Part shown: in pieces, positions 1 to 64,000 of the stretch
Layout: every line of letters starts with the position of its first letter
How positions within the stretch are numbered: the stretch's first letter is position 1
Origin: Candidatus Latescibacterota bacterium
GTDB taxonomy: Bacteria; JAAXHH01
Reading direction: 5' to 3'
DNA: 64,000 nucleotides
Assembly (NCBI GenBank): GCA_022822725.1
Contig: JAJEAN010000001.1
Coordinates: 186,001-250,000 of the forward strand
Notes under the pieces: generated by a model
The model's input: only the letters and a program-made list of their open reading frames with translations
Databases searched by the model: none
Told to the model about the DNA's origin: nothing
Translations under genes and position numbers: made by a program

Positions 1-2
1 CA

Positions 3-620
3 CGGAAAGTCCACCAGACTCCCGGACTGCGGTTTCGGGGCGTCATGGCCTGGGAGGGACACGCCTGCGTCGATGAAGACTCCGACTGGAAACACGGGGA
101 GATCCGGCGGGCCGTGGGAGATCTGGTGGACTCCGCGCAGCGCTGCCGGGCCGCGGGACTGCCCTGCGATATCGTGAGCGGCGGCGGGAGCGGCACATTG
201 TCGGTCACGCCCGACCTGGAAGGGATCACCGAGATCCAGGCGGGCGGTGCGATCTTCAACGACGTGATGTACACCCTGTGGGGGGTTCGGACCGACCCGG
301 CCATCTTCGTCCACGTGACGGTCACCAGCCGCCCCGAACCGGACCGGCTGATCGTGGACGCCGGGTTCAAGACGGTGCCCGCGTGGTTCGGCATGCCCAT
401 GCCGGTGGGCGTTCCCGACGTGCAGAGCGTGCGCATGTCCGCGGAACACGGCACCGTGACCTTCAACATACCGAATCACGAGATCGCCGTAGGGGACAAA
501 CTGGATCTCATGGTGGCCTACACCGACGTCACCCTGTTCCTCCACGACCACCTCTACGGAATCCGCAACGGGGTCGTCGAGACCGTCTGGCCCATCGTCG
601 GCCGCGGAAAGCTGCGCTGA
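3..620 (+). CDS. D-threonine aldolase / DSD1-like PLP enzyme (3' part)
   Basis: Only the C-terminal 205 or so residues lie in the window; the frame is open through position 3, so the true start is off the left edge. Family members are fold-type III PLP enzymes with an alanine-racemase-like barrel followed by a small C-terminal metal-binding domain, cleaving D-3-hydroxy amino acids or deaminating D-serine. Visible family features are the PGLRFRGVMAWEGH barrel strand, FNDVMYTLWG, DAGFKTVP and the terminal RNGVVETVWPIVGRGK. The usual metal site His-x-Cys/Asp near the end appears here as Tyr-Thr-Asp (AYTDVTLFLHDH). Stop TGA lies directly at a 21-bp tandem repeat. The exact substrate cannot be told from this fragment. 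Confidence 0.75.
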   Translation, partial: RKVHQTPGLRFRGVMAWEGHACVDEDSDWKHGEIRRAVGDLVDSAQRCRAAGLPCDIVSGGGSGTLSVTPDLEGITEIQAGGAIFNDVMYTLWGVRTDPAIFVHVTVTSRPEPDRLIVDAGFKTVPAWFGMPMPVGVPDVQSVRMSAEHGTVTFNIPNHEIAVGDKLDLMVAYTDVTLFLHDHLYGIRNGVVETVWPIVGRGKLR

Positions 621-724
621 ACCGGGCGGAAACCACGCCGAACCGGGCGGCACTTCGGCCAAACCGGGCGGAAACCACGCCGAACCGGGCGGCACTTCGA
701 CCGAACCGGGCGGCCCTTCGGCCG
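620..724. repeat. 21-bp tandem repeat, 5 copies
   Basis: The decamer AACCGGGCGG recurs at 620, 641, 662, 683 and 704, exactly 21 bp apart. The 11 bp between copies alternates between two versions in the first four units. It fills almost the whole spacer between the aldolase-like gene and the dioxygenase gene, starting within the stop codon of the first. Confidence 0.9.
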
Positions 725-751
725 AATCAAACATCAGGAAACGCATCGGTC

Positions 752-1642
752 ATGACTGAAACGTCCAGATACACTGCGCTGACCGGATCCGGTTTCGGAG
801 CCGAACTCGGGAACGTGGACCTCGCGCGGCTCGATGAAGCCTTGGCCAACGAGGCCGTGGACGCGTTTCACGATGCGGGCGGGCTGGTGGTCATCCGCAA
901 CCAGGGACATATCGGACCCGCCCACCTCCGCCGGTTCGTGACCCGGTTCGGCACGCCCGAAGGCAACGAGAAATACGATCCGGCCTTCCTGGTTCCGGCG
1001 TTCCCCGACATACTGCGCATCGGGAACGCAAAGGAGAACGGGAAGTACACCGCGCTTTTCATCCAGGCGGACCCGCCGCCGCTGCTGTGGCACATGGACG
1101 ATTCCTTCCGCCATCCCCAGCCGATCGGGTCCTGCCTGTTCTGTGTCCGCACACCTCCCGAGGGCGGAGAAACGGCGTTCGCGGGCATGACCGCGGCCTT
1201 TGAGGACCTGCCGGACGACGTCAAAGCACGCATCGAGTCCATCCGCACCGTCCATTCCTACAACCATCTCAACGAGCTGCTCAGGAAGAAGAACCCGCAC
1301 CGGCCTCCGCTCAACAAAGCACAATTGGCGCAATTCCCACCGATCGTCCGACCCCTGGTCGCGCGGCACCCGGAAACCGGTCGCAGATCGCTTTATCTCC
1401 CCCTCTGCCACATCGAATCCGTCGAAGGGCTGGAAAAAGCGGAAGGCGAAGCACTGCTGAGCGACCTGCAGACCCACGCGACCGGAGAAGACTACACCTA
1501 CATGCACCGGTGGCGTCCAGGCGACCTGGTGGTCTGGGACAACCGGTGCACACTCCACGCCCCGACGCCCTTTGACGACACGCGCTACGAACGGCTCATG
1601 TACCGGCTCACCTTCAGCGGACGCCAGATTTCCGGGTTCTGA
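752..1642 (+). CDS. TauD/TfdA-family Fe(II)/2-oxoglutarate dioxygenase
   Basis: A 296-residue protein of the TauD/TfdA family: cytosolic non-haem iron enzymes that couple 2-oxoglutarate decarboxylation to hydroxylation of a small substrate. The iron facial triad is visible as H114-x-D116 in LLWHMDDSF and H269 in NRCTLHAPTPF. Arg281 or Arg285 shortly after is the likely 2-oxoglutarate carboxylate binder. EGGETAFAGM and LVVWDNRC are typical family segments. ATG 752 is chosen because family homology starts there; the open frame further upstream only reads through the 21-bp repeat. The substrate is unknown; the family covers taurine, 2,4-D, alpha-ketoacid and carnitine-type substrates. It sits between a D-amino-acid-type enzyme and rtcB on the same strand. 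Confidence 0.88.
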   Translation: MTETSRYTALTGSGFGAELGNVDLARLDEALANEAVDAFHDAGGLVVIRNQGHIGPAHLRRFVTRFGTPEGNEKYDPAFLVPAFPDILRIGNAKENGKYTALFIQADPPPLLWHMDDSFRHPQPIGSCLFCVRTPPEGGETAFAGMTAAFEDLPDDVKARIESIRTVHSYNHLNELLRKKNPHRPPLNKAQLAQFPPIVRPLVARHPETGRRSLYLPLCHIESVEGLEKAEGEALLSDLQTHATGEDYTYMHRWRPGDLVVWDNRCTLHAPTPFDDTRYERLMYRLTFSGRQISGF

Positions 1643-1667
1643 TCGGCCGGGGCCGGGGTCCGCTGTA

Positions 1668-1727
1668 GACGGGACCCGTGTGGACGGGACCCGTGTGGAC
1701 AGGACCCGTGTGGACGGGACCCGTGCA
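1668..1727. repeat. 15-bp tandem repeat, 4 copies
   Basis: The unit GACGGGACCCGTGTG recurs at 1668, 1683, 1698 and 1713 with one substitution in the third copy and a changed end in the fourth. It lies immediately upstream of rtcB. Because the period is a multiple of three, one frame stays open and would add a Trp-Thr-Gly-Pro-Val repeat to RtcB if a GTG at 1678 were used. Confidence 0.9.
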
Positions 1728-1728
1728 A

Positions 1729-2967
1729 ATGCGAACCGAACGCTACGGAGAGGATGCGGACGCTTTGGCAAATCGCATACCCTACCGGCAGTGGGGACAG
1801 GATCTGGACGCGCAGTCGATCCAGCAGATGGAACGGGCCTGTTCCCTGCCCGTGGCACTGGCCGCCGCACTGATGCCGGACGCCCACGTGGGTTACGGCC
1901 TGCCCATCGGCGGCGTGCTGGCCACGGACAACGCGGTAATACCCTACGCCGTGGGCGTCGACATCGCCTGCCGGATGAAGATGACCGTCCTGGACCTGCC
2001 GCTGGGCACGTTGCGGCACGACCGGGGAACCGACCGCCTGAAGAAGGCCATCGCCGCAGAGACACGTTTCGGCGTGGGGTCCAGTTTCAATAAACGCCGA
2101 AACCACCCGGTCCTCGACCGGAACTGGTCCGTCTCCCCCGTGACCAGAAAAGCGAAGGACAAGGCCTGGAGCCAGCTGGGTACCAGCGGGAGCGGCAACC
2201 ATTTCGTCGAATTCGGCGAACTGACGCTGAACGAGCCGTTGAAAGGGCTGGATATCGGCAGATACCTCGCCCTGCTCTCCCACAGCGGCAGCCGGGGGAC
2301 CGGTGCCATGGTCGCCGCCCATTACAGCAGGCTGGCCATGTCCCTGCGCCCCGAGCTATCCAGGGAACAGCGGCACCTCGCGTGGCTGGACCTGGACACC
2401 GAGCCGGGACAGGAATACTGGGCGGCCATGGAACTCATGGGCCATTACGCGGAGGCCAACCACGCCTGCATACACCGCCACATGGCCGGCCACCTCGGGG
2501 CGGAAGTGTTGCTGGATCTGGAGAATCACCACAATTTCGCCTGGAAGGAACGGATCGACGTTCCCGGCCAGTCTGGCCGGAAACCGGACCGGAAAGCGAT
2601 CGTTCACCGTAAGGGCGCCACGCCGGCAGGTCCGGGGGTGCTGGGCATCATACCCGGTTCGATGGCGAGTCCGGCCTTCGTGGTCCGCGGAAAGGGCCAT
2701 CGCGCGTCAATGAACTCCGCCGCACACGGCGCCGGCCGTGTGATGAGCCGGAAACGGGCGATCAGGAGCCTGAACTGGCAGGACGCCAACCGGTTGCTTC
2801 GGGAGAAAGGCGTCACGCTCATGTCCGCCGGCCTCGACGAAGTGCCCTTCGTGTACAAGAATATCGAAGAGGTGATGGCGGCTCAGACCGACCTGGTGGA
2901 GGTGCTGGCCCGATTCGAACCCAGGCTGGTGAAGATGGCGCCGGCCGGTGAGCGACCGGAGGATTGA
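1729..2967 (+). CDS. rtcB: RtcB-family RNA ligase
   Basis: A 412-residue RtcB: a GTP- and Mn-dependent ligase joining 3'-phosphate or 2',3'-cyclic phosphate RNA ends to 5'-OH ends, used in tRNA splicing or RNA repair. The conserved metal and catalytic residues are visible: D78 and C81 in GVDIACRM, H158 in GSGNHFVEFG, H185 in LLSHSGSRGTG, H267/H268 in ENHHNFAWKE, and the guanylylated His at about H333 in NSAAHGAGR. There is no intein and no adjacent archease gene. GVDIACRM has Ala and Arg where many homologues have Gly. ATG 1729 is chosen because upstream in-frame sequence is only the 15-bp repeat. It ends 4 bp before the next start, suggesting co-transcription. Confidence 0.93.
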   Translation: MRTERYGEDADALANRIPYRQWGQDLDAQSIQQMERACSLPVALAAALMPDAHVGYGLPIGGVLATDNAVIPYAVGVDIACRMKMTVLDLPLGTLRHDRGTDRLKKAIAAETRFGVGSSFNKRRNHPVLDRNWSVSPVTRKAKDKAWSQLGTSGSGNHFVEFGELTLNEPLKGLDIGRYLALLSHSGSRGTGAMVAAHYSRLAMSLRPELSREQRHLAWLDLDTEPGQEYWAAMELMGHYAEANHACIHRHMAGHLGAEVLLDLENHHNFAWKERIDVPGQSGRKPDRKAIVHRKGATPAGPGVLGIIPGSMASPAFVVRGKGHRASMNSAAHGAGRVMSRKRAIRSLNWQDANRLLREKGVTLMSAGLDEVPFVYKNIEEVMAAQTDLVEVLARFEPRLVKMAPAGERPED

Positions 2968-2971
2968 GATC

Positions 2972-4180
2972 ATGAGCATATCGAACGTCGAAGCTTTCGC
3001 GATCAAAATCCCGCGAGAAGAAGGCAGCCCGGGAGCCTGCGGCGGCGATACGGAAGCCCGCGGCGGCGCGTACTCCGCAACCGGCGAATCCCCCGAACCC
3101 ACCGCGCCTCCTGGGTATTTCATCCCGGAGGCCAGACATGCTTTCAAGTCCGACATGCACGAGACCCTCGTGGTGCGCATAACGACCGAAGAGGGCCTGG
3201 TAGGCTACGGAGAAGGGCAAAGTCCCATATTGCCCGATACGACGCGGACCATCGTGGAAAACCTGTGCCGTCCCGTACTGATCGGTGCCGACCCGTTCGA
3301 CGTGGAGTTCCTGTGGCAACGACTCTTCGACGGCATGCGGGAAAGAGGACATCCGACCGGCTTCTACGTCGACGCCCTCGCCGCATGCGACATCGCCCTG
3401 TGGGACCTGAAAGGCAAGGCGCTGGACCTGCCGGTGCATAAACTGCTCGGGGGACGGTTCAGGGACCGGGTCGAACTTTACTCGGGATGCGCCGGCCGCG
3501 ACCCCGACACCGCGGCGGACCGGGCTGAAAGACTCGTAGCCGCTGGTTATCGCGGTCTGAAGCTGTCCCCGGCCAGGAACCGCGCCGGCACGGTCGCCAT
3601 CGCCAGGGCCGTCCGCGAGCGCGTCGGGCCGGACATCGCCGTCATGGTGGACGTGCATACCGAATTCGACGTGGCCGAGGCGATCAGGCTGGGCCGGGAA
3701 CTTGAAGCACTGGACGTATACTGGCTGGAGGCACCGATCCTTCCCGAAGACCTGGCCGGTCACGCGGCCGTGACCCGGGCGCTGGACATGCACGTCGCCA
3801 ACGGAGAGTGGTACCGCACCCGGTTCGAGATGAAGGAAGCCTTCGACAGAAGGACCTGCGATGTGGTGATGCCGGATATCGGGCGTACTGGGCTGACCGA
3901 GGGGAAACGCATCGCCGTGCTCGCGGAGACCTACAACATCCCCGTGTCACCCCACATAGGAGGCGGCGGACTGCTTTCCATCGCCGCTACCATCCAGTTG
4001 TCCGCGGCCATCCCCAACTTCCTGGTCATGGAACACGGCCACGAGTCCTACCCCACAAGGTGCCGCTACGCGCTCGAGGCCCCGCAACCCGCAGGTGGCG
4101 CCTTTCCTGTAACGGACCAGCCCGGACTAGCTGTCCGGATCGACGACGATGCGCTGGAACGGTTCGCCGGAACCGTATAG
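2972..4180 (+). CDS. Enolase-superfamily (mandelate racemase/muconate-lactonizing-like) enzyme
   Basis: A 402-residue enolase-superfamily enzyme: a Mg-dependent acid-sugar dehydratase or epimerase that abstracts the proton alpha to a carboxylate. N-terminal capping domain about 1-135, then a TIM barrel. Likely Mg ligands are D227 (MVDVHTEFD), E253 (YWLEAPILPED) and E279 (VANGEWYRTR). K197 (LKLSP) and H328 (VSPHIGGGG) are the likely acid/base pair. Residues about 16-47 are a Gly/Ala/Glu-rich insertion in the capping domain that I do not associate with the family. A GGAGG Shine-Dalgarno sits 9 bp before ATG 2972, which favours it over GTG 2948 that overlaps rtcB. Substrate cannot be assigned. 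Confidence 0.87.
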   Translation: MSISNVEAFAIKIPREEGSPGACGGDTEARGGAYSATGESPEPTAPPGYFIPEARHAFKSDMHETLVVRITTEEGLVGYGEGQSPILPDTTRTIVENLCRPVLIGADPFDVEFLWQRLFDGMRERGHPTGFYVDALAACDIALWDLKGKALDLPVHKLLGGRFRDRVELYSGCAGRDPDTAADRAERLVAAGYRGLKLSPARNRAGTVAIARAVRERVGPDIAVMVDVHTEFDVAEAIRLGRELEALDVYWLEAPILPEDLAGHAAVTRALDMHVANGEWYRTRFEMKEAFDRRTCDVVMPDIGRTGLTEGKRIAVLAETYNIPVSPHIGGGGLLSIAATIQLSAAIPNFLVMEHGHESYPTRCRYALEAPQPAGGAFPVTDQPGLAVRIDDDALERFAGTV

Positions 4181-4212
4181 ACGGCAGGCACCGTACATAG
4201 TCTCAGATTACA

Positions 4213-5925
4213 TCAGTCCAGGGCGGATTTCAGCCAGTCCCAGAGGCCGGGACTGCGCGGCTGATCCGCCGCGTCACGATCCGTGTCCCTGAAATACCCG
4301 TTCATCCAGGTCAGGTTGGACCAGACCTCCATGCCGAGGCGGTTGGGCAGGAGGGTCGGGCTGTAGAAATCGGGTTTCCACAGGCGGTGCTCCACGGGGA
4401 ACCAGAGGAAGATGCCGCCCACGTCCTCCACGAGCCGGCGTTCGGCGGCGTGGTAGATGGCATACCTTTCTTCGGGCGGGCCCATGAACTCGTTGCCCTC
4501 GTGGATCAGCCGTTCGAAGGTGTCGTCGTGCCAGGCGTGGCGCCCCCTCGACCGCCAGAGCCCGAGCAGGTTGGCCGGATCCGGGAAGTCCTGGCTGTAG
4601 GCCACCAGGGCCAGCGTCACTTCGTGGTTGTTCAGGCCGTCGGTGAACACCTTGCGTTCGATAACCCTGACCCCGACCCGGACGTTCAACGCTTCGGCGA
4701 TCATCGCCTGGATAGCCTCCGAGGGGATGCGTGTCGTGTGGGAGTCGAGGGCCCGGATCCAGATATCGACCTGGGGAAACCCCTTGCCGTCGGGATATCC
4801 GGCTTCCGCCAGAAGCTGTCTGGCCCGTTCGGGATCGTAGGGCAGCATTTCACGGAAGATCTCCGGTCTCGCGCCGGGGAAACCGGGCGCCAGCATGCTG
4901 TAGGCCGCCACGCCCACGTCCTTCAGGGCGGAGTCCATCAGGGCCGTGCGGTCGATGGAATGGGCAAAGGCTTTCCGGACGCGCAGGTCGTTGAAGGGCG
5001 GATTGTACGTATCCATGGTCATATAGAACGTGACGAAGTTGACCATGGAATGCAGCTCGCGGCTGAGCACCGGGTCGCTTTTGACCCGGCCCAGGGAAGC
5101 CTGCCCGTTCACGAGAATCATGTCCACCTCGTCGGCCGTATAAGCCGACAGCATGAGCGGTTGGGCTGACTGGGAGAACACCTTGATCATCACCTGGTCG
5201 AGATAGGGGGGCATCGACCCCCGGTACATCGGGTTGGCGTCCAGGATGATGACCTCGTTCTTGCGCCATTCCGTAACCTTGAACGGACCGGATGATACAT
5301 GGGTCTCCGCCCGGGTCGACCACTCGTCGCCGTACTTGGCCACCGCGTGTTCCGGCGAGGCCCAGCTCATGATGAGGTTGAAAGGAAGGTATGGGACGGG
5401 CTGCTCGGTATGGACGGCCAGCGTCGTATCGTCTATCGCCTCCACACCCAGCGAATCGACGGGAAGCTGCCGGCCGACGACGGCGCTCCAGTTCTTGATA
5501 ATGCGGTAGTGCCATTCGAAGTCGTAGGCATTGTCCGGGTCCGCTCCCCGTCGGAAGGTAAAGACGTAGTCATGGGCGTTGAAGGGCCGTCCGTCGTCCC
5601 ATTGCATTCCGGACCGCAGGTGGAACAGCCACGTGTTTCCGTCCGGCGTGGCCTCCCACGACTTGGCGGCGGCCGGCACCAGGTCGTAGTTGTGATCCTG
5701 GCGGACCAGCGGTTCGGCAACGAGGTTCGTGGCCGGGCTGCGCTTGTATATCGTCTTGAACCATTCCATGTACGTCCCGTCCATCTCGAAGAACCGCAGT
5801 CGCTGCCGCTCCGGCGGCGCCGCGTCTTCGGGCATCTCGATGCCGATGGAGTTCACCCGCTGGGCGGAGAGTTCCGGGGCGGAAATAAATGCGAGCAAAA
5901 AGAGGTATGAGGCGATTCGTCGCAT
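4213..5925 (-). CDS. Family 5 (oligopeptide/dipeptide type) ABC-transporter substrate-binding protein
   Basis: A 570-residue secreted binding protein of solute-binding family 5 (OppA/DppA/NikA-like). An N-terminal Sec signal (MRRIASYLFLLAFISAPELSAQ) is followed by the family core: WEATPDGNTWLFHLRSGMQW, FNAHDYVFTFRR, then FNDLRVRKAFAHSIDR, the typical lobe-II signature, and LLAEAGYPDG. It would bind peptides or similar ligands in the periplasm, but no permease or ATPase genes are adjacent, so it is an orphan here. ATG 5925 is chosen; the six codons further upstream belong to a 23-bp repeat. It converges on the enolase-superfamily gene with a 32-bp gap containing no clear hairpin. Confidence 0.88.
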   Translation of the reverse strand: MRRIASYLFLLAFISAPELSAQRVNSIGIEMPEDAAPPERQRLRFFEMDGTYMEWFKTIYKRSPATNLVAEPLVRQDHNYDLVPAAAKSWEATPDGNTWLFHLRSGMQWDDGRPFNAHDYVFTFRRGADPDNAYDFEWHYRIIKNWSAVVGRQLPVDSLGVEAIDDTTLAVHTEQPVPYLPFNLIMSWASPEHAVAKYGDEWSTRAETHVSSGPFKVTEWRKNEVIILDANPMYRGSMPPYLDQVMIKVFSQSAQPLMLSAYTADEVDMILVNGQASLGRVKSDPVLSRELHSMVNFVTFYMTMDTYNPPFNDLRVRKAFAHSIDRTALMDSALKDVGVAAYSMLAPGFPGARPEIFREMLPYDPERARQLLAEAGYPDGKGFPQVDIWIRALDSHTTRIPSEAIQAMIAEALNVRVGVRVIERKVFTDGLNNHEVTLALVAYSQDFPDPANLLGLWRSRGRHAWHDDTFERLIHEGNEFMGPPEERYAIYHAAERRLVEDVGGIFLWFPVEHRLWKPDFYSPTLLPNRLGMEVWSNLTWMNGYFRDTDRDAADQPRSPGLWDWLKSALD

Positions 5926-6016
5926 GGTCAGGTACGAAGACAATATTTGGTCAGGTACGAAGGCAACACATGGTCAGGTACGAAGGCAACATATGGTCAG
6001 GTACGAAGACAACACA
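5925..6016. repeat. 23-bp tandem repeat, 4 copies plus a partial
   Basis: TGGTCAGGTACGAAG recurs at 5925, 5948, 5971 and 5994, exactly 23 bp apart, with a degenerate fifth start at 6017. On the minus strand it lies just upstream of, and partly overlaps, the start region of the binding-protein gene. The period is not a multiple of three, consistent with an untranslated position. Confidence 0.92.
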
Positions 6017-6103
6017 TGGCAAGGTCCGGTCATGATGGAGTGACCCTTAAGTAATATCCCAATAAACGCGACTCAGGCAAGGAATACCGGTTTCGTTTTC
6101 TCC

Positions 6104-7249
6104 TCACCCCAGGACGGCTGACAGTATCCCCGCCGTGGCGAAAAACGCGACCAGCGCCAGGATCGGCAGGCGCAACGCCCTGAGCAGGAAAAACCCGATG
6201 ATGGCGAGCGCAAGATCCAGGGACGTAAAGACGGCGTTGACGAACACGGGCTGGTAGAGCGCGGCCAGCAGGAGTCCGACCACCGACGCGTTGACCCCCG
6301 CCACCGCGCCCGCGGCGCCCGGTTTTCGCGCCAGGGTCTCCCAGGTGTCGTGGAAGGACAGGATAAGCAGGAATCCCGGAAGGAAAATACCGAGGGCCGC
6401 GACCAACGCGCCAACCAGGGCGTGATCCGGGTTCATCGCGGCGCCCAGGAACGCGGACATGGCGAACATGGGACCCGGAATGGCCTGTGCGGCGGCGTAA
6501 CCGAGCAGGAAACGGTCGATGGAAAGCGCATCGCCCACGGTCTGCTGGAGCAGCGGCAAAACGACGTGACCACCGCCGAAAACCAGGCTTCCTGTCTGGT
6601 AGAACCGGGAAAGCAGATCGAGGTCCGGCGACAGGCTCGCCAGAAGCGGAAGACCGGTGAGCAAAAGAAAGAAGATGGTCAGCGGCAGCCAGGAGAAACG
6701 CAGTCGGCCGCCGGGCGGTGCCTCCGGCGCGCGCAGGAAGCGCCAGCCGGCCAGCGCGCCTGCCGCCAGGACCGCGAACTGGGTCGCCATCGAAGGGACG
6801 ACCAGCAGGGCCGACGCGGTCACGATGCAAAGCGCCCCGGCGAACGGGCGCCTGCAAAATGTGGCGTACATGCCCATCACGGCGTCGGCGACCACGACCA
6901 CGGCCAGCAGTTTCAGTCCCTTGACGAATCCGCCGAAGTAGACCGTTTCCGTCACCGAGCTTCCGGCGATGGCAAGCAGGTACAGGAGCACGAACGACGG
7001 CAGCGTGAACCCCAGGAACACGGCGATACCGCCGGCAACGCCCGCCCGCTGGAATCCGATGGCGAAACCGACCTGGCTGGAAGATGGGCCGGGAAGGAAC
7101 TGGCTCAGGGCGACGAGCCGGCCATAGGCCGCTTCGTCAAGCCACTTCAACCGGTCCACGAAGGCAGTCCGGAAGTACCCCAGGTGGGCGACGGGACCGC
7201 CGAAGCTGATGCATCCCAGGGCCAGGAATCGCCAGAAGAGTTCCCACAT
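6104..7249 (-). CDS. chrA: Chromate transporter ChrA, two-domain
   Basis: A 381-residue integral membrane protein of the CHR family with two homologous halves. The first begins FWRFLALGCISFGGPVAHLGYFR with the downstream LSQFLPGPSSSQVGFAIG signature. The second carries LVFGGGHVVLPLLQQ and AAAQAIPGPMFAMSAFLGA. ChrA exports chromate from the cytoplasm, probably coupled to proton motive force. The length is close to the usual 390-400 residues of long-chain members. It lies downstream of ppdK on the same strand; the roughly 100-bp gap contains a 17-bp duplication. No chrB-type regulator is nearby. Specificity for chromate against another oxyanion is family-based only. Confidence 0.87.
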   Translation of the reverse strand: MWELFWRFLALGCISFGGPVAHLGYFRTAFVDRLKWLDEAAYGRLVALSQFLPGPSSSQVGFAIGFQRAGVAGGIAVFLGFTLPSFVLLYLLAIAGSSVTETVYFGGFVKGLKLLAVVVVADAVMGMYATFCRRPFAGALCIVTASALLVVPSMATQFAVLAAGALAGWRFLRAPEAPPGGRLRFSWLPLTIFFLLLTGLPLLASLSPDLDLLSRFYQTGSLVFGGGHVVLPLLQQTVGDALSIDRFLLGYAAAQAIPGPMFAMSAFLGAAMNPDHALVGALVAALGIFLPGFLLILSFHDTWETLARKPGAAGAVAGVNASVVGLLLAALYQPVFVNAVFTSLDLALAIIGFFLLRALRLPILALVAFFATAGILSAVLG

Positions 7250-7322
7250 GATTCGGGTGTCCCGCGACAGGCCGCCGCCCGCGGCATGCCGCCGCTATGT
7301 CCCGCGGGAGCAAGGATGCCTT

Positions 7323-7356
7323 GAAAGTGCGCCCTGGTCGAAAGTGCGCTTTAGTC
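7323..7356. repeat. 17-bp direct repeat, 2 copies
   Basis: GAAAGTGCGC followed by a diverged 7-bp tail starts at 7323 and again at 7340. The second copy runs into the stop codon of ppdK. Confidence 0.65.
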
Positions 7357-10053
7357 GGACAGCGCCGCCCGGGCCGCGGCCAGGCAGGCGATGGGCACGC
7401 GGTACGGGGAGCAACTGACATAGTCCAGGTCCACGCCGTGGCAGAACTCGACCGAGTCGGGATCACCGCCGTGCTCACCACAGATGCCCACCTTCATGCC
7501 GTCCCGCGTGGCGCGGCCACGCTCGACGCCGATTTTTACGAGTTCGCCGACGCCGCTGCTGTCAATACTCACGAAGGGGTCTTCCGGCCATATTTCGGCA
7601 TGCAGGTAGTCGGGGATGAATTTCGCGTCGTCGCGGGAGAGTCCGAAGGTCGTCTGCGTAAGGTCGTTCGTCCCGAAGGAGAAGAACTCCGCTTCTTCCG
7701 CGATCTCGTGGGCGGTCAGCGCCGCCCGTGGCAGCTCGATCATGGTACCGATCTGGTAGTCCACCTCCACGCCGGTCTCCGACTGCACTTCCCGAGCCGT
7801 CCGGCGGACGACATCGGCCTGCAGGCGCAGTTCGTTGATGTGGCCGACCAGGGGGATCATGATCTCCGGGATGGCCTTGATGCCGCGTTTCACGCAGTCG
7901 CTCGCGGCTTCGAAAATCGCCCGGGCCTGCATCTCGGTGATCTCGGGATATGCGATACCGAGCCTGCACCCACGGTGTCCGAGCATGGGATTGGCCTCCC
8001 GCAGGTCCTCCAGCTTGCGCTGGTAACGCTCCACCGGGACGCCGGTCTGCTCGGCGAGCTGCGCGATGGCCCCGGCCTCGTGAGGCAGGAACTCGTGCAG
8101 TGGCGGGTCGAGCGTGCGGATCGTGACGGGGTAGCCGTCCATGACCTCGAATATCCCGATGAAATCGCTTCTTTGGATGGGCAGCAGCCTGGCCAGCGCT
8201 TTCCGGCGGCCGGCTTCGTCATCGGCCAGGATCATCTCCCGGACCGAATCGATGCGGTCTTCCTCGAAGAACATGTGCTCCGTGCGGCAAAGGCCGATGC
8301 CCTCGGCGCCGAAGGCGCGCGCGGTGGCCGACTGATCGGGCTGATCCGCGTTGGTCCGCACTTTCAGCCGACGGTTCCGGTCGGCCCAGGCCATCAGGCT
8401 TTCGTATCGCTGATAGACCTCCGAGTCCGCGGCCGCCCTGGATTTCTGCAACAGGACCTGCAGCACTTCGGAGGCAATGGTCGGAATGGCGCCGGCAATG
8501 ACCTCACCGGTGGATCCGTCGATGGAGATATAGTCCCCTTCGGCGATGACCCGGTCGCCGGCACGCATCTGCCGGGCGGAATAATCGATATCCAGTTCCC
8601 CGCAGCCGGCGACGCAGACCTTGCCCATCTGTCGGGCGACCAGGGCCGCGTGGCTCGTCATGCCGCCCCGGGCGGTCAGGATGCCCGATGCGGCGTTCAT
8701 GCCGCGAATGTCTTCGGGCGACGTCTCGATACGGACCAGGATGACCGGGTCGCCCCGGTCCGCCCAGGACTCGGCATCGTTGGCGTTGAACACCACTTTA
8801 CCGGCCGCCGCGCCCGGACCGGCGTTGAGGCCCCGGGCCAGCACGCGCCCCTCCTGCTCCGCGCGGCGCTTTTCTTCCACGTCGAATACGGGGCGCAGCA
8901 ACTGGTCGAGCTGGTCGGGCTCCACGCGCCGCAGGGCTTCCTTCTCGTCGATCAGCCCTTCCCGTACCATGTCCACCGCGATCGTGATGGCGGAGAAACC
9001 GGTTCGCTTCCCGACGCGGCACTGCAGCATCCACAGGTTGCCGCGCTGGATGGTGAATTCGATATCCTGCATATCCTTGTAATGGGTTTCCAGCGTGTCG
9101 CAGATGCTCACCAGTTGATGGTAGGCGTCCGGCATCTCGCCTTCGAGCTGTTCGATGGACCTGGGCGTGCGCGTGCCCGCCACGACGTCTTCTCCCTGGG
9201 CGTTTATGAGGTATTCGCCGTAGAACCGCTTTTCGCCGGTCGCGGGATCGCGGCTGAAGGCGACGCCCGTGGCGCAGTCGTCGCCCATGTTGCCATAGAC
9301 CATGGCCTGCACGTTGACGGCGGTGCCCCATTCGTCCGGGATGTTGTTCAGCTTCCGGTACACCGCGGCGCGTTCGTTGTGCCACGACCCGAACACGGCC
9401 CCTATAGCGCCCCAGAGCTGCTCGCGGGGATCGTCGGGAAATTCGACGCCCGTGCGCGCCTTGATCTCGGCTTTGAAATCGGCGACCAGCGCCTTGAGGT
9501 CGTCGGCCCCGAGTTCCACGTCCTCCGTGACACCCAGGCTGGCCTTCTTCCGGTCCAGCAGCACCTCGAAAGGATCGTGGTCGTCGTCCTCCTCCGGACG
9601 CACGCCCATGACCACGTCGCCATACATCTGGACGAAACGCCGATAGCTGTCATAAGCGAAACGCGCATCGCCCGACTGCGCGATCAGGCCCTGGACGGTT
9701 ACATCGTTCAGTCCGAGATTCAGAATCGTATCCATCATGCCGGGCATGGAGGAACGGGCGCCGGACCGGACGGATACCAGCAGCGGGTTGTCCGAGTTGC
9801 CGAAACCGGCGTTCATGACGGCCTCTACCCGGGCCATCGCCTGCCAGACCTGATCGTCCAGGTCTGCCGGATACCCGCGGTCGTTATCGTAGTACCAGGT
9901 GCAGACCCCGGTGGATATGGTAAAGCCCGCGGGCACGGGAATCCCGAGGTGGCTCATCTCGGCCAGGTTGGCTCCTTTGCCACCCAGCAGTTCCTTGGAG
10001 GCCGCGGATCCGTCCGCTTCACCGCCGCCGAAGTAGTATACGTGTTTCGCCAT
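7351..10053 (-). CDS. ppdK: Pyruvate, phosphate dikinase
   Basis: A 900-residue PpdK, interconverting pyruvate + ATP + Pi with PEP + AMP + PPi. It starts [11 protein letters not shown] and has the expected order: N-terminal ATP-grasp nucleotide domain (about 1-350), the swivelling phosphohistidine domain with the phosphorylated His at residue 468 ([17 protein letters not shown]), and the C-terminal PEP/pyruvate barrel with [13 protein letters not shown] and the active-site Cys in [12 protein letters not shown]. Length matches bacterial PpdK (870-900). No ppdK regulatory kinase gene is near. A TTGACA promoter-like site lies between rlmB and this start, and an AAAGGAG box lies 12 bp ahead of the ATG. 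Confidence 0.96.
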
Positions 10054-10138
10054 GTCGCTACCGTGCTCCTTTACTATATTCAGTTACTTCATTCCGTCCC
10101 GCCACGCAGGTCTTTTCCCCAAAAAAACACAGGGCGTT

Positions 10139-10167
10139 AGCTTAACTCGGCGAAGCGGCGGTGTCAA
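10139..10167 (-). promoter_or_regulatory. Candidate sigma70-type promoter for ppdK
   Basis: On the minus strand a perfect TTGACA (plus 10162-10167) is followed after 17 bp by TAAGCT (plus 10139-10144). It lies in the 128-bp gap between rlmB and ppdK, about 85 bp from the ppdK start. The -10 match is weak. Confidence 0.42.
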
Positions 10168-10181
10168 CCGATTTACCCTTC

Positions 10182-10916
10182 CTACGTTTCCTGGCGCTGG
10201 CGAAAGACCTCATACAGCACGAGGGCCGCCGCCACGGACGCGTTGAGCGAATCCACGTGTCCGGCGACCGGGAGCCGCACCACCTCGTCGCAGTTGCGCC
10301 GGACCAGGGGCCTGAGTCCCTTGTCCTCGCCACCTATGACGAGCGCCACGGGGACGGTATAGTCCATCCTGCTGAATAGCGAAGGACCGTCAGCCGCAAG
10401 GCCCACGAGCCAGACGCCCGCTTCGCGAAGCGCCTGCATGGCGTGGTTCATGTTCGCCACTCTCGCGACCGGAACGTGCACGGTGGCCCCGGCGGAAGCC
10501 TTGACCGCGGCGGCGGTCAATCCCGCCGCGTTACGACGGGGTATGACGACGCCGTCGGCGCGGACGGCATCGGCGGTGCGGATGATCGCGCCCAGGTTAT
10601 GGGGATCCTGGATGCCGTCCAGCAGGACGAGGAAGGGGGGAGAGCCGGACCGGCTGGCCGAGGCCAGGATTTCCACCATTTCGGCGTACTGGTGGCCGGC
10701 CACCATGGCGACGACGCCCTGGTGCCTGCCTTCGGTCAGACGGTCCAGCCGGCGGCGTTCGGTGAACTGGAACACGACGCCCTGCTTCCGGGCGAGGTCC
10801 AGGATGTCGGCCACGTCCTGGCGCGCAACCCCGTCTGCGATGTATATCCGGTTGAGGCTACGGCCCGCCTGCAGGGCCGTCCTGACCGGGTTCCGTCCGT
10901 AGATGATTTCCGACAT
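10182..10916 (-). CDS. rlmB: SpoU/TrmH-family 23S rRNA 2'-O-methyltransferase (RlmB type)
   Basis: A 244-residue member of the SpoU (SPOUT) family. An N-terminal L30e-like substrate-binding domain (MSEIIYGRNPVRTAL to about residue 75) precedes the trefoil-knot methyltransferase domain. All three SpoU motifs are clear: motif 1 DPHNLGAIIRTADA, motif 2 LVIGGEDKGLRPLV, and motif 3 LPVAGHVDSLNASVAAALVLYE. RlmB methylates the ribose of G2251 in 23S rRNA with S-adenosylmethionine; among the family the length and domain plan fit RlmB best, though a TrmH-family paralogue with another target is possible. It is the first gene of the minus-strand set rlmB-ppdK-chrA. Confidence 0.88.
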   Translation of the reverse strand: MSEIIYGRNPVRTALQAGRSLNRIYIADGVARQDVADILDLARKQGVVFQFTERRRLDRLTEGRHQGVVAMVAGHQYAEMVEILASASRSGSPPFLVLLDGIQDPHNLGAIIRTADAVRADGVVIPRRNAAGLTAAAVKASAGATVHVPVARVANMNHAMQALREAGVWLVGLAADGPSLFSRMDYTVPVALVIGGEDKGLRPLVRRNCDEVVRLPVAGHVDSLNASVAAALVLYEVFRQRQET

Positions 10917-11080
10917 GGCCGCACCTGCCCCTAACGATTACTGGACCATCCCGGGAAGGCGGCGCAGCGACGTGACGCCACCCCCGGGCACCCGGTCAAG
11001 ATAAAGAACCGGCGCCGACGCGACGAACCTTTTTCGCCCGATGGCGTTCAATACCGAAGGCCGGCTGTGCCGACGCGACA

Positions 11081-11140
11081 GTGAATCCGGCGGTGAATCC
11101 GGCGGTGAATCCGGCGGTCAAGCTGGCGGTCAAGCCCACC
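11081..11140. repeat. 12-bp tandem repeat, about 5 degenerate copies
   Basis: GTGAATCCGGCG occurs at 11081, 11093 and 11105, followed by two diverged units GTCAAGCTGGCG and GTCAAGCCCACC. It lies directly upstream of the promoter-like element for the flippase gene. Confidence 0.85.
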
Positions 11141-11149
11141 CGTAAGTTC

Positions 11150-11178
11150 TTGACGTCCCCGGAAACCGCCGGTACCAT
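11150..11178 (+). promoter_or_regulatory. Candidate promoter for the flippase gene
   Basis: TTGACG at 11150-11155, a 17-bp spacer, then TACCAT at 11173-11178, about 75 bp before ATG 11253. The -35 matches consensus at 5 of 6 and the -10 at 4 of 6. Confidence 0.5.
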
Positions 11179-11252
11179 ATCGGTGCTCAGCGCCTGGATT
11201 CCGCCCCCCTTCCGAGGCGGTGAGAACCCTGACCGCCCGCAAACCAGGATCC

Positions 11253-12701
11253 ATGTTCCAAGGCCTTAAAAGACTCACCACCCATTCGGCGATCTACGGT
11301 CTCAGCGACGTACTGGGCAGGTCCATGGCCTACCTGCTGGTACCGGTGTATACCCATGTCATGCCCGTCGAGGAATTCGGCTACTACGGGCTCGTCTATA
11401 CCTTCATCGCGCTGACGAACGTCCTGTTCCTCTACGGCATGGATTCGGCCTTTCTAAGGTACTACGTGCTTGAGAAGGACCGCAGGCGGGAAACGCTGAG
11501 CACCGGCTACCTCACCATGCTTTTCACGTCGACCGGGCTCGCCGTGGTCATCGTCCTGTCCGCCGCCCGGATCGCGCCGCTTATCGCCGTCTCCGCTTCC
11601 CTGACTTCGTACGTCCAGCTGGCCGCCGCGGTCCTGGCGCTGGACGCCCTCAACGCCATTCCCTTCGCACGGCTCCGGGCAGAGGGCAAGGCCGCGACGT
11701 TCGCCTCCCTCAAGCTTATGAAGGTGATGATCGAACTGGGCGGAAACTGTTACCTCGTCGTCGTGCTCGATATGGGGCTGCAGGGCATTCTGATCAGCAA
11801 CATCGCCGGGTCCGGGATCGTCTTCCTCATCCTGGCAGTCATCACCCTGCGGCATATGTCCTTCTCCTGGTCTCGCGGAACGATGGGCCGGCTCCTGAAA
11901 TTCGGCCTGCCCTACGTGCCCGCCGGCGCCTGCATCATCATCATCGAAACCATCGACCGCCTGATGCTGGAACGGATGGCCGGCACCGAGACCCTCGGTA
12001 TCTACCACGCGGCCCGCAAGCTGGGCGTCGGCATGCTCATCTTCGTCACCATGTTCCGGCAGGCCTGGCAGCCCTTCTTCCTGGAAACCTCCAGGGAGGA
12101 GAACCCCAGGCCGCTGTTCGCCCGCGTGCTGACCTACTTCCTGGCCATTGCGGGCGGCGTCTTCCTGGCCCTTTCCTTTCTCATCGACGACCTGGTCCGC
12201 ATATCCATCGGCGGCTATACCCTGATCGAGGCGTCATACTGGGAGGGGATCGCCGTGGTGCCGATCCTGCTCGCGGCTTACGTGCTGTATGGGATCTACG
12301 TCAACCTCACCGTGGGCGTCTACCTGGAGAAGAAGACCGTCCTGCTCCCCTTCATCACGGCCGCGTCGGCCCTGGTCTGCATCCTGACGAACCTCTGGCT
12401 CATCCCGGCGATCGGCATGTACGGCGCGGCCACGGCTTCGGCGGCCGCCTACGCGGTGATGGTGGCCGGGTTGTACCTCGTGGGCCGGAAGTACTATCCC
12501 ATACCCTACGAGTATATCCGACTGCTCAAGGTAGTCTTCGCGTGCGGAGTGCTGTTCGCGGTGCGTGAACTCACCGAAATCGCCTGGGCCGGGGAGATCG
12601 CCCTGGTCGCGGCCTACCCGGTGGCGTTGTGGGCGATGAGATTCTTCAACGCCGGGGAAATGGCGTTCGCGAGACGATTCCTGCGCCTTCGCGGATCGTG
12701 A
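11253..12701 (+). CDS. Polysaccharide-biosynthesis flippase (Wzx/MATE-like)
   Basis: A 482-residue polytopic membrane protein with about 12-14 hydrophobic helices. Its opening pattern (TTHSAIYGLSDVLGRSMAYLLVPVYTHVM) is typical of polysaccharide-biosynthesis membrane proteins of the MOP superfamily. Such proteins flip lipid-linked oligosaccharides across the inner membrane for capsule, O-antigen or exopolysaccharide assembly. FGYYGLVYTFIALTNV and KFGLPYVPA are family-like. No glycosyltransferases flank it, so it is a stand-alone gene here. ATG 11253 is preferred over GTG 11220, since homology starts there. Its last 56 bp overlap the 3' end of the convergent FG-GAP gene. Confidence 0.85.
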   Translation: MFQGLKRLTTHSAIYGLSDVLGRSMAYLLVPVYTHVMPVEEFGYYGLVYTFIALTNVLFLYGMDSAFLRYYVLEKDRRRETLSTGYLTMLFTSTGLAVVIVLSAARIAPLIAVSASLTSYVQLAAAVLALDALNAIPFARLRAEGKAATFASLKLMKVMIELGGNCYLVVVLDMGLQGILISNIAGSGIVFLILAVITLRHMSFSWSRGTMGRLLKFGLPYVPAGACIIIIETIDRLMLERMAGTETLGIYHAARKLGVGMLIFVTMFRQAWQPFFLETSREENPRPLFARVLTYFLAIAGGVFLALSFLIDDLVRISIGGYTLIEASYWEGIAVVPILLAAYVLYGIYVNLTVGVYLEKKTVLLPFITAASALVCILTNLWLIPAIGMYGAATASAAAYAVMVAGLYLVGRKYYPIPYEYIRLLKVVFACGVLFAVRELTEIAWAGEIALVAAYPVALWAMRFFNAGEMAFARRFLRLRGS

Positions 12702-14358
12702 TAAGCTGGCCGCCTTCTACCCCGGTCGCGACGTCTCTCGCGCCGCCGGGCCAGTCCACGATGACCGAGTCCGCTTCGGCGTGGGCACCGAGTCCGAAGT
12801 GGGCCCTGAGGTCATTGGCCGCCAGGTAGCTGTAGGCGCTTCGGATTTCCCGCGACTGTCGCACAGCGCCTGTGACCACGGCGACACGCGCGCCGATGCC
12901 GTTTCGATTGCTCCGGACGCCCTCGGTGGCGACGAGCAGACTGTGCGCATCCTCCCCCCCGGTCCCGTCGTTCCGCAGCAGCAGCGGGACATCGTTCACC
13001 GTGGTGACCAGCACGTCGATGTCGCCGTCGTTGTCCACGTCGCCGAATGCCGCGCCCCGGTGCACGCGCTCCACCTGAAACGGCGCGCCGGCGCGGTCGC
13101 TGATATCGGTGAATCGTCCATCGCCTTCATTACGGAACAGCTGATTGGTCTGCGGGTAGGTAATCGTCGGATCGAACAGGGAGATGTTGTCGATCACGTG
13201 GCCGTTCGCCGCGAAGATATCAAGCCACCCGTCGTGGTCGAAATCCTTGAAGCCTGTACCGAAGCCCAGATAAAGGAGCGTGGGATTGCCCACGCCCGCG
13301 CCGAAGGTGGTTTCGGTGAAGGTGCCGTTCCCGTTGTTACGGTGCAGCGAGTTGGGTTCCAGGGAGAAATTGGTCACGTAGATATCCGGCGACCCGTTCC
13401 GGTCGTAGTCTCCGATATCCACCCCCATGCCCGCCCGGGCGACGCCGTCTTCGCCGTAGGCCACGCCCGCCAGCAGGGCCATGTCGGTAAACGTGCCGTC
13501 GCCGTTGTTCCGGTACAGGAAATCCGGCGTCAGGTCGTTGGCCACGAATATGTCCGTCCAGCCGTCCCCGTCGTAGTCGCCACCCACGACCCCGAGGCCC
13601 TTGCCTTCCGGATTGGCGATGCCCGCCTCCGCGGATACGTCGGTAAACGTGCCGTCGCCGTTGTTCCGGTACAGCAGGTCGGCGGCGCCCTCGTAGATGT
13701 CGGGTCCGCAGTAGGACTGGATGCCGTCCCGAACGCATCGCCTGTTGGTCTCGAACGCGAATTCGACGTATGCACACACGTAGAGATCCAGGTGCCCGTC
13801 CCTGTCGTAATCCAGGAACGCCGCGCTGGTCGAGAACGTGGGATTCCGCGGTACCGTCAATCTCGTCCGAGCGGTCACGTCCGTGAATGTCCCGTCGCCT
13901 TCGTTCCGGTAGAGGACGTTGGCCCCGTAGTTCGTGACGAACAGATCGTCGTCGCCGTCGTTGTCATAGTCCGCGACGGCCATGCCCATCCCGTAGCCCC
14001 CCGCGTTGCCCACGCCGGCCTGACCGGTCACGTCCGTGAAGGACCCGTTCCCGTCGTTGCGATAGAGGGCGCTGGACAGAGGCCGGTCGGGCACGAAACC
14101 CGGGATGGCCGCGCCGTTGAGCAGGTAGACGTCGAGATCGCCATCTCCGTCGTAATCGATAAACCCGCCACCGGACGCCACCGTTTCGAGGAAGTAGTAA
14201 CGGCCCGATTTGCCATTGGTGTGCCGGAACGTGATCCCGGCCGAAGGCGCGATGTCCGTGAATTGCACGACCGCCCGGGAAGCATCGGGAAGATGATCGG
14301 GCTGGCTGCAGGAAGGAATGATAAACAGGAAGGTGAGAAGGACCGGAACCCGGATCAA
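12646..14358 (-). CDS. CRTAC1-type lipoprotein with FG-GAP/VCBS repeats and ASPIC/UnbV domain
   Basis: A 570-residue exported protein, last gene of the eight-gene minus-strand cluster. N-terminal lipoprotein signal with lipobox-like FIIPSCSQ (Cys about residue 17). Then at least six VCBS/FG-GAP repeats, each with a calcium-loop core such as DYDGDGDLDVYLLNG, DYDNDGDDDLFVTNYG and DYDGDGWTDIFVANDL, and the recurring LYRNNGDGTFTDV, forming a beta-propeller. The C-terminal ASPIC/UnbV domain (about 470-555) contains GIGARVAVVTG, LRAHFGLGAH and VDWPGGAR. The family is surface-located; its biochemical role is unknown. It shares an ATGA overlap with the upstream gene, indicating translational coupling, and a 56-bp 3' overlap with the flippase gene. 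Confidence 0.9.
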   Translation of the reverse strand: MIRVPVLLTFLFIIPSCSQPDHLPDASRAVVQFTDIAPSAGITFRHTNGKSGRYYFLETVASGGGFIDYDGDGDLDVYLLNGAAIPGFVPDRPLSSALYRNDGNGSFTDVTGQAGVGNAGGYGMGMAVADYDNDGDDDLFVTNYGANVLYRNEGDGTFTDVTARTRLTVPRNPTFSTSAAFLDYDRDGHLDLYVCAYVEFAFETNRRCVRDGIQSYCGPDIYEGAADLLYRNNGDGTFTDVSAEAGIANPEGKGLGVVGGDYDGDGWTDIFVANDLTPDFLYRNNGDGTFTDMALLAGVAYGEDGVARAGMGVDIGDYDRNGSPDIYVTNFSLEPNSLHRNNGNGTFTETTFGAGVGNPTLLYLGFGTGFKDFDHDGWLDIFAANGHVIDNISLFDPTITYPQTNQLFRNEGDGRFTDISDRAGAPFQVERVHRGAAFGDVDNDGDIDVLVTTVNDVPLLLRNDGTGGEDAHSLLVATEGVRSNRNGIGARVAVVTGAVRQSREIRSAYSYLAANDLRAHFGLGAHAEADSVIVDWPGGARDVATGVEGGQLITIREGAGIVSRTPFPRR

Positions 14359-14918
14359 CGGCGTTTTCTCATGAGTACGACGGTCATGGCCACGAGGACA
14401 AGCACACCCAGGCTGACCCCGGCGACGAGAAAGCCCGACACCGGTTCCCTGATCAGCGGAACCTCGAAGGTGGCGCGCGTTTTCTGTTCACCGCGCACCG
14501 AAAACTCCACGTCGACGTGATGTACGCCCGGGACGCGCCGGGTCCACATGATCGGACGGTCAATGGCCTCGGCTTCGGCGCTGTGGTAATGCGTGTATAC
14601 GTTGCCCTGTGGATCCGTGATCCCGATCCGGAGGACGCCCGCATAGTAATCACCCGTCGACCGGCGCTGGACGTAGGTCACGAACCGTGCGTCGCCGCCG
14701 AGATCGTAGGCTTTGAAGGTCAGTGTATATCCGGCCTCCATCTCCCGCGCTTCGTCGACGACGGCCTGCTCGGAGAACGTGTATCCGACGAAAGTGCCGC
14801 CCGCCACGTGACTGTCACTGGGCACCCCGTTGCAGGCCAGGGCCGTGACCGCCAACGTGACCACGGCCGTTACAGCCGCCGTGAACACCGGCGTGATGCC
14901 TGTCATGATTCCGCGCAC
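14355..14918 (-). CDS. Unrecognised exported protein, lipoprotein-like signal and C-terminal membrane helix
   Basis: A 187-residue protein I cannot name. Visible: a hydrophobic leader rich in Ala/Val/Thr ending VTALACNG, which resembles a lipobox (Cys about residue 29); a predicted beta-rich extracytoplasmic domain of about 125 residues (MEAGYTLTFKAYDL to RATFEVPL) that could be Ig-like, distantly recalling FixH/YtkA-type domains; and a C-terminal helix (VSGFLVAGVSLGVLVLVAMT) ending in MRKRR, which would anchor it in the inner membrane. GTG 14918 shares one base with the upstream stop TAG; ATG 14906 is an alternative start. The leader itself is a degenerate repeat. It is tightly coupled to both neighbours in the envelope cluster. 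Confidence 0.72.
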   Translation of the reverse strand: MRGIMTGITPVFTAAVTAVVTLAVTALACNGVPSDSHVAGGTFVGYTFSEQAVVDEAREMEAGYTLTFKAYDLGGDARFVTYVQRRSTGDYYAGVLRIGITDPQGNVYTHYHSAEAEAIDRPIMWTRRVPGVHHVDVEFSVRGEQKTRATFEVPLIREPVSGFLVAGVSLGVLVLVAMTVVLMRKRR

Positions 14919-16045
14919 TAGTTGTACTCCTCAGGAAAAACGAAGTTGTACCGGACGACTCTGTCCTCCTCCAGTTCCGCGAAATAGATCCGGCCCTGCC
15001 GGTCCACGTGCATGGGAACGCCGACCACATCGAACTGAGCCGACATTTCCCACTTTCCATCCGGCCTGAAGAAATCGAACCATCGATCCAGTTTCGTCAT
15101 CTGCAGCCTGGGCATGCCCATCGCGTTGAGACCGACCTGTTCGAATTCCTGGTACTCTATGGAATTGACGATCCGTCCGTCGGGCAAAACGGCCAGTCCG
15201 CCGGACACGCCCACGGGCGGCGGCCGCCGCGTGGTCGTCCAGCGGGCCATGGGTTTCATATCGAAGGAAGTGGTCCGGTTGAACTCCAGCTCCAGTCCGT
15301 TTACCCGGTCGAATTTACGGATCCAGTAGGGGTGCCTCGCGGAAACGACCACGTAACCGTCCTCCGTCGTTTCCATGGCCGCATCGGAATACGCGATGAA
15401 TTCCTTGAGCGTTCCCGATCGCCGCAGGGTCTCCATCGGATTGTAGAACTTGGTGATCGGATCTCCTTCCGGACTGTATTTATAGATGAGATCGTGCTGC
15501 GTAATCACGAAAACGAGCACGTTCCCCTCGGCATCGATGCGTATGCGTCGAGGCTTCGTGACCTGCGTGGACCAGATGTCCGCGAAGGTGAGGTCCGGAT
15601 TGAATACCGTGACCCGGTCGAGTGCGTTGTCCAGCACGAACAGTCTTCCTTCGTCATCCAGCGCCATGTCTACCGGAGACTTGAACTGCAGCGGTCCCAC
15701 ACCCAACGACCCCACGGCCGTCTGAAAGGAACCGGTCTCGTCGAACCTGGAAATCCGGTTCTGGTACGAATCGGCTATATAGATGTTGCCGCTTCGATCC
15801 GTGGTGATCCCGAACACCGAAGCAAAGGACCGGCCCTCGGCTCCTTCGATCACCAGGTCTTCTTCGAGCATGACGTCAGCCGTTTGATCGGGGGCGTGCC
15901 GGATCGGGGCGTCGCTGATGACCCTTGAAGCGCCCGCGATCACTTCCGTTCTCCCACGCCACATCCCGTCATCGTCCGCTTCCGTGCAACCCATCAGAAG
16001 TGCCGCGGCCAGGAGCGGCAACGCTCCGGACTTGAACCGCTTCAT
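14918..16045 (-). CDS. Six-bladed beta-propeller (NHL-type) lipoprotein
   Basis: A 375-residue exported protein. The signal MKRFKSGALPLLAAALLMGC ends in a lipobox (Cys20). The remainder shows NHL/6-bladed-propeller repeats: FGITTDRSGNIYIADSYQNR, SPVDMALDDEGRLFVLDNAL, RIRIDAEGNVLVFV, GGLAVLPDGRIVNS and VPMHVDRQGRIYFAEL, each a blade with a G-N/R-I/L-Y/F core. Such propellers act as binding scaffolds or, rarely, as enzymes; the ligand is unknown. Start ATG 16045 has a clear AAGGAG box. The gene sits 25 bp after the TPR gene and ends by sharing one base with the next start. Confidence 0.85.
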   Translation of the reverse strand: MKRFKSGALPLLAAALLMGCTEADDDGMWRGRTEVIAGASRVISDAPIRHAPDQTADVMLEEDLVIEGAEGRSFASVFGITTDRSGNIYIADSYQNRISRFDETGSFQTAVGSLGVGPLQFKSPVDMALDDEGRLFVLDNALDRVTVFNPDLTFADIWSTQVTKPRRIRIDAEGNVLVFVITQHDLIYKYSPEGDPITKFYNPMETLRRSGTLKEFIAYSDAAMETTEDGYVVVSARHPYWIRKFDRVNGLELEFNRTTSFDMKPMARWTTTRRPPPVGVSGGLAVLPDGRIVNSIEYQEFEQVGLNAMGMPRLQMTKLDRWFDFFRPDGKWEMSAQFDVVGVPMHVDRQGRIYFAELEEDRVVRYNFVFPEEYN

Positions 16046-16070
16046 CCGTTTCTCCTTCCGGTACGTCCAT

Positions 16071-17693
16071 TCATGAACCATTCCTTTCCTGCCTGATCTG
16101 CTCCCATCGCTGCTGCAATATGTCGTTCTCCGGCTCGATGCGGACGGCATTCCCCATCGCCTCATCGGCCCCGCCGTAGTCCCCTCTCGCGTTCCGCACG
16201 ATGGCCAGCGTTTCGTAGGCGACGGCGGTAGGCGCGATCTCAACCGCCCGGCCGGCCAGTTCCAGGGCACGGTCCAGGTCCACCCCGTGCCGGGCGATGA
16301 GCCAGGCCAGGTTCGTATAGGCCTCGACATAATTCGAATCGAGCTGGATCGCCTGCTGGTATGCGTTTCGAGCCTCTTCGTACATACCCAGCTCCACGTA
16401 AGCTACGCCCAGGTTGTTGTAGGCGTGAACGAAACGGGGCGACAGCTCCGTCGCTATCCTGAATTCCCGCACGGCGTCCTCGTACCGGCCCAGGCGGGTC
16501 AGGGCCGTTGCCATGTTGTAATGCACCTCCGCCACCCGCGGGTTCAGCCGTACCAGGGATTCCGCCTGCGACAACGCTTCCCTGAACCCGTTGAGCTGCT
16601 GAAACGTATCGAGAAAACGCCCGGCATCTTCCGGTCTACCCATGGCGTTCAGGGTGTTTCCGATGGCAAGATAGGGTTCGGGGTACGCCCGGTTGAGTTC
16701 GACCGCCCGTGAGAACGCTTCCAGGGCTTCTTCATGCCGTTGGTCGGCCGCATAGGCCGTGCCCGCATGGTATTGCAGGGTAGGCGACTCGGGATCCATC
16801 TCCAGGGCATCCCGGTACAGCGTGATCGCCCGTTCAGTCCGGCCCGCCCGCAGCGAGGCCTGGGCGAGGCCCGCGATGGCCTCCACCGAAACCTCATCGA
16901 TGCGCAGCGCGTTCTCGTAAGACCGTACCGCGTCGTCGACCCGGCCTTCGCTCAACGCGATGACACCGAGTTGGCAGTAGGCCTGGGCCATGCCGGTTTC
17001 CACCTGCAAGACCGCGCGAAAGGCATCCCGCGCTTCCTGGAATTTACGCTGATCCAGGAGCACACGGCCCAACGCGTACCGGGCGTCGGCAAAGTCCGGA
17101 TCGATGGACAGGGCATTGGTATAGGAGATCTCGGCCTCGCCAAGGGCGCCCAGTTTCTCTTCCGTGGTCCCCCGGCCGTAGTGAAACAGGCTGTTGTCGG
17201 GGTCGCGATCCGTCGCCTCGACGAACGACTTGATCGATTCGACAAGCCGGCCCGTATACTGGTAGGCCTGGCCCAGATTGTAGTACGGTTCGACGCGATC
17301 GGGATCCATTTCCACGACGCGGCGGAAGGCATCGATCGCGTCGTCGTACCGTTCCTGCTGGGCGTAGACCAGACCCAGGTTGAAACGGGCATCGACGTCT
17401 CCGGGACGCAGTTCGGTGACGACCAGGAAGGCTGCTTCCGCCGTATCCAGCTTATCCAGTGCGACGGCGGCCAGGCCCAGGTTGAAGTAGTTGGAAGGTT
17501 CGTTCCTGTTCTCCTCGATCTGACGTCGGAAATGCATCACGTCTTCGAGCAGAAGGGACTCGTCCTCAGGCGACAGTTGCCTGGGTGCATCATCCTGACG
17601 GACGTTGGATATTTGCGTGATGTATGGACCGGTGTCCATGAGCAGGAGCAGGGGCAGGAAAAGCAAAAATACTACGAGGAGGATATTGCGCAT
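16071..17693 (-). CDS. Membrane-anchored tetratricopeptide (TPR) protein
   Basis: A 540-residue protein with one N-terminal hydrophobic segment (MRNILLVVFLLFLPLLLLMD), an uncleaved anchor or signal, then about 12 TPR units of 34 residues from about residue 65 to the end. Canonical units include NYFNLGLAAVALDKLDTAEA, ARFNLGLVYAQQERYDDAID and AYNNLGVAYVELGMYEEARN. TPR arrays are protein-interaction scaffolds; location is probably periplasmic, facing the cytochrome and propeller lipoproteins encoded next to it. It starts 10 bp after the cytochrome gene with only a weak ribosome site, suggesting coupling. TPR proteins beside ASPIC/UnbV proteins are common, but the partner relation here is inferred. 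Confidence 0.88.
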   Translation of the reverse strand: MRNILLVVFLLFLPLLLLMDTGPYITQISNVRQDDAPRQLSPEDESLLLEDVMHFRRQIEENRNEPSNYFNLGLAAVALDKLDTAEAAFLVVTELRPGDVDARFNLGLVYAQQERYDDAIDAFRRVVEMDPDRVEPYYNLGQAYQYTGRLVESIKSFVEATDRDPDNSLFHYGRGTTEEKLGALGEAEISYTNALSIDPDFADARYALGRVLLDQRKFQEARDAFRAVLQVETGMAQAYCQLGVIALSEGRVDDAVRSYENALRIDEVSVEAIAGLAQASLRAGRTERAITLYRDALEMDPESPTLQYHAGTAYAADQRHEEALEAFSRAVELNRAYPEPYLAIGNTLNAMGRPEDAGRFLDTFQQLNGFREALSQAESLVRLNPRVAEVHYNMATALTRLGRYEDAVREFRIATELSPRFVHAYNNLGVAYVELGMYEEARNAYQQAIQLDSNYVEAYTNLAWLIARHGVDLDRALELAGRAVEIAPTAVAYETLAIVRNARGDYGGADEAMGNAVRIEPENDILQQRWEQIRQERNGS

Positions 17694-17703
17694 GCCGTAC
17701 CCG

Positions 17704-19632
17704 TCAATCGAAGTAGGATCTGATACGATCGCGGAGGCTCAGCCCTTTCGAAGGCGTGGAAACTTCCAAGTGTCCGACCGGCCGTACCGAGGTGACGTCC
17801 GAAGCCACGGTCATGTCTTTCTGCGTCCACTTCTTGAGATCCGCCAACGGTTTGAACGCTCTCCTGTATATCAGATCGGTATGGATATCCACGCGGTCGA
17901 CACCCGTCGGCATTTCAAAGATATACACAGAACGGTCTGCCTCGCGCGCCTTGATTCGCGTGTCCTCGACTATGCGGGTTGCTTGCCAATCCATAACGTG
18001 GGTATTACCCTCGTCATCACCGAAAACCAGGGCAAATCCCTTGCCCGGGTAGCCCGCGTAGTTTCCTTCGGCCAGATCGCCTTCACCGCCGTAGGACGGT
18101 ACGCGCTGGTCCCCCACGTAACGCAGGGTATCGCCATTGGACAATACGGGCGTGACGAGCAACAGCATGTTCCTGATGGTGATCCCCGATGGGATATGGT
18201 GGCCGGTATTGACGTTCCGCACGTCCACCGTCACCGCCAGCTGCCCGCTTGAAACAACGGCATCTATGGCCAGGGTGGCGGCGTTAGGCAGAAGCTCCTC
18301 CGTGGCCCCGGGGAACCCGTGCGTTTTAACGGTGGTCGGGTCCCGGTATCCGATGGGTGTCCAGAACTTCTCCGCATCGCCGTTTACGAACGAACCAAAG
18401 GTGAATCCGTCGGCATCGGGTTTCATGTGGCAGTCCTGGCACTCGATGCCCATGGCCGAATAGGGGCTGTCCTTCCACTCCTGGTACGTATCCATGAACG
18501 GAAGGCCGTGCTTGTTCTTGTGCTGGTGGCAGGCGGAGCAGTAGTCGCTGCTCGTGTAGATCGGATTGTAACTGGCCACCATGGGCGAAGTGTTGGATGA
18601 TCCCGGCAACGGGGTGAAGTTGATGACGTCGTCATAGGGACCGTAGACGAATATCGGCGGGAACTTCCCCTTGATGAGGCGGGCCTCCCGTTCCTCTTCC
18701 ATGGCCACCAGGTTCAGGGTTACCGATCCGTTCACGCCCGCGTGATCATTAACCTCCACATTCTGTATCTTGTGGCAGAAGTCGCAGTGAATCCCCGCAC
18801 CGTCGACCGAACCGGCCATTCTTTCGTACTCCATGCGTTCAAGCGTCTTGTAGTCCTGGACGGTCGGATAGGCCTGCGAACGATTGTACACGACTTTCAG
18901 GTCGGTGTGGCCCGGTGCGCGTACGGCGGCCGAGGGGGCGTGGCAGTCGGCGCATTCTCCGGCTTCATCGGGGAAATCCAGCCGGAAGCCGGGCCCCACG
19001 TTCTCATTGCCGTCCGCATCCGTACCGTCGTAGAGATTCAAAGTCCACGGATTGGTTACGCCTTTCGCGTGCTGGGAAGCACTCCATTGATCGTAGAGGT
19101 CTCTGTGGCAGAGGTAACAGGTCGGTTCGAAATGGCAGAGGTTGCATCCCTCTTCAAAGCCCGTGTGGGATTGCGTGCGCAGACGCTCCAGTTCTTCCGG
19201 GTCCTCGCGCAGGTCGACCAGTGATTTGTGAGGAGTGATGAAATCGTAGGATTCGTCTTTTTCTTCGGGTACTTTTTGCAATACGATCGTCGTATATGAT
19301 GTTTTGGGATCTACCATGACCCCGCCATTCAACCAGCCTTCCTTGCCGGCCGTTACCGCGTAATGCTGCACAGGATCTTCAATGATGTTCAGGGTGAACC
19401 TGCCCTCGGAATCGGTAAGCACGTAATCCGGTTTTCCGTGTTCCCGTACGCGGACATCGGGTATGGGGTCTTTCCCATCGATAACGACACCGCTCAACCG
19501 AACGGCCTGGGCATGCGCATCCAAACCGGTCAGCGCCATGGCGGATGCGATACATCCGATCACGAAAACCTTTATCACCTGCCCGTATCCGCTCAGCCCT
19601 TTCAACATCATCGAATGCCCCAATTCTTTCAT
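17704..19632 (-). CDS. Secreted hexaheme c-type cytochrome with N-terminal carboxypeptidase-regulatory-like domain
   Basis: A 642-residue exported protein. After a signal (hydrophobic to about residue 41, AHAQ) comes a CarboxypepD-reg-like beta domain (about 45-120, VRLSGVVIDGKDPIPDVRV). Six CxxCH haem c motifs follow at residues 163, 172, 227, 283, 365 and 398 (CNLCH, CYLCH, CADCH, CDFCH, CSACH, CQDCH), resembling the cytochrome c554 / multihaem superfamily. A haem-free C-terminal beta-rich part (about 440-640) contains NTGHHIPSG. It is probably a periplasmic or surface electron carrier or oxidoreductase. ATG 19632 lies right against a 12-bp hairpin; ATG 19611 (Met-Met-Leu-Lys) is an alternative start. 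It is gene 4 of the cluster. Confidence 0.9.
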   Translation of the reverse strand: MKELGHSMMLKGLSGYGQVIKVFVIGCIASAMALTGLDAHAQAVRLSGVVIDGKDPIPDVRVREHGKPDYVLTDSEGRFTLNIIEDPVQHYAVTAGKEGWLNGGVMVDPKTSYTTIVLQKVPEEKDESYDFITPHKSLVDLREDPEELERLRTQSHTGFEEGCNLCHFEPTCYLCHRDLYDQWSASQHAKGVTNPWTLNLYDGTDADGNENVGPGFRLDFPDEAGECADCHAPSAAVRAPGHTDLKVVYNRSQAYPTVQDYKTLERMEYERMAGSVDGAGIHCDFCHKIQNVEVNDHAGVNGSVTLNLVAMEEEREARLIKGKFPPIFVYGPYDDVINFTPLPGSSNTSPMVASYNPIYTSSDYCSACHQHKNKHGLPFMDTYQEWKDSPYSAMGIECQDCHMKPDADGFTFGSFVNGDAEKFWTPIGYRDPTTVKTHGFPGATEELLPNAATLAIDAVVSSGQLAVTVDVRNVNTGHHIPSGITIRNMLLLVTPVLSNGDTLRYVGDQRVPSYGGEGDLAEGNYAGYPGKGFALVFGDDEGNTHVMDWQATRIVEDTRIKAREADRSVYIFEMPTGVDRVDIHTDLIYRRAFKPLADLKKWTQKDMTVASDVTSVRPVGHLEVSTPSKGLSLRDRIRSYFD

Positions 19633-19639
19633 TACATAA

Positions 19640-19673
19640 GAGAATCCCTCATCGAACGGACTGAGGGATTCTC
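19640..19673 (-). other. 12-bp perfect inverted repeat at the PorV / cytochrome junction
   Basis: GAGAATCCCTCA (19640-19651) and its exact complement TGAGGGATTCTC (19662-19673) enclose a 10-nt loop. On the minus-strand transcript it forms a stable hairpin 57 bp after the porV-like stop and only 7 nt before ATG 19632. No U-run follows, so it is more likely a processing, stability or attenuation element than an intrinsic terminator. Confidence 0.82.
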
Positions 19674-19729
19674 CAGTGCTTCAGCTAACGTTATTTCTTT
19701 CCATCCATCGGTACTTCCTGGCTTGTTGT

Positions 19730-20713
19730 TTAGAAGCCCACGCCGACGGACACGCGATGCAGGTCATCCAGCAGATTGTACTGCGTATACGCGTAATCAA
19801 CATTGAGACTTAATTCACCCTGGCTGAACCGGAGACCGGCGCCAGCAGAAACGCCTTCATCCTGGCCGCCGCTGTATCCGGCTTTCCAGCCAACCCGGCC
19901 CGCGATGTATTCGTTCACCCACCACTCGATACCGAGATTGAGCACGGAATCGAACTCGCGAAGCTTCCAGAGTTCGGCGCTGGTCATCAAGCTTCCCACC
20001 GGCAGTTCGTACGGTTCAATGGCAAAACCGATACGGAACGTAGTGGGCAACTGGTCACGAGCGCTCGACTCATCGATGAACTGCATATCCGGACCGAAGT
20101 TCTGGAACGAGGCGCCAATACGGAAGTTACGGAAATCCGTCGTATAGATGGTGCCCACGTCGACCGCCACCGCCGTGCTGGTCCGGTCATCGTCACCGGC
20201 GCCGCTCGTGCCTTCCGACACGTACTTCAGCGAACCGCCGACCGCGAACGAATCGGTCAGACGACGTGCATAACTCGGACCGATGGCCAGGTCCGTCACG
20301 TTAAAGTTCTGGCCCTGGTTGGCGAATTGACCCGTCGGATCTCCAGAGGTGGTATAGGGTATGTCGCCCGAAAGCAGCGAATGCACACTCACACCCACAG
20401 CGCCGTTGTCGCCGAGATTCCAGACGAGGCCTGCGCTGAACACCGTCATTTCCGCAAAATACGGAGCGTAGGAAACGCCGACTGCACCTCTGCCCTCTAC
20501 GAACACCATGGTAGCCTGGTTCGTCAGGGCCGAGAAGGCGCCCAGATCCGTATAGGAAGTGGCGGAAGATGCAACACCTGCGACACGTGCGCTGGAATCG
20601 AGCGTCAGAAACTTCGTCGCGGCGGTTCCACCTTTGGAAACCTGAGCATGTGCCGGTGCTGACAGTGCCAGCAGGAGTCCGGTGACCACGCCCCAGCGAA
20701 ACAATACTTTCAT
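19730..20713 (-). CDS. PorV/PorQ-family outer-membrane barrel protein
   Basis: A 327-residue outer-membrane protein: signal MKVLFRWGVVTGLLLALSAPAHAQ, then the PorV/PorQ-like opening KGGTAATKFLTLDSSARVAGVASSATSYTDL with an N-terminal fold resembling FadL-type beta barrels. Alternating amphipathic strands end in an aromatic residue (VSVGVGF), as expected for insertion by the BAM complex. In Bacteroidota PorV shuttles type IX secretion cargo to the surface attachment machinery. Its position immediately after a gene for a protein with a type IX-like sorting domain supports that role, though core secretion genes are not in this window. ATG 20713 has a strong GGAGG box; the 12 codons upstream are excluded. 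Confidence 0.88.
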   Translation of the reverse strand: MKVLFRWGVVTGLLLALSAPAHAQVSKGGTAATKFLTLDSSARVAGVASSATSYTDLGAFSALTNQATMVFVEGRGAVGVSYAPYFAEMTVFSAGLVWNLGDNGAVGVSVHSLLSGDIPYTTSGDPTGQFANQGQNFNVTDLAIGPSYARRLTDSFAVGGSLKYVSEGTSGAGDDDRTSTAVAVDVGTIYTTDFRNFRIGASFQNFGPDMQFIDESSARDQLPTTFRIGFAIEPYELPVGSLMTSAELWKLREFDSVLNLGIEWWVNEYIAGRVGWKAGYSGGQDEGVSAGAGLRFSQGELSLNVDYAYTQYNLLDDLHRVSVGVGF

Positions 20714-20742
20714 TAGAAAACCTCCCTGAATCGGACCGCCCC

Positions 20743-20771
20743 GCGCCATGGCCCGTCATGGCCCATGGCGC
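20743..20771 (-). other. 9-bp perfect inverted repeat between the surface-protein and PorV-like genes
   Basis: GCGCCATGG (20743-20751) and CCATGGCGC (20763-20771) can pair around an 11-nt loop in the 74-bp gap. No U-run follows. It is one of three strong hairpins at successive junctions of this cluster. Confidence 0.75.
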
Positions 20772-20787
20772 TGGACGTAACCGCAGT

Positions 20788-23700
20788 TTACCGCCGGACG
20801 TAGAGTTTCAGTGTCTTCGCGTAGTCCACGCCACCGATCTCGGCTTCTACCACGATGATATACAGACCGCTGGCAACCGGCACGTTGGAATCGTTCTTCA
20901 GATCCCAATCCGTCACACCGCCGATCGTCGTGGTCTGGTCACCCGGCACGGAGAACTGCTTCACCTGCAGGCCGGCCGCATCGAAGATCGTGATGCGGGA
21001 CGGTACCGGAGCGTTGAAGAACTTGACGGTTTGCGACTTCGTTGCCAGATCCCACTGGGCCTGGAAGACGAAGGGGTTCGGCGCGACTGTGATCAGATTC
21101 TCGAATTCGGCCACACCAGCCGCAACCTCGTTACGGACCACGGTAGTCGGGATAACGTCCTGTCCCGGTACCTGCGGTCCCACCGTCAAACCACGGTACG
21201 GATACTGGCCGTGCCAGCGTCCGTCCGTACCGTTCGCGTTCATCGTGTAGAAACTCTCGAGCCCGTTGATCGTACGGGTAATAACGCGCTGCGAGGAGCC
21301 TTGATCTGCCACGTAGTTGTCGAAATCGTGCTGTTGCGCGCTTTCGTTATCCACCGAGGCTACGTAGTACCAGTAGCTGAAACCGATCAGCACGGAACGA
21401 TCTTCGAACATATAACCGCTCTTGCCGACCAGGCGGGGATCAGTGGCAATTCCGCCGACGCTGGTAATCTGCGCATCGCCGGATCCGATGGCATCCGGAT
21501 AGCGATCCGAGAAGCTGGTGGCGATGGCTGTCGTAGCGCCCAGAGCATTGTTCGCTTCGACGATCTGAGCCGAACTGGGCTTGGTTTCGACGAAATCATC
21601 CTCGAAACCAGGCAGCCTGTCGCCAGCCGGATACGGGTTCGGATAGGAAACGGACTCAGGCGGATTCAGGCTGTTGGTCTGATTTCCGCCGCCGCCGCCG
21701 AATTCAGCGATCTGTACGTACGGACCGGAGAAGTTCGGCGCCGCGAAGCGCTTCACTAGGTCGTCGGCCACGAAGTCGTACACCCGGCCGATGTTGTAAT
21801 CGGCGCCGAGTGTCAGGCCTTCGTGGATGAACCGGGCGTAGGGATGGCCCTGCTTCACCGCGGCACTCGTCGGATCGGTTACGTCCGTGACCGGTGCGGC
21901 GCCTTCGCTCAGACCGAGGTTCGGCGGGATCACCGTACTGTTGTAACCGACTTCATGGGCTACCGTAGCGGTCGGGAACTGATCGATGAAACCGGAAGCG
22001 CGGTATACGCGGTACTTCGCGAAATCCACGGTTCCCCGGCCCGGATCAATAGCCGTTTCCGCATTGTTGGCCCACGCCAGCGCGATCGTACCGTTGGCGG
22101 TCGGGAAGACCGACAGGGTAGGAGGCGGAGGCGGGTGGAACAGCGCGCCGCTGGCTGCGCCGCGACCGAAGTTGATCGTCTGCGACATTACAGCGCCGTC
22201 GGCGTCCCGCATGACGGAACCATCCGCGTTGTACATGGGGATGGTACGGTCATTGGAACCGTCCCAGTAGTACGTGTTGTTGGCCATGTTGTACTTCCGC
22301 TGCATCCAGACGTCCTGCGCGCGGAGGTAAACGTCGTAAGCGCCATCCTTGCCAGCGCCGATGAGGTCAACATGCCAGATGGTCAGGTCTTCGCCGGGCG
22401 CCTTGGTGTAGGGGCCCCAACCCAGGGCGTTCCGAATGCAACCGGCGCCCGAGGTCTCTTCCTTCGTGTCGCTTCCGTTGTACGGATCGGGGACGATGCC
22501 CTTGAACACGCCGTCAAGATCGAAGAGCGTAACGCTGTCGTACTGACCAGGCTGCAGACCAAGGGCAGCCACGCCGGGATTGCCGGACTGGCCCAGGTTG
22601 CGCGGGTCGCCCCACATCAAGCCCATGCCCGCGGCCGATCCACCAGGCTGCGTCTTGGCGGTCCAGGTGCTGATATCGGTCTCTCTGCCGAGAGGAGAAC
22701 CGCTGGTGAAGAGATCCGGATGCGGCGCACTGCTTCCGCCCGGAACGTTGACCTTCTTGCCCTCGAGGTACTTGGTAAGCGAACCCTCGTACCAGCCGAA
22801 CACGCCTCTCAAGTCGGCAATCCACCATTCGTGGGTATTGAAGAGGCCGACGGACGGCGCATCGTAGATATCCAGCGCCGCGACGTTGTTCGTGTCACCA
22901 AGGGGATCATCGTCGCCGGAACCTTCAAGAATCATCAGGGACGCTTCGCCTACGTGCAACGGATTGAAGTTACCGTTGGTCGTATTCCACACGTAGGAAT
23001 CGATTCCCGGATGTCCCGGATTGTCCTCGTCGAACATGGTGACCAGGCCCGAATAGAACCGGTCGTCGTACGGAGCCTGGTTGAAACGGCCCGAATTGAT
23101 CAACCCTTCCGGTACGGCGAGCGGCATCACACGGCTGAACATGGCGGGCGGCTGCTTGTCGTCGCCACCGGTACCGCCGCCGATCGCCCCACCCGTAAGC
23201 AGCGGGTTGTTCGTCCACGGAATATCGAAGTCGTAATTGAAGATGATCAGGAAGTTCCTGACCGTAACGCCTTCTTCTTCCAGGGTGCCATCCGTATTCA
23301 CGTCCACGTCGCCATGCACGTTCAACACATGACGCAGCAGGATGAAGTCATTCGTATGGCCGTAGCCGTAGCTGAAGCTGTACGATTGACGCAGGATACG
23401 GATGCCGCTGTTCGTGTTGAAGGTAGCTTCCGTTATGAAGGGCTCACGGTATCCACCGGGGCCCACGGTGCCGCCACCGAAACCGGGACTGGTCGAACCA
23501 CCCTGATCGGACCAGAAGCCCGCAGGCGGATTCTCACGCTTGTGAGGCGGAGCCCGGTATACGTTGTTGGTACCGACAAAAGCGCCTTCAGCCCGGCTTG
23601 CAGGCATACCGGCCACGGCATTGGGCAGATAGGCCGTAATGCCGAAGGCAGACGCCCACAGCGGCGCATCCAGCCCGCCCGCCGGGAAGGTGTACGAAGG

Positions 23701-23982
23701 AAAACCCATCGTAGGACTCATGGAACGGCCCGACCCACGCCAACCCCAACCGGTGTAGGTATCGGTCAGTTCCGAATTCATGACGGCCATATAGGTCTGG
23801 CCGCCAATATAGGCATCCTGTCTTTCATCCACGCCGAGCTCGTGAGGTATCGGAACCAACTGAGCCGTCGCGGAATTCGCCGGGGCGTCCGGCAACGCCG
23901 TGAGATATGAAGCTGTCCCAAGGATTGCCGCCGAAGAAAGCACCAACGCTCCGGCTGTTACGTATCGACGCCATTTCTTCAA
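20788..23982 (-). CDS. Large secreted protein with type IX-like C-terminal sorting domain
   Basis: A 1064-residue exported protein. A signal-like leader (KKWRRYVTAGALVLSSAAIL to about residue 41, ending SATAQ) precedes a long central region of unrecognised, Gly/Asn/Pro-rich beta character. The C-terminal hundred residues match FlgD-Ig / T9SS type A sorting domains: VAPNPFVFQAQW, RITIFDAAGLQVKQF, WDLKNDSNVPVASGLYIIVV and final KTLKLYVRR. The start is taken as TTG 23982, because an AAGGAGG box sits 6 bp upstream and the signal begins there; the frame stays open further upstream without a ribosome site. It is gene 2 of the cluster, probably displayed on the cell surface with help of the PorV-like product. 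Its ligand or activity is unknown. Confidence 0.85.
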   Translation of the reverse strand: MKKWRRYVTAGALVLSSAAILGTASYLTALPDAPANSATAQLVPIPHELGVDERQDAYIGGQTYMAVMNSELTDTYTGWGWRGSGRSMSPTMGFPSYTFPAGGLDAPLWASAFGITAYLPNAVAGMPASRAEGAFVGTNNVYRAPPHKRENPPAGFWSDQGGSTSPGFGGGTVGPGGYREPFITEATFNTNSGIRILRQSYSFSYGYGHTNDFILLRHVLNVHGDVDVNTDGTLEEEGVTVRNFLIIFNYDFDIPWTNNPLLTGGAIGGGTGGDDKQPPAMFSRVMPLAVPEGLINSGRFNQAPYDDRFYSGLVTMFDEDNPGHPGIDSYVWNTTNGNFNPLHVGEASLMILEGSGDDDPLGDTNNVAALDIYDAPSVGLFNTHEWWIADLRGVFGWYEGSLTKYLEGKKVNVPGGSSAPHPDLFTSGSPLGRETDISTWTAKTQPGGSAAGMGLMWGDPRNLGQSGNPGVAALGLQPGQYDSVTLFDLDGVFKGIVPDPYNGSDTKEETSGAGCIRNALGWGPYTKAPGEDLTIWHVDLIGAGKDGAYDVYLRAQDVWMQRKYNMANNTYYWDGSNDRTIPMYNADGSVMRDADGAVMSQTINFGRGAASGALFHPPPPPTLSVFPTANGTIALAWANNAETAIDPGRGTVDFAKYRVYRASGFIDQFPTATVAHEVGYNSTVIPPNLGLSEGAAPVTDVTDPTSAAVKQGHPYARFIHEGLTLGADYNIGRVYDFVADDLVKRFAAPNFSGPYVQIAEFGGGGGNQTNSLNPPESVSYPNPYPAGDRLPGFEDDFVETKPSSAQIVEANNALGATTAIATSFSDRYPDAIGSGDAQITSVGGIATDPRLVGKSGYMFEDRSVLIGFSYWYYVASVDNESAQQHDFDNYVADQGSSQRVITRTINGLESFYTMNANGTDGRWHGQYPYRGLTVGPQVPGQDVIPTTVVRNEVAAGVAEFENLITVAPNPFVFQAQWDLATKSQTVKFFNAPVPSRITIFDAAGLQVKQFSVPGDQTTTIGGVTDWDLKNDSNVPVASGLYIIVVEAEIGGVDYAKTLKLYVRR

Positions 23983-24021
23983 AATGAACCTCCTTATGCC
24001 GGCAACGTTCCGAGAACGCGG

Positions 24022-24070
24022 CCAACGTTGCGGGAAGACGCGCGGTTGATGCGCAACTTCCCGCGTTGGA
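24022..24070 (-). other. Large imperfect inverted repeat after the TonB receptor gene
   Basis: CCAAC and GCGGGAAG on the left (24022-24037, separated by a 3-nt bulge) pair with CTTCCCGC and GTTGG on the right (24058-24070). CGC/GCG can pair inside. It lies in the 89-bp gap between the receptor stop and the TTG start of the surface-protein gene; no U-run follows. Confidence 0.75.
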
Positions 24071-24071
24071 T

Positions 24072-27000
24072 TTACCATGCTAAGTTGAGACCTACCCAGA
24101 TATCGCGTGGTCCGTTGGCCTGCGTACCGATTCCACCTACCGGACCGCCTACGAGACCCACTGGATCTCCACGGCGTTGCCACCGGTCGCCGGTCGCGTT
24201 GGACGAATCGCCGGTGATGGAATAGATGTTCGTCCGGTCGAAGAGGTTATTGACCTGGGTGAACACACCGAGCCGTACGTTGCCGAGATCGAAGTTCTTC
24301 TGGGCGTAAAGATCGGTGGTCCAGGTCCACGGCGAACGCTGTGCGGCGGCGAGCAGTCCGAGCGGATCGATCGCCTGGTCGCTGGACGTGCGATACTGGT
24401 TGCCGCTCTGCGCCTTGGTCAGGAAAGAAGCGCTGATGCCGTAGGGCAGATCGAGCAGGAGGTTCGTCACAATACGATGACGACGATCGAAACTGGTGAA
24501 CTCGCGGATGTAGGTATCCGGTGTCGGGACCCCATCTACGAAGTCGGAGAATACAAGCACCGTTTCGCCGCCACGTTCGCGGACGGTTTGCGGCGTGGTC
24601 AGATCCGACGTGAAGGCCAGGGTGTAGTTGGCCCGTACCGAGAACCGGTTGGCCATCTGGCGCCGCAACGAGATCTCGAGACCGCGCGAATCCTGGGCGA
24701 ACGTCGGAAGGAGGATGGATACCTCGCGTTGCGAACCGCCGATGAAAGCTACGTCCGGCGCGAAAAGCCAGGTAAGCGGCTGGTTGTTCGCATCCCGGAA
24801 ATAACCCGTTACGTCCATGTAGTAACCGGGATAGATCTCGGCCTGCAGACCCATCTCGTAATTCGTGGACTTCTGGAACGGCAGGTCCGGGTTGCCGTGA
24901 TTACGCTCGAACGGCGAGGTCTGGACCAGGCCCATGTACAGGTCCTGCAGCGGCGGGCGCTGGTTGAAGATGCCGTATGAATAGTGCAGCGCGGCGCGGT
25001 CCGTGATCGGATGAGAGATACCCAGGCGCGGCGCCAGACCCGTCTTCATCGACGGCTCTATCGTACGGTATTCCGGATCGTCGTGCTCCGGACCGGGGCC
25101 CGAGCGCGGACGGTACGGGTTGATCGCATTGGCGTTGGCGTCGAAGATATCCAGCCGCAGCCCTGCGTTCACCACGAGACTACCGTACTCGATCCGGTCC
25201 TGCATGTACGCGAAGTACTCGACCGGATACACGTGCGCCTGCCGGCCGGCGAGGGGCAGCGTGCTGGCGGTCGGATCCACATTGAGGTCATTGAAGAGCG
25301 TCACGGCGTTACCCCTGGCGGGGCCTCTCGTGCTCTCTTCATAGTCGTTCATGGTCACGCCGAAACCACCCTTGAACTGATGGTTCGAGTTCACCTGGCT
25401 GGTGATGGCGAAGTTGAGATCCGTCTTGAAAGGCCGTACGCTCGAGTAGTTGCCGAAATCGATCGCGGAATAGGCCTCGTCACCGTACAGGAGATAGGGC
25501 ACCTGCGTTCCGGCGCCTTCCTCGAGTACCGAATAACCTACGGAGTTGATGAACGCGGAAGTAAACGCCGGCAGGGGTTCCTTGCCGTACTTGGGATTGT
25601 AGCGTTCAACGTATTCGCGCAGATGGCTGAAGCGGATCTCGTAGAAGGTACGCGGACTGAGCGTGTGGGTAAACGCCATGTTCACGTGGAACCGGCCGTT
25701 GTAGGCCTGGTTGCGACCTTCCGAATTGTATTTCCAGGCGTAGGGCGTACTCCGCTGACCCTTCCTGCTGAAGAAACCCTGGTCTTCGATGAGTCCGGAC
25801 ATGGACAGCTTCATGGCGGTCTGTGGCCGGTAGGTCAACTTCACGAAGGAGTTCATCAGGCGGGAGTAGTCATTGGGATTGCGTCCCCAACTCTCGCTGA
25901 ACCGGCCTGAAGCGAACCAGTTCAGCTTGCCGCCCAGCGGACCGCCCATGCCGAAGTCGATCTGGACCGGGCGCTTCTCCGTCCGGTTGTTCCGGGCGAA
26001 CTGGTTGTACTTGTCCGGGTTGAACGAACGATCCACCGGCGCATCGCGGTTCACCGCGACACCGCTGTTCGCCTGGGCTTCCGGCAGGCCGTCCGTCAGG
26101 TAGGACCAGAGGATGGCTTCGGGTTCGGGAATGACCCGGTCGTAATCCCAGTAATAGTTGTCACGCTTGTAGATGGCGGACCAGCTGTCCGGCGCGCCGG
26201 TCATATCCAGCACGTCGAACGGGTCCTGCATCCTGAGACCGTCATCGGCACGGGCCGGATCGCTGTTGAAGGCGTTGGTCTTGTCGATCGCGCCCTGGAT
26301 GATATCGCGCAGATCCTGCTCCGACCAGGTACCGGCCCGGTAGGCGTCGACGATATCGAGATCGGGCGGCTTGGTCCAGTTGAGGCCCTTCTGACCGAGC
26401 GTGCGGTACTCGAAGTTGCCGTTGTAACTGGAACCGCCTTCACGGGTCACCACCGTGGTGATGCCTGCCAGCGCGTTTACGTACTCGGCGTTGAACGTAC
26501 CCGTCTTGACCTGAAGTTCCTGGATCATGTAAGGGTTGATCGTAAACGCCTGTCCTCTGTTCAACTGCTGGCCCGTCACCGTGGAACCGTCGATCGTGGT
26601 CTGCTGATCCTGGGGACGGCCGCCGCGAAGGTTGCCGGCGAAGCTGCCCGCGGTGGTCAGAACCACTTCGGCGATATTCACCACCGGCAGCGCCTGGATT
26701 TCTTCGGCCTGCACGACGGTCCGGGTGGAGGTAAGACTCTTCTCTACCAGGTCCCTGGTCGCCACGACCTCCACCGCTTCGGCGGATTCGAGAATCGTGG
26801 ATTCCAGCTCGAAGTTGAGGGTCGTGGTGATATCGGCATCCACCTGCGTACCTATGGCACGCACCGGGACATAACCGATGACGTTCACCACCAGGGTGTA
26901 GGTGCCGGGCGGTACGTTCAGGATGAAGTACTCACCCATGTCGTTCGCCATCGCACCCAGAACAGTGCCCTCGACTGCGACACTGGCGGCCGGCAGGGGT

Positions 27001-27134
27001 TCCCGCGTCGCACCGTCGACCACGACACCGGAAATCTTGCCCAGCGACAACTGCGCCTGTGCTTCCGTCGAGATGCTGAGCACTAACGCGAAAGCGAATG
27101 CGAAGCGCAAAGCTCGTGAAATTATTATAGACAT
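24072..27134 (-). CDS. TonB-dependent outer-membrane receptor with carboxypeptidase-regulatory-like domain
   Basis: A 1020-residue outer-membrane receptor. Signal MSIIISRALRFAFAFALVLS to AQAQ (about residue 28); CarboxypepD-reg-like domain about 33-115 (SGVVVDGATREPLPAASVAV, PPGTYTLVVNVIGY); plug domain about 130-250 (IQALPVVNIAEVVLTTAG, TIDGSTV); then a C-terminal beta barrel ending in aromatic Trp (WVGLNLAW). Such receptors import large substrates using TonB energy; the layout is SusC/OmpA-related without a SusD partner here. A GAGGAGTG box lies 7 bp before the ATG. First gene of the eight-gene minus-strand cluster, preceded by the longest spacer in the window. Substrate unknown. Confidence 0.93.
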   Translation of the reverse strand: MSIIISRALRFAFAFALVLSISTEAQAQLSLGKISGVVVDGATREPLPAASVAVEGTVLGAMANDMGEYFILNVPPGTYTLVVNVIGYVPVRAIGTQVDADITTTLNFELESTILESAEAVEVVATRDLVEKSLTSTRTVVQAEEIQALPVVNIAEVVLTTAGSFAGNLRGGRPQDQQTTIDGSTVTGQQLNRGQAFTINPYMIQELQVKTGTFNAEYVNALAGITTVVTREGGSSYNGNFEYRTLGQKGLNWTKPPDLDIVDAYRAGTWSEQDLRDIIQGAIDKTNAFNSDPARADDGLRMQDPFDVLDMTGAPDSWSAIYKRDNYYWDYDRVIPEPEAILWSYLTDGLPEAQANSGVAVNRDAPVDRSFNPDKYNQFARNNRTEKRPVQIDFGMGGPLGGKLNWFASGRFSESWGRNPNDYSRLMNSFVKLTYRPQTAMKLSMSGLIEDQGFFSRKGQRSTPYAWKYNSEGRNQAYNGRFHVNMAFTHTLSPRTFYEIRFSHLREYVERYNPKYGKEPLPAFTSAFINSVGYSVLEEGAGTQVPYLLYGDEAYSAIDFGNYSSVRPFKTDLNFAITSQVNSNHQFKGGFGVTMNDYEESTRGPARGNAVTLFNDLNVDPTASTLPLAGRQAHVYPVEYFAYMQDRIEYGSLVVNAGLRLDIFDANANAINPYRPRSGPGPEHDDPEYRTIEPSMKTGLAPRLGISHPITDRAALHYSYGIFNQRPPLQDLYMGLVQTSPFERNHGNPDLPFQKSTNYEMGLQAEIYPGYYMDVTGYFRDANNQPLTWLFAPDVAFIGGSQREVSILLPTFAQDSRGLEISLRRQMANRFSVRANYTLAFTSDLTTPQTVRERGGETVLVFSDFVDGVPTPDTYIREFTSFDRRHRIVTNLLLDLPYGISASFLTKAQSGNQYRTSSDQAIDPLGLLAAAQRSPWTWTTDLYAQKNFDLGNVRLGVFTQVNNLFDRTNIYSITGDSSNATGDRWQRRGDPVGLVGGPVGGIGTQANGPRDIWVGLNLAW

Positions 27135-27286
27135 CTAGTTCACTCCTCGTTTAACAGAGCCCTTCTGATTATTGTCAGCTTGCCCCGGCCTGCTGACGGT
27201 ATCGTAATGTTGCAGAACCGACATCAAATTCCAGCTGCACTTCTTTCGACGCTCACCTCCCTCCAGCGATGGTAATGGGGCAATCG

Positions 27287-27315
27287 TATATAAATAAGTA
27301 ATCTGAATACCTTAA
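27287..27315 (-). promoter_or_regulatory. Candidate promoter for the eight-gene envelope cluster
   Basis: On the minus strand TTAAGG (plus 27310-27315), 17 bp, then TATATA (plus 27287-27292), about 155 bp upstream of the TonB receptor ATG in the AT-rich spacer. The -35 is weak, so this is tentative. Confidence 0.38.
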
Positions 27316-27660
27316 AATGATAGAAACGACAAACATGACGGCCACGTGCAAGGGCATGAACACGCGACGAAACATCGATTTTGAATGTCAGGAATCCGAG
27401 TCATTATCAAATGCAAACAACGTGCCAGTTTTCGAACCGGTTTCGGACGTACACGTCTCCCTGCCCGAAACCCCATGAGACTCTAAGTGAAACAAGTCCA
27501 TGCGCCGTATTTTGACACCTGTATGGGGCCGTTCCGGACGACATGTAGCACGAAATAAATTTCATCCTGTGATCAGGGCTGAAACGAATTGCACAACACG
27601 GCCCGAATCCATTACGCGTTTTTACTCATCACAAACACCGCGAACGCCGCCAATTCTTTC

Positions 27661-27689
27661 TTGACATTGCACACGGCCCCGCATAAGGT
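27661..27689 (+). promoter_or_regulatory. Candidate promoter for thrC-dacB
   Basis: Perfect TTGACA at 27661-27666, a 17-bp spacer, then TAAGGT at 27684-27689, about 145 bp before ATG 27834. The -10 box matches at only 3 of 6 positions. Confidence 0.4.
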
Positions 27690-27833
27690 GTTGCGCTGGT
27701 AATGGTTCGGCTGTGTTTAGCAGTGTGATAAACAGCGATCAACAAGTTATATCCGGTCCCCGTCATAGTCAACATTTTATTTCATTCTTACTCAAAAAAA
27801 CCGGTATTGGCGGGAATAAAAAGCGGGTCCTTC

Positions 27834-29155
<1,322 letters not shown>

Positions 29156-29159
<4 letters not shown>

Positions 29160-30697
29160 TAACCAGAACGAGGCTTAAATCCAGGCCGAGGCTCGGCGCG
29201 GCCGCCTTTCCCACTACCGCCGGTTTTTTGCTGCCGGTCCTGGCCCTGGCCCTGCTCGTGCTCGCCTGCGGCGGACCGTTGCAGTTCCGCGGGGGGCCTT
29301 CCGGGCCGGAACGCCGCCTGGCGGAGGACATCGGCCGGATCCTGGACCACCCGGATCTTGCGCCCATGACCATCGGCGTGAAGGTCATGTCGCCGGTCAC
29401 GGGCCGGGTACTCTACTCACGGCATTCCGACGGACTTTTCCATCCCGCGTCCAATACGAAGCTGTTCACCGCCATGGGCGTCCTGCAGACCATGGGCCCC
29501 GACTACCGCTACCTGACGAGCGTCTTCGCGGATGGAGACGCCAATGCCGGAAGCGACACGCTTCACACGTCGCTGTACCTGCTCGGGCGCGGAGACCCCA
29601 TGCTTGAATCGACGCACATGGACAGCCTCGCGGGCCTCGTCGCCGGGTCGTACGGCGCTCGGGTCATCGCGGGCGACATCGTCGTCGACGACGCCTACCT
29701 GGACGGGGTACCCTACGGCGAAGGATGGATGTGGGACGACGTGCAGTACAGTTATTCCGCCTCCCTGAACGCGCTCTCGGTAAACGGAAACAGCGTGAAG
29801 ATCGGCATATCGCCCGGGGCCGCCGTCGGCGCGCCCGTCACGGTCCGGGTCGATCCGCCCACGACGTCCGTCACCTTCGAAGTGGAGGCCGTGACCGCGG
29901 CGGCGGGGGATACCTCGTCCGCCGAACCGCTCAGGATCGAGCGGGACTGGCCGTCGCGGTCCAACCGGATCACGATAACCGGCCGGGTCCCCATGGACGC
30001 GGGCGAGCGGGAGTTCTTCCGGTCCGTCGAAGCACCCGGCCTGTACGCGGGGAAACTGTTCCGGGACAGGCTTCAGGCCCGCGGGGTCCGCGTGACGGGT
30101 CCGGTCCGGAGAGGCGTCACGCCGGCCCGCGCCCGGGAGGTGGCGACCTACCGTTCGCCGCCGGTGACCGAGGCCCTGGCCCGCCTGCTCAAGGACAGCC
30201 ACAACCTGACGGCGGAACTGCTCATCAAGACCATGGGACGGCACGAGACGGGCGAGGCGGGCTCGTCCTCCGACGGGCTGGCCGCCCTGCGGAAGGTCCT
30301 GTCGGACTACATCGGCCTGGACCCCGACACCTACCGGTTCGCGGACGGTTCGGGCCTTTCGTGGTACAACTACGTATCGCCCGACCAGGTCGCGGCGCTG
30401 CTTACGGCGGCGTACCACGATCCCGCGATCGCCGCCGACTTCCTGGAAGCCCTGCCCGTCGCCGGGGTGGACGGCTCCCTGAGAAACCGGATGAAGGATA
30501 CGGCGGCCATGGGCAACCTCAGGGCGAAGACCGGCACCTTGAGCGGCGTGAGCTGCCTGAGCGGCTACGTCCATACCCTGGACGGCGAACCCCTGGTTTT
30601 CTCGATCATGATTAACAACTTCGTCGGGCCGGCGTCGACGGCGCGCGGTGCGCAGGATGCGATCGGCGTCCTGCTGGCGGGATTCAGTCGCAAGTGA
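29156..30697 (+). CDS. dacB: D-alanyl-D-alanine carboxypeptidase/endopeptidase (PBP4, S13) lipoprotein
   Basis: A 513-residue penicillin-binding protein of peptidase family S13, trimming D-Ala and cleaving cross-links in peptidoglycan. The three active-site motifs are present: SxxK in HPASNTKLFTAMG, SxN as KDSHNLTAELL, and KTG in LRAKTGTLSGVS. The large insert domain between the first two motifs, typical of PBP4, is present. A leader ending LALLVLACGG looks like a lipoprotein signal, so it would be membrane-anchored. It overlaps thrC by 4 bp and the next open frame by 4 bp. Confidence 0.92.
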
Positions 30698-30732
30698 CCC
30701 GGCGCAGGTCACGTTCCGGGAAGGGGCCTGAT

Positions 30733-31203
30733 ATGGCGCAGTCCAGGGATCCTCACGTAGAAGGCAAGGTCAACCGGGCGCACTATACGAGCAAGACGGA
30801 ACTGTCGGCGCGCCTGTTCGCCGTGCTGGACCTGACCGCGGAGGACCGGGGCCTGAAACTGATCCCCCAGCTTTCCCGGGCGGTGCGGCGGGGAGACGTC
30901 CTGGAACTGGTCTGTACCGATGAAGAAGACGCCGGACCGGGATCGGACGTGGACCGGGCCGCCTACATCGGTTTCGCGGAAGTATCGGAAGCGGGACTGC
31001 TCCTGTGCGGGGACGCGGTCTCCGTCCGGCAGGAAGAGATCGGGACGATATCGGGATTCGACGAGACGCACCTGCCCAACCACCTGAACGTCGTCATCCG
31101 ATCGAAGCGTCTTGTATCGGGCCGGGAGATGGAGCTGCCCCTGGACGAGCTGATCACCTTCTCCGGGATCTGCGCGGACCCGGACCGGGGCATCGGATTC
31201 TGA
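30733..31203 (+). CDS. Conserved-looking cytosolic protein, unrecognised
   Basis: A 156-residue protein I cannot assign. It has no signal or membrane segment and is acidic overall, with a mix of beta strands and turns (NRAHYTSKTELSARLFAVLDL, IPQLSRAVRRGDVLEL, YIGFAEVSEAGLLLCGDAVSV, LPNHLNVVIRSKRL). ATG 30733 is preferred because GGGAAGGGG lies just upstream; a further 13 codons are open upstream to 30694, overlapping dacB by 4 bp. It converges on rsgA with 9 bp between stops. It might be a single-domain DUF specific to this phylum. Confidence 0.7.
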   Translation: MAQSRDPHVEGKVNRAHYTSKTELSARLFAVLDLTAEDRGLKLIPQLSRAVRRGDVLELVCTDEEDAGPGSDVDRAAYIGFAEVSEAGLLLCGDAVSVRQEEIGTISGFDETHLPNHLNVVIRSKRLVSGREMELPLDELITFSGICADPDRGIGF

Positions 31204-31212
31204 TTGCCCGCC

Positions 31213-32190
31213 CTACCGCCCGCCATCCAGTTCTTTTCGCAATGCGACGTAGCTGTCGTACCGCTCCTGTGACACGTCGCCCGCCGCCAGGGCGGCCCGC
31301 AGGGTACAGTCCGGCTCGTGGACGTGGGTGCAGTCGTGGAACCTGCAGCCCGCCAGGTGGCCGCGCATGTCGGGGAACAACTCCGGAAGCTCGCGCGGCG
31401 ATACGTCCCACAGGCTGAATTCCCGGATCCCCGGAGAGTCGATCACCAGGCCCCCCGCATCGAGCCGGTGCGCGGCGAGGTAGGTGGTGGTGTGCCGGCC
31501 GCGGCCCGTCGTCCGGTTTACCTCGCGGACCCGCAGTCCGAGGCCGGGTTGCATGGCGTTGAGCAGGGAGGTCTTGCCTGCGCCGGACGGACCCGCGATC
31601 GCGGAGATCCGGTTCCGCAGCGTGGCCTTCAGCAGGTCGACCCCCTCCCCCGTTACGGCGCTGGCCGGAATGACACGGAATCCGCACCGTTCGTAGATCG
31701 CCGCGATGTCCGGATCCCCGTCCTTCGACAGGTCGATCTTGTTCAGGCAGATGACCGGGGCGAGGTTGCCGGCTTCCGCGGCCACGAGCAGGCGGTCGAG
31801 TAACTGCAGGTTCGGACGCGGGTCCCGCACCGAGAAGACGGCGACGAGATGGTCGGCGTTGGCGATCATGATCTGTTCGACGCGCCGCTTGCCGGGCGCG
31901 AGCCGGGAGAGTTTGGATCGGCGCGGAAGCACTTCCTCTATGGCGCCGGTCTCGCCCTGGTCCTCCACGACGCGCACGCGGTCGCCGATGGCTACGGGAT
32001 TCACGGCGTCGATACGGCCGACCTGCTCGACGGAGTGATGCTGATCGTCCCGTTCCGGATAGATCAGCGCCTTCTTCATCCTGCTGCGCAGTGCGCAGGC
32101 GAAGGTGCCGTGCCGGGTCTCCACGTCGAACACGCCCCGGTGTTCCCTGATTACGATGCCTTCCGTCGAATTCACGATCGCGGCGCCCAT
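31213..32190 (-). CDS. rsgA: Ribosome small-subunit biogenesis GTPase RsgA
   Basis: A 325-residue circularly permuted GTPase that acts late in 30S assembly. An N-terminal OB-fold (about 1-85) is followed by G motifs in permuted order: G4 LNKIDLS, G1 GPSGAGKTSLL, then G2-region RGRHTTT and G3 DSPGIREF. The C-terminal zinc knuckle is visible in GCRFHDCTHVHEPDCTL. Length is typical. A GGAGG lies 13 nt upstream of the ATG, rather far. It is 23 bp downstream of holA on the same strand. Confidence 0.95.
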   Translation of the reverse strand: MGAAIVNSTEGIVIREHRGVFDVETRHGTFACALRSRMKKALIYPERDDQHHSVEQVGRIDAVNPVAIGDRVRVVEDQGETGAIEEVLPRRSKLSRLAPGKRRVEQIMIANADHLVAVFSVRDPRPNLQLLDRLLVAAEAGNLAPVICLNKIDLSKDGDPDIAAIYERCGFRVIPASAVTGEGVDLLKATLRNRISAIAGPSGAGKTSLLNAMQPGLGLRVREVNRTTGRGRHTTTYLAAHRLDAGGLVIDSPGIREFSLWDVSPRELPELFPDMRGHLAGCRFHDCTHVHEPDCTLRAALAAGDVSQERYDSYVALRKELDGGR

Positions 32191-32213
32191 GGCGCTTTAT
32201 CTGTCCTCCGTGT

Positions 32214-33224
32214 CTATGCCGCGTGGCCGGTGCACAGCGTATACAACAACCGCCGCATGACGAGTTCGGGCGGCAACGCACTGGATTTCAGAGCCGTATC
32301 AGCTTCGTAGAGCGCCTCGAACCCACTGAGCAGGTCCCGGCCCGCCAGCAGCCTGGACTGCGCGGCATACCGGTTGTAGAACCGGTTGAACCCCCAGCCC
32401 AGCTGCAGCTTCTTCTTGATGTCGGCATCAGTCCGGCGGTCCCTTTTCAGGAACCTGATCTTCCAGAGGATCACCAGGTGGCGGACGAAGAGCGCAATGA
32501 TGGCCTGGGGCGCGTCGCCGCCGTCTATCGCACGCTCATAGGCCACGAGTGCCCGGGCCAGGTCCTTTTCGCCGACGGCCTCGGCGATATCGAATACCGT
32601 ACCCGCGCGGACGGGACCGAGCGTACTCTCCACGTCTCCGGCCGCTATCGTATCCCGGCCGCCCGCGAAAACGGCCAGTTTCTCCACCTCGCCGGCCAGT
32701 TCCCCCAGGTCCGTCCCAACGATGGCCTGCAACTGTTGCGCGGCTTCCGGGGTCAGCCGCTTTCCGAAACGCTTCGCCTGCTGCTGAAGCCAGGAAGGGA
32801 TCTTCTCCGGAAACAGGGGGTAGAACACCACCGAGACCGACGACGACGCCAGCCGTTCGTACAGCCTGGTCTTCAGGTTCACCCGGGGCGTCTCGAGCAC
32901 CAGGACCGTACTCGGCACGGGCCGTTCCGCGTAGTCCGCCACGGCTTCCCGGTCCTTCTGCGGCAACTTGTGGAAATCCCTGACGACGACCATTCGGCGG
33001 TCGGTCATCATGGGCACGAGGGAAGCGGCCGTCAATATCGCGGCGGCGTCGCTTTCGTCACCGCGAATCACGTCCATGCAGAACGCCTCCGTCCCCGGCT
33101 CGACGACGCGGGCGACCAGCGTATCCACGGCTTCTTCCTTCCGGTACGCCTCGTCGCCGGAGAAGAAATACACCGCTTCGATCCGGCCTCGGTCGATTTG
33201 CTGCATCAACTGCTCGGGGTTCAT
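32214..33224 (-). CDS. holA: DNA polymerase III delta subunit
   Basis: A 336-residue HolA, the clamp-loader wrench that opens the beta sliding clamp. The N-terminal AAA-like domain (YFFSGDEAYRKEEAVDTL, about 15-130) lacks a functional Walker A motif, as usual for delta. The middle and C-terminal domains carry VGTDLGELAGEVEKLAVFAG and the collar region ending LVMRRLLYTLC. The length is standard. It is the first gene of a short holA-rsgA operon divergent from the TIGR02757 gene, with a possible promoter at 33313-33343. Confidence 0.92.
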   Translation of the reverse strand: MNPEQLMQQIDRGRIEAVYFFSGDEAYRKEEAVDTLVARVVEPGTEAFCMDVIRGDESDAAAILTAASLVPMMTDRRMVVVRDFHKLPQKDREAVADYAERPVPSTVLVLETPRVNLKTRLYERLASSSVSVVFYPLFPEKIPSWLQQQAKRFGKRLTPEAAQQLQAIVGTDLGELAGEVEKLAVFAGGRDTIAAGDVESTLGPVRAGTVFDIAEAVGEKDLARALVAYERAIDGGDAPQAIIALFVRHLVILWKIRFLKRDRRTDADIKKKLQLGWGFNRFYNRYAAQSRLLAGRDLLSGFEALYEADTALKSSALPPELVMRRLLYTLCTGHAA

Positions 33225-33312
33225 ACGGGCGCCTCGCCTCCGAACCGCGGCCGTCCCCGGCAGGACAGGTGCGGATGCGGTACGAATCGGGTTACGGGAA
33301 TCGCGTCATACG

Positions 33313-33343
33313 GATATATTCAAGTCAAGTATATGCATGTCAA
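33313..33343 (-). promoter_or_regulatory. Candidate promoter for holA-rsgA
   Basis: On the minus strand a perfect TTGACA (plus 33338-33343) is followed by an AT-rich stretch with TATATC (plus 33313-33318) after 19 bp. The spacing is long, so confidence is limited. It lies about 90 bp before the holA start. Confidence 0.38.
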
Positions 33344-33393
33344 GCCGTATAAGCCATTCCGTAGCGGGACCCGGGCGCAAAAACCAGTGCACA

Positions 33394-33435
33394 AAACCCG
33401 GGCATAGAAACCCCGGGCGTAGAAACCCCGGCACG
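33394..33435. repeat. 15-bp tandem repeat, about 3 copies
   Basis: AAACCCCGGGC followed by an A/G-rich tail recurs at about 33394, 33408 and 33423, just upstream of the TIGR02757 gene. The first copy lacks one C and the third is diverged. Confidence 0.7.
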
Positions 33436-33452
33436 CAAACGGACGTTTCGCT

Positions 33453-34262
33453 ATGACGCGTATCGACTGGACCGCGATCGGAGACCGGCTGGAAGCCCTG
33501 TACCAGTCCTTCGATCCTGCCATGATCTCGCCCGATCCGCTCGAAGTGGTAAGACGTTTCGAACGTCCGGAAGACCAGGAGATCGCCGGGCTGGTCGCTG
33601 CTTCGCTGGCTTACGGCCGGGCGGAAACGATCACGGACGCGGCCGGGGAAGCGTTGCGGAGGATGGGAAACGCGCCCTGGGACTTCGTCATGGGTTTCGA
33701 CCCGAAGCGGGACGGCGGACGATTCGACGGTTTCGTATACCGGTGGACGCGGGGAAGGGACCTGTCGGCGCTGGCCGGGGTCATGCGGAAGACCCTGCGG
33801 CGGTACGGCTCTCTCGGCGCGCTCTTCGCCGCGGGCCACCGCCCGACCGATACGCACACGGGTCCGGCGCTTGCCCATTTCAGCGATACGCTGCTCGGAT
33901 TCACGCGGGAGGTCTGTCCCGGGGAGCGGCACGGGACGAAAACGGGGATCCGCTACCTGTTGCCGTCCCCGATTTCGGGAAGCGCCTGCAAGCGGATGAA
34001 TCTCTACATCCGGTGGATGGTCCGGCGGGAAGCCCCGGACCTGGGCCTCTGGCCGTGTATAAACCCCGCCCGCCTGGTGATGCCGATCGACACCCACGTG
34101 GCGCGGATTTCCCGGCGGCTCGGACTGACGTCCCGGAAGCAGGCGGACTGGAAGATGGCCGAGGAGGTCACGCGGGCGCTGAGCAGGTTCGACCCGGAAG
34201 ACCCGGTGAAATACGACTTCGCCCTTTGCCACTGGGGCATGCAGGAGTACAGGAACCGTTGA
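33453..34262 (+). CDS. TIGR02757/DUF2400 family protein
   Basis: A 269-residue protein of the TIGR02757 (DUF2400) family, common in FCB bacteria and of unknown function. Recognisable segments are DQEIAGLVAASLAYGRAETI near the start, KRMNLYIRWMVRREAPDLGLW in the middle and LVMPIDTHVARISRRLGL, a helix-hairpin-helix-like segment with an Asp resembling the EndoIII DNA-glycosylase superfamily. A DNA-repair role is therefore conceivable but unproven. It starts within a repeat-rich spacer, and no strong ribosome site is visible. Confidence 0.85.
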   Translation: MTRIDWTAIGDRLEALYQSFDPAMISPDPLEVVRRFERPEDQEIAGLVAASLAYGRAETITDAAGEALRRMGNAPWDFVMGFDPKRDGGRFDGFVYRWTRGRDLSALAGVMRKTLRRYGSLGALFAAGHRPTDTHTGPALAHFSDTLLGFTREVCPGERHGTKTGIRYLLPSPISGSACKRMNLYIRWMVRREAPDLGLWPCINPARLVMPIDTHVARISRRLGLTSRKQADWKMAEEVTRALSRFDPEDPVKYDFALCHWGMQEYRNR

Positions 34263-34301
34263 ACCGCCAGGCAGGCGCGTCCGCCGGCGCCTAGTTTCTG
34301 C

Positions 34302-34331
34302 TTGCCGGGTGCGGATACCTCTTCCTATTTT
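34302..34331 (+). promoter_or_regulatory. Candidate promoter for serS-tsaE
   Basis: TTGCCG at 34302-34307, 18 bp, then TATTTT at 34326-34331, about 110 bp upstream of the serS ATG and upstream of a 27-bp duplication. Confidence 0.4.
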
Positions 34332-34361
34332 ACCGTGATTTATTACGCCGGTATTTCCAAG

Positions 34362-34412
34362 GGCATCCAGGCAGCGGCCCGATCAGCAGGCATCCAGGCA
34401 GCGGCCCGATCA
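34362..34412. repeat. 27-bp-period direct repeat, 2 copies
   Basis: A 24-bp segment beginning GGCATCCAGGCAGCGG is present at 34362 and repeated exactly at 34389. It lies in the leader of serS. Confidence 0.85.
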
Positions 34413-34438
34413 CGCGGTTGCCCGGACACGGAGGGATC

Positions 34439-35707
34439 ATGTTAGACCAGCGATTCGTCAGGAACAACCCCGACGTGGTAAAACAGGCGGCGGCGAACAA
34501 GAACGAGCGGGTCGACGTCGACCGGTTCCTCGACCTTGATGCCCGGCGGCGGGAACTGCTGCAGACGAGCGAGTCGCTCAAGCAGCGGCGGAACACCGTT
34601 TCCGACGAAATCGCCCGGATGAAACGCGATGGGGAAGACGCTTCCGGCCGGATCGAGGAGATGCGGGAGGTGTCCGCGCGCATCAAGGGTATCGACAACG
34701 ACCTGGCCGGCCTCCAGGACAGCCTGCAGTCCGTGCTCGAGCGCCTGCCCAACATACCCCATCCCTCGGTGCCGGTCGGCGCCGACGAAAGCGCCAACGT
34801 GGAGGTGCGACGCTGGGGATCGACACCCGAGGCGGCATTCGAACGCAAGGCCCACTGGGACCTGGGAGAAGCACTCGACATCATCGACTTTCAAAGGGCG
34901 GGCAAGATTTCGGGCAGCCACTTCGTCCTCTTCAAGGGCGAGGGCGCGCGGCTGCAGCGCGCGCTTATCCAGTTCATGCTCGACCTCCACATCCAGAAGC
35001 ACGGGTACACGGAAATCATACCGCCCTACATCGTAAACCGCCAGAGCATGTTCGGCACGGGCCAGCTGCCGAAGATGGAAGAGGACATGTACCGGACCGA
35101 CATGGACGACCTGTTCCTCATCCCCACGGCGGAGGTGCCGGTGACCAACATGCACCGCGACGAAATCCTTTCCGAGGACGACCTGCCGATCCGCTACACG
35201 GCCTACAGCCCCTGCTTCCGCCGCGAGGCCGGTTCCTACGGGCGGGAGACCCGCGGCCTGATCCGGGTGCACCAGTTCGACAAGGTGGAGATGGTCAAGT
35301 TCGTCCGTCCCGAGACCTCCTACGATGAACTGGAGACGCTGGTGAACGACGCGGAGGAAGTGCTGCAGCTGCTGAATATCCCGTACCGCGTGGTTTCACT
35401 GAGCACGGGCGACCTGAGTTTCGCGGCGGCCAAATGCTATGACCTGGAAGCCTGGGCGCCCGGTGTAGACCGGTGGCTGGAGGTCTCTTCCTGCAGCAAT
35501 TTCGAGGATTTCCAGGCGCGGAGAAGCGGGATCCGGTACCGGAACAAGGCCGGGAAGAGCCAGTTCGTGCATACCCTGAACGGATCGGGCATGGGCATGG
35601 CGCGGACCCTGATCGCCGTACTCGAGCACTACCAGACCGAGCGCGGCACCATCCGTATCCCGGAGGTGCTGGTCCCCTACATGGGCGGACTGAAGGAAAT
35701 CGGGTGA
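34439..35707 (+). CDS. serS: Seryl-tRNA synthetase
   Basis: A 422-residue class II aminoacyl-tRNA synthetase charging tRNA-Ser. The N-terminal coiled-coil arm that grips the tRNA variable loop spans about 25-105. Catalytic motif 2 is in [20 protein letters not shown] and motif 3 in [35 protein letters not shown] is the serine-binding region. A GGAGGG box lies 5 bp before ATG 34439. It overlaps tsaE by 4 bp (GTGA). Confidence 0.97.
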
Positions 35708-36204
35708 ACGCTTCGATACATGCGGACACGCCGGTCCGGCGCGAACGGCGCAGTTACGACACCGACGGCCCCGGGCAGACCGCGCGGGTCGGGGGACGGC
35801 TGGCGGCGTGGCTGGCGCCTGGGGACACGGTGCGGGTGTCCGGCGACCTGGGCGCGGGGAAGACCTGTTTCATCCAGGGAATATGCGCGGGCCTGGGCAT
35901 CACGGAACCGGTCACGAGTCCCACCTTCACCCTCGTGAACGAATACGATGGTCAGCCTGGCCGGGTCCCCGTGGCCCACTTCGATCTCTATCGCCTGGAC
36001 GACCCGGCGTCGGTGCTGGACCTCGGCTTCGACGAATACCTGGACGCGTGTGTCTGCCTGGTCGAATGGGGCGACAAGTTCCCGGAGATCATGCCGTCCG
36101 ACGCGGTAACGGTCCATATCGAAATCGGAACGGGAACGCGGAGAAAGCTGGAGATCGCGGGCGACATCGAGCTGGTTGCCGACCTGGAGGCAGCAGTCAG
36201 ATGA
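35704..36204 (+). CDS. tsaE: tRNA threonylcarbamoyladenosine biosynthesis ATPase TsaE
   Basis: A 166-residue P-loop ATPase that works with TsaB and TsaD in t6A37 tRNA modification. The Walker A is [14 protein letters not shown], followed by the family segments [24 protein letters not shown] and [11 protein letters not shown]. It starts with GTG 35704 embedded in the serS stop (GTGA), so translation is coupled. The last 36 bp of the gene are part of a 41-bp sequence repeated just downstream. It converges on lon. Confidence 0.93.
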
Positions 36205-36255
36205 ACCCTCTGACGAGCTGGTTGCCGACCTGGAGGCAGCAGTCAGATGAACCCT
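36169..36255. repeat. Exact 41-bp direct duplication of the tsaE 3' end
   Basis: Positions 36169-36209, which include the last codons and stop of tsaE, recur exactly at 36215-36255, a period of 46 bp. The copy is non-coding and fills the tsaE-lon convergent gap. The perfect identity suggests a recent event. Confidence 0.95.
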
Positions 36256-36260
36256 GAACC

Positions 36261-38678
36261 CTAGACCGGCTTGATCGATGGCTGAGTGACGGACTGGGCG
36301 GGGAGCAGGGCGGGCACGAGGGATTCCACGACCGTTATGCCCATGGTCCGTTTGAGGACCTCGTCCATGGTCGATACCGGGAGGATTTCGATCCCGTCCT
36401 TCACTTCCTGCGGGACGTCCACCAGGTCCTTCCGGTTGCGTTGAGGGATCGCCACTTCCCTGATGCCGGCCCGGAGCGCGGCGATCAGCTTCTCGTTCAG
36501 TCCGCCGATGGGCAGGACGTTCCCCCGGAGCGTGATCTCGCCCGTCATGGCGATATCGCACCGGACGGGCACGCCGGTCAGCGCCGAACAGAGCGCCGTC
36601 GCGATCGTGATGCCTGCGGAAGGCCCGTCCTTGGGGATCGCGCCTTCGGGCATGTGCACGTGGATCTCGACGTTCTTGTAGAAATCCGGTTCCAGTCCAA
36701 GCGAGGCCGCCCTGGACCGGGCGTAGGTGAGCGCCGCGTGGGCCGATTCCTGCATCACTTCCCCCAACTGGCCGGTCAGCGTCAGTCTCCCGGCGCCTCG
36801 GCGGTTCAGGACACTGACCTCGATGGTGAGGATGTCGCCGCCCGACTGCGTCCACGCGAGCCCCGTGGCGATCCCCACCGAATCCTCTTTCACGACTTCC
36901 GAGTCCAGGTAGCGCGGGACGCCGAGGTAGCCTGAAAGCTGGTTGCGCGTTACCTGCATCCGCTTGCCGGACCTTCCTTCCACCACCTTGCGCGCCAGCT
37001 TGCGGCAGACCGCGGCGATATGGCGTTCCAGGCCCCGGACGCCGGCCTCGCGGGTGTATTCCCGGATGACGGACTGCAGGGCGTCCTTCCTGAACGTGAC
37101 GCGTTCCTTCTTCAGTCCGTGGGCCTCGATCTGCTTCGGCACCAGGAACTCCTTCGCGATGGCCAGTTTCTGGGTCTCGAGATAACCGGGCAACTCGAGG
37201 ATCTCCATGCGGTCGTTCAGTGCCGGCGGAATGGTCTCCGTGGTGTTGGCCGTCGTGATGAACAGTATTCGGGACAGATCGTAATCCACTTCGAGGTAGT
37301 GATCGTTGAAAGCGCTGTTCTGTTCGGGATCCAGCACCTCGAGCAGGGCCGACGCGGGGTCGCCGCGCACGTCCCGGCCGAGCTTGTCCACCTCGTCGAG
37401 CAGGATGACGGGATTGACGGTCCCGGCGCGGCGCATCGCCTGGATGATGCGACCGGGCATGGAACCGATGTAGGTCCGGCGATGCCCCCTGATTTCGGCC
37501 TCGTCGTGCACGCCGCCGAGGGACATGCGGACGAACTTGCGGCCCATGGCGCGCGCGACGGAACGGCCGAGGGACGTCTTGCCCACGCCGGGCGGGCCGA
37601 CCAGGCAGAGGATCGGTCCCTTCAGGTGCCGCGTCAACTGGATGACCGACAGGTACTCGAGGATGTGTTCCTTGGGTTTTTCCAGCCCGTAGTGATCGGC
37701 GTCGAGCACCGACGCCACCCGGCCGATGTCCCGGCTGTCCCGCGTGCGTTTCCTCCACGGGACCTCAACGAGCCATTCCAGGTAGTTCCGGATCACCGTC
37801 GCTTCGGGTGAAGTCGGGTGCATCTGCTGTAGCTTGTCCAGCTCGTTCATGGCCTTTTCGTGGGCTTCCTTGGGCATCTTCGCGTCCGCGATCTGCTGGG
37901 CTAGGCCGCCCAGGTTCTCCGGCAGGTCCTCCAGTTCGCCCAGTTCCTGCTTGATCACGCGCATCTGTTCCTGGAGAAAGAACTCTCGCTGCGACTTCTG
38001 GATTCGGTCCCGGACTTCCCCGTCGAGCTGGTTCTTGATCTCCAGGATCTCCAGTTCCGTGGCCAGCAGGGCCGACAGTTCGTCGAGCTGCTCGATGATC
38101 GACGGCACCTCGATGAGCCGCTGCTTGACCTGGGGGCTTTGCTGGATGAAGGCCGACATCGTATCCACCAGGCGCTGGGCGTCGTCCATGTTCTGCAGGG
38201 ACAGCAGAATCTCGTCAGGCGCCTGCTGGTTCAGCTTGATGTACTCCGTGAACTGGTCCACGACGGTCCGCAGTCTCGCCTGCACCTCCGCCTCGGTGTC
38301 CCCGGTCTCCTCGACCAGGGCGATCTTGACCCGCATGTAGGGGTCCGTGGACAGGAACCGGACGATGCGCGCGCGGACGATCCCCTCGACGAGTACGCGG
38401 ATCAGGCCGTTGGGCAGTTTCACCACCTGCAGGATACGGGCCACGATACCGGTTCGGTGCACGTCCCCCTTCGCGGGGTTTTCCACATCGGGATTCCGCT
38501 GGGCGGTCAGAAAGAGCAGCCGGTCGTTGTTGACCCCATGCTCCAGGGCCTTGATGGAAGCGTCCCGCGCAATGATGAGGGGGTATTCCATGTAGGGGAA
38601 CACGACCACTTCACGGAGGGGAATGAGCGGCAGCTTGTCGTCGAATGTGATGGGTTCGTTGCGTTTCAGTGTGATCAT
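36261..38678 (-). CDS. lon: ATP-dependent protease Lon
   Basis: An 805-residue LonA: cytosolic AAA+ serine protease degrading misfolded and regulatory proteins. The N-terminal LON substrate-binding domain (about 10-205, [19 protein letters not shown]) and coiled-coil precede the AAA+ module with Walker [14 protein letters not shown] and Walker [10 protein letters not shown]. The C-terminal protease has the catalytic Ser in [10 protein letters not shown] and Lys in [10 protein letters not shown]. Length is standard. It is the last gene of tig-clpP-clpX-lon; no ribosome-binding site is obvious ahead of the ATG. Confidence 0.97.
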
Positions 38679-38765
38679 GGGAAACCGTTGATGCCGCCGG
38701 TTGGTGCGGATGTTCCGGGTCGGCCGGGCTGACCGGGCCGACCAGGCTGGCCGCGGGGTGGGGGA

Positions 38766-40022
38766 TCAGGCGCTTTGCTTGCTTTCCTTGCCCTGAACGT
38801 AAACGGGCGGCGACTTTTCCGTGACGGTCTCTCCGGTGACGATCACTTCACTCAGGTCTTCCTGCGTCGGCGCGTTGAACATCACGTCAAGCATGACTTC
38901 CTCGAGGATGGACCGCAGCGACCGCGCGCCCGTCTTCTTGTCCATCGCCTCGTTCACCACCGCCTGGAGCGATTCGTCCGTAAAGGTCAGCTTGACGTTT
39001 TCCATTTCGAGCAGCCGCTGATATTGCTTTACGAGGGCGTTCCTGGGCTTGAGGAGGATTTCCATGAGGGCTTCGGCGTCCAGCTCCCCCAGCGTGGCTA
39101 TTACCGGCAGCCGTCCGATGATCTCCGGGATGAGGCCGTACTGCAGCAGGTCGTCCGGTTCGACCCGTGCGAGGAGCTCGCTCGTGTTGCGGCTCTGGGA
39201 GTGTTTCGATACGCCGCCGAATCCGATGGTGCCTTCCGCGGTCCGCCGCTCGATGATCTGGTCGAGATCGTCGAAAGCGCCGCCGCAGATGAAGAGGATG
39301 TTCCGCGTGTTGATCTGGACGAAGTTCTGTTCGGGGTGTTTCCGGCCGCCCTTGGGGGGCACGTTGGCGATGGTGCCTTCCAGCATTTTGAGCAGGGACT
39401 GCTGCACCCCTTCTCCCGAGACGTCGCGGGTGATGGAGGGGTTGGCCGACTTTCGCGCCACCTTGTCGACCTCGTCGATATATACGATGCCGCTCTCGGC
39501 TTTCGGCACGTCGTAATCGGCGGCCTGGAGCAACCGGACCAGGACGCTTTCCACGTCTTCGCCCACGTATCCGGCTTCCGTGAGCACCGTGGCGTCCGCG
39601 ATGCAGAAAGGCACGTGAAGCATCTTCGCCAGGGTCTGGGCCAGAAGCGTCTTGCCGGTGCCCGTGGGGCCGACCAGCAGGATGTTGCTCTTCTCGAGCT
39701 CCACGTCGTCCTGGGCGGCCTGGTCGGCGCCGTGCTGTATCCGCTTGTAGTGGTTGTACACGGCCACGGAAAGCACCTTCTTGGCCTGATCCTGGCCGAT
39801 GACGTATTCGTCGAGCGACTCCTTGATCTCCGTGGGCAGCGGCAGACGTTCGACCGTCGACAGGGTGCTGCGGCTCATCTCCTCCTCGAGGATCCCGTTG
39901 CACATCAGGATGCACTCGTTGCAGATGTACACGTTCGGACCCGTGATGAGGCGTTCCACCTCGTCGGCGTTCCGGTTGCAGAAGGAGCAGCGCAGCTCCC
40001 GCGGTGTCGATCGCTTCTTCAT
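38766..40022 (-). CDS. clpX: ClpXP protease ATPase subunit ClpX
   Basis: A 418-residue AAA+ unfoldase that feeds substrates to ClpP. N-terminal C4 zinc-binding domain ([11 protein letters not shown] with CNECILMCN), Walker [15 protein letters not shown], Walker [11 protein letters not shown], and an IGF-type ClpP-contacting loop at GTIGFGG; the RKH pore-loop motif is seen in [10 protein letters not shown]. It follows clpP by 9 bp. AGGA lies 7 nt before the ATG. Length is typical. Confidence 0.97.
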
Positions 40023-40031
40023 GTTCCGGTC

Positions 40032-40655
40032 CTAGGCGGTTTTGCCGTTCAGCGACTCGGCGATGGCCCTGGAAGCGGCGGTTTCGACCACGTGGTCCAC
40101 CAACCCGTATTCCACGGCCTGTTCCGGCGACATCCAGAAGTCCCGGTCCGTATCCGCTTCGATCTTGTCCACCGACTGTCCGGTGTGGTGGGCCATGATC
40201 TCGTTCATCGTACGCTTCATGCGCAGCATTTCCTCGGCCTGGATCTCGATGTCCTTGGCCGTGCCGGCCATATGCGGGATGGAAGGCTGGTGGATCAGAA
40301 TGCGGGAATAGGGCAGGGCGTAGCGTTTGCCGCTCCCGCCCGCCGTGAGGAGGAAGGCGCCCATGCTGGCGGCCATGCCCAGGCAGTAGGTCTCCACGTC
40401 GGGCTGGATGAACTGCATGGTGTCGTAAATGGCGAGACCCGCGGTGATGCTGCCGCCGGGACTGTTGATGTACAGCTTGATGTCCTTTTCGGCGTCCTCG
40501 TACTGGAGATAGAGTAGTTGGGCGATCACCAGGTTCGCGATGGTGTCGTCGATCGGCATGCCGATGAAGACGATGCGGTTCTTCAGCAGCAGAGAGTAGA
40601 TGTCGTAGGCCCGTTCCCCGCGGCCCGTCTGTTCAATCACCATCGGCACTAACAT
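40032..40655 (-). CDS. clpP: ATP-dependent Clp protease proteolytic subunit
   Basis: A 207-residue serine protease forming the tetradecameric barrel of ClpXP. The catalytic triad is S97 ([11 protein letters not shown]), H122 (ILIHQPS) and D168 (ADTDRDFWM). [18 protein letters not shown] is the oxyanion/handle region. The propeptide is short. It has an AAGGAG box 7 nt before the ATG and lies 12 bp after tig and 9 bp before clpX. Confidence 0.97.
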
Positions 40656-40667
40656 GATACGCTCCTT

Positions 40668-41915
40668 CTACTCCGTTTGTATGTCGGCGTGCTGCACGAG
40701 GTATTCAACGACCTTCTCTTCCCTGAGATCCGCTTCGATACGGTCCAGCCTCCCGTTCTCCCTGAATAGCCGGCGGACCTGGTCGACCGAGGCTTGTCCC
40801 CTTGCCGCGACAGCCTCCAGCCGCTCGTCCAGTTCCTCCTGGTCCACCGCCAGCCCTTCCTGCTCCGCGATGGCGTCCAGGATGAGGTGTCGCATGATCT
40901 GGCTGTTCGCCACCGGCCGGTACTCCTGGCGAAGGGCGTTCTCGTCGACCTGGTCCTGGTCCCGCGTCGACCGGCGCGCGTCGGCGACGACCTGGTCGAG
41001 AAAGGTCGTCATCATGGATTCGGGCACTTCGAATTCGTGGGCGTCCACGATCTGGGTGACCAGGTCCCTGCGCAACTCCAGGTCCGGTTCCCGCTCGATC
41101 TCCTCGCGGACAGACTGCTTCAGGGCGTCCAGGCTCTCCATGCCGATGTCCACGGCGAAATCGTCGTCCGCTTCCGGCAGCTGCCTTTCCAGCACTTCGT
41201 GGACGCGCACGATGAAACAGGCCTCCTGGCCCGCCAGACTTTCATCGGGGTAATCGGACGGCAGCGCGGTCTTTACGGTCCGTTCCTCCTCGGCCCGGAC
41301 GCCGGTGAGCTGCGTATCGAAACCCTCGCCCAGCCGTCCCGACCCGACCTGGAAGAACTGGTTCTCTTCCTTGCGTCCGATGATCGGCACCCCGCTGGCG
41401 TCGGTGTGCTGAATATCGGCACGGATGAAGTGATCCTTCTCCGCTTCCCCGTCGATCCGTACCACGCTGGCGTAGCGTTCCCGCAACCTTTCGATCCGCT
41501 GGTCCACATCCTCGTCCGTGGCGTTCGCGGTCCGCCGGGTCACCCGCAGGTCCTTGTACTGCTTCAGTTCGATGGCGGGCTTGACTTCCACGCTGGCCCG
41601 AAGTTTCAGGTCCTTGCCCTCGTCGAAGTCGATCTCTTCGATCACGGGCTGGCTGATGGGCTTGATCTCCGCGCGCTCGTGGGCGCTGTTCAGATATTCC
41701 GGGATTTTCTTTTCCAGCACTTCCGCGCGGATCTCGTTTCCGAGCCGCGCCTTGAGGACGCTGAGCGGAACCTTGCCCCGGCGGAACCCGGGAAGGCGCA
41801 CCTCTCTACTGTAACGCGCGTAGGCCTCGTTCAGTTCAGATTGTATCGCGTCGGAGGGCACTTCGATCTCCAGGACGCGTTTCCAGGGTTTGGGTTCGGA
41901 AACCGTATAGTTCAA
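40668..41915 (-). CDS. tig: Trigger factor
   Basis: A 415-residue ribosome-associated chaperone. The N-terminal ribosome-binding domain carries the tail signature GFRRGKVP (about 43-50). The middle PPIase-like domain spans about 145-225 (HFIRADIQHTD, QVGSGRLGEGFDTQL), and the helical C-terminal arms follow. Length is near the usual 430. The start is TTG 41915, with a GGGAG box 8 bp upstream; no ATG occurs nearby in frame. First gene of the tig-clpP-clpX-lon operon. Confidence 0.94.
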   Translation of the reverse strand: MNYTVSEPKPWKRVLEIEVPSDAIQSELNEAYARYSREVRLPGFRRGKVPLSVLKARLGNEIRAEVLEKKIPEYLNSAHERAEIKPISQPVIEEIDFDEGKDLKLRASVEVKPAIELKQYKDLRVTRRTANATDEDVDQRIERLRERYASVVRIDGEAEKDHFIRADIQHTDASGVPIIGRKEENQFFQVGSGRLGEGFDTQLTGVRAEEERTVKTALPSDYPDESLAGQEACFIVRVHEVLERQLPEADDDFAVDIGMESLDALKQSVREEIEREPDLELRRDLVTQIVDAHEFEVPESMMTTFLDQVVADARRSTRDQDQVDENALRQEYRPVANSQIMRHLILDAIAEQEGLAVDQEELDERLEAVAARGQASVDQVRRLFRENGRLDRIEADLREEKVVEYLVQHADIQTE

Positions 41916-41935
41916 ACCGATTGCTCCCTGCGCCT

Positions 41936-42012
41936 TGCCTGTCCGGGCGTCTCGTCTGACTGCTTGTTTGCCTGTCCGGGCGTCTCGCCTGCCTGCTTGC
42001 CTGCCTGTCCGA
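41936..42012. repeat. 33-bp tandem repeat, about 2.4 copies
   Basis: TGCCTGTCCGGGCGTCTCG begins at 41936 and 41969, with a truncated third start at 42002. It forms most of the tig 5' leader between its promoter and start codon. Confidence 0.85.
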
Positions 42013-42101
42013 ACCGGGCTGGGTCAGGCTGGTCCTGCCGGTGCTGCGTAGACCGGCCGCGGAACCGAAGCGCCGCGGCCACCGATCTTCAAGCCGTCGT
42101 A

Positions 42102-42129
42102 ATTAACCGTGGATAGGGTGGTGTGTCAA
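42102..42129 (-). promoter_or_regulatory. Candidate promoter for tig-clpP-clpX-lon
   Basis: On the minus strand TTGACA (plus 42124-42129), 16 bp, then GTTAAT (plus 42102-42107). It begins directly after the hairpin that ends the upstream tRNA/ctpA unit and lies about 190 bp before the tig start. Confidence 0.5.
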
Positions 42130-42147
42130 CGGAAAAGCGCCCGGGAA

Positions 42148-42171
42148 CCGGGGTCTGTGACAATACCCCGG
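42148..42171 (-). terminator. Hairpin, possible terminator after tRNA-Leu
   Basis: CCGGGGT (42148-42154) and ACCCCGG (42165-42171) pair around a 10-nt loop, extendable by outer GC pairs. On the minus strand it is followed by a short CTTTTCC. The U-run is weak, but the position just after the tRNA and before the tig promoter fits termination. Confidence 0.5.
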
Positions 42172-42177
42172 GCAAGA

Positions 42178-42259
42178 TGCGAGGGGGGGGAGTCGAACCC
42201 CCATGGGTTGCCCCACTGGATCCTAAATCCAGCACGTATACCAGTTCCGCCACCCTCGC
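42178..42259 (-). tRNA. tRNA-Leu (UAG)
   Basis: An 82-nt class II tRNA on the minus strand. The acceptor stem GCGAGGG pairs with CCCTCGC, discriminator A. The anticodon stem CTGGA/TCCAG encloses TTTAGGA, giving anticodon TAG (reads CUA/CUN leucine codons). A short variable arm and a TTCGACT T-loop are visible. CCA is not encoded. It lies 52 bp downstream of the ctpA stop. Confidence 0.93.
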
Positions 42260-42311
42260 GAAGCCCGCGTAATTCAATGCCCGGGGCTCAGCCGGCGGAT
42301 TGCCGCCGTCG

Positions 42312-43994
42312 CTATTCCGCGGGATCGTCGCCGAGCAGCTTCCGGTATTCCCGTTCGTCATTCAGGATCTCCAGGGACGCCCTGATCTGGGGGTCGTGCC
42401 TCGCTGCGAAGGCATACCGGCCCGCCGTACCCCAGAGTCTCGCGCTGATCTCCGTACCGATACGGGCCACGAGCAGGTCCCGGTGCCTGGAGTACTCCAG
42501 TCCACGATGGCTGTTAAGCTTGCTCCGCAGGTCTGCGAGCGATTCCAGCACGTCGTCGGTCGGCGAGCGGTCCGCGACGATCTCCTCCAGTTCGTCGAGC
42601 GACTGTTCCGCCACGGTGGTGTAGGTGAAGGACCGTGTCTCGACGAACCGGCGGAAGGCGTCGATCATCTCGTCCGTGACGTCGAAAGTCGACTGGTCCG
42701 CAACGGGGTTGTCTGACACGTAGTGGTTGGCGAACTTCATGAACATGGTCTGGTTGTTCAGGGCGCGGATCAGGTTGGGGTATGCCGGGACCTCGATCTC
42801 CACGTCCGGCGCGATACCGCCGCCGCCGTAGACGGTCCGCCCTACTTTCGTCTCGTACGAAGTCCTGTCGGGCCCGTCCGTTTCATCCATCGCGGAATCC
42901 GGCGCGCCGCTTCCGTCCGGGTGCTCCCGGGTTTTCTGGATGAGCCTGCCACTCGGCGTGTAGTACCTCGCCGTCGTAATCTTCAGTGCCGTCCCCTGGT
43001 TCATGGGGAAAATCTGCTGCACCGAAGCCTTGCCGAAGGTCGGCTGGCCGGCCACGACGCCGCGGTCCCAGTCCTGGATCGCCCCGGCGACGATCTCGGA
43101 CGCGCTGGCGCTGAACCGGTCGACGAGCACCACCAGCGGCGCGTCCTCCAGCGTGAAGGATTCCGGCGCGTGGTACGACCGCTGGTCCGAACCGGGCCGG
43201 CCCATCGTGTACACGATAAGGCGGTCCTCCGGCAGGAACTTCCCGGCTACGTCCACGGCCTGCTCCAGCAAGCCCCCTGGGTTGCCCCGCAGGTCCAGCA
43301 GATACCCGCCGGCGCCCTGCGCCTGAAGCTGCTTCAACGCCTGTTCCACCTGCATGGAGGCGTCTTCGGTAAACTGGTTCAGCTTGATGTAGCCGGTACC
43401 GCCGTCCAGCATGCCCACGTAAGGGACCACGGGTATGGTGATGATGGCCCGCGTCACCGTGAAGTCGATGAACGCGTCCTCGCCCTCCCTGCTGACCGAG
43501 ATATTAACGGAAGTCCCGGGACTTCCCCGGAGGAGGTCCGCCGCCTGCGACACGTCGATGTCGGCCGTGGATGATTCCTCGATGCGCACGATGCGGTCGC
43601 CGGTCTGCAGGCCGACGTCGAAGGCCGGCGTGTCGTCGAACAGCGCGACGACGACCAGGGCGTCCTCCTGCTTCTGGATCCTGATGCCCAATCCACCGTA
43701 CTTACCCTGGATCTGCATCATTTTCATCTCGTCGTTCTGCTTTTTCTCCAGGAACTCCGTATAGGGATCGAGCGTGCCCAGCATGCCTTTGATGGCCGCG
43801 TCGATCGCTTCTCCTTCGTTCAGGTCTTCCACGTACTTGGCGCGGATGCGTTCCACTACCTGCTGAAGCAGTTTCAGGTCGTATTGCTGATCGCCGACCG
43901 CCTGCGCCCTGTCCTGGCTCATGATCCATACGGCGCCCAGCAGACCGATGAATACCAGCAAGGCCAGGGTAATCTTCCTGTTTTTAGCCCACAT
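42312..43994 (-). CDS. C-terminal processing peptidase (S41 family)
   Basis: A 560-residue exported S41 (CtpA/Prc-type) serine protease cleaving C-termini of envelope proteins. The N-terminal hydrophobic anchor (ITLALLVFIGLLGAVWIM) is followed by a helical cap, a PDZ domain (about 110-180; YGGLGIRIQKQEDALVVVAL) and the catalytic core, with Ser in DRFSASASEIVAGA and Lys in PTFGKASVQQIFP. A long C-terminal extension of about 180 residues resembles those in FCB homologues. ATG 43994 has an AGGAGTG box. It is followed by tRNA-Leu and preceded by the phosphatidyltransferase gene. Confidence 0.93.
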   Translation of the reverse strand: MWAKNRKITLALLVFIGLLGAVWIMSQDRAQAVGDQQYDLKLLQQVVERIRAKYVEDLNEGEAIDAAIKGMLGTLDPYTEFLEKKQNDEMKMMQIQGKYGGLGIRIQKQEDALVVVALFDDTPAFDVGLQTGDRIVRIEESSTADIDVSQAADLLRGSPGTSVNISVSREGEDAFIDFTVTRAIITIPVVPYVGMLDGGTGYIKLNQFTEDASMQVEQALKQLQAQGAGGYLLDLRGNPGGLLEQAVDVAGKFLPEDRLIVYTMGRPGSDQRSYHAPESFTLEDAPLVVLVDRFSASASEIVAGAIQDWDRGVVAGQPTFGKASVQQIFPMNQGTALKITTARYYTPSGRLIQKTREHPDGSGAPDSAMDETDGPDRTSYETKVGRTVYGGGGIAPDVEIEVPAYPNLIRALNNQTMFMKFANHYVSDNPVADQSTFDVTDEMIDAFRRFVETRSFTYTTVAEQSLDELEEIVADRSPTDDVLESLADLRSKLNSHRGLEYSRHRDLLVARIGTEISARLWGTAGRYAFAARHDPQIRASLEILNDEREYRKLLGDDPAE

Positions 43995-44112
43995 GTACCG
44001 CACTCCTGTGACGTGAACCGTCACGTTTTGCATTCGGGACCGCGTCAGCGAACGGCGGTCCGCCTTCCCGTTTTGCCGCGCACCGGGGATCTCCCGGATC
44101 CTGGAACCTCCC

Positions 44113-44712
44113 TCACCCCTTCGAGGTCCTTCGAATGTGGAACAGGCGGGTGATGGCCGTGAAGTTCGACACCACGGCAATCAGGACCAGCGCGACGGGC
44201 AGGTACGTTTCCCCGAGCAGCGCACCCAGCCCGAGACAGACGATCCGTTCCGGGCGCTGCATGAGTCCCACGGTGCATTCCTGGCCGAGTCCTTCCGCGC
44301 GGGCGCGGACATAACTGACCATCAGGGAACCGCTGATCGCCATCACGGACGCCAGCACCCAGTAGGCGTTCAACGCGCTGTCGCTCGCGTTGAAGAGATA
44401 AAAGGCGATGATGCCGATGAATACGGCGATCTCAGCGTAGCGGTCCAGCGTGGAATCGAGGAGCGCTCCGAAGGTGCTTCGCGTGCCCGTCTCCCGGGCG
44501 AGATGCCCGTCCAGCACGTCGCAGCTGCCGCCGATGAACATGACCAGGCCGGCCCACCTGAAAGCGCCGAGTCCGAAGAGACAGGCCGAGACCAGGGTGA
44601 TCCCGAAGCCGATCATGGTCAGCGCGTTGGGATGTATCCCGAAACGCACGGACGTGCGGACGAAGGGGCCCAGCATGTTTACGTACCATGTCTTCACTTT
44701 CGAACTCAGCAT
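44113..44712 (-). CDS. CDP-alcohol phosphatidyltransferase
   Basis: A 199-residue polytopic inner-membrane enzyme with about six helices. The family signature is complete: D-x2-D-G-x2-A-R-x8-G-x3-D-x3-D in CDVLDGHLARETGTRST and FGALLDSTLDRY. Members transfer a phosphatidyl group from CDP-diacylglycerol to glycerol-3-phosphate, inositol or a related alcohol; the acceptor cannot be told from sequence. GGGAG precedes ATG 44712, favoured over ATG 44727. It is probably co-transcribed with ctpA. Confidence 0.88.
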   Translation of the reverse strand: MLSSKVKTWYVNMLGPFVRTSVRFGIHPNALTMIGFGITLVSACLFGLGAFRWAGLVMFIGGSCDVLDGHLARETGTRSTFGALLDSTLDRYAEIAVFIGIIAFYLFNASDSALNAYWVLASVMAISGSLMVSYVRARAEGLGQECTVGLMQRPERIVCLGLGALLGETYLPVALVLIAVVSNFTAITRLFHIRRTSKG

Positions 44713-45101
44713 GGCAAACTCCCGCATCGGGCCGCGGCGCGTTCCCGCCAGCTTCCGGTTCCGTTCTTCCCCCGCCTCGCGGCGCTCCGCGCGACCGGGT
44801 CGACGGACGGAACTCGGCGCGGGTTTTCATAGCCGGAAACATATTGCGCAAATATACCCGAACGCGCTACCCGCAGTCAAGGAAAAGTCATTGCGTCCCG
44901 GGGGGAAAGGCGTCCCCGGCACCCAGCTTTTCGCTTGACATGGACCGGTGCGATTCGTAAATAGAGAATCAGTTTTTAACGCGTTCCCGCCCGCCCGGAG
45001 CCGGCTCGGGACAGCGTAAGTTCCGCCGGGAGTCGGCGCGCGGTCTTCGCCGCTTTCGGACCCGGCCCTTGACCGTCCTCCTTACAGACCGCAGGAACAC
45101 A
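44713..45101. other. Divergent spacer upstream of hrcA
   Basis: This 389-bp region has no convincing gene. It holds a TTGACA promoter-like site (44935-44963) for hrcA. I searched for the CIRCE operator (TTAGCACTC-N9-GAGTGCTAA) and found none. Confidence 0.6.
44935..44963 (+). promoter_or_regulatory. Candidate promoter for the hrcA operon
   Basis: Perfect TTGACA at 44935-44940, 17 bp, then TAAATA at 44958-44963, about 140 bp upstream of hrcA. It is in a locally AT-rich patch. No CIRCE element overlaps it. Confidence 0.48.
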
Positions 45102-46133
45102 ATGGCATATACCCTTCAGACCGACCGGGACCAGGACATATTGCGGAACCTGGTGGAACACCACGTGTCCACGGGCCAGCCCGTCGGCTCACGCTCTATC
45201 GCCAGCCAGAGTCCCTTCAACATCAGTCCGGCGACGGTGCGCAATACCATGGTGAACCTCGAAGACGCGGGCTACATTACCCGGCCCCATCCCTCCGCCG
45301 GAGGGGTGCCGACGGACAAGGGTTACCGGTATTACGTAGATGCTCTCCTCCGCATGCGGCCCATCAACAAGCGGGACCGGGAGCGGATCCATCTCGAACT
45401 GGAAAACGACTGGCTCAGTGTGCAGGAACTGCTGAGCCATACCGCGCAAATACTCGGCCTCGTATGCAGGGAAGTCGGTGTGGCGCTGGCGCCGAAGCTC
45501 TATGACGGCAGGCTCGAACGGGTAGAGTTGATCCCGGTCGCCCGCCGCAAGGTGCTGCTGGTGCTGACCCTTGCTTCCGGGCTGGTCAGGAGCATCGTAG
45601 CCGAACTCGATGCCGATATTCCCAAAGACCGGCTCGACAGCGCGAGCTGGTTCCTCAACGAGCGGCTGTCCGGATGTTCCCTCAGGGAGATCCGGGGACA
45701 GCTCGACGAACGCCTGGAAGACGCGCCGCAGTCCAGGCGGAAGATCGTGCAGTTGTTCATCCAGTACAGCGAATATCTCTTCGATTTCGAGGAAAACGAG
45801 AAAACCCACATCGGCGGGACGACCTATATCGTGTCGCAGCCGGAGTTCGTGACGGACTACACGAAGCTTTCGTCGCTGCTTCAGTTTCTCGAACACAAGC
45901 AGACGGTCGCGCACTGGCTGGGCGAGCGCCATCACGACAACCGGATCGCCGTCACCATAGGGCGCGAGAACGGGCAGCGCGAAGTTACCTCGTGCAGCGT
46001 GGTGACTTCGACCTACAGAATCGGCGACATGACGGGCGTAATCGGGGTGATCGGCCCGACACGCATGCCCTATGCCCGGCTGATGTCCGTCGTCGGGTAC
46101 ACGGCGAGATACCTGAATACGATATTCGCGTGA
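45102..46133 (+). CDS. hrcA: Heat-inducible transcription repressor HrcA
   Basis: A 343-residue HrcA, the repressor of chaperone genes that binds CIRCE operators. The N-terminal winged helix (about 1-75) contains STGQPVGSRSIASQ and NISPATVRNTMVNLEDAGYI; the linker RPHPSAGGVPTDKGYRYYVD is a family hallmark. The C-terminal GAF-like dimerisation domain ends in YARLMSVVGYTARYLN. ATG 45102 with AGGA upstream is preferred over the longer frame from 45069. It heads the chaperone operon, though no CIRCE site was seen. Confidence 0.95.
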   Translation: MAYTLQTDRDQDILRNLVEHHVSTGQPVGSRSIASQSPFNISPATVRNTMVNLEDAGYITRPHPSAGGVPTDKGYRYYVDALLRMRPINKRDRERIHLELENDWLSVQELLSHTAQILGLVCREVGVALAPKLYDGRLERVELIPVARRKVLLVLTLASGLVRSIVAELDADIPKDRLDSASWFLNERLSGCSLREIRGQLDERLEDAPQSRRKIVQLFIQYSEYLFDFEENEKTHIGGTTYIVSQPEFVTDYTKLSSLLQFLEHKQTVAHWLGERHHDNRIAVTIGRENGQREVTSCSVVTSTYRIGDMTGVIGVIGPTRMPYARLMSVVGYTARYLNTIFA

Positions 46134-46386
46134 GTCCCGGGGAATTCGTAACGGACCGGTCTACCAGCGGACGTGAGCAATCACGCCCGCTTCGTTTTGA
46201 AATCCCCGGGTGTTACCTCGCTGAACGGGTGGATTGGTCGTTACGTCGAGGTTCGCGTGGTGCGGGCGGAACGAACGGATCAGGCAGAACGTGTAGCGCG
46301 GTTGGAGCAGACTGAACGAGTGACACGGTCGGAACGGAAAACGATCGTCGGAACTGAAAGTCCGGAGAAGTGACAGGAGGCATGAG
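46134..46386. other. hrcA-grpE spacer with degenerate repeats
   Basis: This 253-bp gap carries degenerate GAACG/CAGA-rich repeats around 46255-46345 and an open frame (46173-46373, Glu/Arg-rich) with no ribosome site or recognisable domain. I read it as non-coding. Confidence 0.55.
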
Positions 46387-47361
46387 GTGACTATGGGCAA
46401 GGAAGAGAACGCCGCACTCGAGTCCGCGGCGTCGCCCGGTGGCGAAGCCGAAGTGACCGGGACCACGATGAAGGATAACGACACCGCGGCCGGGGCCGAT
46501 TCAGCGGCCGGGACCGACACCACGGCCGGGGCCGACAACGCGGCCGGGGCCGACAACGCGGCCGGGCCGGACCACGACGCCGAATCGGGGAATGGACTGG
46601 CAGACGGGTCGGAGGACCGGACCGACGGGGCCGCATCCGGCGCAGAAGCGGATCACGGGGAGCCCTCGGACGGCGTTCCGGTCGATGCGGAGGAGGATGA
46701 ACAGGCCAGGCTGGCCGAGGAGGTCCTGCTTTACAAGGATCGCCTGGTGCGCCTTGCCGCCGAGTTCGACAACTACAAGAAACGAACCGGCCGCGAGTTC
46801 ACGGCACTGGTAAAAAACGCGGGTGAATCGCTGATCACCGAACTGCTCCCCATACTCGACAACATCGAAAGGGCCCTCCTGGCTCCGCAGACCTCCGAGG
46901 AGACCCGGTCATTCGCACAGGGATTCGAGATGATCCGCCAGCAGTTCCTGGAGAAACTCGAGAAGGCGGGCATGAAGGAGATCGTCGCGGAGGGAACGCC
47001 CTTCGATCCCACGCGGCACGAGGCCGTCATGGCCGTGGAAAACGAAGAACACCCGGCCGACACGGTGATCAACGTGGTCGAAAAGGGGTATACGCTGAAC
47101 GAGAAGGTCCTGCGCGCTGCCAAGGTCATCGTGACGCGCGCGCCGGCGAAACCAGCGAAACCGGCGGACCAGGTTGAGCAGACCGGTCAGGCGGACCAGG
47201 CTGAGCAGGCCGGCCAGGCGGACCAGCCGGGCCACGCTGAGCAGACGAGCCAGGCTGAGCAGGCCGACAAGACGGACCAGGCGGTCCAGCCGGGCCACGC
47301 CGAGCAGGCAGAGACGGAGAACCAGGACGGCGACGAGACGCCGGGATCCGGTGGAAGATGA
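46387..47361 (+). CDS. grpE: GrpE nucleotide-exchange factor with repeat-bearing N- and C-terminal extensions
   Basis: A 324-residue GrpE, releasing ADP from DnaK. The usual protein is about 190-200 residues. The conserved long helix and beta-domain lie at about 100-260 ([64 protein letters not shown] and a variant of the GY-x-L-x-x-K-V-L-R motif). The N-terminus contains five 6-residue AAGADx-type repeats (residues about 34-63), and the C-terminus an extra 60 or so Gln/Ala/Glu-rich residues (HAEQ, QADQ). GTG 46387 is 6 bp after AGGAGG; ATG 46393 is an alternative. It overlaps dnaJ by 4 bp. Confidence 0.92.
46486..46575 (+). repeat. 18-bp tandem repeat in grpE, 5 copies
   Basis: GCGGCCGGGGCCGAC-type units of 18 bp start at 46486, 46504, 46522, 46540 and 46558 and encode [30 protein letters not shown]. 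They keep the reading frame and lie in the disordered N-terminal extension. Confidence 0.92.
47168..47310 (+). repeat. Degenerate tandem repeats in the grpE 3' end
   Basis: Segments such as CAGGCGGACCAG and CAGGCTGAGCAG recur in frame, with the longer block CAGCCGGGCCACGC appearing twice. They encode a Gln/Ala/Glu/Asp-rich tail beyond the conserved GrpE fold. Confidence 0.8.
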
Positions 47362-48509
47362 ATAAACAGGACTACTACGATACCCTGGGCGTGGCGCGCA
47401 CGGCTTCTGAAGACGAGATCAAGAGGGCATACCGGAAGCTGGCCATGCAGTATCATCCGGACAGGAATCCGGACGACAAGGCGGCGGAAGAGAGATTCAA
47501 GACGGCCGCTGAAGCCTATGAGGTCCTCAGCGATCCGGACAAGCGCACGCGATACGACCGGTTCGGCCACCAGGGCGTGGCCAGCGACTTCGGATCGGGC
47601 GGATTCCAGTGGGAGAACTTTTCCCATGCCGGCGACTTCGAGGACATCCTGGGGAACCTGTTCGGGGGCGGGATATTCGGCGACCTGTTCGGCGGGCGGA
47701 CCCGCGGCAGGGCAAGCAACCGCGGCGAGGACCTCCGGGTAAATCTCAAGCTGACCCTGGAAGAACTGGCCCAGAGCGTCAGCAAGACGATTCGCATCAA
47801 GCGTTACGTGCCCTGCGACCAATGCGAAGGCGTCGGCGCCGCCGACCCGAACGGCGTGCGGATCTGTTCCACCTGCCATGGGCAGGGGCAGGTACAGCAA
47901 CGCGCATCCTCCCTGTTCGGCGTCGTGATGAACGTGACGACCTGCCCGAGTTGCCAGGGTCTGGGAAAGACCATAGACCGGCCCTGCAGCGCGTGCGAAG
48001 GGCAGGGCAGGCAGATTAAGACGGTTACGGTCAAAGTGGATATCCCGACCGGCGCCGGCGACGGGAACTACATGCGCCTGCAGGGCCAGGGCCACGCGGG
48101 GATCCGCGGCGGACCGGCGGGAGACGTGCTCGTCGTCATCGAACAGGAGCCCCACGAATCCTTCGAACGGCAGGACGACGACATCATCTACCTCCTGCCG
48201 CTCAGTTTCAGCCAGGCGGCCCTGGGCGACCAGGTCGAAGTCCCGACCCTCACGGGCAAAGTACGTCTCACCATCCCCCCCGGTACCCAGTTCGGCAAGG
48301 TGTTCAGGCTGCGCGGCAAGGGCATGCCCCATCTCAACGGGTACGGGCAGGGCGATCAGCTTGTAAAGGTCATCGTGTGGACGCCCACGGAACTCACCGG
48401 CCGTGAGAAGGAACTGTACGAGGAGCTGTCCCGGTTGAACAGCGGAAAGACGCCCGATAAAGACCGCGGGATTTTCAACCGGATCCGGGAAGAGCTGTTC
48501 GGCGAATGA
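47358..48509 (+). CDS. dnaJ: Chaperone protein DnaJ
   Basis: A 383-residue type I DnaJ, stimulating DnaK ATPase. N-terminal J domain with HPD ([13 protein letters not shown]), Gly/Phe-rich region ([21 protein letters not shown]), four CxxCxGxG zinc repeats ([32 protein letters not shown]) and the C-terminal beta domains. It overlaps grpE by 4 bp (ATGA). dnaK, often between these two genes, is not present here. Confidence 0.96.
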
Positions 48510-48560
48510 AACTGCCGCGGACCCCGGAAACCCGGTCCCGCTTCCGCCCGATCCTCGCCT

Positions 48561-49550
48561 ATGCGCCACTGGGTTGAAGTCACTGTAGACATCTCGCCCG
48601 AAACCGAAGAAGCGATCGTCAACGCGTTCTGGGAACTGGGTTCCACCGGGGTCCAGCAATCCGGGCGCGGACCGGGCGGATCAGCAGGCGCACCCGAGCG
48701 CGTGACCGGTTTCTGGCCCGACCTGCCCGGCGTGGACGAGAAACTCGACCGGATCGCCCGCCTGTGGGAAGAACTGCGCAACCTGGGCATGGCGGAAGGT
48801 CCATGCCGGATCTCCACGAGGAAGGTTTCCGAAGACGACTGGGCCGGGAAGTGGAAAGCGAAGGTGGGGCCCGTCCGTGTCTCGGAAGGACTCATGGTCG
48901 CTCCGCCCTGGTCCGAGCCACACCAGTCGGACGGGCCGTGCCAGTCAGACGGGCCGCACCAGTCCGAGCCGCACCAGTCCGAGTCGCACAAGTCCGACCG
49001 ACCGCTCGTGGTTCGGATCAACCCGGGCACCGGGTTCGGTACAGGCGGTCACGAGACCACGCAACTTTGCCTGCGGCAACTGGAAAAACGGGTTCGGCCG
49101 GGAGACCGGGTGCTTGACGTGGGATCGGGTTCCGGCGTGCTCGCCATCACGGCGGTCCTCCTCGGCGCCTCCCGGGCGACGGGCATCGACATCGATCCCG
49201 AGACCCTCGGAAACGCACGGGAGAACGCCCGGCTGAACGGGGTGGAGGGCCAGGTCGACGTACATGCCGGCCGCATGGATCATCCCGCGGTGGGCGACCG
49301 CTACCGGATCGTGGTTTCCAATATCAGCGCGGCCAGCCTGACCGCCATGCTTCCCGCTTTCGCAGTTCGCCTGCACCCCGGAGGTGAACTGATCCTGTCC
49401 GGTCTGCTCATCGAGGAAGCCGGGTCCTTTGAGGCCGCGCTGGAAGACCAGGGTTTCTCGCTGCTCGAGCGGGAGACCCAGGGCGTCTGGTGGGCCGGCG
49501 CGGCCGTTCCGGCGACCGGACGGACAGCGCGCCACGATCGGCGGGAATGA
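48561..49550 (+). CDS. prmA: Ribosomal protein L11 methyltransferase with repeat insertion
   Basis: A 329-residue PrmA, trimethylating ribosomal protein L11. The N-terminal L11-binding domain (about 1-100, MRHWVEVTVDISPETEEAIV) and linker precede the Rossmann methyltransferase with the SAM motif VLDVGSGSGVLAITA, the acidic GIDIDPE and NPGTGFGTGGHETT. At residues 119-145 there is an in-frame insertion of five HQS-containing repeats (EPHQS, DGPCQS, DGPHQS, EPHQS, ESHKS) between conserved LMVAPPW and LVVRINPGTGF. It follows dnaJ and overlaps rsmE by 4 bp. Confidence 0.9.
   Translation: MRHWVEVTVDISPETEEAIVNAFWELGSTGVQQSGRGPGGSAGAPERVTGFWPDLPGVDEKLDRIARLWEELRNLGMAEGPCRISTRKVSEDDWAGKWKAKVGPVRVSEGLMVAPPWSEPHQSDGPCQSDGPHQSEPHQSESHKSDRPLVVRINPGTGFGTGGHETTQLCLRQLEKRVRPGDRVLDVGSGSGVLAITAVLLGASRATGIDIDPETLGNARENARLNGVEGQVDVHAGRMDHPAVGDRYRIVVSNISAASLTAMLPAFAVRLHPGGELILSGLLIEEAGSFEAALEDQGFSLLERETQGVWWAGAAVPATGRTARHDRRE
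48915..48995 (+). repeat. 15/18-bp tandem repeat in prmA, 5 copies
   Basis: Units of 15, 18, 18, 15 and 15 bp start with GAG or GAC and end in CAGTC or CAAGTCC. They encode EPHQS/DGPCQS/DGPHQS/EPHQS/ESHKS, all in frame, interrupting the methyltransferase at a loop before the SAM motif. Confidence 0.9.
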
Positions 49551-50284
49551 TGGAATTCAGCTACGTGCCCCCGGAACACATCACGGAGAACTCGGCCTTC
49601 GTTACCGACGAGGACGAACAGCATCACCTGGCCCGCGCATTGCGGCGGAAACCCGGTGACGCCGTGCAGTTCGTGGACGGTGAAGGCTGGATCTACGACG
49701 GCGTGCTCGTCCGCATAAAACCGGAGATCGAAATCGAGATCCGGGACCGCAGGAAAGACCGCCAGACGGAAGCGCCCGAAGTCACGCTTGCGCCTTCGCT
49801 GCTCAAGGGGCCGCGGCTGGACACGGTCGTCGAGAAGGCGACGGAACTGGGCGTCTCCTCCATCCTTCCCATGCGCAGCGCCCGGACCGTGGCGGGCGGC
49901 GGCGGACCGGCCGGTCAACGGCTGATCCGATGGCGGCGCATAGCCCTGAGCGCGATGAAGCAGTCGCTGCGCGCCCGGTTGCCCCGGATCGAACCGGTCG
50001 CGAGCATGGGGGACGTCGTGGGAACCGTTTCATCATACGACCTGGCCCTCATCGCCTGGGAAGAGGAAGGCGAAAGGCGTCCGGGCCTCGCAGCCGGCCT
50101 CGACGCGAAGGCAAAGCGCGTCCTGCTGATGATCGGTCCGGAGGGGGGTTTCACCGGGGAGGAGATCGCCATGGCCCGTGAAGCGGGCATGGTGACGGTT
50201 TCCCTGGGACGCGCGCGACTCCGGTCCGACACGGCGGCCATCGCGGGGCTGGCCCTGCTCATGGCGGCGCTGGACGCTCCGTGA
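49547..50284 (+). CDS. rsmE: 16S rRNA (uracil1498-N3)-methyltransferase RsmE
   Basis: A 245-residue SPOUT methyltransferase. An N-terminal PUA-like domain (about 1-75) is followed by the trefoil knot. Typical motifs are LAPSLLKGPRLDTVVEKATELGV, IGPEGGFTGEEI and LGRARLRSDTAAIAGL. It starts at ATG 49547 in an ATGA overlap with prmA, or at the ATG three bases later. The pairing prmA-rsmE after dnaJ is a conserved bacterial arrangement. Confidence 0.93.
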   Translation: MMEFSYVPPEHITENSAFVTDEDEQHHLARALRRKPGDAVQFVDGEGWIYDGVLVRIKPEIEIEIRDRRKDRQTEAPEVTLAPSLLKGPRLDTVVEKATELGVSSILPMRSARTVAGGGGPAGQRLIRWRRIALSAMKQSLRARLPRIEPVASMGDVVGTVSSYDLALIAWEEEGERRPGLAAGLDAKAKRVLLMIGPEGGFTGEEIAMAREAGMVTVSLGRARLRSDTAAIAGLALLMAALDAP

Positions 50285-50298
50285 TCGCGGCCGCCTGA

Positions 50299-50386
50299 AG
50301 TCACCGGCCCATGACCGAAGCAGCCGTGCGTCAACGTACCGTGGCCGAAATCACCGGGAGTCGCCGGCCCATGACCGAAGCAGCCG
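50299..50386. repeat. 60-bp-period direct repeat in the rsmE-HIT spacer
   Basis: A 28-bp segment containing CCGGCCCATGACCGAAGCAG occurs at 50299-50326 and 50359-50386, differing at one base. Related fragments lie between them. The 150-bp spacer has no gene. Confidence 0.85.
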
Positions 50387-50434
50387 GAAGTCATCGCCTC
50401 GTTTCGAGCACGAGGAACAATGGAGGACGATAGC

Positions 50435-50779
50435 ATGTCCGAATGTCTTTTCTGCCGGATCGTCGCCGGATCGTTGCCCACCGAGTTTGTCTACGAAGAC
50501 GAGCACGTCGTGGCCTTCCGGGACATTAACCCTGCCGCCCCGGTGCATATCCTCGTCGTACCGCGGGCGCATATCGAAACGGTCGCCGACCTGGGCAGCG
50601 ACGAGACCGGGGTCATGAGCCGGCTCACGGCAGCGGCGAACCGGATCGCCCGGGAAGCCGGCGTCGAAGCCGGCGGGTACCGGCTGATCGTCAACTGCGG
50701 CCGGGATGGGGGCCAGACCGTATTCCACCTTCACATGCACCTGCTCGGAGGACGCAAAATGCCCGAACTGGCCGCTTGA
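50435..50779 (+). CDS. HIT-family (histidine triad) nucleotide-binding protein
   Basis: A 114-residue Hint-type protein; such enzymes hydrolyse purine nucleoside phosphoramidates. Classic start CLFCRIVAGSLPTEFVYEDE, the APVHILVVPRAH strand, and the His triad HLHMHLLGG near the end with the catalytic His. ATG 50435 is chosen because a GGAGG box lies 9 nt upstream; ATG 50420 is also possible. It is followed by rpsU after 155 bp. Confidence 0.94.
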   Translation: MSECLFCRIVAGSLPTEFVYEDEHVVAFRDINPAAPVHILVVPRAHIETVADLGSDETGVMSRLTAAANRIAREAGVEAGGYRLIVNCGRDGGQTVFHLHMHLLGGRKMPELAA

Positions 50780-50832
50780 GCGTCGTTCGGCGGGACGAAA
50801 GGCGCCTATCGGGATCGAACGAATTAAACTCC

Positions 50833-50861
50833 TTGCTTTTCCTGTAAATCCATGGCATATT
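50833..50861 (+). promoter_or_regulatory. Candidate promoter for rpsU-yqeY
   Basis: TTGCTT at 50833-50838, 17 bp, then CATATT at 50856-50861 in the AT-richer leader, about 75 bp before rpsU. Weak -35. Confidence 0.33.
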
Positions 50862-50934
50862 GGGTAGGCTTGAATAGAGACGGAGAGTAAGACTTGGTTC
50901 ACCCGATTCGAGTGGCAAGAGAGGGGGTGTGAGG

Positions 50935-51132
50935 ATGCCAGGTATTCGTGTCAGGGAAGGAGAACCGTTCGAAAAAGCCCTGCGTCGTTTTACCAAGACT
51001 TGCGAGAAAGTCGGCATCATGTCTGAAATACGCAAGCATCAGCATTTCGAAAAACCAAGCGCGAAACGCAAGCGCAAGCTGAACGCGGCGAAACGGAAGA
51101 ATCAGAAGCGGCTCCAGCAGGAAAGATACTGA
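50935..51132 (+). CDS. rpsU: 30S ribosomal protein S21
   Basis: A 65-residue bS21, very basic, with the usual opening [20 protein letters not shown] and C-terminal Lys/Arg-rich helix ([18 protein letters not shown]). ATG 50935 follows a GGGGG box by 7 nt; a GTG 6 bp upstream is in frame but poorly placed. The gene precedes yqeY by 16 bp, the common rpsU-yqeY arrangement. Confidence 0.96.
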
Positions 51133-51148
51133 TCGACCGGAGCGGGTC

Positions 51149-51631
51149 ATGGCGCTTAAAGAGCGTTTGACGGATGACATGAAGACGGCACTCAGGAACC
51201 GGGAAACCGTACGCCTCGGCCTGGTCCGCATGATACGCGCGCAGATCAAGAACCGGGAGATCGCCAAGGGAAGCGAACTGGTGGACGAGGAAACGGTCGA
51301 GGTGGTTTCTTCCCTGATCAAGTCCCGGAAAGAAGCGCTGGAATTCGCCGTCAAGGGAGATCGAAAGGACCTGGTCGCGCAGGCCGAAGAAGAGCTGGAG
51401 ATCCTTGCGTCCTATCTTCCGGAACAACTGTCCGAGGAAGAGATCAGGTCCGTGGTTAAGGAAGTGATCGACCAGTCCGGCGCCGCGGGACCGGGAGACC
51501 TGGGCAGGGTCATGGGTGCGGTCATGCCCCGTGTAAAGGGGCGGGCGGACGGCAGGCTCGTCAACAACATCGTGCGGGATTGCCTGGCCGGCCTGACCAC
51601 GCGGGACATGCAGTCCATGCAGACCGGATGA
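51149..51631 (+). CDS. GatB/YqeY domain protein
   Basis: A 160-residue protein made wholly of the YqeY domain related to the C-terminal tRNA-binding part of GatB. Key segments: RLTDDMKTALRNRETVRLGLVRMI, LASYLPEQLSEEEI, and GRVMGAVMPRVKGRADGRLVN. It may influence amidotransferase or tRNA function, but its role is not settled. GGAG precedes the ATG. A hairpin follows 39 bp after the stop. Confidence 0.92.
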   Translation: MALKERLTDDMKTALRNRETVRLGLVRMIRAQIKNREIAKGSELVDEETVEVVSSLIKSRKEALEFAVKGDRKDLVAQAEEELEILASYLPEQLSEEEIRSVVKEVIDQSGAAGPGDLGRVMGAVMPRVKGRADGRLVNNIVRDCLAGLTTRDMQSMQTG

Positions 51632-51669
51632 TTCCCTGAAAATCGCGGTCAGCGGCAGTTCTGATTTCG

Positions 51670-51700
51670 AAGCCTCTCCGAATCCCCGGGGAGGCTTTCC
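51670..51700 (+). terminator. Hairpin, probable terminator after yqeY
   Basis: AAGCCTCTCC (51670-51679) pairs with GGGGAGGCTT (51688-51697), with one G-U pair and an 8-nt loop, followed by TTCC and GTGTTTT. The U-run is short, but the stem is strong and correctly placed between yqeY and cvpA. Confidence 0.6.
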
Positions 51701-51713
51701 GTGTTTTGGTGCC

Positions 51714-52247
51714 ATGAACTGGATCGATATCGCCATCGGAATCCTCGTCCTGTACCAGGCGGCAACCGGCTTTAGAAAGGGATTCGCCCGGAGCCTGATC
51801 GACCTTGCGGGCATCGTTGCGGTGGTGGTCATATCCCTGACCCAGTTCGGTCTGGTGTCTGATTTCCTCGGCCGCCTGACGGGCATATCTACCGGCTGGA
51901 TGCACTGGTTCAGCCTGTTCGCCTGCCTGGTCCTGTCGCTCGCGCTGGTCAATGCCGTTACCGGCGTGGTCGGCCGTTCGTTACAGAGCGCATCGAAGTC
52001 CCTTCTCGACCGATCGGCCGGCTTGCTGCTCGGTGGCGCGCGCGGATGCGTCATCGCGAGTCTGCTGTTGATCCTTTATGTATTCATGCCGTTCACCGGT
52101 ACGGCGAAGACCCAGCTTGACAGGTCGTCTCTTGCACCGGAAGCCATGTCCATCATACCGGCGATCATCGATACCGTCATGGACCGTGTGTCTCCCGGTT
52201 CCCCGCCTGTCATGGAGAAACTGGAACGGTACCTGCCTAACGGGTAG
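51714..52247 (+). CDS. CvpA-family membrane protein
   Basis: A 177-residue inner-membrane protein with four hydrophobic segments. The CvpA/colicin-V-production start is clear: WIDIAIGILVLYQAATGFRKGFARSLIDLAGI. The family has roles in colicin V export, envelope homeostasis or biofilm formation, none assignable here. GARGCVIASLLLILYVF forms the last helix. It is followed by a spacer with degenerate repeats and then mutS2, a common neighbour of cvpA. Confidence 0.85.
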   Translation: MNWIDIAIGILVLYQAATGFRKGFARSLIDLAGIVAVVVISLTQFGLVSDFLGRLTGISTGWMHWFSLFACLVLSLALVNAVTGVVGRSLQSASKSLLDRSAGLLLGGARGCVIASLLLILYVFMPFTGTAKTQLDRSSLAPEAMSIIPAIIDTVMDRVSPGSPPVMEKLERYLPNG

Positions 52248-52332
52248 CCGGTCCGATGTGAGCGGCCGGCCTAATGCGAATAGTCGGCCCGAAGCGCGCA
52301 GCCGGCCGGCGACGATTCGAAAACGACCGAAC

Positions 52333-54819
52333 ATGAAACCCGGAATACCTCCCCACACCCTGAACGTACTGGAATTCGACGCCGTCAGGACGATGTGTTC
52401 GGAAAGGACGGTCTCCGCACCGGGCCACCGCCGGGCCATGTCCCTGGTACCGGGCAAAGACGTCGTCGTGATCGGGAACAACCTGCAGACAGTCACCGAG
52501 ATGCGCGGATTCCTGGACCAGGCCGAAACGGTCCCCCTGCGGGGCATCAAGGACATCGGCGCGGCCCTGGAACAGGCCGGTGTGGCCGGTGCGAGGCTGG
52601 AGCCCCAGACCCTTCTCGACGTGGCAGATACCCTCCGCGTAAGCCGGCGCATGCGGGCATTCGGCCTGAGGTCGCGGAATCGTGCCACGGCCCCGCGCGT
52701 CGGGTCCCTCGCGGCCGGGCTGGGAGACTTCCAGGAGATCGAAACCTCGATCGGGCAGGCCATCGACGGCGACGGCAACATTCGCGACCATGCCAGTCCC
52801 GGCTTGCGGCGTATACGCACGGACCAGCAGACGATGCGGGAGCGCGCTCGGAACTGGCTGCAGCGGTTCATTCAGTCGGAAGCGGGGGCCAGGGCGCTGC
52901 AGGAGCCGGTCATCACCATGCGGGACGGGCGATACGTGGTCCCGGTACGCATGGACCACCGCGGCCAGGTGCAGGGCGTGGTCCACGACCAGTCGGCCAG
53001 CGGCGCCACGGTATTCATCGAACCCATCGGCGTCGTAGAATTCAACAACCGGCTGCGTGAACTGATCGTGGCGGAAGGCCGCGAGATCGAGCGCATCCTG
53101 CTGTCCCTGACCGACCAGGTACACCAGCAGGTGGACGCCATATCCGTTTCCTACGGCCTGCTGGGCCAACTCGACTTCTTTCATGCGGCCGCCGTGCTTT
53201 CCATCGACCTCCGGGCCGCGCCGCCGCGTCTGAATACCGACGGGCGCATCGTCCTGCGCAACGCCCGGCACCCCATCCTTCAGTTGTCGGACCAGTGCGA
53301 AACCGTCGTCCCGCTGAACCTGCAGGTCGGGGAAAGCGCGCGGACGCTCGTGATCACCGGCCCCAACATGGGCGGCAAGACGGTCGCCCTGAAATCGATC
53401 GGCATCCTGACCATGATGACCCAGGCCGGATTGCACATACCGGCGGACGACGACACCGAAATCGCCGTGTTCGACACGATCTTTGCAGACATCGGGGACG
53501 AGCAGTCGATCGAGGCGAACCTGAGTACTTTCTCCGCCCACCTGGTGCATATCCGGACCATACTGGAGGAGGCCGACGACCACACCCTTGTACTCCTCGA
53601 CGAACTGGGCGCCGGCACGGACCCGTCGGCGGGCTCGGCCATGGGCATGGCCATCCTGGAGTCGCTGACCCTGCGGGGTACCGTAACCGCGGCCACGACC
53701 CACTTCGATACGCTCAAGGCTTTCGCCACCCGGACCGATGGGGTGGAAAACGGTTCGATGGTTTTCGACGTGGAAACCCTGACGCCCTCCTACCTGTTCA
53801 GGCAGGGTATCCCCGGCGCCAGCTACGCGCTGGAAATCGGCAGCCGGCTCGGTATGCCCGGCGACGTGCTCGAGCGCGCCTCCCGGTTCATGGGTACCAC
53901 CGAAAAGCGCCTGGACGAAGTCATCATGGAAATGGACCGGAAGCACGAACTGCTCGTAGACGCGCAGGAGCAGGCGGAACGGCTTCGCGCTGAACTGGAT
54001 GGACTCAAGCGGAACTACGAAGACCAGATCGCTTCCTACCGGCAAAAAGAACGCGACACGATCGCCGCCGGCCGGGAGAAGATGGACCGGCTGCTGAAAG
54101 ACGCCCAGGCCGCCATCGACCAGGCGGTGGCCGAGGTCCGCAGGGAACAGGCCGTGTCCGGAGCCGTCGAGGCATCGCGCAAGACGGTCGTTGACCAGCG
54201 CGCGCAGCTCCAGCGCATGCTCGACGCCATTGATTCCGATACCGCTTCAGCGGACGGGGATGCCGGGGATGCCGCGACGGACACGAAGGACGCCGCTGCG
54301 GATCGTGCCGGGGACGCCGCTGCGGATCGTGCCGGAAACTCCGCTGCGGATCCCACCGGGGAGACCATCTCGGCGGGCGACGAGGTGTGGGTGGCGTCGC
54401 TGGGGCAGGCGGGGAGCGTGATCCAGGACCAGGGAGACCGGCTGCGCATCAGGACCGGCAGGATGGAGATCACGGCCCGGAGGTCCGATGTCAGTCGCCA
54501 CAATCCCGATCCCGGGCCGTCACGCGGAAAACCCGCAAGCCGCGTGGAAGTCCGGGTGGACCGTCCCGGCGCCGCACTTTCGGAACTCGACGTGAGGGGC
54601 TTCCGCGCCAGGGAGGCCATCGACGCCGTGGATCGCTACATCGACCGGACCGCCCTTGATGACCTCAACGAAATCCGTATACTTCATGGTAAGGGTACCG
54701 GGGCGCTGAGCAGCGCGATCCAGGAGTTCCTGCAACACCACCCCCTGGTCAAGTCCTCCCATTTCGCCGAACAGCGCGACGGGGGGACGGGAGTGACCAT
54801 CGTGGAGATGAAAGATTGA
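52333..54819 (+). CDS. mutS2: Endonuclease MutS2 with Smr domain
   Basis: An 828-residue MutS2; such proteins resolve recombination intermediates or rescue collided ribosomes, not mismatch repair. It lacks the MutS mismatch-recognition N-terminus. The ABC-type ATPase has Walker A GPNMGGKTVALK, the Q-loop/signature region NLSTFSAHLVHI and Walker B LVLLDELGAGTDPSAGS. A coiled-coil (about 520-630) is followed by a repeat-bearing linker (653-676), a KOW/SH3-like region, and a C-terminal Smr nuclease domain (LSELDVRGFRAREAIDAVDR, ILHGKGTGAL). ATG 52333 starts the homologous region; the frame is open far upstream but overlaps cvpA. Confidence 0.94.
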   Translation: MKPGIPPHTLNVLEFDAVRTMCSERTVSAPGHRRAMSLVPGKDVVVIGNNLQTVTEMRGFLDQAETVPLRGIKDIGAALEQAGVAGARLEPQTLLDVADTLRVSRRMRAFGLRSRNRATAPRVGSLAAGLGDFQEIETSIGQAIDGDGNIRDHASPGLRRIRTDQQTMRERARNWLQRFIQSEAGARALQEPVITMRDGRYVVPVRMDHRGQVQGVVHDQSASGATVFIEPIGVVEFNNRLRELIVAEGREIERILLSLTDQVHQQVDAISVSYGLLGQLDFFHAAAVLSIDLRAAPPRLNTDGRIVLRNARHPILQLSDQCETVVPLNLQVGESARTLVITGPNMGGKTVALKSIGILTMMTQAGLHIPADDDTEIAVFDTIFADIGDEQSIEANLSTFSAHLVHIRTILEEADDHTLVLLDELGAGTDPSAGSAMGMAILESLTLRGTVTAATTHFDTLKAFATRTDGVENGSMVFDVETLTPSYLFRQGIPGASYALEIGSRLGMPGDVLERASRFMGTTEKRLDEVIMEMDRKHELLVDAQEQAERLRAELDGLKRNYEDQIASYRQKERDTIAAGREKMDRLLKDAQAAIDQAVAEVRREQAVSGAVEASRKTVVDQRAQLQRMLDAIDSDTASADGDAGDAATDTKDAAADRAGDAAADRAGNSAADPTGETISAGDEVWVASLGQAGSVIQDQGDRLRIRTGRMEITARRSDVSRHNPDPGPSRGKPASRVEVRVDRPGAALSELDVRGFRAREAIDAVDRYIDRTALDDLNEIRILHGKGTGALSSAIQEFLQHHPLVKSSHFAEQRDGGTGVTIVEMKD
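54289..54360 (+). repeat. 24-bp tandem repeat in mutS2, 3 copies
   Basis: GACGCCGCTGCGGATCGTGC-type units of 24 bp at 54289, 54313 and 54337 encode DAAADRAG/DAAADRAG/NSAADPTG. They sit in the linker between the coiled-coil and the C-terminal domains. Confidence 0.92.
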
Positions 54820-54976
54820 GCGCTTCCGCGCGCTGACGCCGCGATTCCGCATGTAGACGCCGAGGCGGCGCTGCGTAGTCGCCGCGGTGGTGCTGCGTTG
54901 ACGGCGCGCTGGCGCCGCGGTGGCCGGACGATCCATCATCAGTTCCAATTGATATCGATACAACAGGAGGGCGATC
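54820..54976. other. mutS2 - thioredoxin-like spacer with degenerate GC repeats
   Basis: About 100 bp after the mutS2 stop consist of degenerate units such as GACGCCG, GGCGGCGCTGCGT, GCCGCGGTGG and GGCGCCGCGGTGG. No gene is visible. A GGAGGG ribosome site lies at the right end for the next gene. Confidence 0.7.
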
Positions 54977-55558
54977 ATGGCCTTTACGCTGCAACCGGGT
55001 GAATCCGCGCCGGGGTTCTCGCTTCCGGGGACGGACGGCAGGACCTACAGCCTGGACGACTTCTCCACCGCCGAGACGCTGGTGGTGTTCTTCACCTGCA
55101 ACCACTGTCCCTACGTAACCGGTTCCGATGAAGTAACGCGCGTTTCCGCGGAGAAATTCGCGTCCCGCGGCGTCCGGTTCGTCGGGATCAATTCCAACAG
55201 CGAGATCACCCATCCCGACGACGACTTCGATCACATGGTCGCCCGGATGAACGTCCATCGTTTCCCGTGGGTCTACCTGCGCGACCTGTCCCAGGATACC
55301 GCGCGGGCGTACGGCGCCCTTCGGACGCCTCACTTCTACGTCTTCGACCGGGATCGCAACCTGGTCTACACCGGCCGCGGCGTCGACAGTCCGCGGGACT
55401 CGGACGGCATAACGGTGAACGACCTGGAAGCGGCCCTCGACGACGTGACGGCGGGGCGTCCAGTGCGGACTTCGCTCACCAATCCCATCGGATGCAACGT
55501 CAAGTGGGAGAACCAGGACGCGCACTGGATGCCGCCCGAGGCGTGCGACCTGGTGTGA
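54977..55558 (+). CDS. Thioredoxin-like (AhpC/TSA-type) protein
   Basis: A 193-residue thioredoxin-fold protein. It begins [26 protein letters not shown], typical of the AhpC/TSA-Redoxin group. The CxxC-type site is CNHCPYV, and cis-Pro follows in [12 protein letters not shown] Trp/Asp/His-rich C-terminus ([11 protein letters not shown]) matches a thioredoxin-family subgroup seen in environmental bacteria. No signal peptide, so it is probably cytosolic; the partner is unknown. AGGAGGG precedes the ATG. Confidence 0.88.
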
Positions 55559-55609
55559 GGACCTTGAACAGGCCCGCGCGGTAGCGACGGGCGAACGCGG
55601 GGGAGCGCC

Positions 55610-57430
55610 ATGGCGAGGATCCCGGAAGATCTCGTCGATTCGATCCGGTCGCAGGCGGACATCGTGGACATCGTCTCCGACTACGTCACGCTGCGCAGAT
55701 CGGGCAAGAACTACCTGGGGCTCTGTCCGTTTCACGACGAGAAGACCCCTTCCTTCAGCGTCAACCCGGAACGCCAGATCTTCCACTGTTTCGGTTGCGG
55801 GAAGGGCGGTAACGTCTTCACTTTCCTCATGGAGCACGAGAACGTCACGTTCGTCGAAGCGGTCCACCATATCGCCCGCCGCCTGAATATCACCATACCC
55901 GATACGAATAGGGAACACGAGGCCGGCAGCGAGGCGGAAAGCCTGGCGCGCGTGACCCGGTTCGCCGCCCTGTTCTTCCACGAACGCCTGCTGGAAGCCG
56001 GCCGGGATTCCATCGTCCGGCGGTACGCCGAACAGCGCGGACTGTCCGAACAGACGATAAAGTCCTTCGGACTCGGCTACGCGCCCGATTCCTGGAACGA
56101 CCTGCTGAACGCCGCACGGAAACAGGGCATCGGCACGGACCTGCTCGTCAAGGCCGGATTGGCCAAGGCGGGTGAGCAGCGTACCTACGATGCCTTCCGG
56201 AAACGGCTCATCTTTCCCATACAGGCGCCGAGCGGCCGCGTGGTTGGATTCGGCGGACGGGCGCTTTCCGACGAGGACCAGCCCAAGTACCTCAATTCAC
56301 CCGAATCCCCCATCTACCGGAAGAGCCAGGTACTCTACGGGCTGTACCAGGCACGGGAGTCGTTGCGGCGGCAGGGACGGGCGCTGGTCGTGGAAGGATA
56401 CATGGACCTCCTCGGCCTGCATGAACAGGGGATCCAGGGGGTGGTCGCCCTGTGCGGAACGGCGTTGACGCGGGAACAGGCCCGGCTCCTTGCGCGGTAC
56501 GGGCAGCAGGCGTACCTCGTCTACGATTCGGACCAGGCCGGCGTGAGGGCGACCTGGCGCGCCATCGAACCCCTGGTGGAAAGTGGGCTATGGACCCGTG
56601 TCGTGCGGCTGCCGGAGAACCACGATCCCGACTCCTACGTGCGGGAACACGGGCCGGACGGGTTTATGAAACTCGTGGAACAGGCCGATTCCCCGGCCGA
56701 TTTCATGGGCTACCATGCCAATCTCCAGGCATCGGGCGAAAGGGACGAGGTATTCCGGACGCTGGCCGGCCTGATCCGGAATACGTCGAACCTGGTTCAC
56801 AGGGAAATGTACCGGGAAGAAGCCGAACGCCGCTTCCCGGCGTTGCAGGGCCTGCTGGCCTCTGAATTGCGGCATCCGGGCCGGTCGGGCCGGTCGGGCC
56901 GGTCGGACGGTCAGAGCGGTTCACGCGGTCCGGGCACCGATCCGCGTGATCGCCAGGCGGTCCCGGGCGCGGCGGCGCGGGACGGCGGCGAGCGGGTGGA
57001 ACGGGACCTGGTCCAGCTCATGCTCAGCGACCGGACCATCGCCGAACTCGTCGAAGGCCAGCTGGAGCCGCATGATTTCAAGTATCCCCTGTACCGCCGG
57101 ATCGTCGAGAAGTGTCTTGCCGGACTGGGCGACGGGGGTTCCTACGACCTGGCCGGCCTGATCGATACCTTCGGCGACGACGAGGCCGTGCGGGTGATCA
57201 CGGAACTGATCAACACGTCGGACTCCGGCGTCAACCTGGAGCAAAGGGCCCGGGACCATATCGTCCGGATCAAGCAGAAACGGCTCAAGGAAAGCATGGC
57301 CCGCCTGATGGAACAGATCAAGCAGATGGAAACGGGCGGCCGAAGCGACGAATTGAACGACGCCATGGCCACCTACATGGAGCTCAAGCAGCAGGAAAAA
57401 GTCCTGCTGCAATCAGCCCGCGGTGGATGA
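55610..57430 (+). CDS. dnaG: DNA primase
   Basis: A 606-residue DnaG that makes RNA primers at the replication fork. The N-terminal zinc finger has CPFHDEKTPSFSV and IFHCFGCGKGGNVF. The RNA-polymerase/TOPRIM core carries VVEGYMDLLGLH and YLVYDSDQAG. The C-terminal helicase-interaction domain begins near residue 470. At residues about 423-432 a linker contains the 9-bp repeat (GRSGRSGRS), between core and C-domain, where length variation is expected to be tolerated. GGGGGAG precedes the ATG. rpoD does not follow; two tRNAs do. Confidence 0.95.
   Translation: MARIPEDLVDSIRSQADIVDIVSDYVTLRRSGKNYLGLCPFHDEKTPSFSVNPERQIFHCFGCGKGGNVFTFLMEHENVTFVEAVHHIARRLNITIPDTNREHEAGSEAESLARVTRFAALFFHERLLEAGRDSIVRRYAEQRGLSEQTIKSFGLGYAPDSWNDLLNAARKQGIGTDLLVKAGLAKAGEQRTYDAFRKRLIFPIQAPSGRVVGFGGRALSDEDQPKYLNSPESPIYRKSQVLYGLYQARESLRRQGRALVVEGYMDLLGLHEQGIQGVVALCGTALTREQARLLARYGQQAYLVYDSDQAGVRATWRAIEPLVESGLWTRVVRLPENHDPDSYVREHGPDGFMKLVEQADSPADFMGYHANLQASGERDEVFRTLAGLIRNTSNLVHREMYREEAERRFPALQGLLASELRHPGRSGRSGRSDGQSGSRGPGTDPRDRQAVPGAAARDGGERVERDLVQLMLSDRTIAELVEGQLEPHDFKYPLYRRIVEKCLAGLGDGGSYDLAGLIDTFGDDEAVRVITELINTSDSGVNLEQRARDHIVRIKQKRLKESMARLMEQIKQMETGGRSDELNDAMATYMELKQQEKVLLQSARGG
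56878..56904 (+). repeat. 9-bp tandem repeat in dnaG, 3 copies
   Basis: GGGCCGGTC at 56878, 56887 and 56896, encoding Gly-Arg-Ser units in the linker before the helicase-interaction domain. Confidence 0.9.
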
Positions 57431-57449
57431 GAAGAAACCCATCTTTTGC

Positions 57450-57478
57450 TTGACGATGACCCGCCGTACGCCTATATT
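57450..57478 (+). promoter_or_regulatory. Promoter for the tRNA pair
   Basis: TTGACG at 57450-57455, 17 bp, then TATATT at 57473-57478 (5 of 6 matches in both boxes), ending 40 bp before the first tRNA. This is the best sigma70-type promoter in the window. Confidence 0.75.
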
Positions 57479-57518
57479 GGCCCAATCTGTCGGGCATGCT
57501 GAACTGGGCGTCATTCAT

Positions 57519-57592
57519 GGGCCTGTAGCTCAGTTGGTTAGAGCATCCGACTCATAATCGGACGGTCCCAGGTTCGAGTCCTGGCGGGCCCA
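57519..57592 (+). tRNA. tRNA with CAU anticodon (Met or Ile2)
   Basis: A 74-nt tRNA. Acceptor GGGCCTG pairs with CGGGCCC, discriminator A. The anticodon stem TCCGA/TCGGA encloses CTCATAA, anticodon CAT. It is not initiator-like, as it lacks the three G-C pairs in the anticodon stem. Elongator Met and lysidine-modified Ile2 cannot be separated safely; the GGGCC acceptor hints at Ile2. CCA is not encoded. Confidence 0.9.
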
Positions 57593-57598
57593 TTTGCC

Positions 57599-57672
57599 GG
57601 GCGCTTAGCTCAGCCGGTTAGAGTGCCACGCTCACATCGTGGAGGTCAGTGGTTCGAGTCCACTAGCGCCCA
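57599..57672 (+). tRNA. tRNA-Val (CAC)
   Basis: A 74-nt tRNA 6 bp after the previous one. Acceptor GGGCGCT pairs with AGCGCCC, discriminator A. The anticodon stem CCACG/CGTGG encloses CTCACAT, anticodon CAC, reading GUG. T-loop GGTTCGAGTCC is standard. CCA is not encoded. Confidence 0.93.
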
Positions 57673-57695
57673 TCGGTTTCAACGGTCCAAGTCGT

Positions 57696-57727
57696 AAACG
57701 GAGGCTTTCCTGAAGTCTCCGTTTTTT
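57696..57727 (+). terminator. Intrinsic terminator after the tRNA pair
   Basis: AAACGGAG (57696-57703) pairs with CTCCGTTT (57717-57724), with further CTT/AAG pairing inside, followed by a run of seven T (57722-57728). A textbook terminator that ends just before the first HAD gene. Confidence 0.9.
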
Positions 57728-57741
57728 TGATCCGGTTTGCC

Positions 57742-58569
57742 ATGTATCGCCTCCTCGCCCTGGACATCGACGGCACGCTGCTCGACGGCAGTCGGGAAAT
57801 GTCCGATGCCACGGTCGAGGCCGTTCACCACGCGGCCGGACGCGGCGTCCGCGTCACGGTGTGTACCGGGCGAAGCCTGCCATCCGCCCGGGAGGCCGTG
57901 CGGCATCTGCCGTTGAACGCTCCCTACGTACTGAACAACGGCGCCGTGATTTACGACGCCCCCGCCCGTCGCGCCAGGTATCTGCGGAACCTTCCGAGTC
58001 ATCTCGCGATGGATGCCGTCAGGGTCTTTCGCGGCATCGGGTTCCATCCCATCGTGTACGGTTCCCTGCCCGAAGTGCAGTACTTCTACTATGACTCCTT
58101 CGATCCGGACAACCAGGCGTTTACAGACTACGCCGCGCAGAACGCCGACCGCGTTCACCGGGTGGACGATGTCTGCGCGTTTCTGCGGCAGGACGTTGCC
58201 TGCATCACGGTCGCCGAGCGCAACGAACGGGTCAGGTCCCGGGAATCACACATAAGGGACCGACTACCCGATGTGGGGGTGGTCTTCGAAATCAGTCCGT
58301 GGGACCCTTGCTACCATGTAATCACGGTCATGCCGCACGGCGTGTCCAAGGGCGACGGGCTGCGCAGACTGGCCCGGCTGCTCGGGATCGGTCTCTCCGA
58401 GGTCATGGCCGTGGGGGACAACCTGAACGACCTGGAGATGTTAGACGTCGCGGGCCTGGGCGTGGCCATGGGCAATGGACCGCCCGAAATCCGCGCCCGG
58501 GCGGATCATGTCACGGCTTCGGTGGCCGACGAGGGCGTCGCCCGGGCCATCGAGCGCTTCATACCCTGA
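57742..58569 (+). CDS. HAD-superfamily (Cof-type, IIB) phosphatase, first of a pair
   Basis: A 275-residue Cof/YbiV-type sugar-phosphate or cofactor phosphatase. HAD motif 1 LALDIDGTLLDG (nucleophile Asp), motif 2 VTVCTGRS, motif 3 Lys in GVSKGDGL, motif 4 VAVGDNLNDLEML with the Mg-binding Asp pair. The cap is of C2B type. ATG 57742 starts 15 bp after a strong terminator with no obvious ribosome site, so its expression is unclear. It is 34 bp upstream of a paralogue. Confidence 0.9.
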   Translation: MYRLLALDIDGTLLDGSREMSDATVEAVHHAAGRGVRVTVCTGRSLPSAREAVRHLPLNAPYVLNNGAVIYDAPARRARYLRNLPSHLAMDAVRVFRGIGFHPIVYGSLPEVQYFYYDSFDPDNQAFTDYAAQNADRVHRVDDVCAFLRQDVACITVAERNERVRSRESHIRDRLPDVGVVFEISPWDPCYHVITVMPHGVSKGDGLRRLARLLGIGLSEVMAVGDNLNDLEMLDVAGLGVAMGNGPPEIRARADHVTASVADEGVARAIERFIP

Positions 58570-58603
58570 ATCGAAAGAGCCGCGCATTGAGAGAGCCGCA
58601 GGC

Positions 58604-59434
58604 ATGGCCTACGACCTGATCGCCATCGACATCGACGGCACGTTGCTGACGTCGCGCCGCGAGGTCTCCCCGGGGACGCGAGAGGCGCTTCACCGGGCCG
58701 TCGCGGCCGGGAAGCGCGTGGCGCTCTGTACCGGGCGAAGCCTGAACTCCGGCCGGGCCGCGGCGGAACAGGTGCCGTCTTCCACGACGATGGTCTTCCA
58801 CAGCGGTGCGCTCATACTCGAATCCCTGGACGGCCCGCTGCTCAGGGCGGTGAACCTGCCCAGGGACCTGGCGGCCGACCTGGTCGATTTCTGCCGGCGG
58901 CGCGGCCACGACCCGCTCGTCTATGAACCGGTCCCGGAAAGCCGGTATATCTGGTACGAACCCCCTCGATCCGCGAACGGCTGGCGGGACCGATACCTGG
59001 AGGCCAACGCGGACAAGGCCTTTCAAGTAGACGACCTGGAAAAGGTGCTGGGCCGGGACCCCGCGCAGATCGCGGTGGCCGGAAGGGGGTCGTCCATGCA
59101 GGAGCTGGAAGCGGAACTGGCGGAATACGGCGACCGTATCGGCGTCATACTGTCGCGCAGCACCCTGGTAGGCGACTACTGGTGCATGGAAATCGTACCG
59201 GCCGGCGTGTCCAAGGCGAAGGCCCTCGCTTTCCTCGGAGAACGGTTCGGAATCGGAGCGGAGCGGATGATCGGTATCGGCGACAACTTCAATGACCTGG
59301 ACATGATCGAATATGCCGGCCTCGGCGTGGCCATGGGGAACGCGCCCGATGCCGTGCGGCGCGCCGCGGACCTGGTCGCGCCGGACAACGACGCCGACGG
59401 TGTCGCCCACGTCATCGACACCTGTCTGCTGTGA
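58604..59434 (+). CDS. HAD-superfamily (Cof-type, IIB) phosphatase, second of a pair
   Basis: A 276-residue paralogue of the preceding gene with the same layout: motif 1 IAIDIDGTLLTS, motif 2 VALCTGRS, motif 3 GVSKAKALAFL, motif 4 GIGDNFNDLDMI. The cap sequences differ strongly between the two, suggesting different substrates. ATG 58604 is chosen over an upstream open frame overlapping the first gene. Function in phosphate-ester hydrolysis is by family; substrates are unknown. Confidence 0.9.
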   Translation: MAYDLIAIDIDGTLLTSRREVSPGTREALHRAVAAGKRVALCTGRSLNSGRAAAEQVPSSTTMVFHSGALILESLDGPLLRAVNLPRDLAADLVDFCRRRGHDPLVYEPVPESRYIWYEPPRSANGWRDRYLEANADKAFQVDDLEKVLGRDPAQIAVAGRGSSMQELEAELAEYGDRIGVILSRSTLVGDYWCMEIVPAGVSKAKALAFLGERFGIGAERMIGIGDNFNDLDMIEYAGLGVAMGNAPDAVRRAADLVAPDNDADGVAHVIDTCLL

Positions 59435-59484
59435 GGGCTTCACCGGCCCGACCCAACCCGACCCGGGGAGAATCATTTGATTTT

Positions 59485-59514
59485 TTAACGGATTTCCCTA
59501 TCTTCCTGTATAAC
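59485..59514 (+). promoter_or_regulatory. Candidate promoter for the globin-fold gene
   Basis: TTAACG at 59485-59490, 18 bp, then TATAAC at 59509-59514 in an AT-rich patch about 85 bp upstream of ATG 59600. Confidence 0.42.
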
Positions 59515-59599
59515 CCTGTTGACGCAGACGACGCGACAAGGCGAGAGATGGAGTCTGTACCGAAACAACGTGACCCGAACCGGGACAAGGAGATTTAAA

Positions 59600-60331
59600 A
59601 TGATTCGTATGGTTATGACTTCCGCGGCGCTTTCCGCGCTGTTGCTTTTGATCGGAACCGCAGCGCCCGTTCATGCCCAGCATGACGACCCGAACATGGA
59701 ATGGGTGATGGACGGTCCCCTGTATGACCGGCTGGGCGGCGAAGAAATGATCATGGGCGTGATCGACGATTTCGTTGCCGCGGCCGTGGAAGAGGAACAG
59801 TTGAAGGGCCATCTCGAAGCAGTCGACCAGGATGCGTGGAAGGAGACCCTGCTGGCCCAGTTCACCTTCGTCTCCGGCGGTGAAATCGAATACGAGGGTA
59901 ACAGCTTCAAGGAAAGCCTGGTGGAAATGGGCATCGAGGAAGCATCCCTGGAGACCGTCGCCGATCAACTGACGATCGCACTGGAGTTGAACGAGGCCTG
60001 GCCGGAAGACGTGGATGAACTGCTGGTCGCCCTGGAATTGAAGGAAGCCGAGTTGACCGAAGAGGAGATGGCGGAAGGGGAGATGGAAGAAGGGGAAATG
60101 GAAGAAGGAAGCGCCCAGGACAGTGAGACCGGGAACGCCGGCGGGGAAGCGACCGCGGACAGCGAAGCAGGAGACGCGGGTGGCGTAACCGTGGAAGCGG
60201 ACAGTGAGGCCATGGAAATGGACAGCGAAGCCGGCACGGACAGCGAAGCCGGCGCGGATGCCGAAGCCAGTGAAACCAGCGAAGCCGGCGACACCGGGGA
60301 TACCACGGTGGACGGCGGTACCCGCCAGTAG
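59600..60331 (+). CDS. Secreted truncated-globin-fold protein lacking the haem histidine
   Basis: A 243-residue exported protein. Signal MIRMVMTSAALSALLLLIGT to VHAQ (27 residues). Residues about 41-148 resemble group I truncated haemoglobins: LYDRLGGEEMIMGVIDDFVAA, LKGHLEAVDQDAWKETLLAQ and FKESLVEMGIEEASLETVAD, the last corresponding to the F helix. Where the family has the proximal His (MREAHRGxGI-type segment), this protein has Leu107, and the B10 Tyr position is Val. It may therefore be haem-free. A long acidic Glu/Ser/Ala/Gly tail with repeats (GEMEEGEMEEG, DSEAG) follows. AAGGAG is 7 nt before the ATG; a 13-bp terminator follows. Role unknown. Confidence 0.75.
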   Translation: MIRMVMTSAALSALLLLIGTAAPVHAQHDDPNMEWVMDGPLYDRLGGEEMIMGVIDDFVAAAVEEEQLKGHLEAVDQDAWKETLLAQFTFVSGGEIEYEGNSFKESLVEMGIEEASLETVADQLTIALELNEAWPEDVDELLVALELKEAELTEEEMAEGEMEEGEMEEGSAQDSETGNAGGEATADSEAGDAGGVTVEADSEAMEMDSEAGTDSEAGADAEASETSEAGDTGDTTVDGGTRQ

Positions 60332-60358
60332 ACTGACCCGCTTTTTCAACTGATGCTC

Positions 60359-60398
60359 ATGACCGGACGATGCATGGAGATCGTCCGGTCATTTATTT
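60359..60398 (+). terminator. Strong intrinsic terminator after the globin-fold gene
   Basis: ATGACCGGACGAT (60359-60371) and its exact complement ATCGTCCGGTCAT (60380-60392) form a 13-bp stem with an 8-nt loop, followed by TTATTTAT. The larC start lies just after it. Confidence 0.88.
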
Positions 60399-60410
60399 AT
60401 GGGGCGTATG

Positions 60411-61187
60411 ATGGCCATTGCGTACTTCGATTGCTTCTCCGGTATCAGCGGCGATATGATTCTCGGCGCGCTGGTGGACGCCGGCCTGGATTTCGATATA
60501 CTGAACCGCGAACTGGGGAAACTCCCCCTGGACGGTTACCGGCTCACCCGGAAGACGGTGACCCGGCAGCTTATCGCGGGAACCAAGATCGACGTCCTCG
60601 TCCGGACCGCCGAGGGCCGTGAAGTCATCGAAGGACCCGGCGAATCCGGACCCTTCCACGACCACGGGGAAGCGAGGCACCTGGATGATTTGACCTCCGT
60701 CATCGAAGGCAGCACGCTCGACGAGTCCGTCAGACGCCGGGCCATCGAGGTGTTCGACCACCTGGCGACGGCGGAAAGCAAGGTGCACGGCATCTCGAAA
60801 CAGGAGGTACACCTTCACGAAGTCAGCGGGGTGGACGCGATCGTGGACGTCGTGGGCGCCTGTATCGGCCTGGCCCTGCTCGACATCGACCGGGTGTACG
60901 CGTCGGCGCTGCCGGTGGGCCGGGGGTTTATCCACTGCGCGCACGGCCGGATGCCCGTTCCCGCCCCGGGCGCGCTTGAACTGATGCGCGACATGCCGGT
61001 ATATCACACCGGGATTGAAGGGGAGCTGGTCACCCCGACCGGCGCCGCGTTTCTGAAAGCCACGGCAGACGGGCACGGGGTCCTGCCGAAGATGATATTG
61101 AGAAAGATCGGCTATGGCGCCGGTACGAAGGATCTCCCCGAGCACCCGAACCTGCTCCGGGTATGTATCGGCGACGGTGTGGACTGA
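60411..61187 (+). CDS. larC: LarC-like protein (N-terminal domain only)
   Basis: A 258-residue protein matching the N-terminal domain (LarC1) of the nickel-pincer-cofactor biosynthesis protein: IAYFDCFSGISGDMILGALVDAG, VHLHEVSGVDAIVDVVGACI, GRMPVPAPGALELM and YHTGIEGELVTPTGAAFLK, with His-rich EVHLHEV. LarC is a CTP-dependent nickel insertase; complete proteins are about 390-430 residues. Here the frame stops after NLLRVCIGDGVD, where LarC1 ends, and the LarC2 domain is absent, with another gene starting 52 bp on. In-frame ATGs at 60399, 60408 and 60411 are possible; 60411 suits the family and the GGGG box. larA, larB and larE are not in the window. Confidence 0.85.
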   Translation: MAIAYFDCFSGISGDMILGALVDAGLDFDILNRELGKLPLDGYRLTRKTVTRQLIAGTKIDVLVRTAEGREVIEGPGESGPFHDHGEARHLDDLTSVIEGSTLDESVRRRAIEVFDHLATAESKVHGISKQEVHLHEVSGVDAIVDVVGACIGLALLDIDRVYASALPVGRGFIHCAHGRMPVPAPGALELMRDMPVYHTGIEGELVTPTGAAFLKATADGHGVLPKMILRKIGYGAGTKDLPEHPNLLRVCIGDGVD

Positions 61188-61238
61188 CCGGGTTCGAACG
61201 GACCCACTGCCCATCGCTGCCCAACGGACACGGCCATC

Positions 61239-61988
61239 ATGCTGCTCCAACTCGCCCTGGACACGCCGCACGAGGGTACGGTTCGTCGCCTGTTGGACCG
61301 GACCGCCGGCGACGTGGACATCATCGAACTCGGAACGCCCCTGCTGATCCGTTACGGGGTCGACATCATCGGCGGGATCCGGCAGGACCATCCCGATAAG
61401 AAGATCCTGGCGGATCTCAAGATCGCCGACGCCGGCGCCTTGGAAGCGGGCCTTGCCTTCGATGCGGGTGCGGACATCGTAACCGTTCTCGGGACGGCCC
61501 ACCCGGCTACGCTTCGGGAAGCGGTCGAGCGGGGGAAGCGGTCCGGCGGCCGGATCATGGCCGACCTGATCACCATCCGCGAAGTGGACGAGGCGGTCTC
61601 CCTGGCCCGCAGGCTGGATCGGACCGGGCTGGATTACCTCTGTCTGCACACGGCTTTCGACGCCCGGGGGCAGGGCGGGCAGGGCGGACCGGGCGGACCG
61701 GGCGGACCGGGCGGACCGGGCGATTCAGAGCGGGCCTCGGAAGGCATCGGCCGGGTCGGCGCGGTGGTCGAACGGGTCGGCGCGGTGGTCGGCCAGGTCG
61801 GCGCGGTGGTCGAACGGGCGGGGCTGGCCGTCGCGGGCGGTCTGGATCCTGCCACGATAGAGCGGCTGATTCCGCACAGTCCGGACATCGTGGTCGTTGG
61901 GGGTTATATCACCGGAAGCGCCGACCCCGCCCGCGCGGTCCGTGCGGTCCGGCAGGTCATGGAGGTCGTGCATCGAACCGATGGATAA
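61239..61988 (+). CDS. hxlA: 3-hexulose-6-phosphate synthase with repeat insertion
   Basis: A 249-residue enzyme of the OMP-decarboxylase superfamily that condenses formaldehyde with ribulose-5-phosphate, or runs in reverse to make it. Signature parts: QLALDTP start, DIIELGTPLLIRYG, the active-site DLKIADAG, GTAHPATL, and AGGLDPATIERL near the phosphate site. Normal length is about 210. Residues about 143-193 are an insertion made of (GGP) repeats and three seven-residue VGAVVER-type repeats between the DYLCLHTAFDAR and AVAGGLDP strands. It overlaps the isomerase gene by 8 bp, the usual hxlA-hxlB pairing. A related ulaD/KGPDC-type decarboxylase is less likely. Confidence 0.85.
   Translation: MLLQLALDTPHEGTVRRLLDRTAGDVDIIELGTPLLIRYGVDIIGGIRQDHPDKKILADLKIADAGALEAGLAFDAGADIVTVLGTAHPATLREAVERGKRSGGRIMADLITIREVDEAVSLARRLDRTGLDYLCLHTAFDARGQGGQGGPGGPGGPGGPGDSERASEGIGRVGAVVERVGAVVGQVGAVVERAGLAVAGGLDPATIERLIPHSPDIVVVGGYITGSADPARAVRAVRQVMEVVHRTDG
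61664..61722 (+). repeat. 9-bp tandem repeat in hxlA, 4 exact copies plus flanks
   Basis: GGGCGGACC occurs at 61682, 61691, 61700 and 61709, flanked by shorter GGGCGGGCA versions on the left. It encodes Gly-Gly-Pro units. Confidence 0.92.
61755..61817 (+). repeat. 21-bp tandem repeat in hxlA, 3 copies
   Basis: Units GTCGGCGCGGTGGTCGAA plus CGG start at 61755, 61776 and 61797 and encode VGAVVER/VGAVVGQ/VGAVVER. The middle copy differs at its end. Confidence 0.92.
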
Positions 61989-62571
61989 CGAGAAGGCCTC
62001 TCCCCCATTCGATGTGATCGCCCGGTCCATCCTGGACGAACTCCGGCGAACGGTGAACCAGATCTCATACGATGAAGTCGAAGCGCTGGTAAGGGAAGTC
62101 ACTGGGGCCCAGCGGATTTTCGTTGCCGGTGCGGGACGCTCCGGGCTGGTCATGCGCGGTTTCGCCATGCGGCTTGCGCAGCTCGGCCTGTCGGCCCACG
62201 TGGTGGGCGAAACGACCTCGACCGCGGTCCGACGGGGAGATCTGCTGCTGATCGGATCGGGATCGGGCGAGACGGACCGCCTGGTCCACTATGCCGGGAA
62301 AGCGGCCGAGGCCGGCGCACGCGTTGCGGCGGCGACCGCCGACCCGGATTCTCCCGCGGCCAGGCTGGCGGACGTTGTCGTCGTCATACCCGCGCCCACG
62401 CCGAAGTCATCGAAAGAATCCGGCGGTCCGGCACACCGGTCGCGCCAGCCGATGGGCACGCTCTTCGAACAGAGTCTCGGGGTGATGCTCGATGCCTGCG
62501 TCATGCTGCTCATGGCGCGGCTCGAAGAAACCGGGCGGAGCATGTTCGCAAGGCACGCCAACCTGGAGTAG
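61981..62571 (+). CDS. hxlB: 6-phospho-3-hexuloisomerase (SIS domain)
   Basis: A 196-residue SIS-domain isomerase converting hexulose-6-phosphate to fructose-6-phosphate, the second step of the ribulose-monophosphate route. The sugar-phosphate site is seen in FVAGAGRSGLVMRGFAMRL and LLIGSGSGETDRLVHYA; the GTLFEQSLGVMLDACVMLLM helix near the end is typical of the PHI subfamily. ATG 61981 overlaps hxlA by 8 bp, so the two are coupled. A 19-bp repeat follows the stop. Confidence 0.9.
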   Translation: MDNEKASPPFDVIARSILDELRRTVNQISYDEVEALVREVTGAQRIFVAGAGRSGLVMRGFAMRLAQLGLSAHVVGETTSTAVRRGDLLLIGSGSGETDRLVHYAGKAAEAGARVAAATADPDSPAARLADVVVVIPAPTPKSSKESGGPAHRSRQPMGTLFEQSLGVMLDACVMLLMARLEETGRSMFARHANLE

Positions 62572-62642
62572 GCGCCCGTCGTTCCCGTGGGCGCCGGTTG
62601 TTCCTGTAAGCGCCGATCGTTCCCTTAGGCGCCGGTCGTTCC
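62572..62642. repeat. 19-bp tandem repeat, 3.7 copies
   Basis: GCGCC(G/C)NTCGTTCC-type units of 19 bp begin at 62572, 62591, 62610 and 62629. It starts immediately after the hxlB stop in the convergent gap before the last gene. Confidence 0.9.
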
Positions 62643-62672
62643 GGCGTTTGCTGCGGACCTGGACCGCGGACG

Positions 62673-64000
62673 CTATGCCTTCGACAAGCGCTTGAGGACT
62701 TCCCGGTTCAGGACGGCCTTCAGGAATTCACGCCAGTGGCCGTTGCGGTCTCTATCCGCGGACCGATAGGGATCGGTGCCCATATAAATCGCGCCGCCGG
62801 CCTTGTGCGGCTTCAGGATCACCGCGGCCGAACCGTCGCCCCACCGTCCGATGACGCGCACGTCGTCGTCGATTTCCGCCAGTCTCATCCGCCAGTGGTG
62901 CGCTTCGAGCGCGGCACCTTCGGGCAGGTCGGGCCAGCCGGCGGTCAGCAGGATCCGGTCCGGATCGTTGAGGACGGACTCCGCCTGTATGCCGAACAGG
63001 CGTGCTCGCGCGTCGCCGTGACGCATCCCCTCGTCCAGGCTGAAGTCGTCGGCCGACCCCACGATCCATCCGCCTGCCCGCATGAAGCGGATCAGACGGT
63101 CGACGACCGCGTCTCTGACCGTTGGGCAGGGCGTGCAGCACAACCATTCACACCCGGAAAGCCGGTCTCCGTCCGATATCTGGTGATCGGACGCGTAGCC
63201 CACTTCTTGCCCTGTGCTTTCTTCGAGGATGCCGTGGGGCGTCCATACGTCCAGTGCGGGCACGCGGCTGGCGAAGGAATCGTACGAAAGCAGGCATCGG
63301 TATTCCGCGGACGAAGCATTCGGACGTTCCATCTCCGTCACCGATCGACTGAGCGCGGAAATCGCCGTCCATTGCTCCGCGTTCGATTCCGACAGGGACC
63401 TGCCCCTTATGGGCCTGTCTTCCCACCAAGCGGAATCGTCCCAGTTATGCCAGCCGACGGCCGACACCCCCGGCGCGCAGGCCGCGGCCGTCCACTCCCG
63501 CAGCTCCCGCAGCGTGGCCTGGTACCTGCCCCGCATCATCTGCGAGCCGACGACCATCCAGACGTCCGCTTCCGCCAGAGACCCGGCAGCGCGCGCCGCC
63601 CATCGGATCAGGCGGCCGGCATCCGTCGCGGACTGCACCCGCGGGGATCCCGGATCGATGATGACGAAGTCCAGTGCACGGGCCGTCTGCTGAAAGTGGA
63701 CCAGCGTCTCAGCCGGCAGGAGGGCGTCGAGATGGAAAGCCATCGTCGTCTTCAGGTTCGATTTCACCTTCTTCACGGACTGGGCCACCTCCGCCGCGAA
63801 CAGCGCATACTGTTCCATCTGCCAGATCCTGCGTCCGTGCAGGTACCCGTCTTCGGTCATTTCCATGGTCAACAGGCGGCCTTCGACGGACTCCATCACC
63901 TGTTGCCAGCGGTCCTCGGGGTACTCGCTGCCTCCCGTGGGTGCGTCCTCCAGTTGCAACGCGTACAAACCCTTGCAGGAACCGAATACTTCCGACACGC
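62673..64000 (-). CDS. Large protein, possibly glycoside-hydrolase-like (partial, start off right edge)
   Basis: The 3' part (about 441 residues) of a minus-strand gene that remains open to the right edge; a GTG at 63998 is likely internal. No signal is seen in the available part. Segments MAFHLDALLPAETLVHFQQT, FVIIDPGSPRVQSATDAG and AVGWHNWDDSAWWEDRP suggest the end of a TIM barrel. RDAVVDRLIRFMRAGGWIVG and AVILKPHKAGGAIYMGTDPYR recall the amidotransferase-like trimerisation region of GH42 beta-galactosidases. This resemblance is by eye and weak; an unrelated family is possible. Confidence 0.6.
   Translation of the reverse strand, partial: VSEVFGSCKGLYALQLEDAPTGGSEYPEDRWQQVMESVEGRLLTMEMTEDGYLHGRRIWQMEQYALFAAEVAQSVKKVKSNLKTTMAFHLDALLPAETLVHFQQTARALDFVIIDPGSPRVQSATDAGRLIRWAARAAGSLAEADVWMVVGSQMMRGRYQATLRELREWTAAACAPGVSAVGWHNWDDSAWWEDRPIRGRSLSESNAEQWTAISALSRSVTEMERPNASSAEYRCLLSYDSFASRVPALDVWTPHGILEESTGQEVGYASDHQISDGDRLSGCEWLCCTPCPTVRDAVVDRLIRFMRAGGWIVGSADDFSLDEGMRHGDARARLFGIQAESVLNDPDRILLTAGWPDLPEGAALEAHHWRMRLAEIDDDVRVIGRWGDGSAAVILKPHKAGGAIYMGTDPYRSADRDRNGHWREFLKAVLNREVLKRLSKA

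Follow-up and report, generated by a model that had tools for sequence, protein, structure and literature searches.

The eight minus-strand genes between positions 12646 and 27134 of the window (the whole stretch of 64,000 nucleotides analysed here) are a real, phylum-conserved cluster rather than an ad hoc grouping. Most of the parts can be recognised, and the combination of the eight genes appears to be undescribed. Special here are the joining of two modules, a putative surface capture triad and a redox set built around a hexahaem cytochrome, as well as the sixth haem of that cytochrome and the fixed presence of an NHL lipoprotein and a 187-residue protein. The genes, in transcript order from 5' to 3', and the features within them are as follows.

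24072-27134, minus strand: TonB-dependent receptor, 1020 residues, with a SusC-like N-terminal extension (carboxypeptidase-regulatory-like), plug and barrel
20788-23982, minus strand: surface protein, 1064 residues, TTG start, with a putative T9SS-type C-terminal sorting tail
20791-21105, minus strand: the putative sorting tail, residues 960-1064 (APNPF...SRITIFDAAG...SGLYIIVVEAE...KLYVRR), TIGR04183 17.1 bits
19730-20713, minus strand: outer-membrane barrel of the PorV/PorQ family, 327 residues, NF033709 182.8 bits (cut-off 90)
17704-19632, minus strand: hexahaem c-type cytochrome of the PHC (c552/ExtKL-like) family, 642 residues, with a Sec signal peptide
19282-19503, minus strand: N-terminal domain of the cytochrome, residues 44-117, SusC N-terminal-extension fold
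19132-19146, minus strand: sixth, N-terminal haem motif CNLCH, residues 163-167, from the clade alignment
16071-17693, minus strand: TPR protein, 540 residues, with an N-terminal signal or anchor, TPR_1 224 bits and clade alignment
14918-16045, minus strand: NHL six-bladed-propeller lipoprotein, about 375 residues, NHL 34 bits, DUF5128 28 bits
14355-14918, minus strand: protein of 187 residues with a lipobox-like cysteine, a C-terminal transmembrane-like segment and a basic tail
12646-14358, minus strand: FG-GAP and ASPIC/UnbV (CRTAC1-like) lipoprotein, 570 residues, FG-GAP_3 (PF13517) 196 bits, UnbV_ASPIC (PF07593) 60 bits

The preliminary description had placed eight genes on a single strand with gaps under 100 bp or overlaps, and this is borne out by the coordinates, the order and the family scores. 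Counted from the TonB end the gaps measure 89, 74, 97, 10, 25, -1 and -4 bp, and the widest, 97 bp, separates the PorV and cytochrome genes. The starts of the sorted-protein and NHL genes are best set at 23982 (TTG) and 16045. Shuffled sequences contain more promoter-like sites than the cluster region, where the sole one precedes the TPR gene. Between the TonB gene and a divergent threonine-synthase-like gene lie 672 bp (27135-27806), likely a regulatory region; a search of this gap for a sigma-70-like site found none. At the opposite end a flippase gene (11220-12701, plus strand) overlaps the ASPIC gene tail to tail by 56 bp (12646-12701), and an overlap of about 50 bp is repeated within the genus and missing in the more distant L041. 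The spacing is operon-like and, with the synteny described below, suggests that the eight genes may be expressed as one transcript.

The neighbourhood search called for in the preliminary description was run with tblastn, using the eight proteins against relatives, and found conservation: all eight genes stand in identical order wherever a relative's contig spans the cluster, with the short spacing likewise kept and no gene inserted. This synteny, at protein identities of 44-98%, rules out chance adjacency of the eight genes. The phylum search comprised 16 genomes, all in one order, and the PorV-like gene is present in 16/16. The cluster was seen in two genera of the family, the window's own and another, and partial contigs carry it in a third genus and in two further families; the eight-gene order spans three families of the clade that submitters named 'Latescibacterota'. 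The relatives are metagenome assemblies, the nearest named ones with the submitter labels Candidatus Latescibacterota, Gemmatimonadetes or Zixiibacteriota, and the window's own genome measures 3.8 Mb. The phylum includes sponge-associated bacteria, and we know of no cultured member. Sponge Latescibacterota and PAUC34f are treated in published papers, and the window may come from PAUC34f. Housekeeping genes (threonine synthase-like, flippase, rlmB) flank the cluster and are largely syntenic in relatives. At locus L035 (10915-14102) the sorted-protein gene is broken by an apparent frameshift, possibly an assembly error.

The first module begins with the TonB receptor, which scores 58 bits with PF13715, 55 bits with CarboxypepD_reg and 30.5 bits with the plug domain PF07715, the last two over their curated cut-offs. 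Against the SusC model TIGR04056 it reaches 48.5 bits, confined to the N-terminal 146 residues, where the cut-off is 368. The 1064-residue protein has no domain over cut-off in Pfam or NCBIfam, and an AlphaFold prediction with 14 clade sequences gave a pLDDT of 31, from which no fold is drawn. In profile searches its full-length form is confined to the clade or phylum, and its tail and a middle motif are common to proteins of about 1,000 residues from many other families (SORT-like proteins below). The type IX-like sorting tail proposed earlier is kept here as putative. In the window protein alone it scores 17.1 bits against a TIGR04183 cut-off of 23 and has no Pfam match, but in hhalign it matches the tails of other triad proteins at 99.5%, and some of those pass TIGR04183. 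The SprA translocon is moreover encoded in the same genome (TIGR04189 652 bits, G000:C4:23924-28981) and is over cut-off in 13/15 genomes of the phylum. The profile of the PorU sortase (peptidase C25, PF01364) had no match in the genome, nor in any control genome.

The PorV-like barrel, 64-97% identical across the clade, also exceeds the cut-off of the Pfam PorV model (62 bits) and matches PorV of the T9SS translocon (6h3i, E 1.9e-16). Its score against the T9SS core PorV equivalog NF033710 is 93.4 bits, under the cut-off of 250. Sequence searches of solved structures returned no match for the SORT-like family or the TonB receptor. A second PorV/PorQ-like gene of the genome (G000:C9:2495193-2496104; L207:7173-8111) has no triad partners among the neighbouring ORFs listed.

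The same triad recurs in other lineages. TonB, SORT-like and PorV genes are adjacent on the same strand in 17/20 loci from other families, with the TonB receptor upstream and the PorV-family gene downstream of the SORT-like gene, and with gaps of -121 to +113 bp as measured on stop-to-stop frames. The TonB and PorV profiles are independent of the profile that picked the 20 loci. At the remaining three no partner was detected, and two of these sit at contig ends. The middle proteins of the other triads are mutually homologous over much of their length; the 1064-residue protein of the window aligns to their profile in three collinear stretches, of which the tail alone gives a strong match. Several full-length SORT-like members occur in a Calditrichota genome (named via L057), where a complete triad stands at one of the three loci inspected, and L163 holds a tandem pair of TonB-SORT-PorV triads. 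The first genes after other triads include those for a subtilase, GH31, PIG-L, cytochrome P460 and further sorted proteins, and because of these followers the triad can be read as an uptake or degradation unit comparable to SusCD. The outer-surface capture envisaged in the preliminary description is thereby supported, by analogy with triads that recur beside polymer-degrading genes, for the TonB receptor, the sorted protein and the PorV-like barrel.

This comparison with SusCD is an analogy and not a claim of membership. In both, a TonB receptor with an N-terminal extension is encoded adjacent to a surface binding protein, and the other triads have degradative enzymes downstream. However, no SusD family is found among the eight proteins, the triad surface protein is of the T9SS-sorted type with a PorV-like barrel of its own, and the SusC score of the window receptor lies far below cut-off. 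A canonical SusCD system is rejected on the absence of SusD and on that score (48.5 against 368 bits). A second known scheme is that of T9SS cargo and its shuttle: PorV is described in that role, and BamG, a related barrel, binds a surface protein via its loops (PMC12578637). The cluster shares with the cargo-PorV system a PorV-family barrel and SprA in the genome, and its putative sorting tail, below cut-off, would fit this system too, but unlike the core PorV its barrel gene appears dedicated, beside the cargo gene, and scores 93 bits against the 250-bit cut-off of the core PorV model. The arrangement also resembles BamG/BamH of the Bacteroidota BAM complex, in which a FadL/PorV-like barrel holds a surface protein beside an outer-membrane protein (PMC12578637), except that BamA is absent from the cluster and the partner is a TonB receptor.

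The second module is centred on the cytochrome. Six CxxCH motifs, in keeping with the six haems of the preliminary description, were confirmed in the window protein, and six are present in 9/9 clade members compared. The closest solved relative, by sequence and by fold, is the pentahaem c552 of Thermochromatium tepidum (5ze8, fold E 6.8e-21), the fold comparison being made on a predicted model of pLDDT 82. The family it belongs to also includes Geobacter ExtKL; against NCBIfam ExtKL the protein scores 66.6 bits, where the curated cut-off is 250. All 44 of the 44 aligned members retain the five core haem sites, with haem 2 appearing as CxxCK in ten outside members (L068, L072, L073, L077, L080, L082, L085, L090, L091, L105); CxxCK is the catalytic-haem motif of NrfA-type reductases. 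The motif at C163-H167 is found in 9/9 clade members and in 0/35 outside relatives of this 44-member alignment. Within the pentahaem c552/ExtKL family the cytochrome is a hexahaem variant, and its sixth haem is specific to the clade. Near-invariant distal histidines are few for the five core haems in the same alignment, and these counts were set aside, since sequence alone does not reveal which residues ligate a haem.

With the PHC family (ExtKL, T. tepidum c552) the cytochrome shares the five core haem sites, a C-terminal beta-rich domain and the 5ze8 fold. It differs in the sixth haem, which lies in an N-terminal insert, and in an N-terminal domain like the SusC extension; its gene neighbours differ from the extHIJKLMNOPQS set of ExtKL. 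In Foldseek, residues 44-117 match 9hfj, the N-terminal extension (NTE) of SusCdex, with a TM-score of 0.83 by target and an rmsd of 2.0, and they score 20 bits with PF13620, under cut-off. On the basis of this modelled fold, the domain may let the cytochrome dock near the TonB system. Outside the clade, PHC cytochromes adjoin BNR/sortilin propellers in 17/68 loci, including ten of the 13 nearest, counts that stand without a random-locus control. Such large propeller proteins accompany PHC cytochromes of Chloroflexi, Bacteroidales, Armatimonadetes, Acidobacteriota and others (L057-L091), and in two Bacteroidales they bear T9SS tails. We know of no description of this pairing.

Downstream of the cytochrome and TPR genes, the NHL lipoprotein keeps its lipobox cysteine (LMGC) across the clade. 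The 187-residue protein shows an invariant C29 and an FVGY motif in the clade alignment and has no match in Pfam, NCBIfam or the PDB; both proteins are present in every cluster copy. The UnbV_ASPIC score of 60 bits compares with a cut-off of 23.4, FG-GAP_3 and NHL are likewise over their curated cut-offs, and the FG-GAP/ASPIC protein matches cartilage acidic protein 1 (9etn, E 9.3e-28). Its relatives were followed at 19 loci outside the phylum, where adjacency counts again have no random-locus control. A multihaem protein is encoded directly beside ASPIC in six (L188, L190, L191, L192, L198, L201), a TPR protein in five (L185, L187, L193, L196, L197), and haem proteins lie about 1.2 kb from the ASPIC gene in L200; cytochrome-TPR fusions occur in L190 and L201. 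At L043 (G015:C129, 6486-14295), a second locus within the order, a four-haem protein, a hexahaem cytochrome, ASPIC and TPR follow one another with the triad absent, and a Fer4_5 protein is encoded downstream of these redox genes. Because the ASPIC loci outside the phylum and L043 repeat its parts, the cytochrome/TPR/ASPIC combination can be considered a recurring set. FG-GAP CRTAC1 genes have been described between hydrazine-synthase-like genes (PMC12758564), and L191 (6240-12039) has HZS_alpha-like, ASPIC and C554/lactonase/MauG proteins in a row, like those published clusters. The window cluster shares with such loci the FG-GAP/ASPIC gene next to haem proteins, to which L191 adds the HZS_alpha-like gene, but it is without an HZS-like subunit and its cytochrome belongs to the PHC family.

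In view of the above, a mechanism can be considered that we put forward tentatively, as quite possible: T9SS-assisted, Sus-like capture and TonB import would be linked to a hexahaem cytochrome of the periplasm, which is kept at the outer membrane and exchanges electrons with substrate chemistry and with the respiratory chain. The operon would thus join a surface capture and uptake triad to a redox set. The T9SS would export the 1064-residue protein, and the dedicated PorV-like barrel would then carry it or hold it beside the TonB receptor, where the large protein could bind an external substrate that the receptor then imports in the fashion of SusCD. The soluble c552/ExtKL-family cytochrome would work in the periplasm with the TPR protein as a scaffold. 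The lipid-anchored NHL and FG-GAP/ASPIC propellers and the small anchored protein would tether it to the outer membrane and supply it with the substrate or with its redox partner. A captured organic polymer or chelate could then be oxidised or reduced at the boundary of outer membrane and periplasm, with the cytochrome exchanging electrons with the respiratory chain. Uptake of such a polymer or chelate, with its oxidation or reduction, is in our view the most likely overall job of the cluster; we infer the formation of the complex, the locations of the proteins, the substrate and the direction of electrons.

Three other explanations were weighed. The cluster could consist of two independent operons, an uptake triad and an unrelated redox and propeller set, that lie side by side by descent. 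Each module is found separately elsewhere, L043 has the redox part alone, and the largest gap (97 bp) falls between PorV and cytochrome. Against this, the order is unbroken and without insertion across three families of the phylum, the gaps stay short, and promoter-like sites are scarcer than in shuffles, with one only, before the TPR gene. We regard two neighbouring operons as somewhat unlikely.

A second explanation is extracellular electron transfer, in which the cytochrome would send respiratory electrons outward through or along a surface complex. The ExtKL affiliation is in its favour, as is the published proposal, made through fold comparison, that c552 is related to the archaeal cytochrome nanowires (AvECN) (PMC11976967). 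So is a locus elsewhere in the genome (G000:C4:574001-575976; L206:4002-5977) that encodes an octahaem cytochrome (437 residues, 8 CxxCH) followed by a NapC/NrfH-type protein and is a second multihaem pathway, outside the window. However, the cluster is without a quinol dehydrogenase and a porin-cytochrome pair, the cytochrome bears an ordinary Sec signal and lacks a sorting tail, and the genome encodes a haem-copper oxidase (COX1 490 bits). A search of the genome for the MtrB/PioB porin (PF11854) gave no match, by which an outward conduit like MtrCAB is rejected. Outward transfer is therefore improbable. The oxidase and the NapC-type/octahaem pair could connect the periplasm to the quinone pool.

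The least probable of the three, and doubtful, is that the triad imports a metal chelate, a haem or a cofactor, which the cytochrome then reduces in the periplasm: these are common ligands of TonB receptors, and the window receptor has a weak 24-bit match to haem/transferrin receptors and a receptor of another triad 98 bits to TonB-hemin, but both scores are far below cut-off and lie on barrel regions common to many TonB receptors, and the neighbours of other triads suggest polymers and not metals.

For the coupled capture and redox mechanism favoured here, the functional tie of the cytochrome module to the triad rests on synteny in one lineage, because the two do not occur together outside the clade; among the loci examined there, none has the triad beside a PHC cytochrome. 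The cluster itself encodes no substrate-specific enzyme, which also speaks against this mechanism. The single machine of the preliminary description, with electrons or fragments moving inward, is a supposition: no MtrB-type conduit was found in the genome, and neither a substrate enzyme nor a quinol dehydrogenase lies among the eight genes. The preliminary description knew of no described system with this set. Literature searches in open-licence texts found no published account of the triad or of the eight genes, which agrees with that statement, although each half is found by itself at other loci and the set is therefore a combination of recurring modules.

With this cytochrome, a pentahaem family is seen to have acquired a sixth haem along with a new neighbour in the genome. 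The triad spans many families, and its central family of about 1,000 residues has no Pfam or NCBIfam model except for the tail; an uptake unit that is common in outer membranes may therefore have gone unrecognised. Such a unit would extend the Sus principle to T9SS cargo, and PorV-like barrels would gain a role as dedicated partners. A wider proposal, which we consider unlikely as a whole, is that the triad is a third outer-membrane uptake unit that replaces SusCD in T9SS-bearing phyla other than the classical Bacteroidota, and that it is here hard-wired to a nanowire-related hexahaem cytochrome, making one complex for capture and redox chemistry.

Follow-up and report, generated by a model that had tools for sequence, protein, structure and literature searches.

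Hairpins kept in place between the first four genes of an outer-membrane operon, most likely of Latescibacterota, point to RNA-based control of protein amounts

The window investigated in this study, a stretch of 64,000 nucleotides from a genome of 3.8 Mb, carries on its minus strand the consecutive genes tonB, surf, porV, cyt, tpr, nhl, hyp and crtac (Table 1). This order is identical in 15 of 15 relatives, as far as the retrieved stretches extend, and the 11 named relative loci carry the depositor labels Latescibacterota (six), Gemmatimonadetes (three), Zixiibacteriota (one) and uncultured bacterium (one); we regard the genome as most likely belonging to Candidatus Latescibacterota. In the following, tonB, surf and porV are referred to as block 1 and cyt-tpr-nhl-hyp-crtac as block 2, with the junctions tonB/surf, surf/porV and porV/cyt termed J1, J2 and J3 and the minus strand taken as sense. 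The last gene of block 2 and a convergent frame (11220–12701) overlap with their 3' ends at 12646–12701, thus leaving no terminator gap between them. The third-position GC content of surf, porV and cyt (17704–23982, minus strand) is unusually low, corresponding to percentiles 7.6, 2.5 and 5.2 of 674 genes.

Table 1. Features of the envelope gene cluster, in window positions.
Feature	Position	Strand	Remarks
Sigma-54-type promoter site, TGGCAC-N5-TTGC	27413–27427	−	sole exact match in window
Conserved tonB leader (5' UTR)	27135–27400	−	invariant GCCCC and GGGGC blocks; from alignments of relatives
tonB, TonB-dependent/SusC-like receptor with CarboxypepD_reg and Plug	24072–27134	−	Pfam; NCBIfam matches below cut-off
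J1 hairpin A with outer extension	24022–24069	−	core stem 24030–24064, 7 nt past tonB stop
J1 hairpin B	24001–24023	−	predicted fold, 95.7% of cells paired; just upstream of surf Shine-Dalgarno (23989–23995)
surf, probable secreted surface protein, TTG start	20788–23982	−	weak T9SS-type C-terminal domain, TIGR04183
J2 hairpin	20737–20777	−	core 20743–20771, 10 nt past surf stop
porV, PorV/PorQ family outer-membrane protein	19730–20713	−	PF19572 E 5.8e-17; NF033709 E 1e-53
J3 hairpin	19640–19673	−	12-bp perfect stem, single copy in genome
J3 interrupted T tract, TTATGTAA	19632–19639	−	T columns kept in alignment; T runs in L051, L053
cyt, multihaem c-type cytochrome-like, first gene of block 2	17704–19632	−	NF040886, below cut-off
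tpr, TPR protein (block 2)	16071–17693	−	
nhl, NHL/6-bladed beta-propeller (block 2)	14918–16048	−	
hyp, block 2 protein	14355–14918	−	Pfam/NCBIfam: no family at E<=1e-3; one Pfam match at 0.97
crtac, FG-GAP/UnbV-ASPIC protein (block 2)	12646–14358	−	

All 16 genomes of the order contain surf. The gene apparently starts with TTG (23980–23982, minus strand), preceded by a perfect ribosome-binding site, and TTG stands at this position in all 15 J1 gaps read. Together with porV it may form a type IX secretion pair, as suggested by the C-terminal domain of surf (TIGR04183, E 0.003, a weak match under the family cut-off) and by a match to SprA_N above cut-off in a frame of 2128 residues of the same genome, which has no counterpart in 14 control genomes. 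The true start of cyt probably lies near 19610, and the alignment of relatives begins at residue 8–41 in 11 of 15 cases.

Each of the gaps J1, J2 and J3 holds a strong inverted repeat, at 24022–24069, 20743–20771 and 19640–19673 of the minus strand, which confirms the positions given in the initial annotation. Folded in isolation, J1 (24022–24070), J2 and J3 reach −27.8, −22.5 and −19.6 kcal/mol, with z-scores against dinucleotide shuffles of −5.6, −4.6 and −4.5, and J3 appears weaker when folded within its whole gap (z −1.9; 7 of 200 shuffles equally good). The repeats are perfect or near-perfect, as had been described, with an uninterrupted stem at J3 and one mismatch and one G-U pair in each of the stems found at J1 and J2 by the stem rule defined below. 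Their characterisation as lacking a U-run is appropriate for J1 and J2, with two and three T in the 8 nt past the stem, but too loose for J3, where four of eight positions are T. At J1, hairpin B constitutes an extra element that had escaped the earlier description; it shares two bases with hairpin A and both would thus compete at their edges. The gaps of J1 (89 nt) and J2 (74 nt) are almost filled by hairpin plus ribosome-binding site, with J1-B and J2 ending slightly upstream of the AAGGAGG/GGGAGG sites, which are unpaired in the predicted folds except for three bases at J1. The downstream genes are indeed packed and free of hairpins, their gaps in the window measuring 10, 22, −1 and −4 nt. 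An unrefined terminator scan gave no site at any of the three junctions and, over positions 12000–31000, 10 sites compared to 12.8 in shuffles and hence fewer. Above the gathering score, Rfam 15 identified only three tRNAs in the window and no match to the junction hairpins.

To place these hairpins within their genome, we used a stem rule that was chosen after the three had been seen (11 or more pairs, of which no more than two G-U, no more than one mismatch and a loop of 3–14 nt) on 40 stretches of 20 kb plus the window, amounting to 864 kb. Genes were taken from a home-made ORF caller, which dropped crtac and mis-set the start of surf, so that J1 was counted in the class of 131–400 nt. Among same-strand gaps, 9 of 199 between 30 and 130 nt pass the rule (2.4 in shuffles), two of which are J2 and J3, and 19 of 103 between 131 and 400 nt (5.5). 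For the same length classes, the counts are 1/45 (0.4) and 7/19 (1.0) in convergent gaps and 1/5 (0.2) and 8/68 (5.1) in divergent gaps. The pass rate of short same-strand gaps elsewhere (7/197, 3.6%) translates into about 5e-5 per place for three consecutive passes and, assuming about 2000 such runs, about 0.1 per genome. The run of three in a single genome is thus only suggestive and it is the relatives that settle the question. The eight hairpins found in convergent gaps are followed by 5, 6, 5, 4, 4, 4, 0 and 3 T in 8 nt (at least four in six of them), and the T tract of J3 resembles those of the weaker ones. Classical T tails are found on several convergent and same-strand hairpins of this genome, and the U-less hairpins are therefore not merely its style of ending transcripts. 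Within the window, terminator-like hairpins with T-rich tails are located in same-strand gaps at 60332–60407 and 51632–51713 (plus strand). Two other measures were discarded: a ranking of gaps by energy alone (J2, J1 and J3 at 2, 33 and 77 of 432), the top of which is crowded by GC-rich repeats and mis-called starts, and a count of perfect stems (3 of 163 same-strand gaps of 40–120 nt with at least nine pairs), whose loop limit of 16 shuts out J1.

With the window included, 15 J1, 16 J2 and 16 J3 gaps were examined across the order, and the stem rule is passed by 13, 14 and 16 of them, compared to shuffled expectations of 0.55, 0.15 and 0.45. In the same clusters, the rule is passed at 2 of 20 control junctions (0.35 in shuffles), the cyt-tpr gaps of L044 and L050, where controls are block-2 junctions of at least 30 nt, a threshold that leaves out most of those of the nearest relatives. 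The failures concern L041 and L049 at J1 and L046 and L049 at J2, whose gaps nevertheless fold, one of them weakly, with −27.2, −28.1, −30.3 and −17.6 kcal/mol; by eye, L041 exceeds the G-U limit and the other three contain internal or large loops. Fold z-scores range from −2.3 to −5.6 at J1 (n=12), from −1.5 to −6.1 at J2 (n=16) and from −1.6 to −10.1 for the whole J3 gap (n=16), compared to −0.9 to +2.0 in the 20 control gaps. The J2 and J3 hairpins of L049 are weak (z −1.5 and −1.6), and in the J3 gap of L053 the best-folding hairpin is a different one close to the stop codon. No steady energy order J1>J2>J3 was found among the genomes. In those passing the rule, the stems of J1-A and J2 start 6–13 nt past the stop codon and are followed by 0–4 T in 8 nt. 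Their sequences have been replaced wholesale between lineages, with about six different stems distinguished by eye for J1-A and six or seven for J2, although a motif CCTGCAC in J2 is common to L050 and L046–L048. As the genomes are related, these data comprise few independent events and their strength resides in the wholesale replacements. The hairpins thus keep their position, strength and structure while the sequence turns over, and they are nearly absent from the other junctions. Hairpins that remain in place while their letters often change point to RNA elements that would set the amount of each protein.

Covariation at J1 is consistent with selection on structure. In an alignment of seven genomes, 99% of the cells of helix A are paired, and the combined structure of A and B contains three pairs changed on both sides, with 5 of 500 shuffles equally good. 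The covariation score is higher than in all 500 shuffles, slid controls are paired in 36–56% of cells and G-U pairs occur at several positions, but pair types are no more numerous than in shuffles (349/500 as high). An exchange between G-C and A-U is found inside the clade L046–L048, and hairpin B is also predicted in this clade and in three further J1 gaps. At J2, variation within the genus is too small to provide informative changes.

The properties of J3 are distinct. In 13 of the 16 phylum members searched, its stem, GAATCCCTC/GAGGGATTC, has a single match, each adjoining porV by its coordinates, and unlike at J1 and J2 it is the flanks that vary while the stem stays. In 13 aligned rows, 10 of 13 pairs are invariant, one changes from A-U to G-C in three rows and the outer pair is G-U in seven; pairs changed on both sides are not more frequent than in shuffles (288/500). 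Unrelated stems replace it in L049 (G002) and L051 (G015) and a T-tailed variant in L053 (G014). Past the stem, T positions are kept in the alignment, with four T in 8 nt in the window and 2–6 in relatives, and in the distant L051 and L053 a full, classical terminator-like T run is found. J3 resembles a leaky terminator more closely than a stabiliser, although the conservation of its stem letters exceeds the needs of a terminator or a plug.

Ahead of tonB, the window contains a match to TGGCAC-N5-TTGC, which we take to be the sigma-54-type consensus. Such a site is present in 13 of the 13 genomes with the leader that were examined, 291–297 nt before tonB (352 in L050), and the genome encodes RpoN (PF04552, E 6.4e-52). 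Since exact matches are not enriched over the genome (10 on the two strands together, compared to 8 when the pattern is reversed), it is the conservation of the site that supports a promoter, from which the operon would be driven. The transcript is assumed to start about 12 nt past the promoter, and the ensuing leader, which is strongly conserved, gives one strong match each in 13 of 59 genomes searched and weak matches in four more, with no Rfam match at E<=5. Judged by eye, a possible pseudoknot would join its GCCCC block to the GGGGC that a GTCAGC/GCTGAC hairpin carries in its loop. A leader ORF was dismissed, its frame not being kept between genomes (by eye).

These junction hairpins appear to be a novelty of the order, because no such hairpin was found within 110 nt past the stop codons of seven TonB-receptor paralogues and one PorV paralogue of the same genome, some of which are weak controls with only 2–10 nt to the next gene, and because the gaps between surf-like and porV genes outside the order (L017, L018, L020 and L023) are, by eye, too short for a J2-type stem. 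Codon bias shows no sign of high block-1 expression: the percentiles among 674 genes are 78.9, 28.6 and 11.0 for the likeness of tonB, surf and porV to ribosomal-protein codon usage, and 35.5, 9.9 and 2.8 for their CAI, a proxy that is uninformative here because codon choice in ribosomal-protein genes is almost that of the genome as a whole. The proteins of block 1 are closer to their L039 counterparts (95.4, 95.9 and 98.5% identity) than are most of those of block 2 (92.2, 87.8, 93.1, 87.2 and 83.7%), a difference in line with higher expression, though other causes exist. The graded expression proposed in the initial annotation thus finds partial support in the conservation of hairpins that mark the junctions of block 1 and in the T runs at J3, and none in codon usage. 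Its picture of an RNA-stabilised first block requires revision at J3, which looks more terminator-like, and is extended by the double element of J1 and the sigma-54-type site ahead of tonB.

Taken together, we assign a probability of about 0.6 to a mechanism in which J1 and J2 act as U-less 3'-protective stem-loops and J3 as a leaky internal terminator between both blocks. The whole operon would be transcribed from the sigma-54-type promoter into a single polycistronic RNA, which the stem-loops at J1, J2 and J3 would divide into segments. An endonuclease would open the RNA within the gaps, upon which J1-A and J2, located a few bases beyond the tonB and surf stop codons, would halt 3'-to-5' exonucleases, so that each upstream message survives separately. 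Ahead of the ribosome-binding site of surf, J1-B might shield the new 5' end or hold the site open, and the leakiness of J3 would let part of the transcription enter block 2. As an outcome, receptor, surface protein and PorV would exceed the block-2 proteins, with ratios tuned at each gap. In this mechanism, we infer co-transcription, cleavage, exonuclease blocking, partial termination and the resulting protein ratios.

Alternatively, all three hairpins could be internal intrinsic terminators of differing leakiness, in which case the grading would be conferred by transcription and not by RNA stability. Such a role would be compatible with the interrupted T tract of J3 and the T runs of two distant relatives and also with internal terminators of Clostridia, which in the part of the study cited here are long-stemmed with few U and terminate 20.7–96.1% of transcription (PMC9045158), but it appears unlikely in light of the 0–4 T past J1 and J2, compared to the T content of most convergent-gap hairpins. 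Slightly less probable is a function of J3 as recognition site, either a DNA operator with dyad symmetry at a promoter of block 2 or an RNA recognised by a specific protein, with the hairpin being secondary. This would account for a single-copy stem that is kept between variable flanks, unlike J1 and J2, but not for its replacement in L049 and L051, which carry unrelated stems, and in L053, with its T-tailed variant. Moreover, the frequent G-U at the outer pair reflects pairing in RNA and not in DNA, and a scan of 12000–31000 for sigma-70-type promoter-like sites gave a single site and none near J3.

We consider it more doubtful still that J1 and J2 serve as translation insulators, which would bar ribosomes or stray structure from reaching the next gene and hold its ribosome-binding site open. 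The accessibility of the sites following J1-B and J2 would agree with this role, but it is a property of predicted folds, and the closeness of hairpin A to the stop codon as well as J3 would be left unexplained. An origin by chance or by insertion of dispersed palindromic repeats of the REP or MITE type is highly improbable, although insertions could produce the wholesale replacement of stems between lineages: neither J1 and J3 over the whole genome nor J2 over 946 kb is present in many copies, with only partial matches of at most 18 nt for J1 elsewhere in the genome and for all three within 946 kb, and a second copy of the J3 stem is absent from the whole genome. The similar placement past stop codons across genomes and a compensated base substitution in J1 equally argue against it.

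The favoured combination of protective stem-loops and a leaky terminator has counterparts in described systems, which we compare on the basis of excerpts of the respective studies. In the excerpt on Escherichia coli, 26 out of the 34 upstream genes that are stabilised have their end immediately past a stable hairpin without U tract and menBCE contains consecutive protective hairpins (PMC5927463). The decay of malEF and menBCE resembles the present case in the U-less hairpin past an upstream gene, the consecutive hairpins and their conservation in relatives, but the structures described there are generally found inside coding sequence and here in gaps (PMC5927463). In the excerpt on the cip-cel operon of Clostridium cellulolyticum, stem-loops underlie selective RNA processing and stabilisation (SRPS; PMC4423207), a process that is predicted from stem-loop energy in a further study, as far as quoted here (PMC8219983). 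Both operons encode cell-surface machinery and carry stem-loops at the 3' ends of genes, with a mean of −23.45 kcal/mol over stretches of 100 nt at the 3' processing sites there and −19.6 to −27.8 kcal/mol over 29–49 nt here, values that are not like-for-like (PMC4423207, PMC8219983). In contrast to our comparison of sequences, the cip-cel work measured both where the RNA is processed and the ratios between transcripts, and the nearly complete rewriting of J1 and J2 stems between lineages and the tandem pair at J1 distinguish the present operon from the part of that system described (PMC4423207). Of the hallmarks of SRPS and differential decay, we find stable 3' stem-loops in a one-strand cluster, their structure kept in relatives, and the absence of a U tract at J1 and J2, with J3 being intermediate; the T-rich tract expected past the stem of an intrinsic terminator is missing at J1 and J2. 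The one conserved sigma-54-type site ahead of tonB would be compatible with a single primary transcript. J3 in turn shares its long stem, reduced U content and location at the border of two gene sets with the low-U terminators located inside clostridial ABC-importer operons, as excerpted, but not the conservation of its stem, which a terminator would not need (PMC9045158).

Collectively, hairpin-regulated operons are already known, and it is the well-conserved set in this operon that appears new. Our literature search found nothing on the RNA biology of this bacterial group and, for Sus-type operons, no paper. The wholesale rewriting of stems combined with their kept position is about the cleanest signature of selection for structure that intergenic gaps can offer, and the difference between J1 and J2 on the one hand and the kept stem of J3 on the other separates junctions where any hairpin would do from one whose very sequence may be read. 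A trans-acting factor, perhaps itself a product of the operon, could read J3 to switch the cytochrome genes of block 2 on or off, a proposal that we regard as speculative and rather unlikely; if true, the envelope operon would combine two structural RNA spacers with one sequence-specific RNA switch. In a group whose relatives considered here bear only names of metagenome assemblies, comparison alone thus exposes a likely post-transcriptional control of dosage in an outer-membrane operon.
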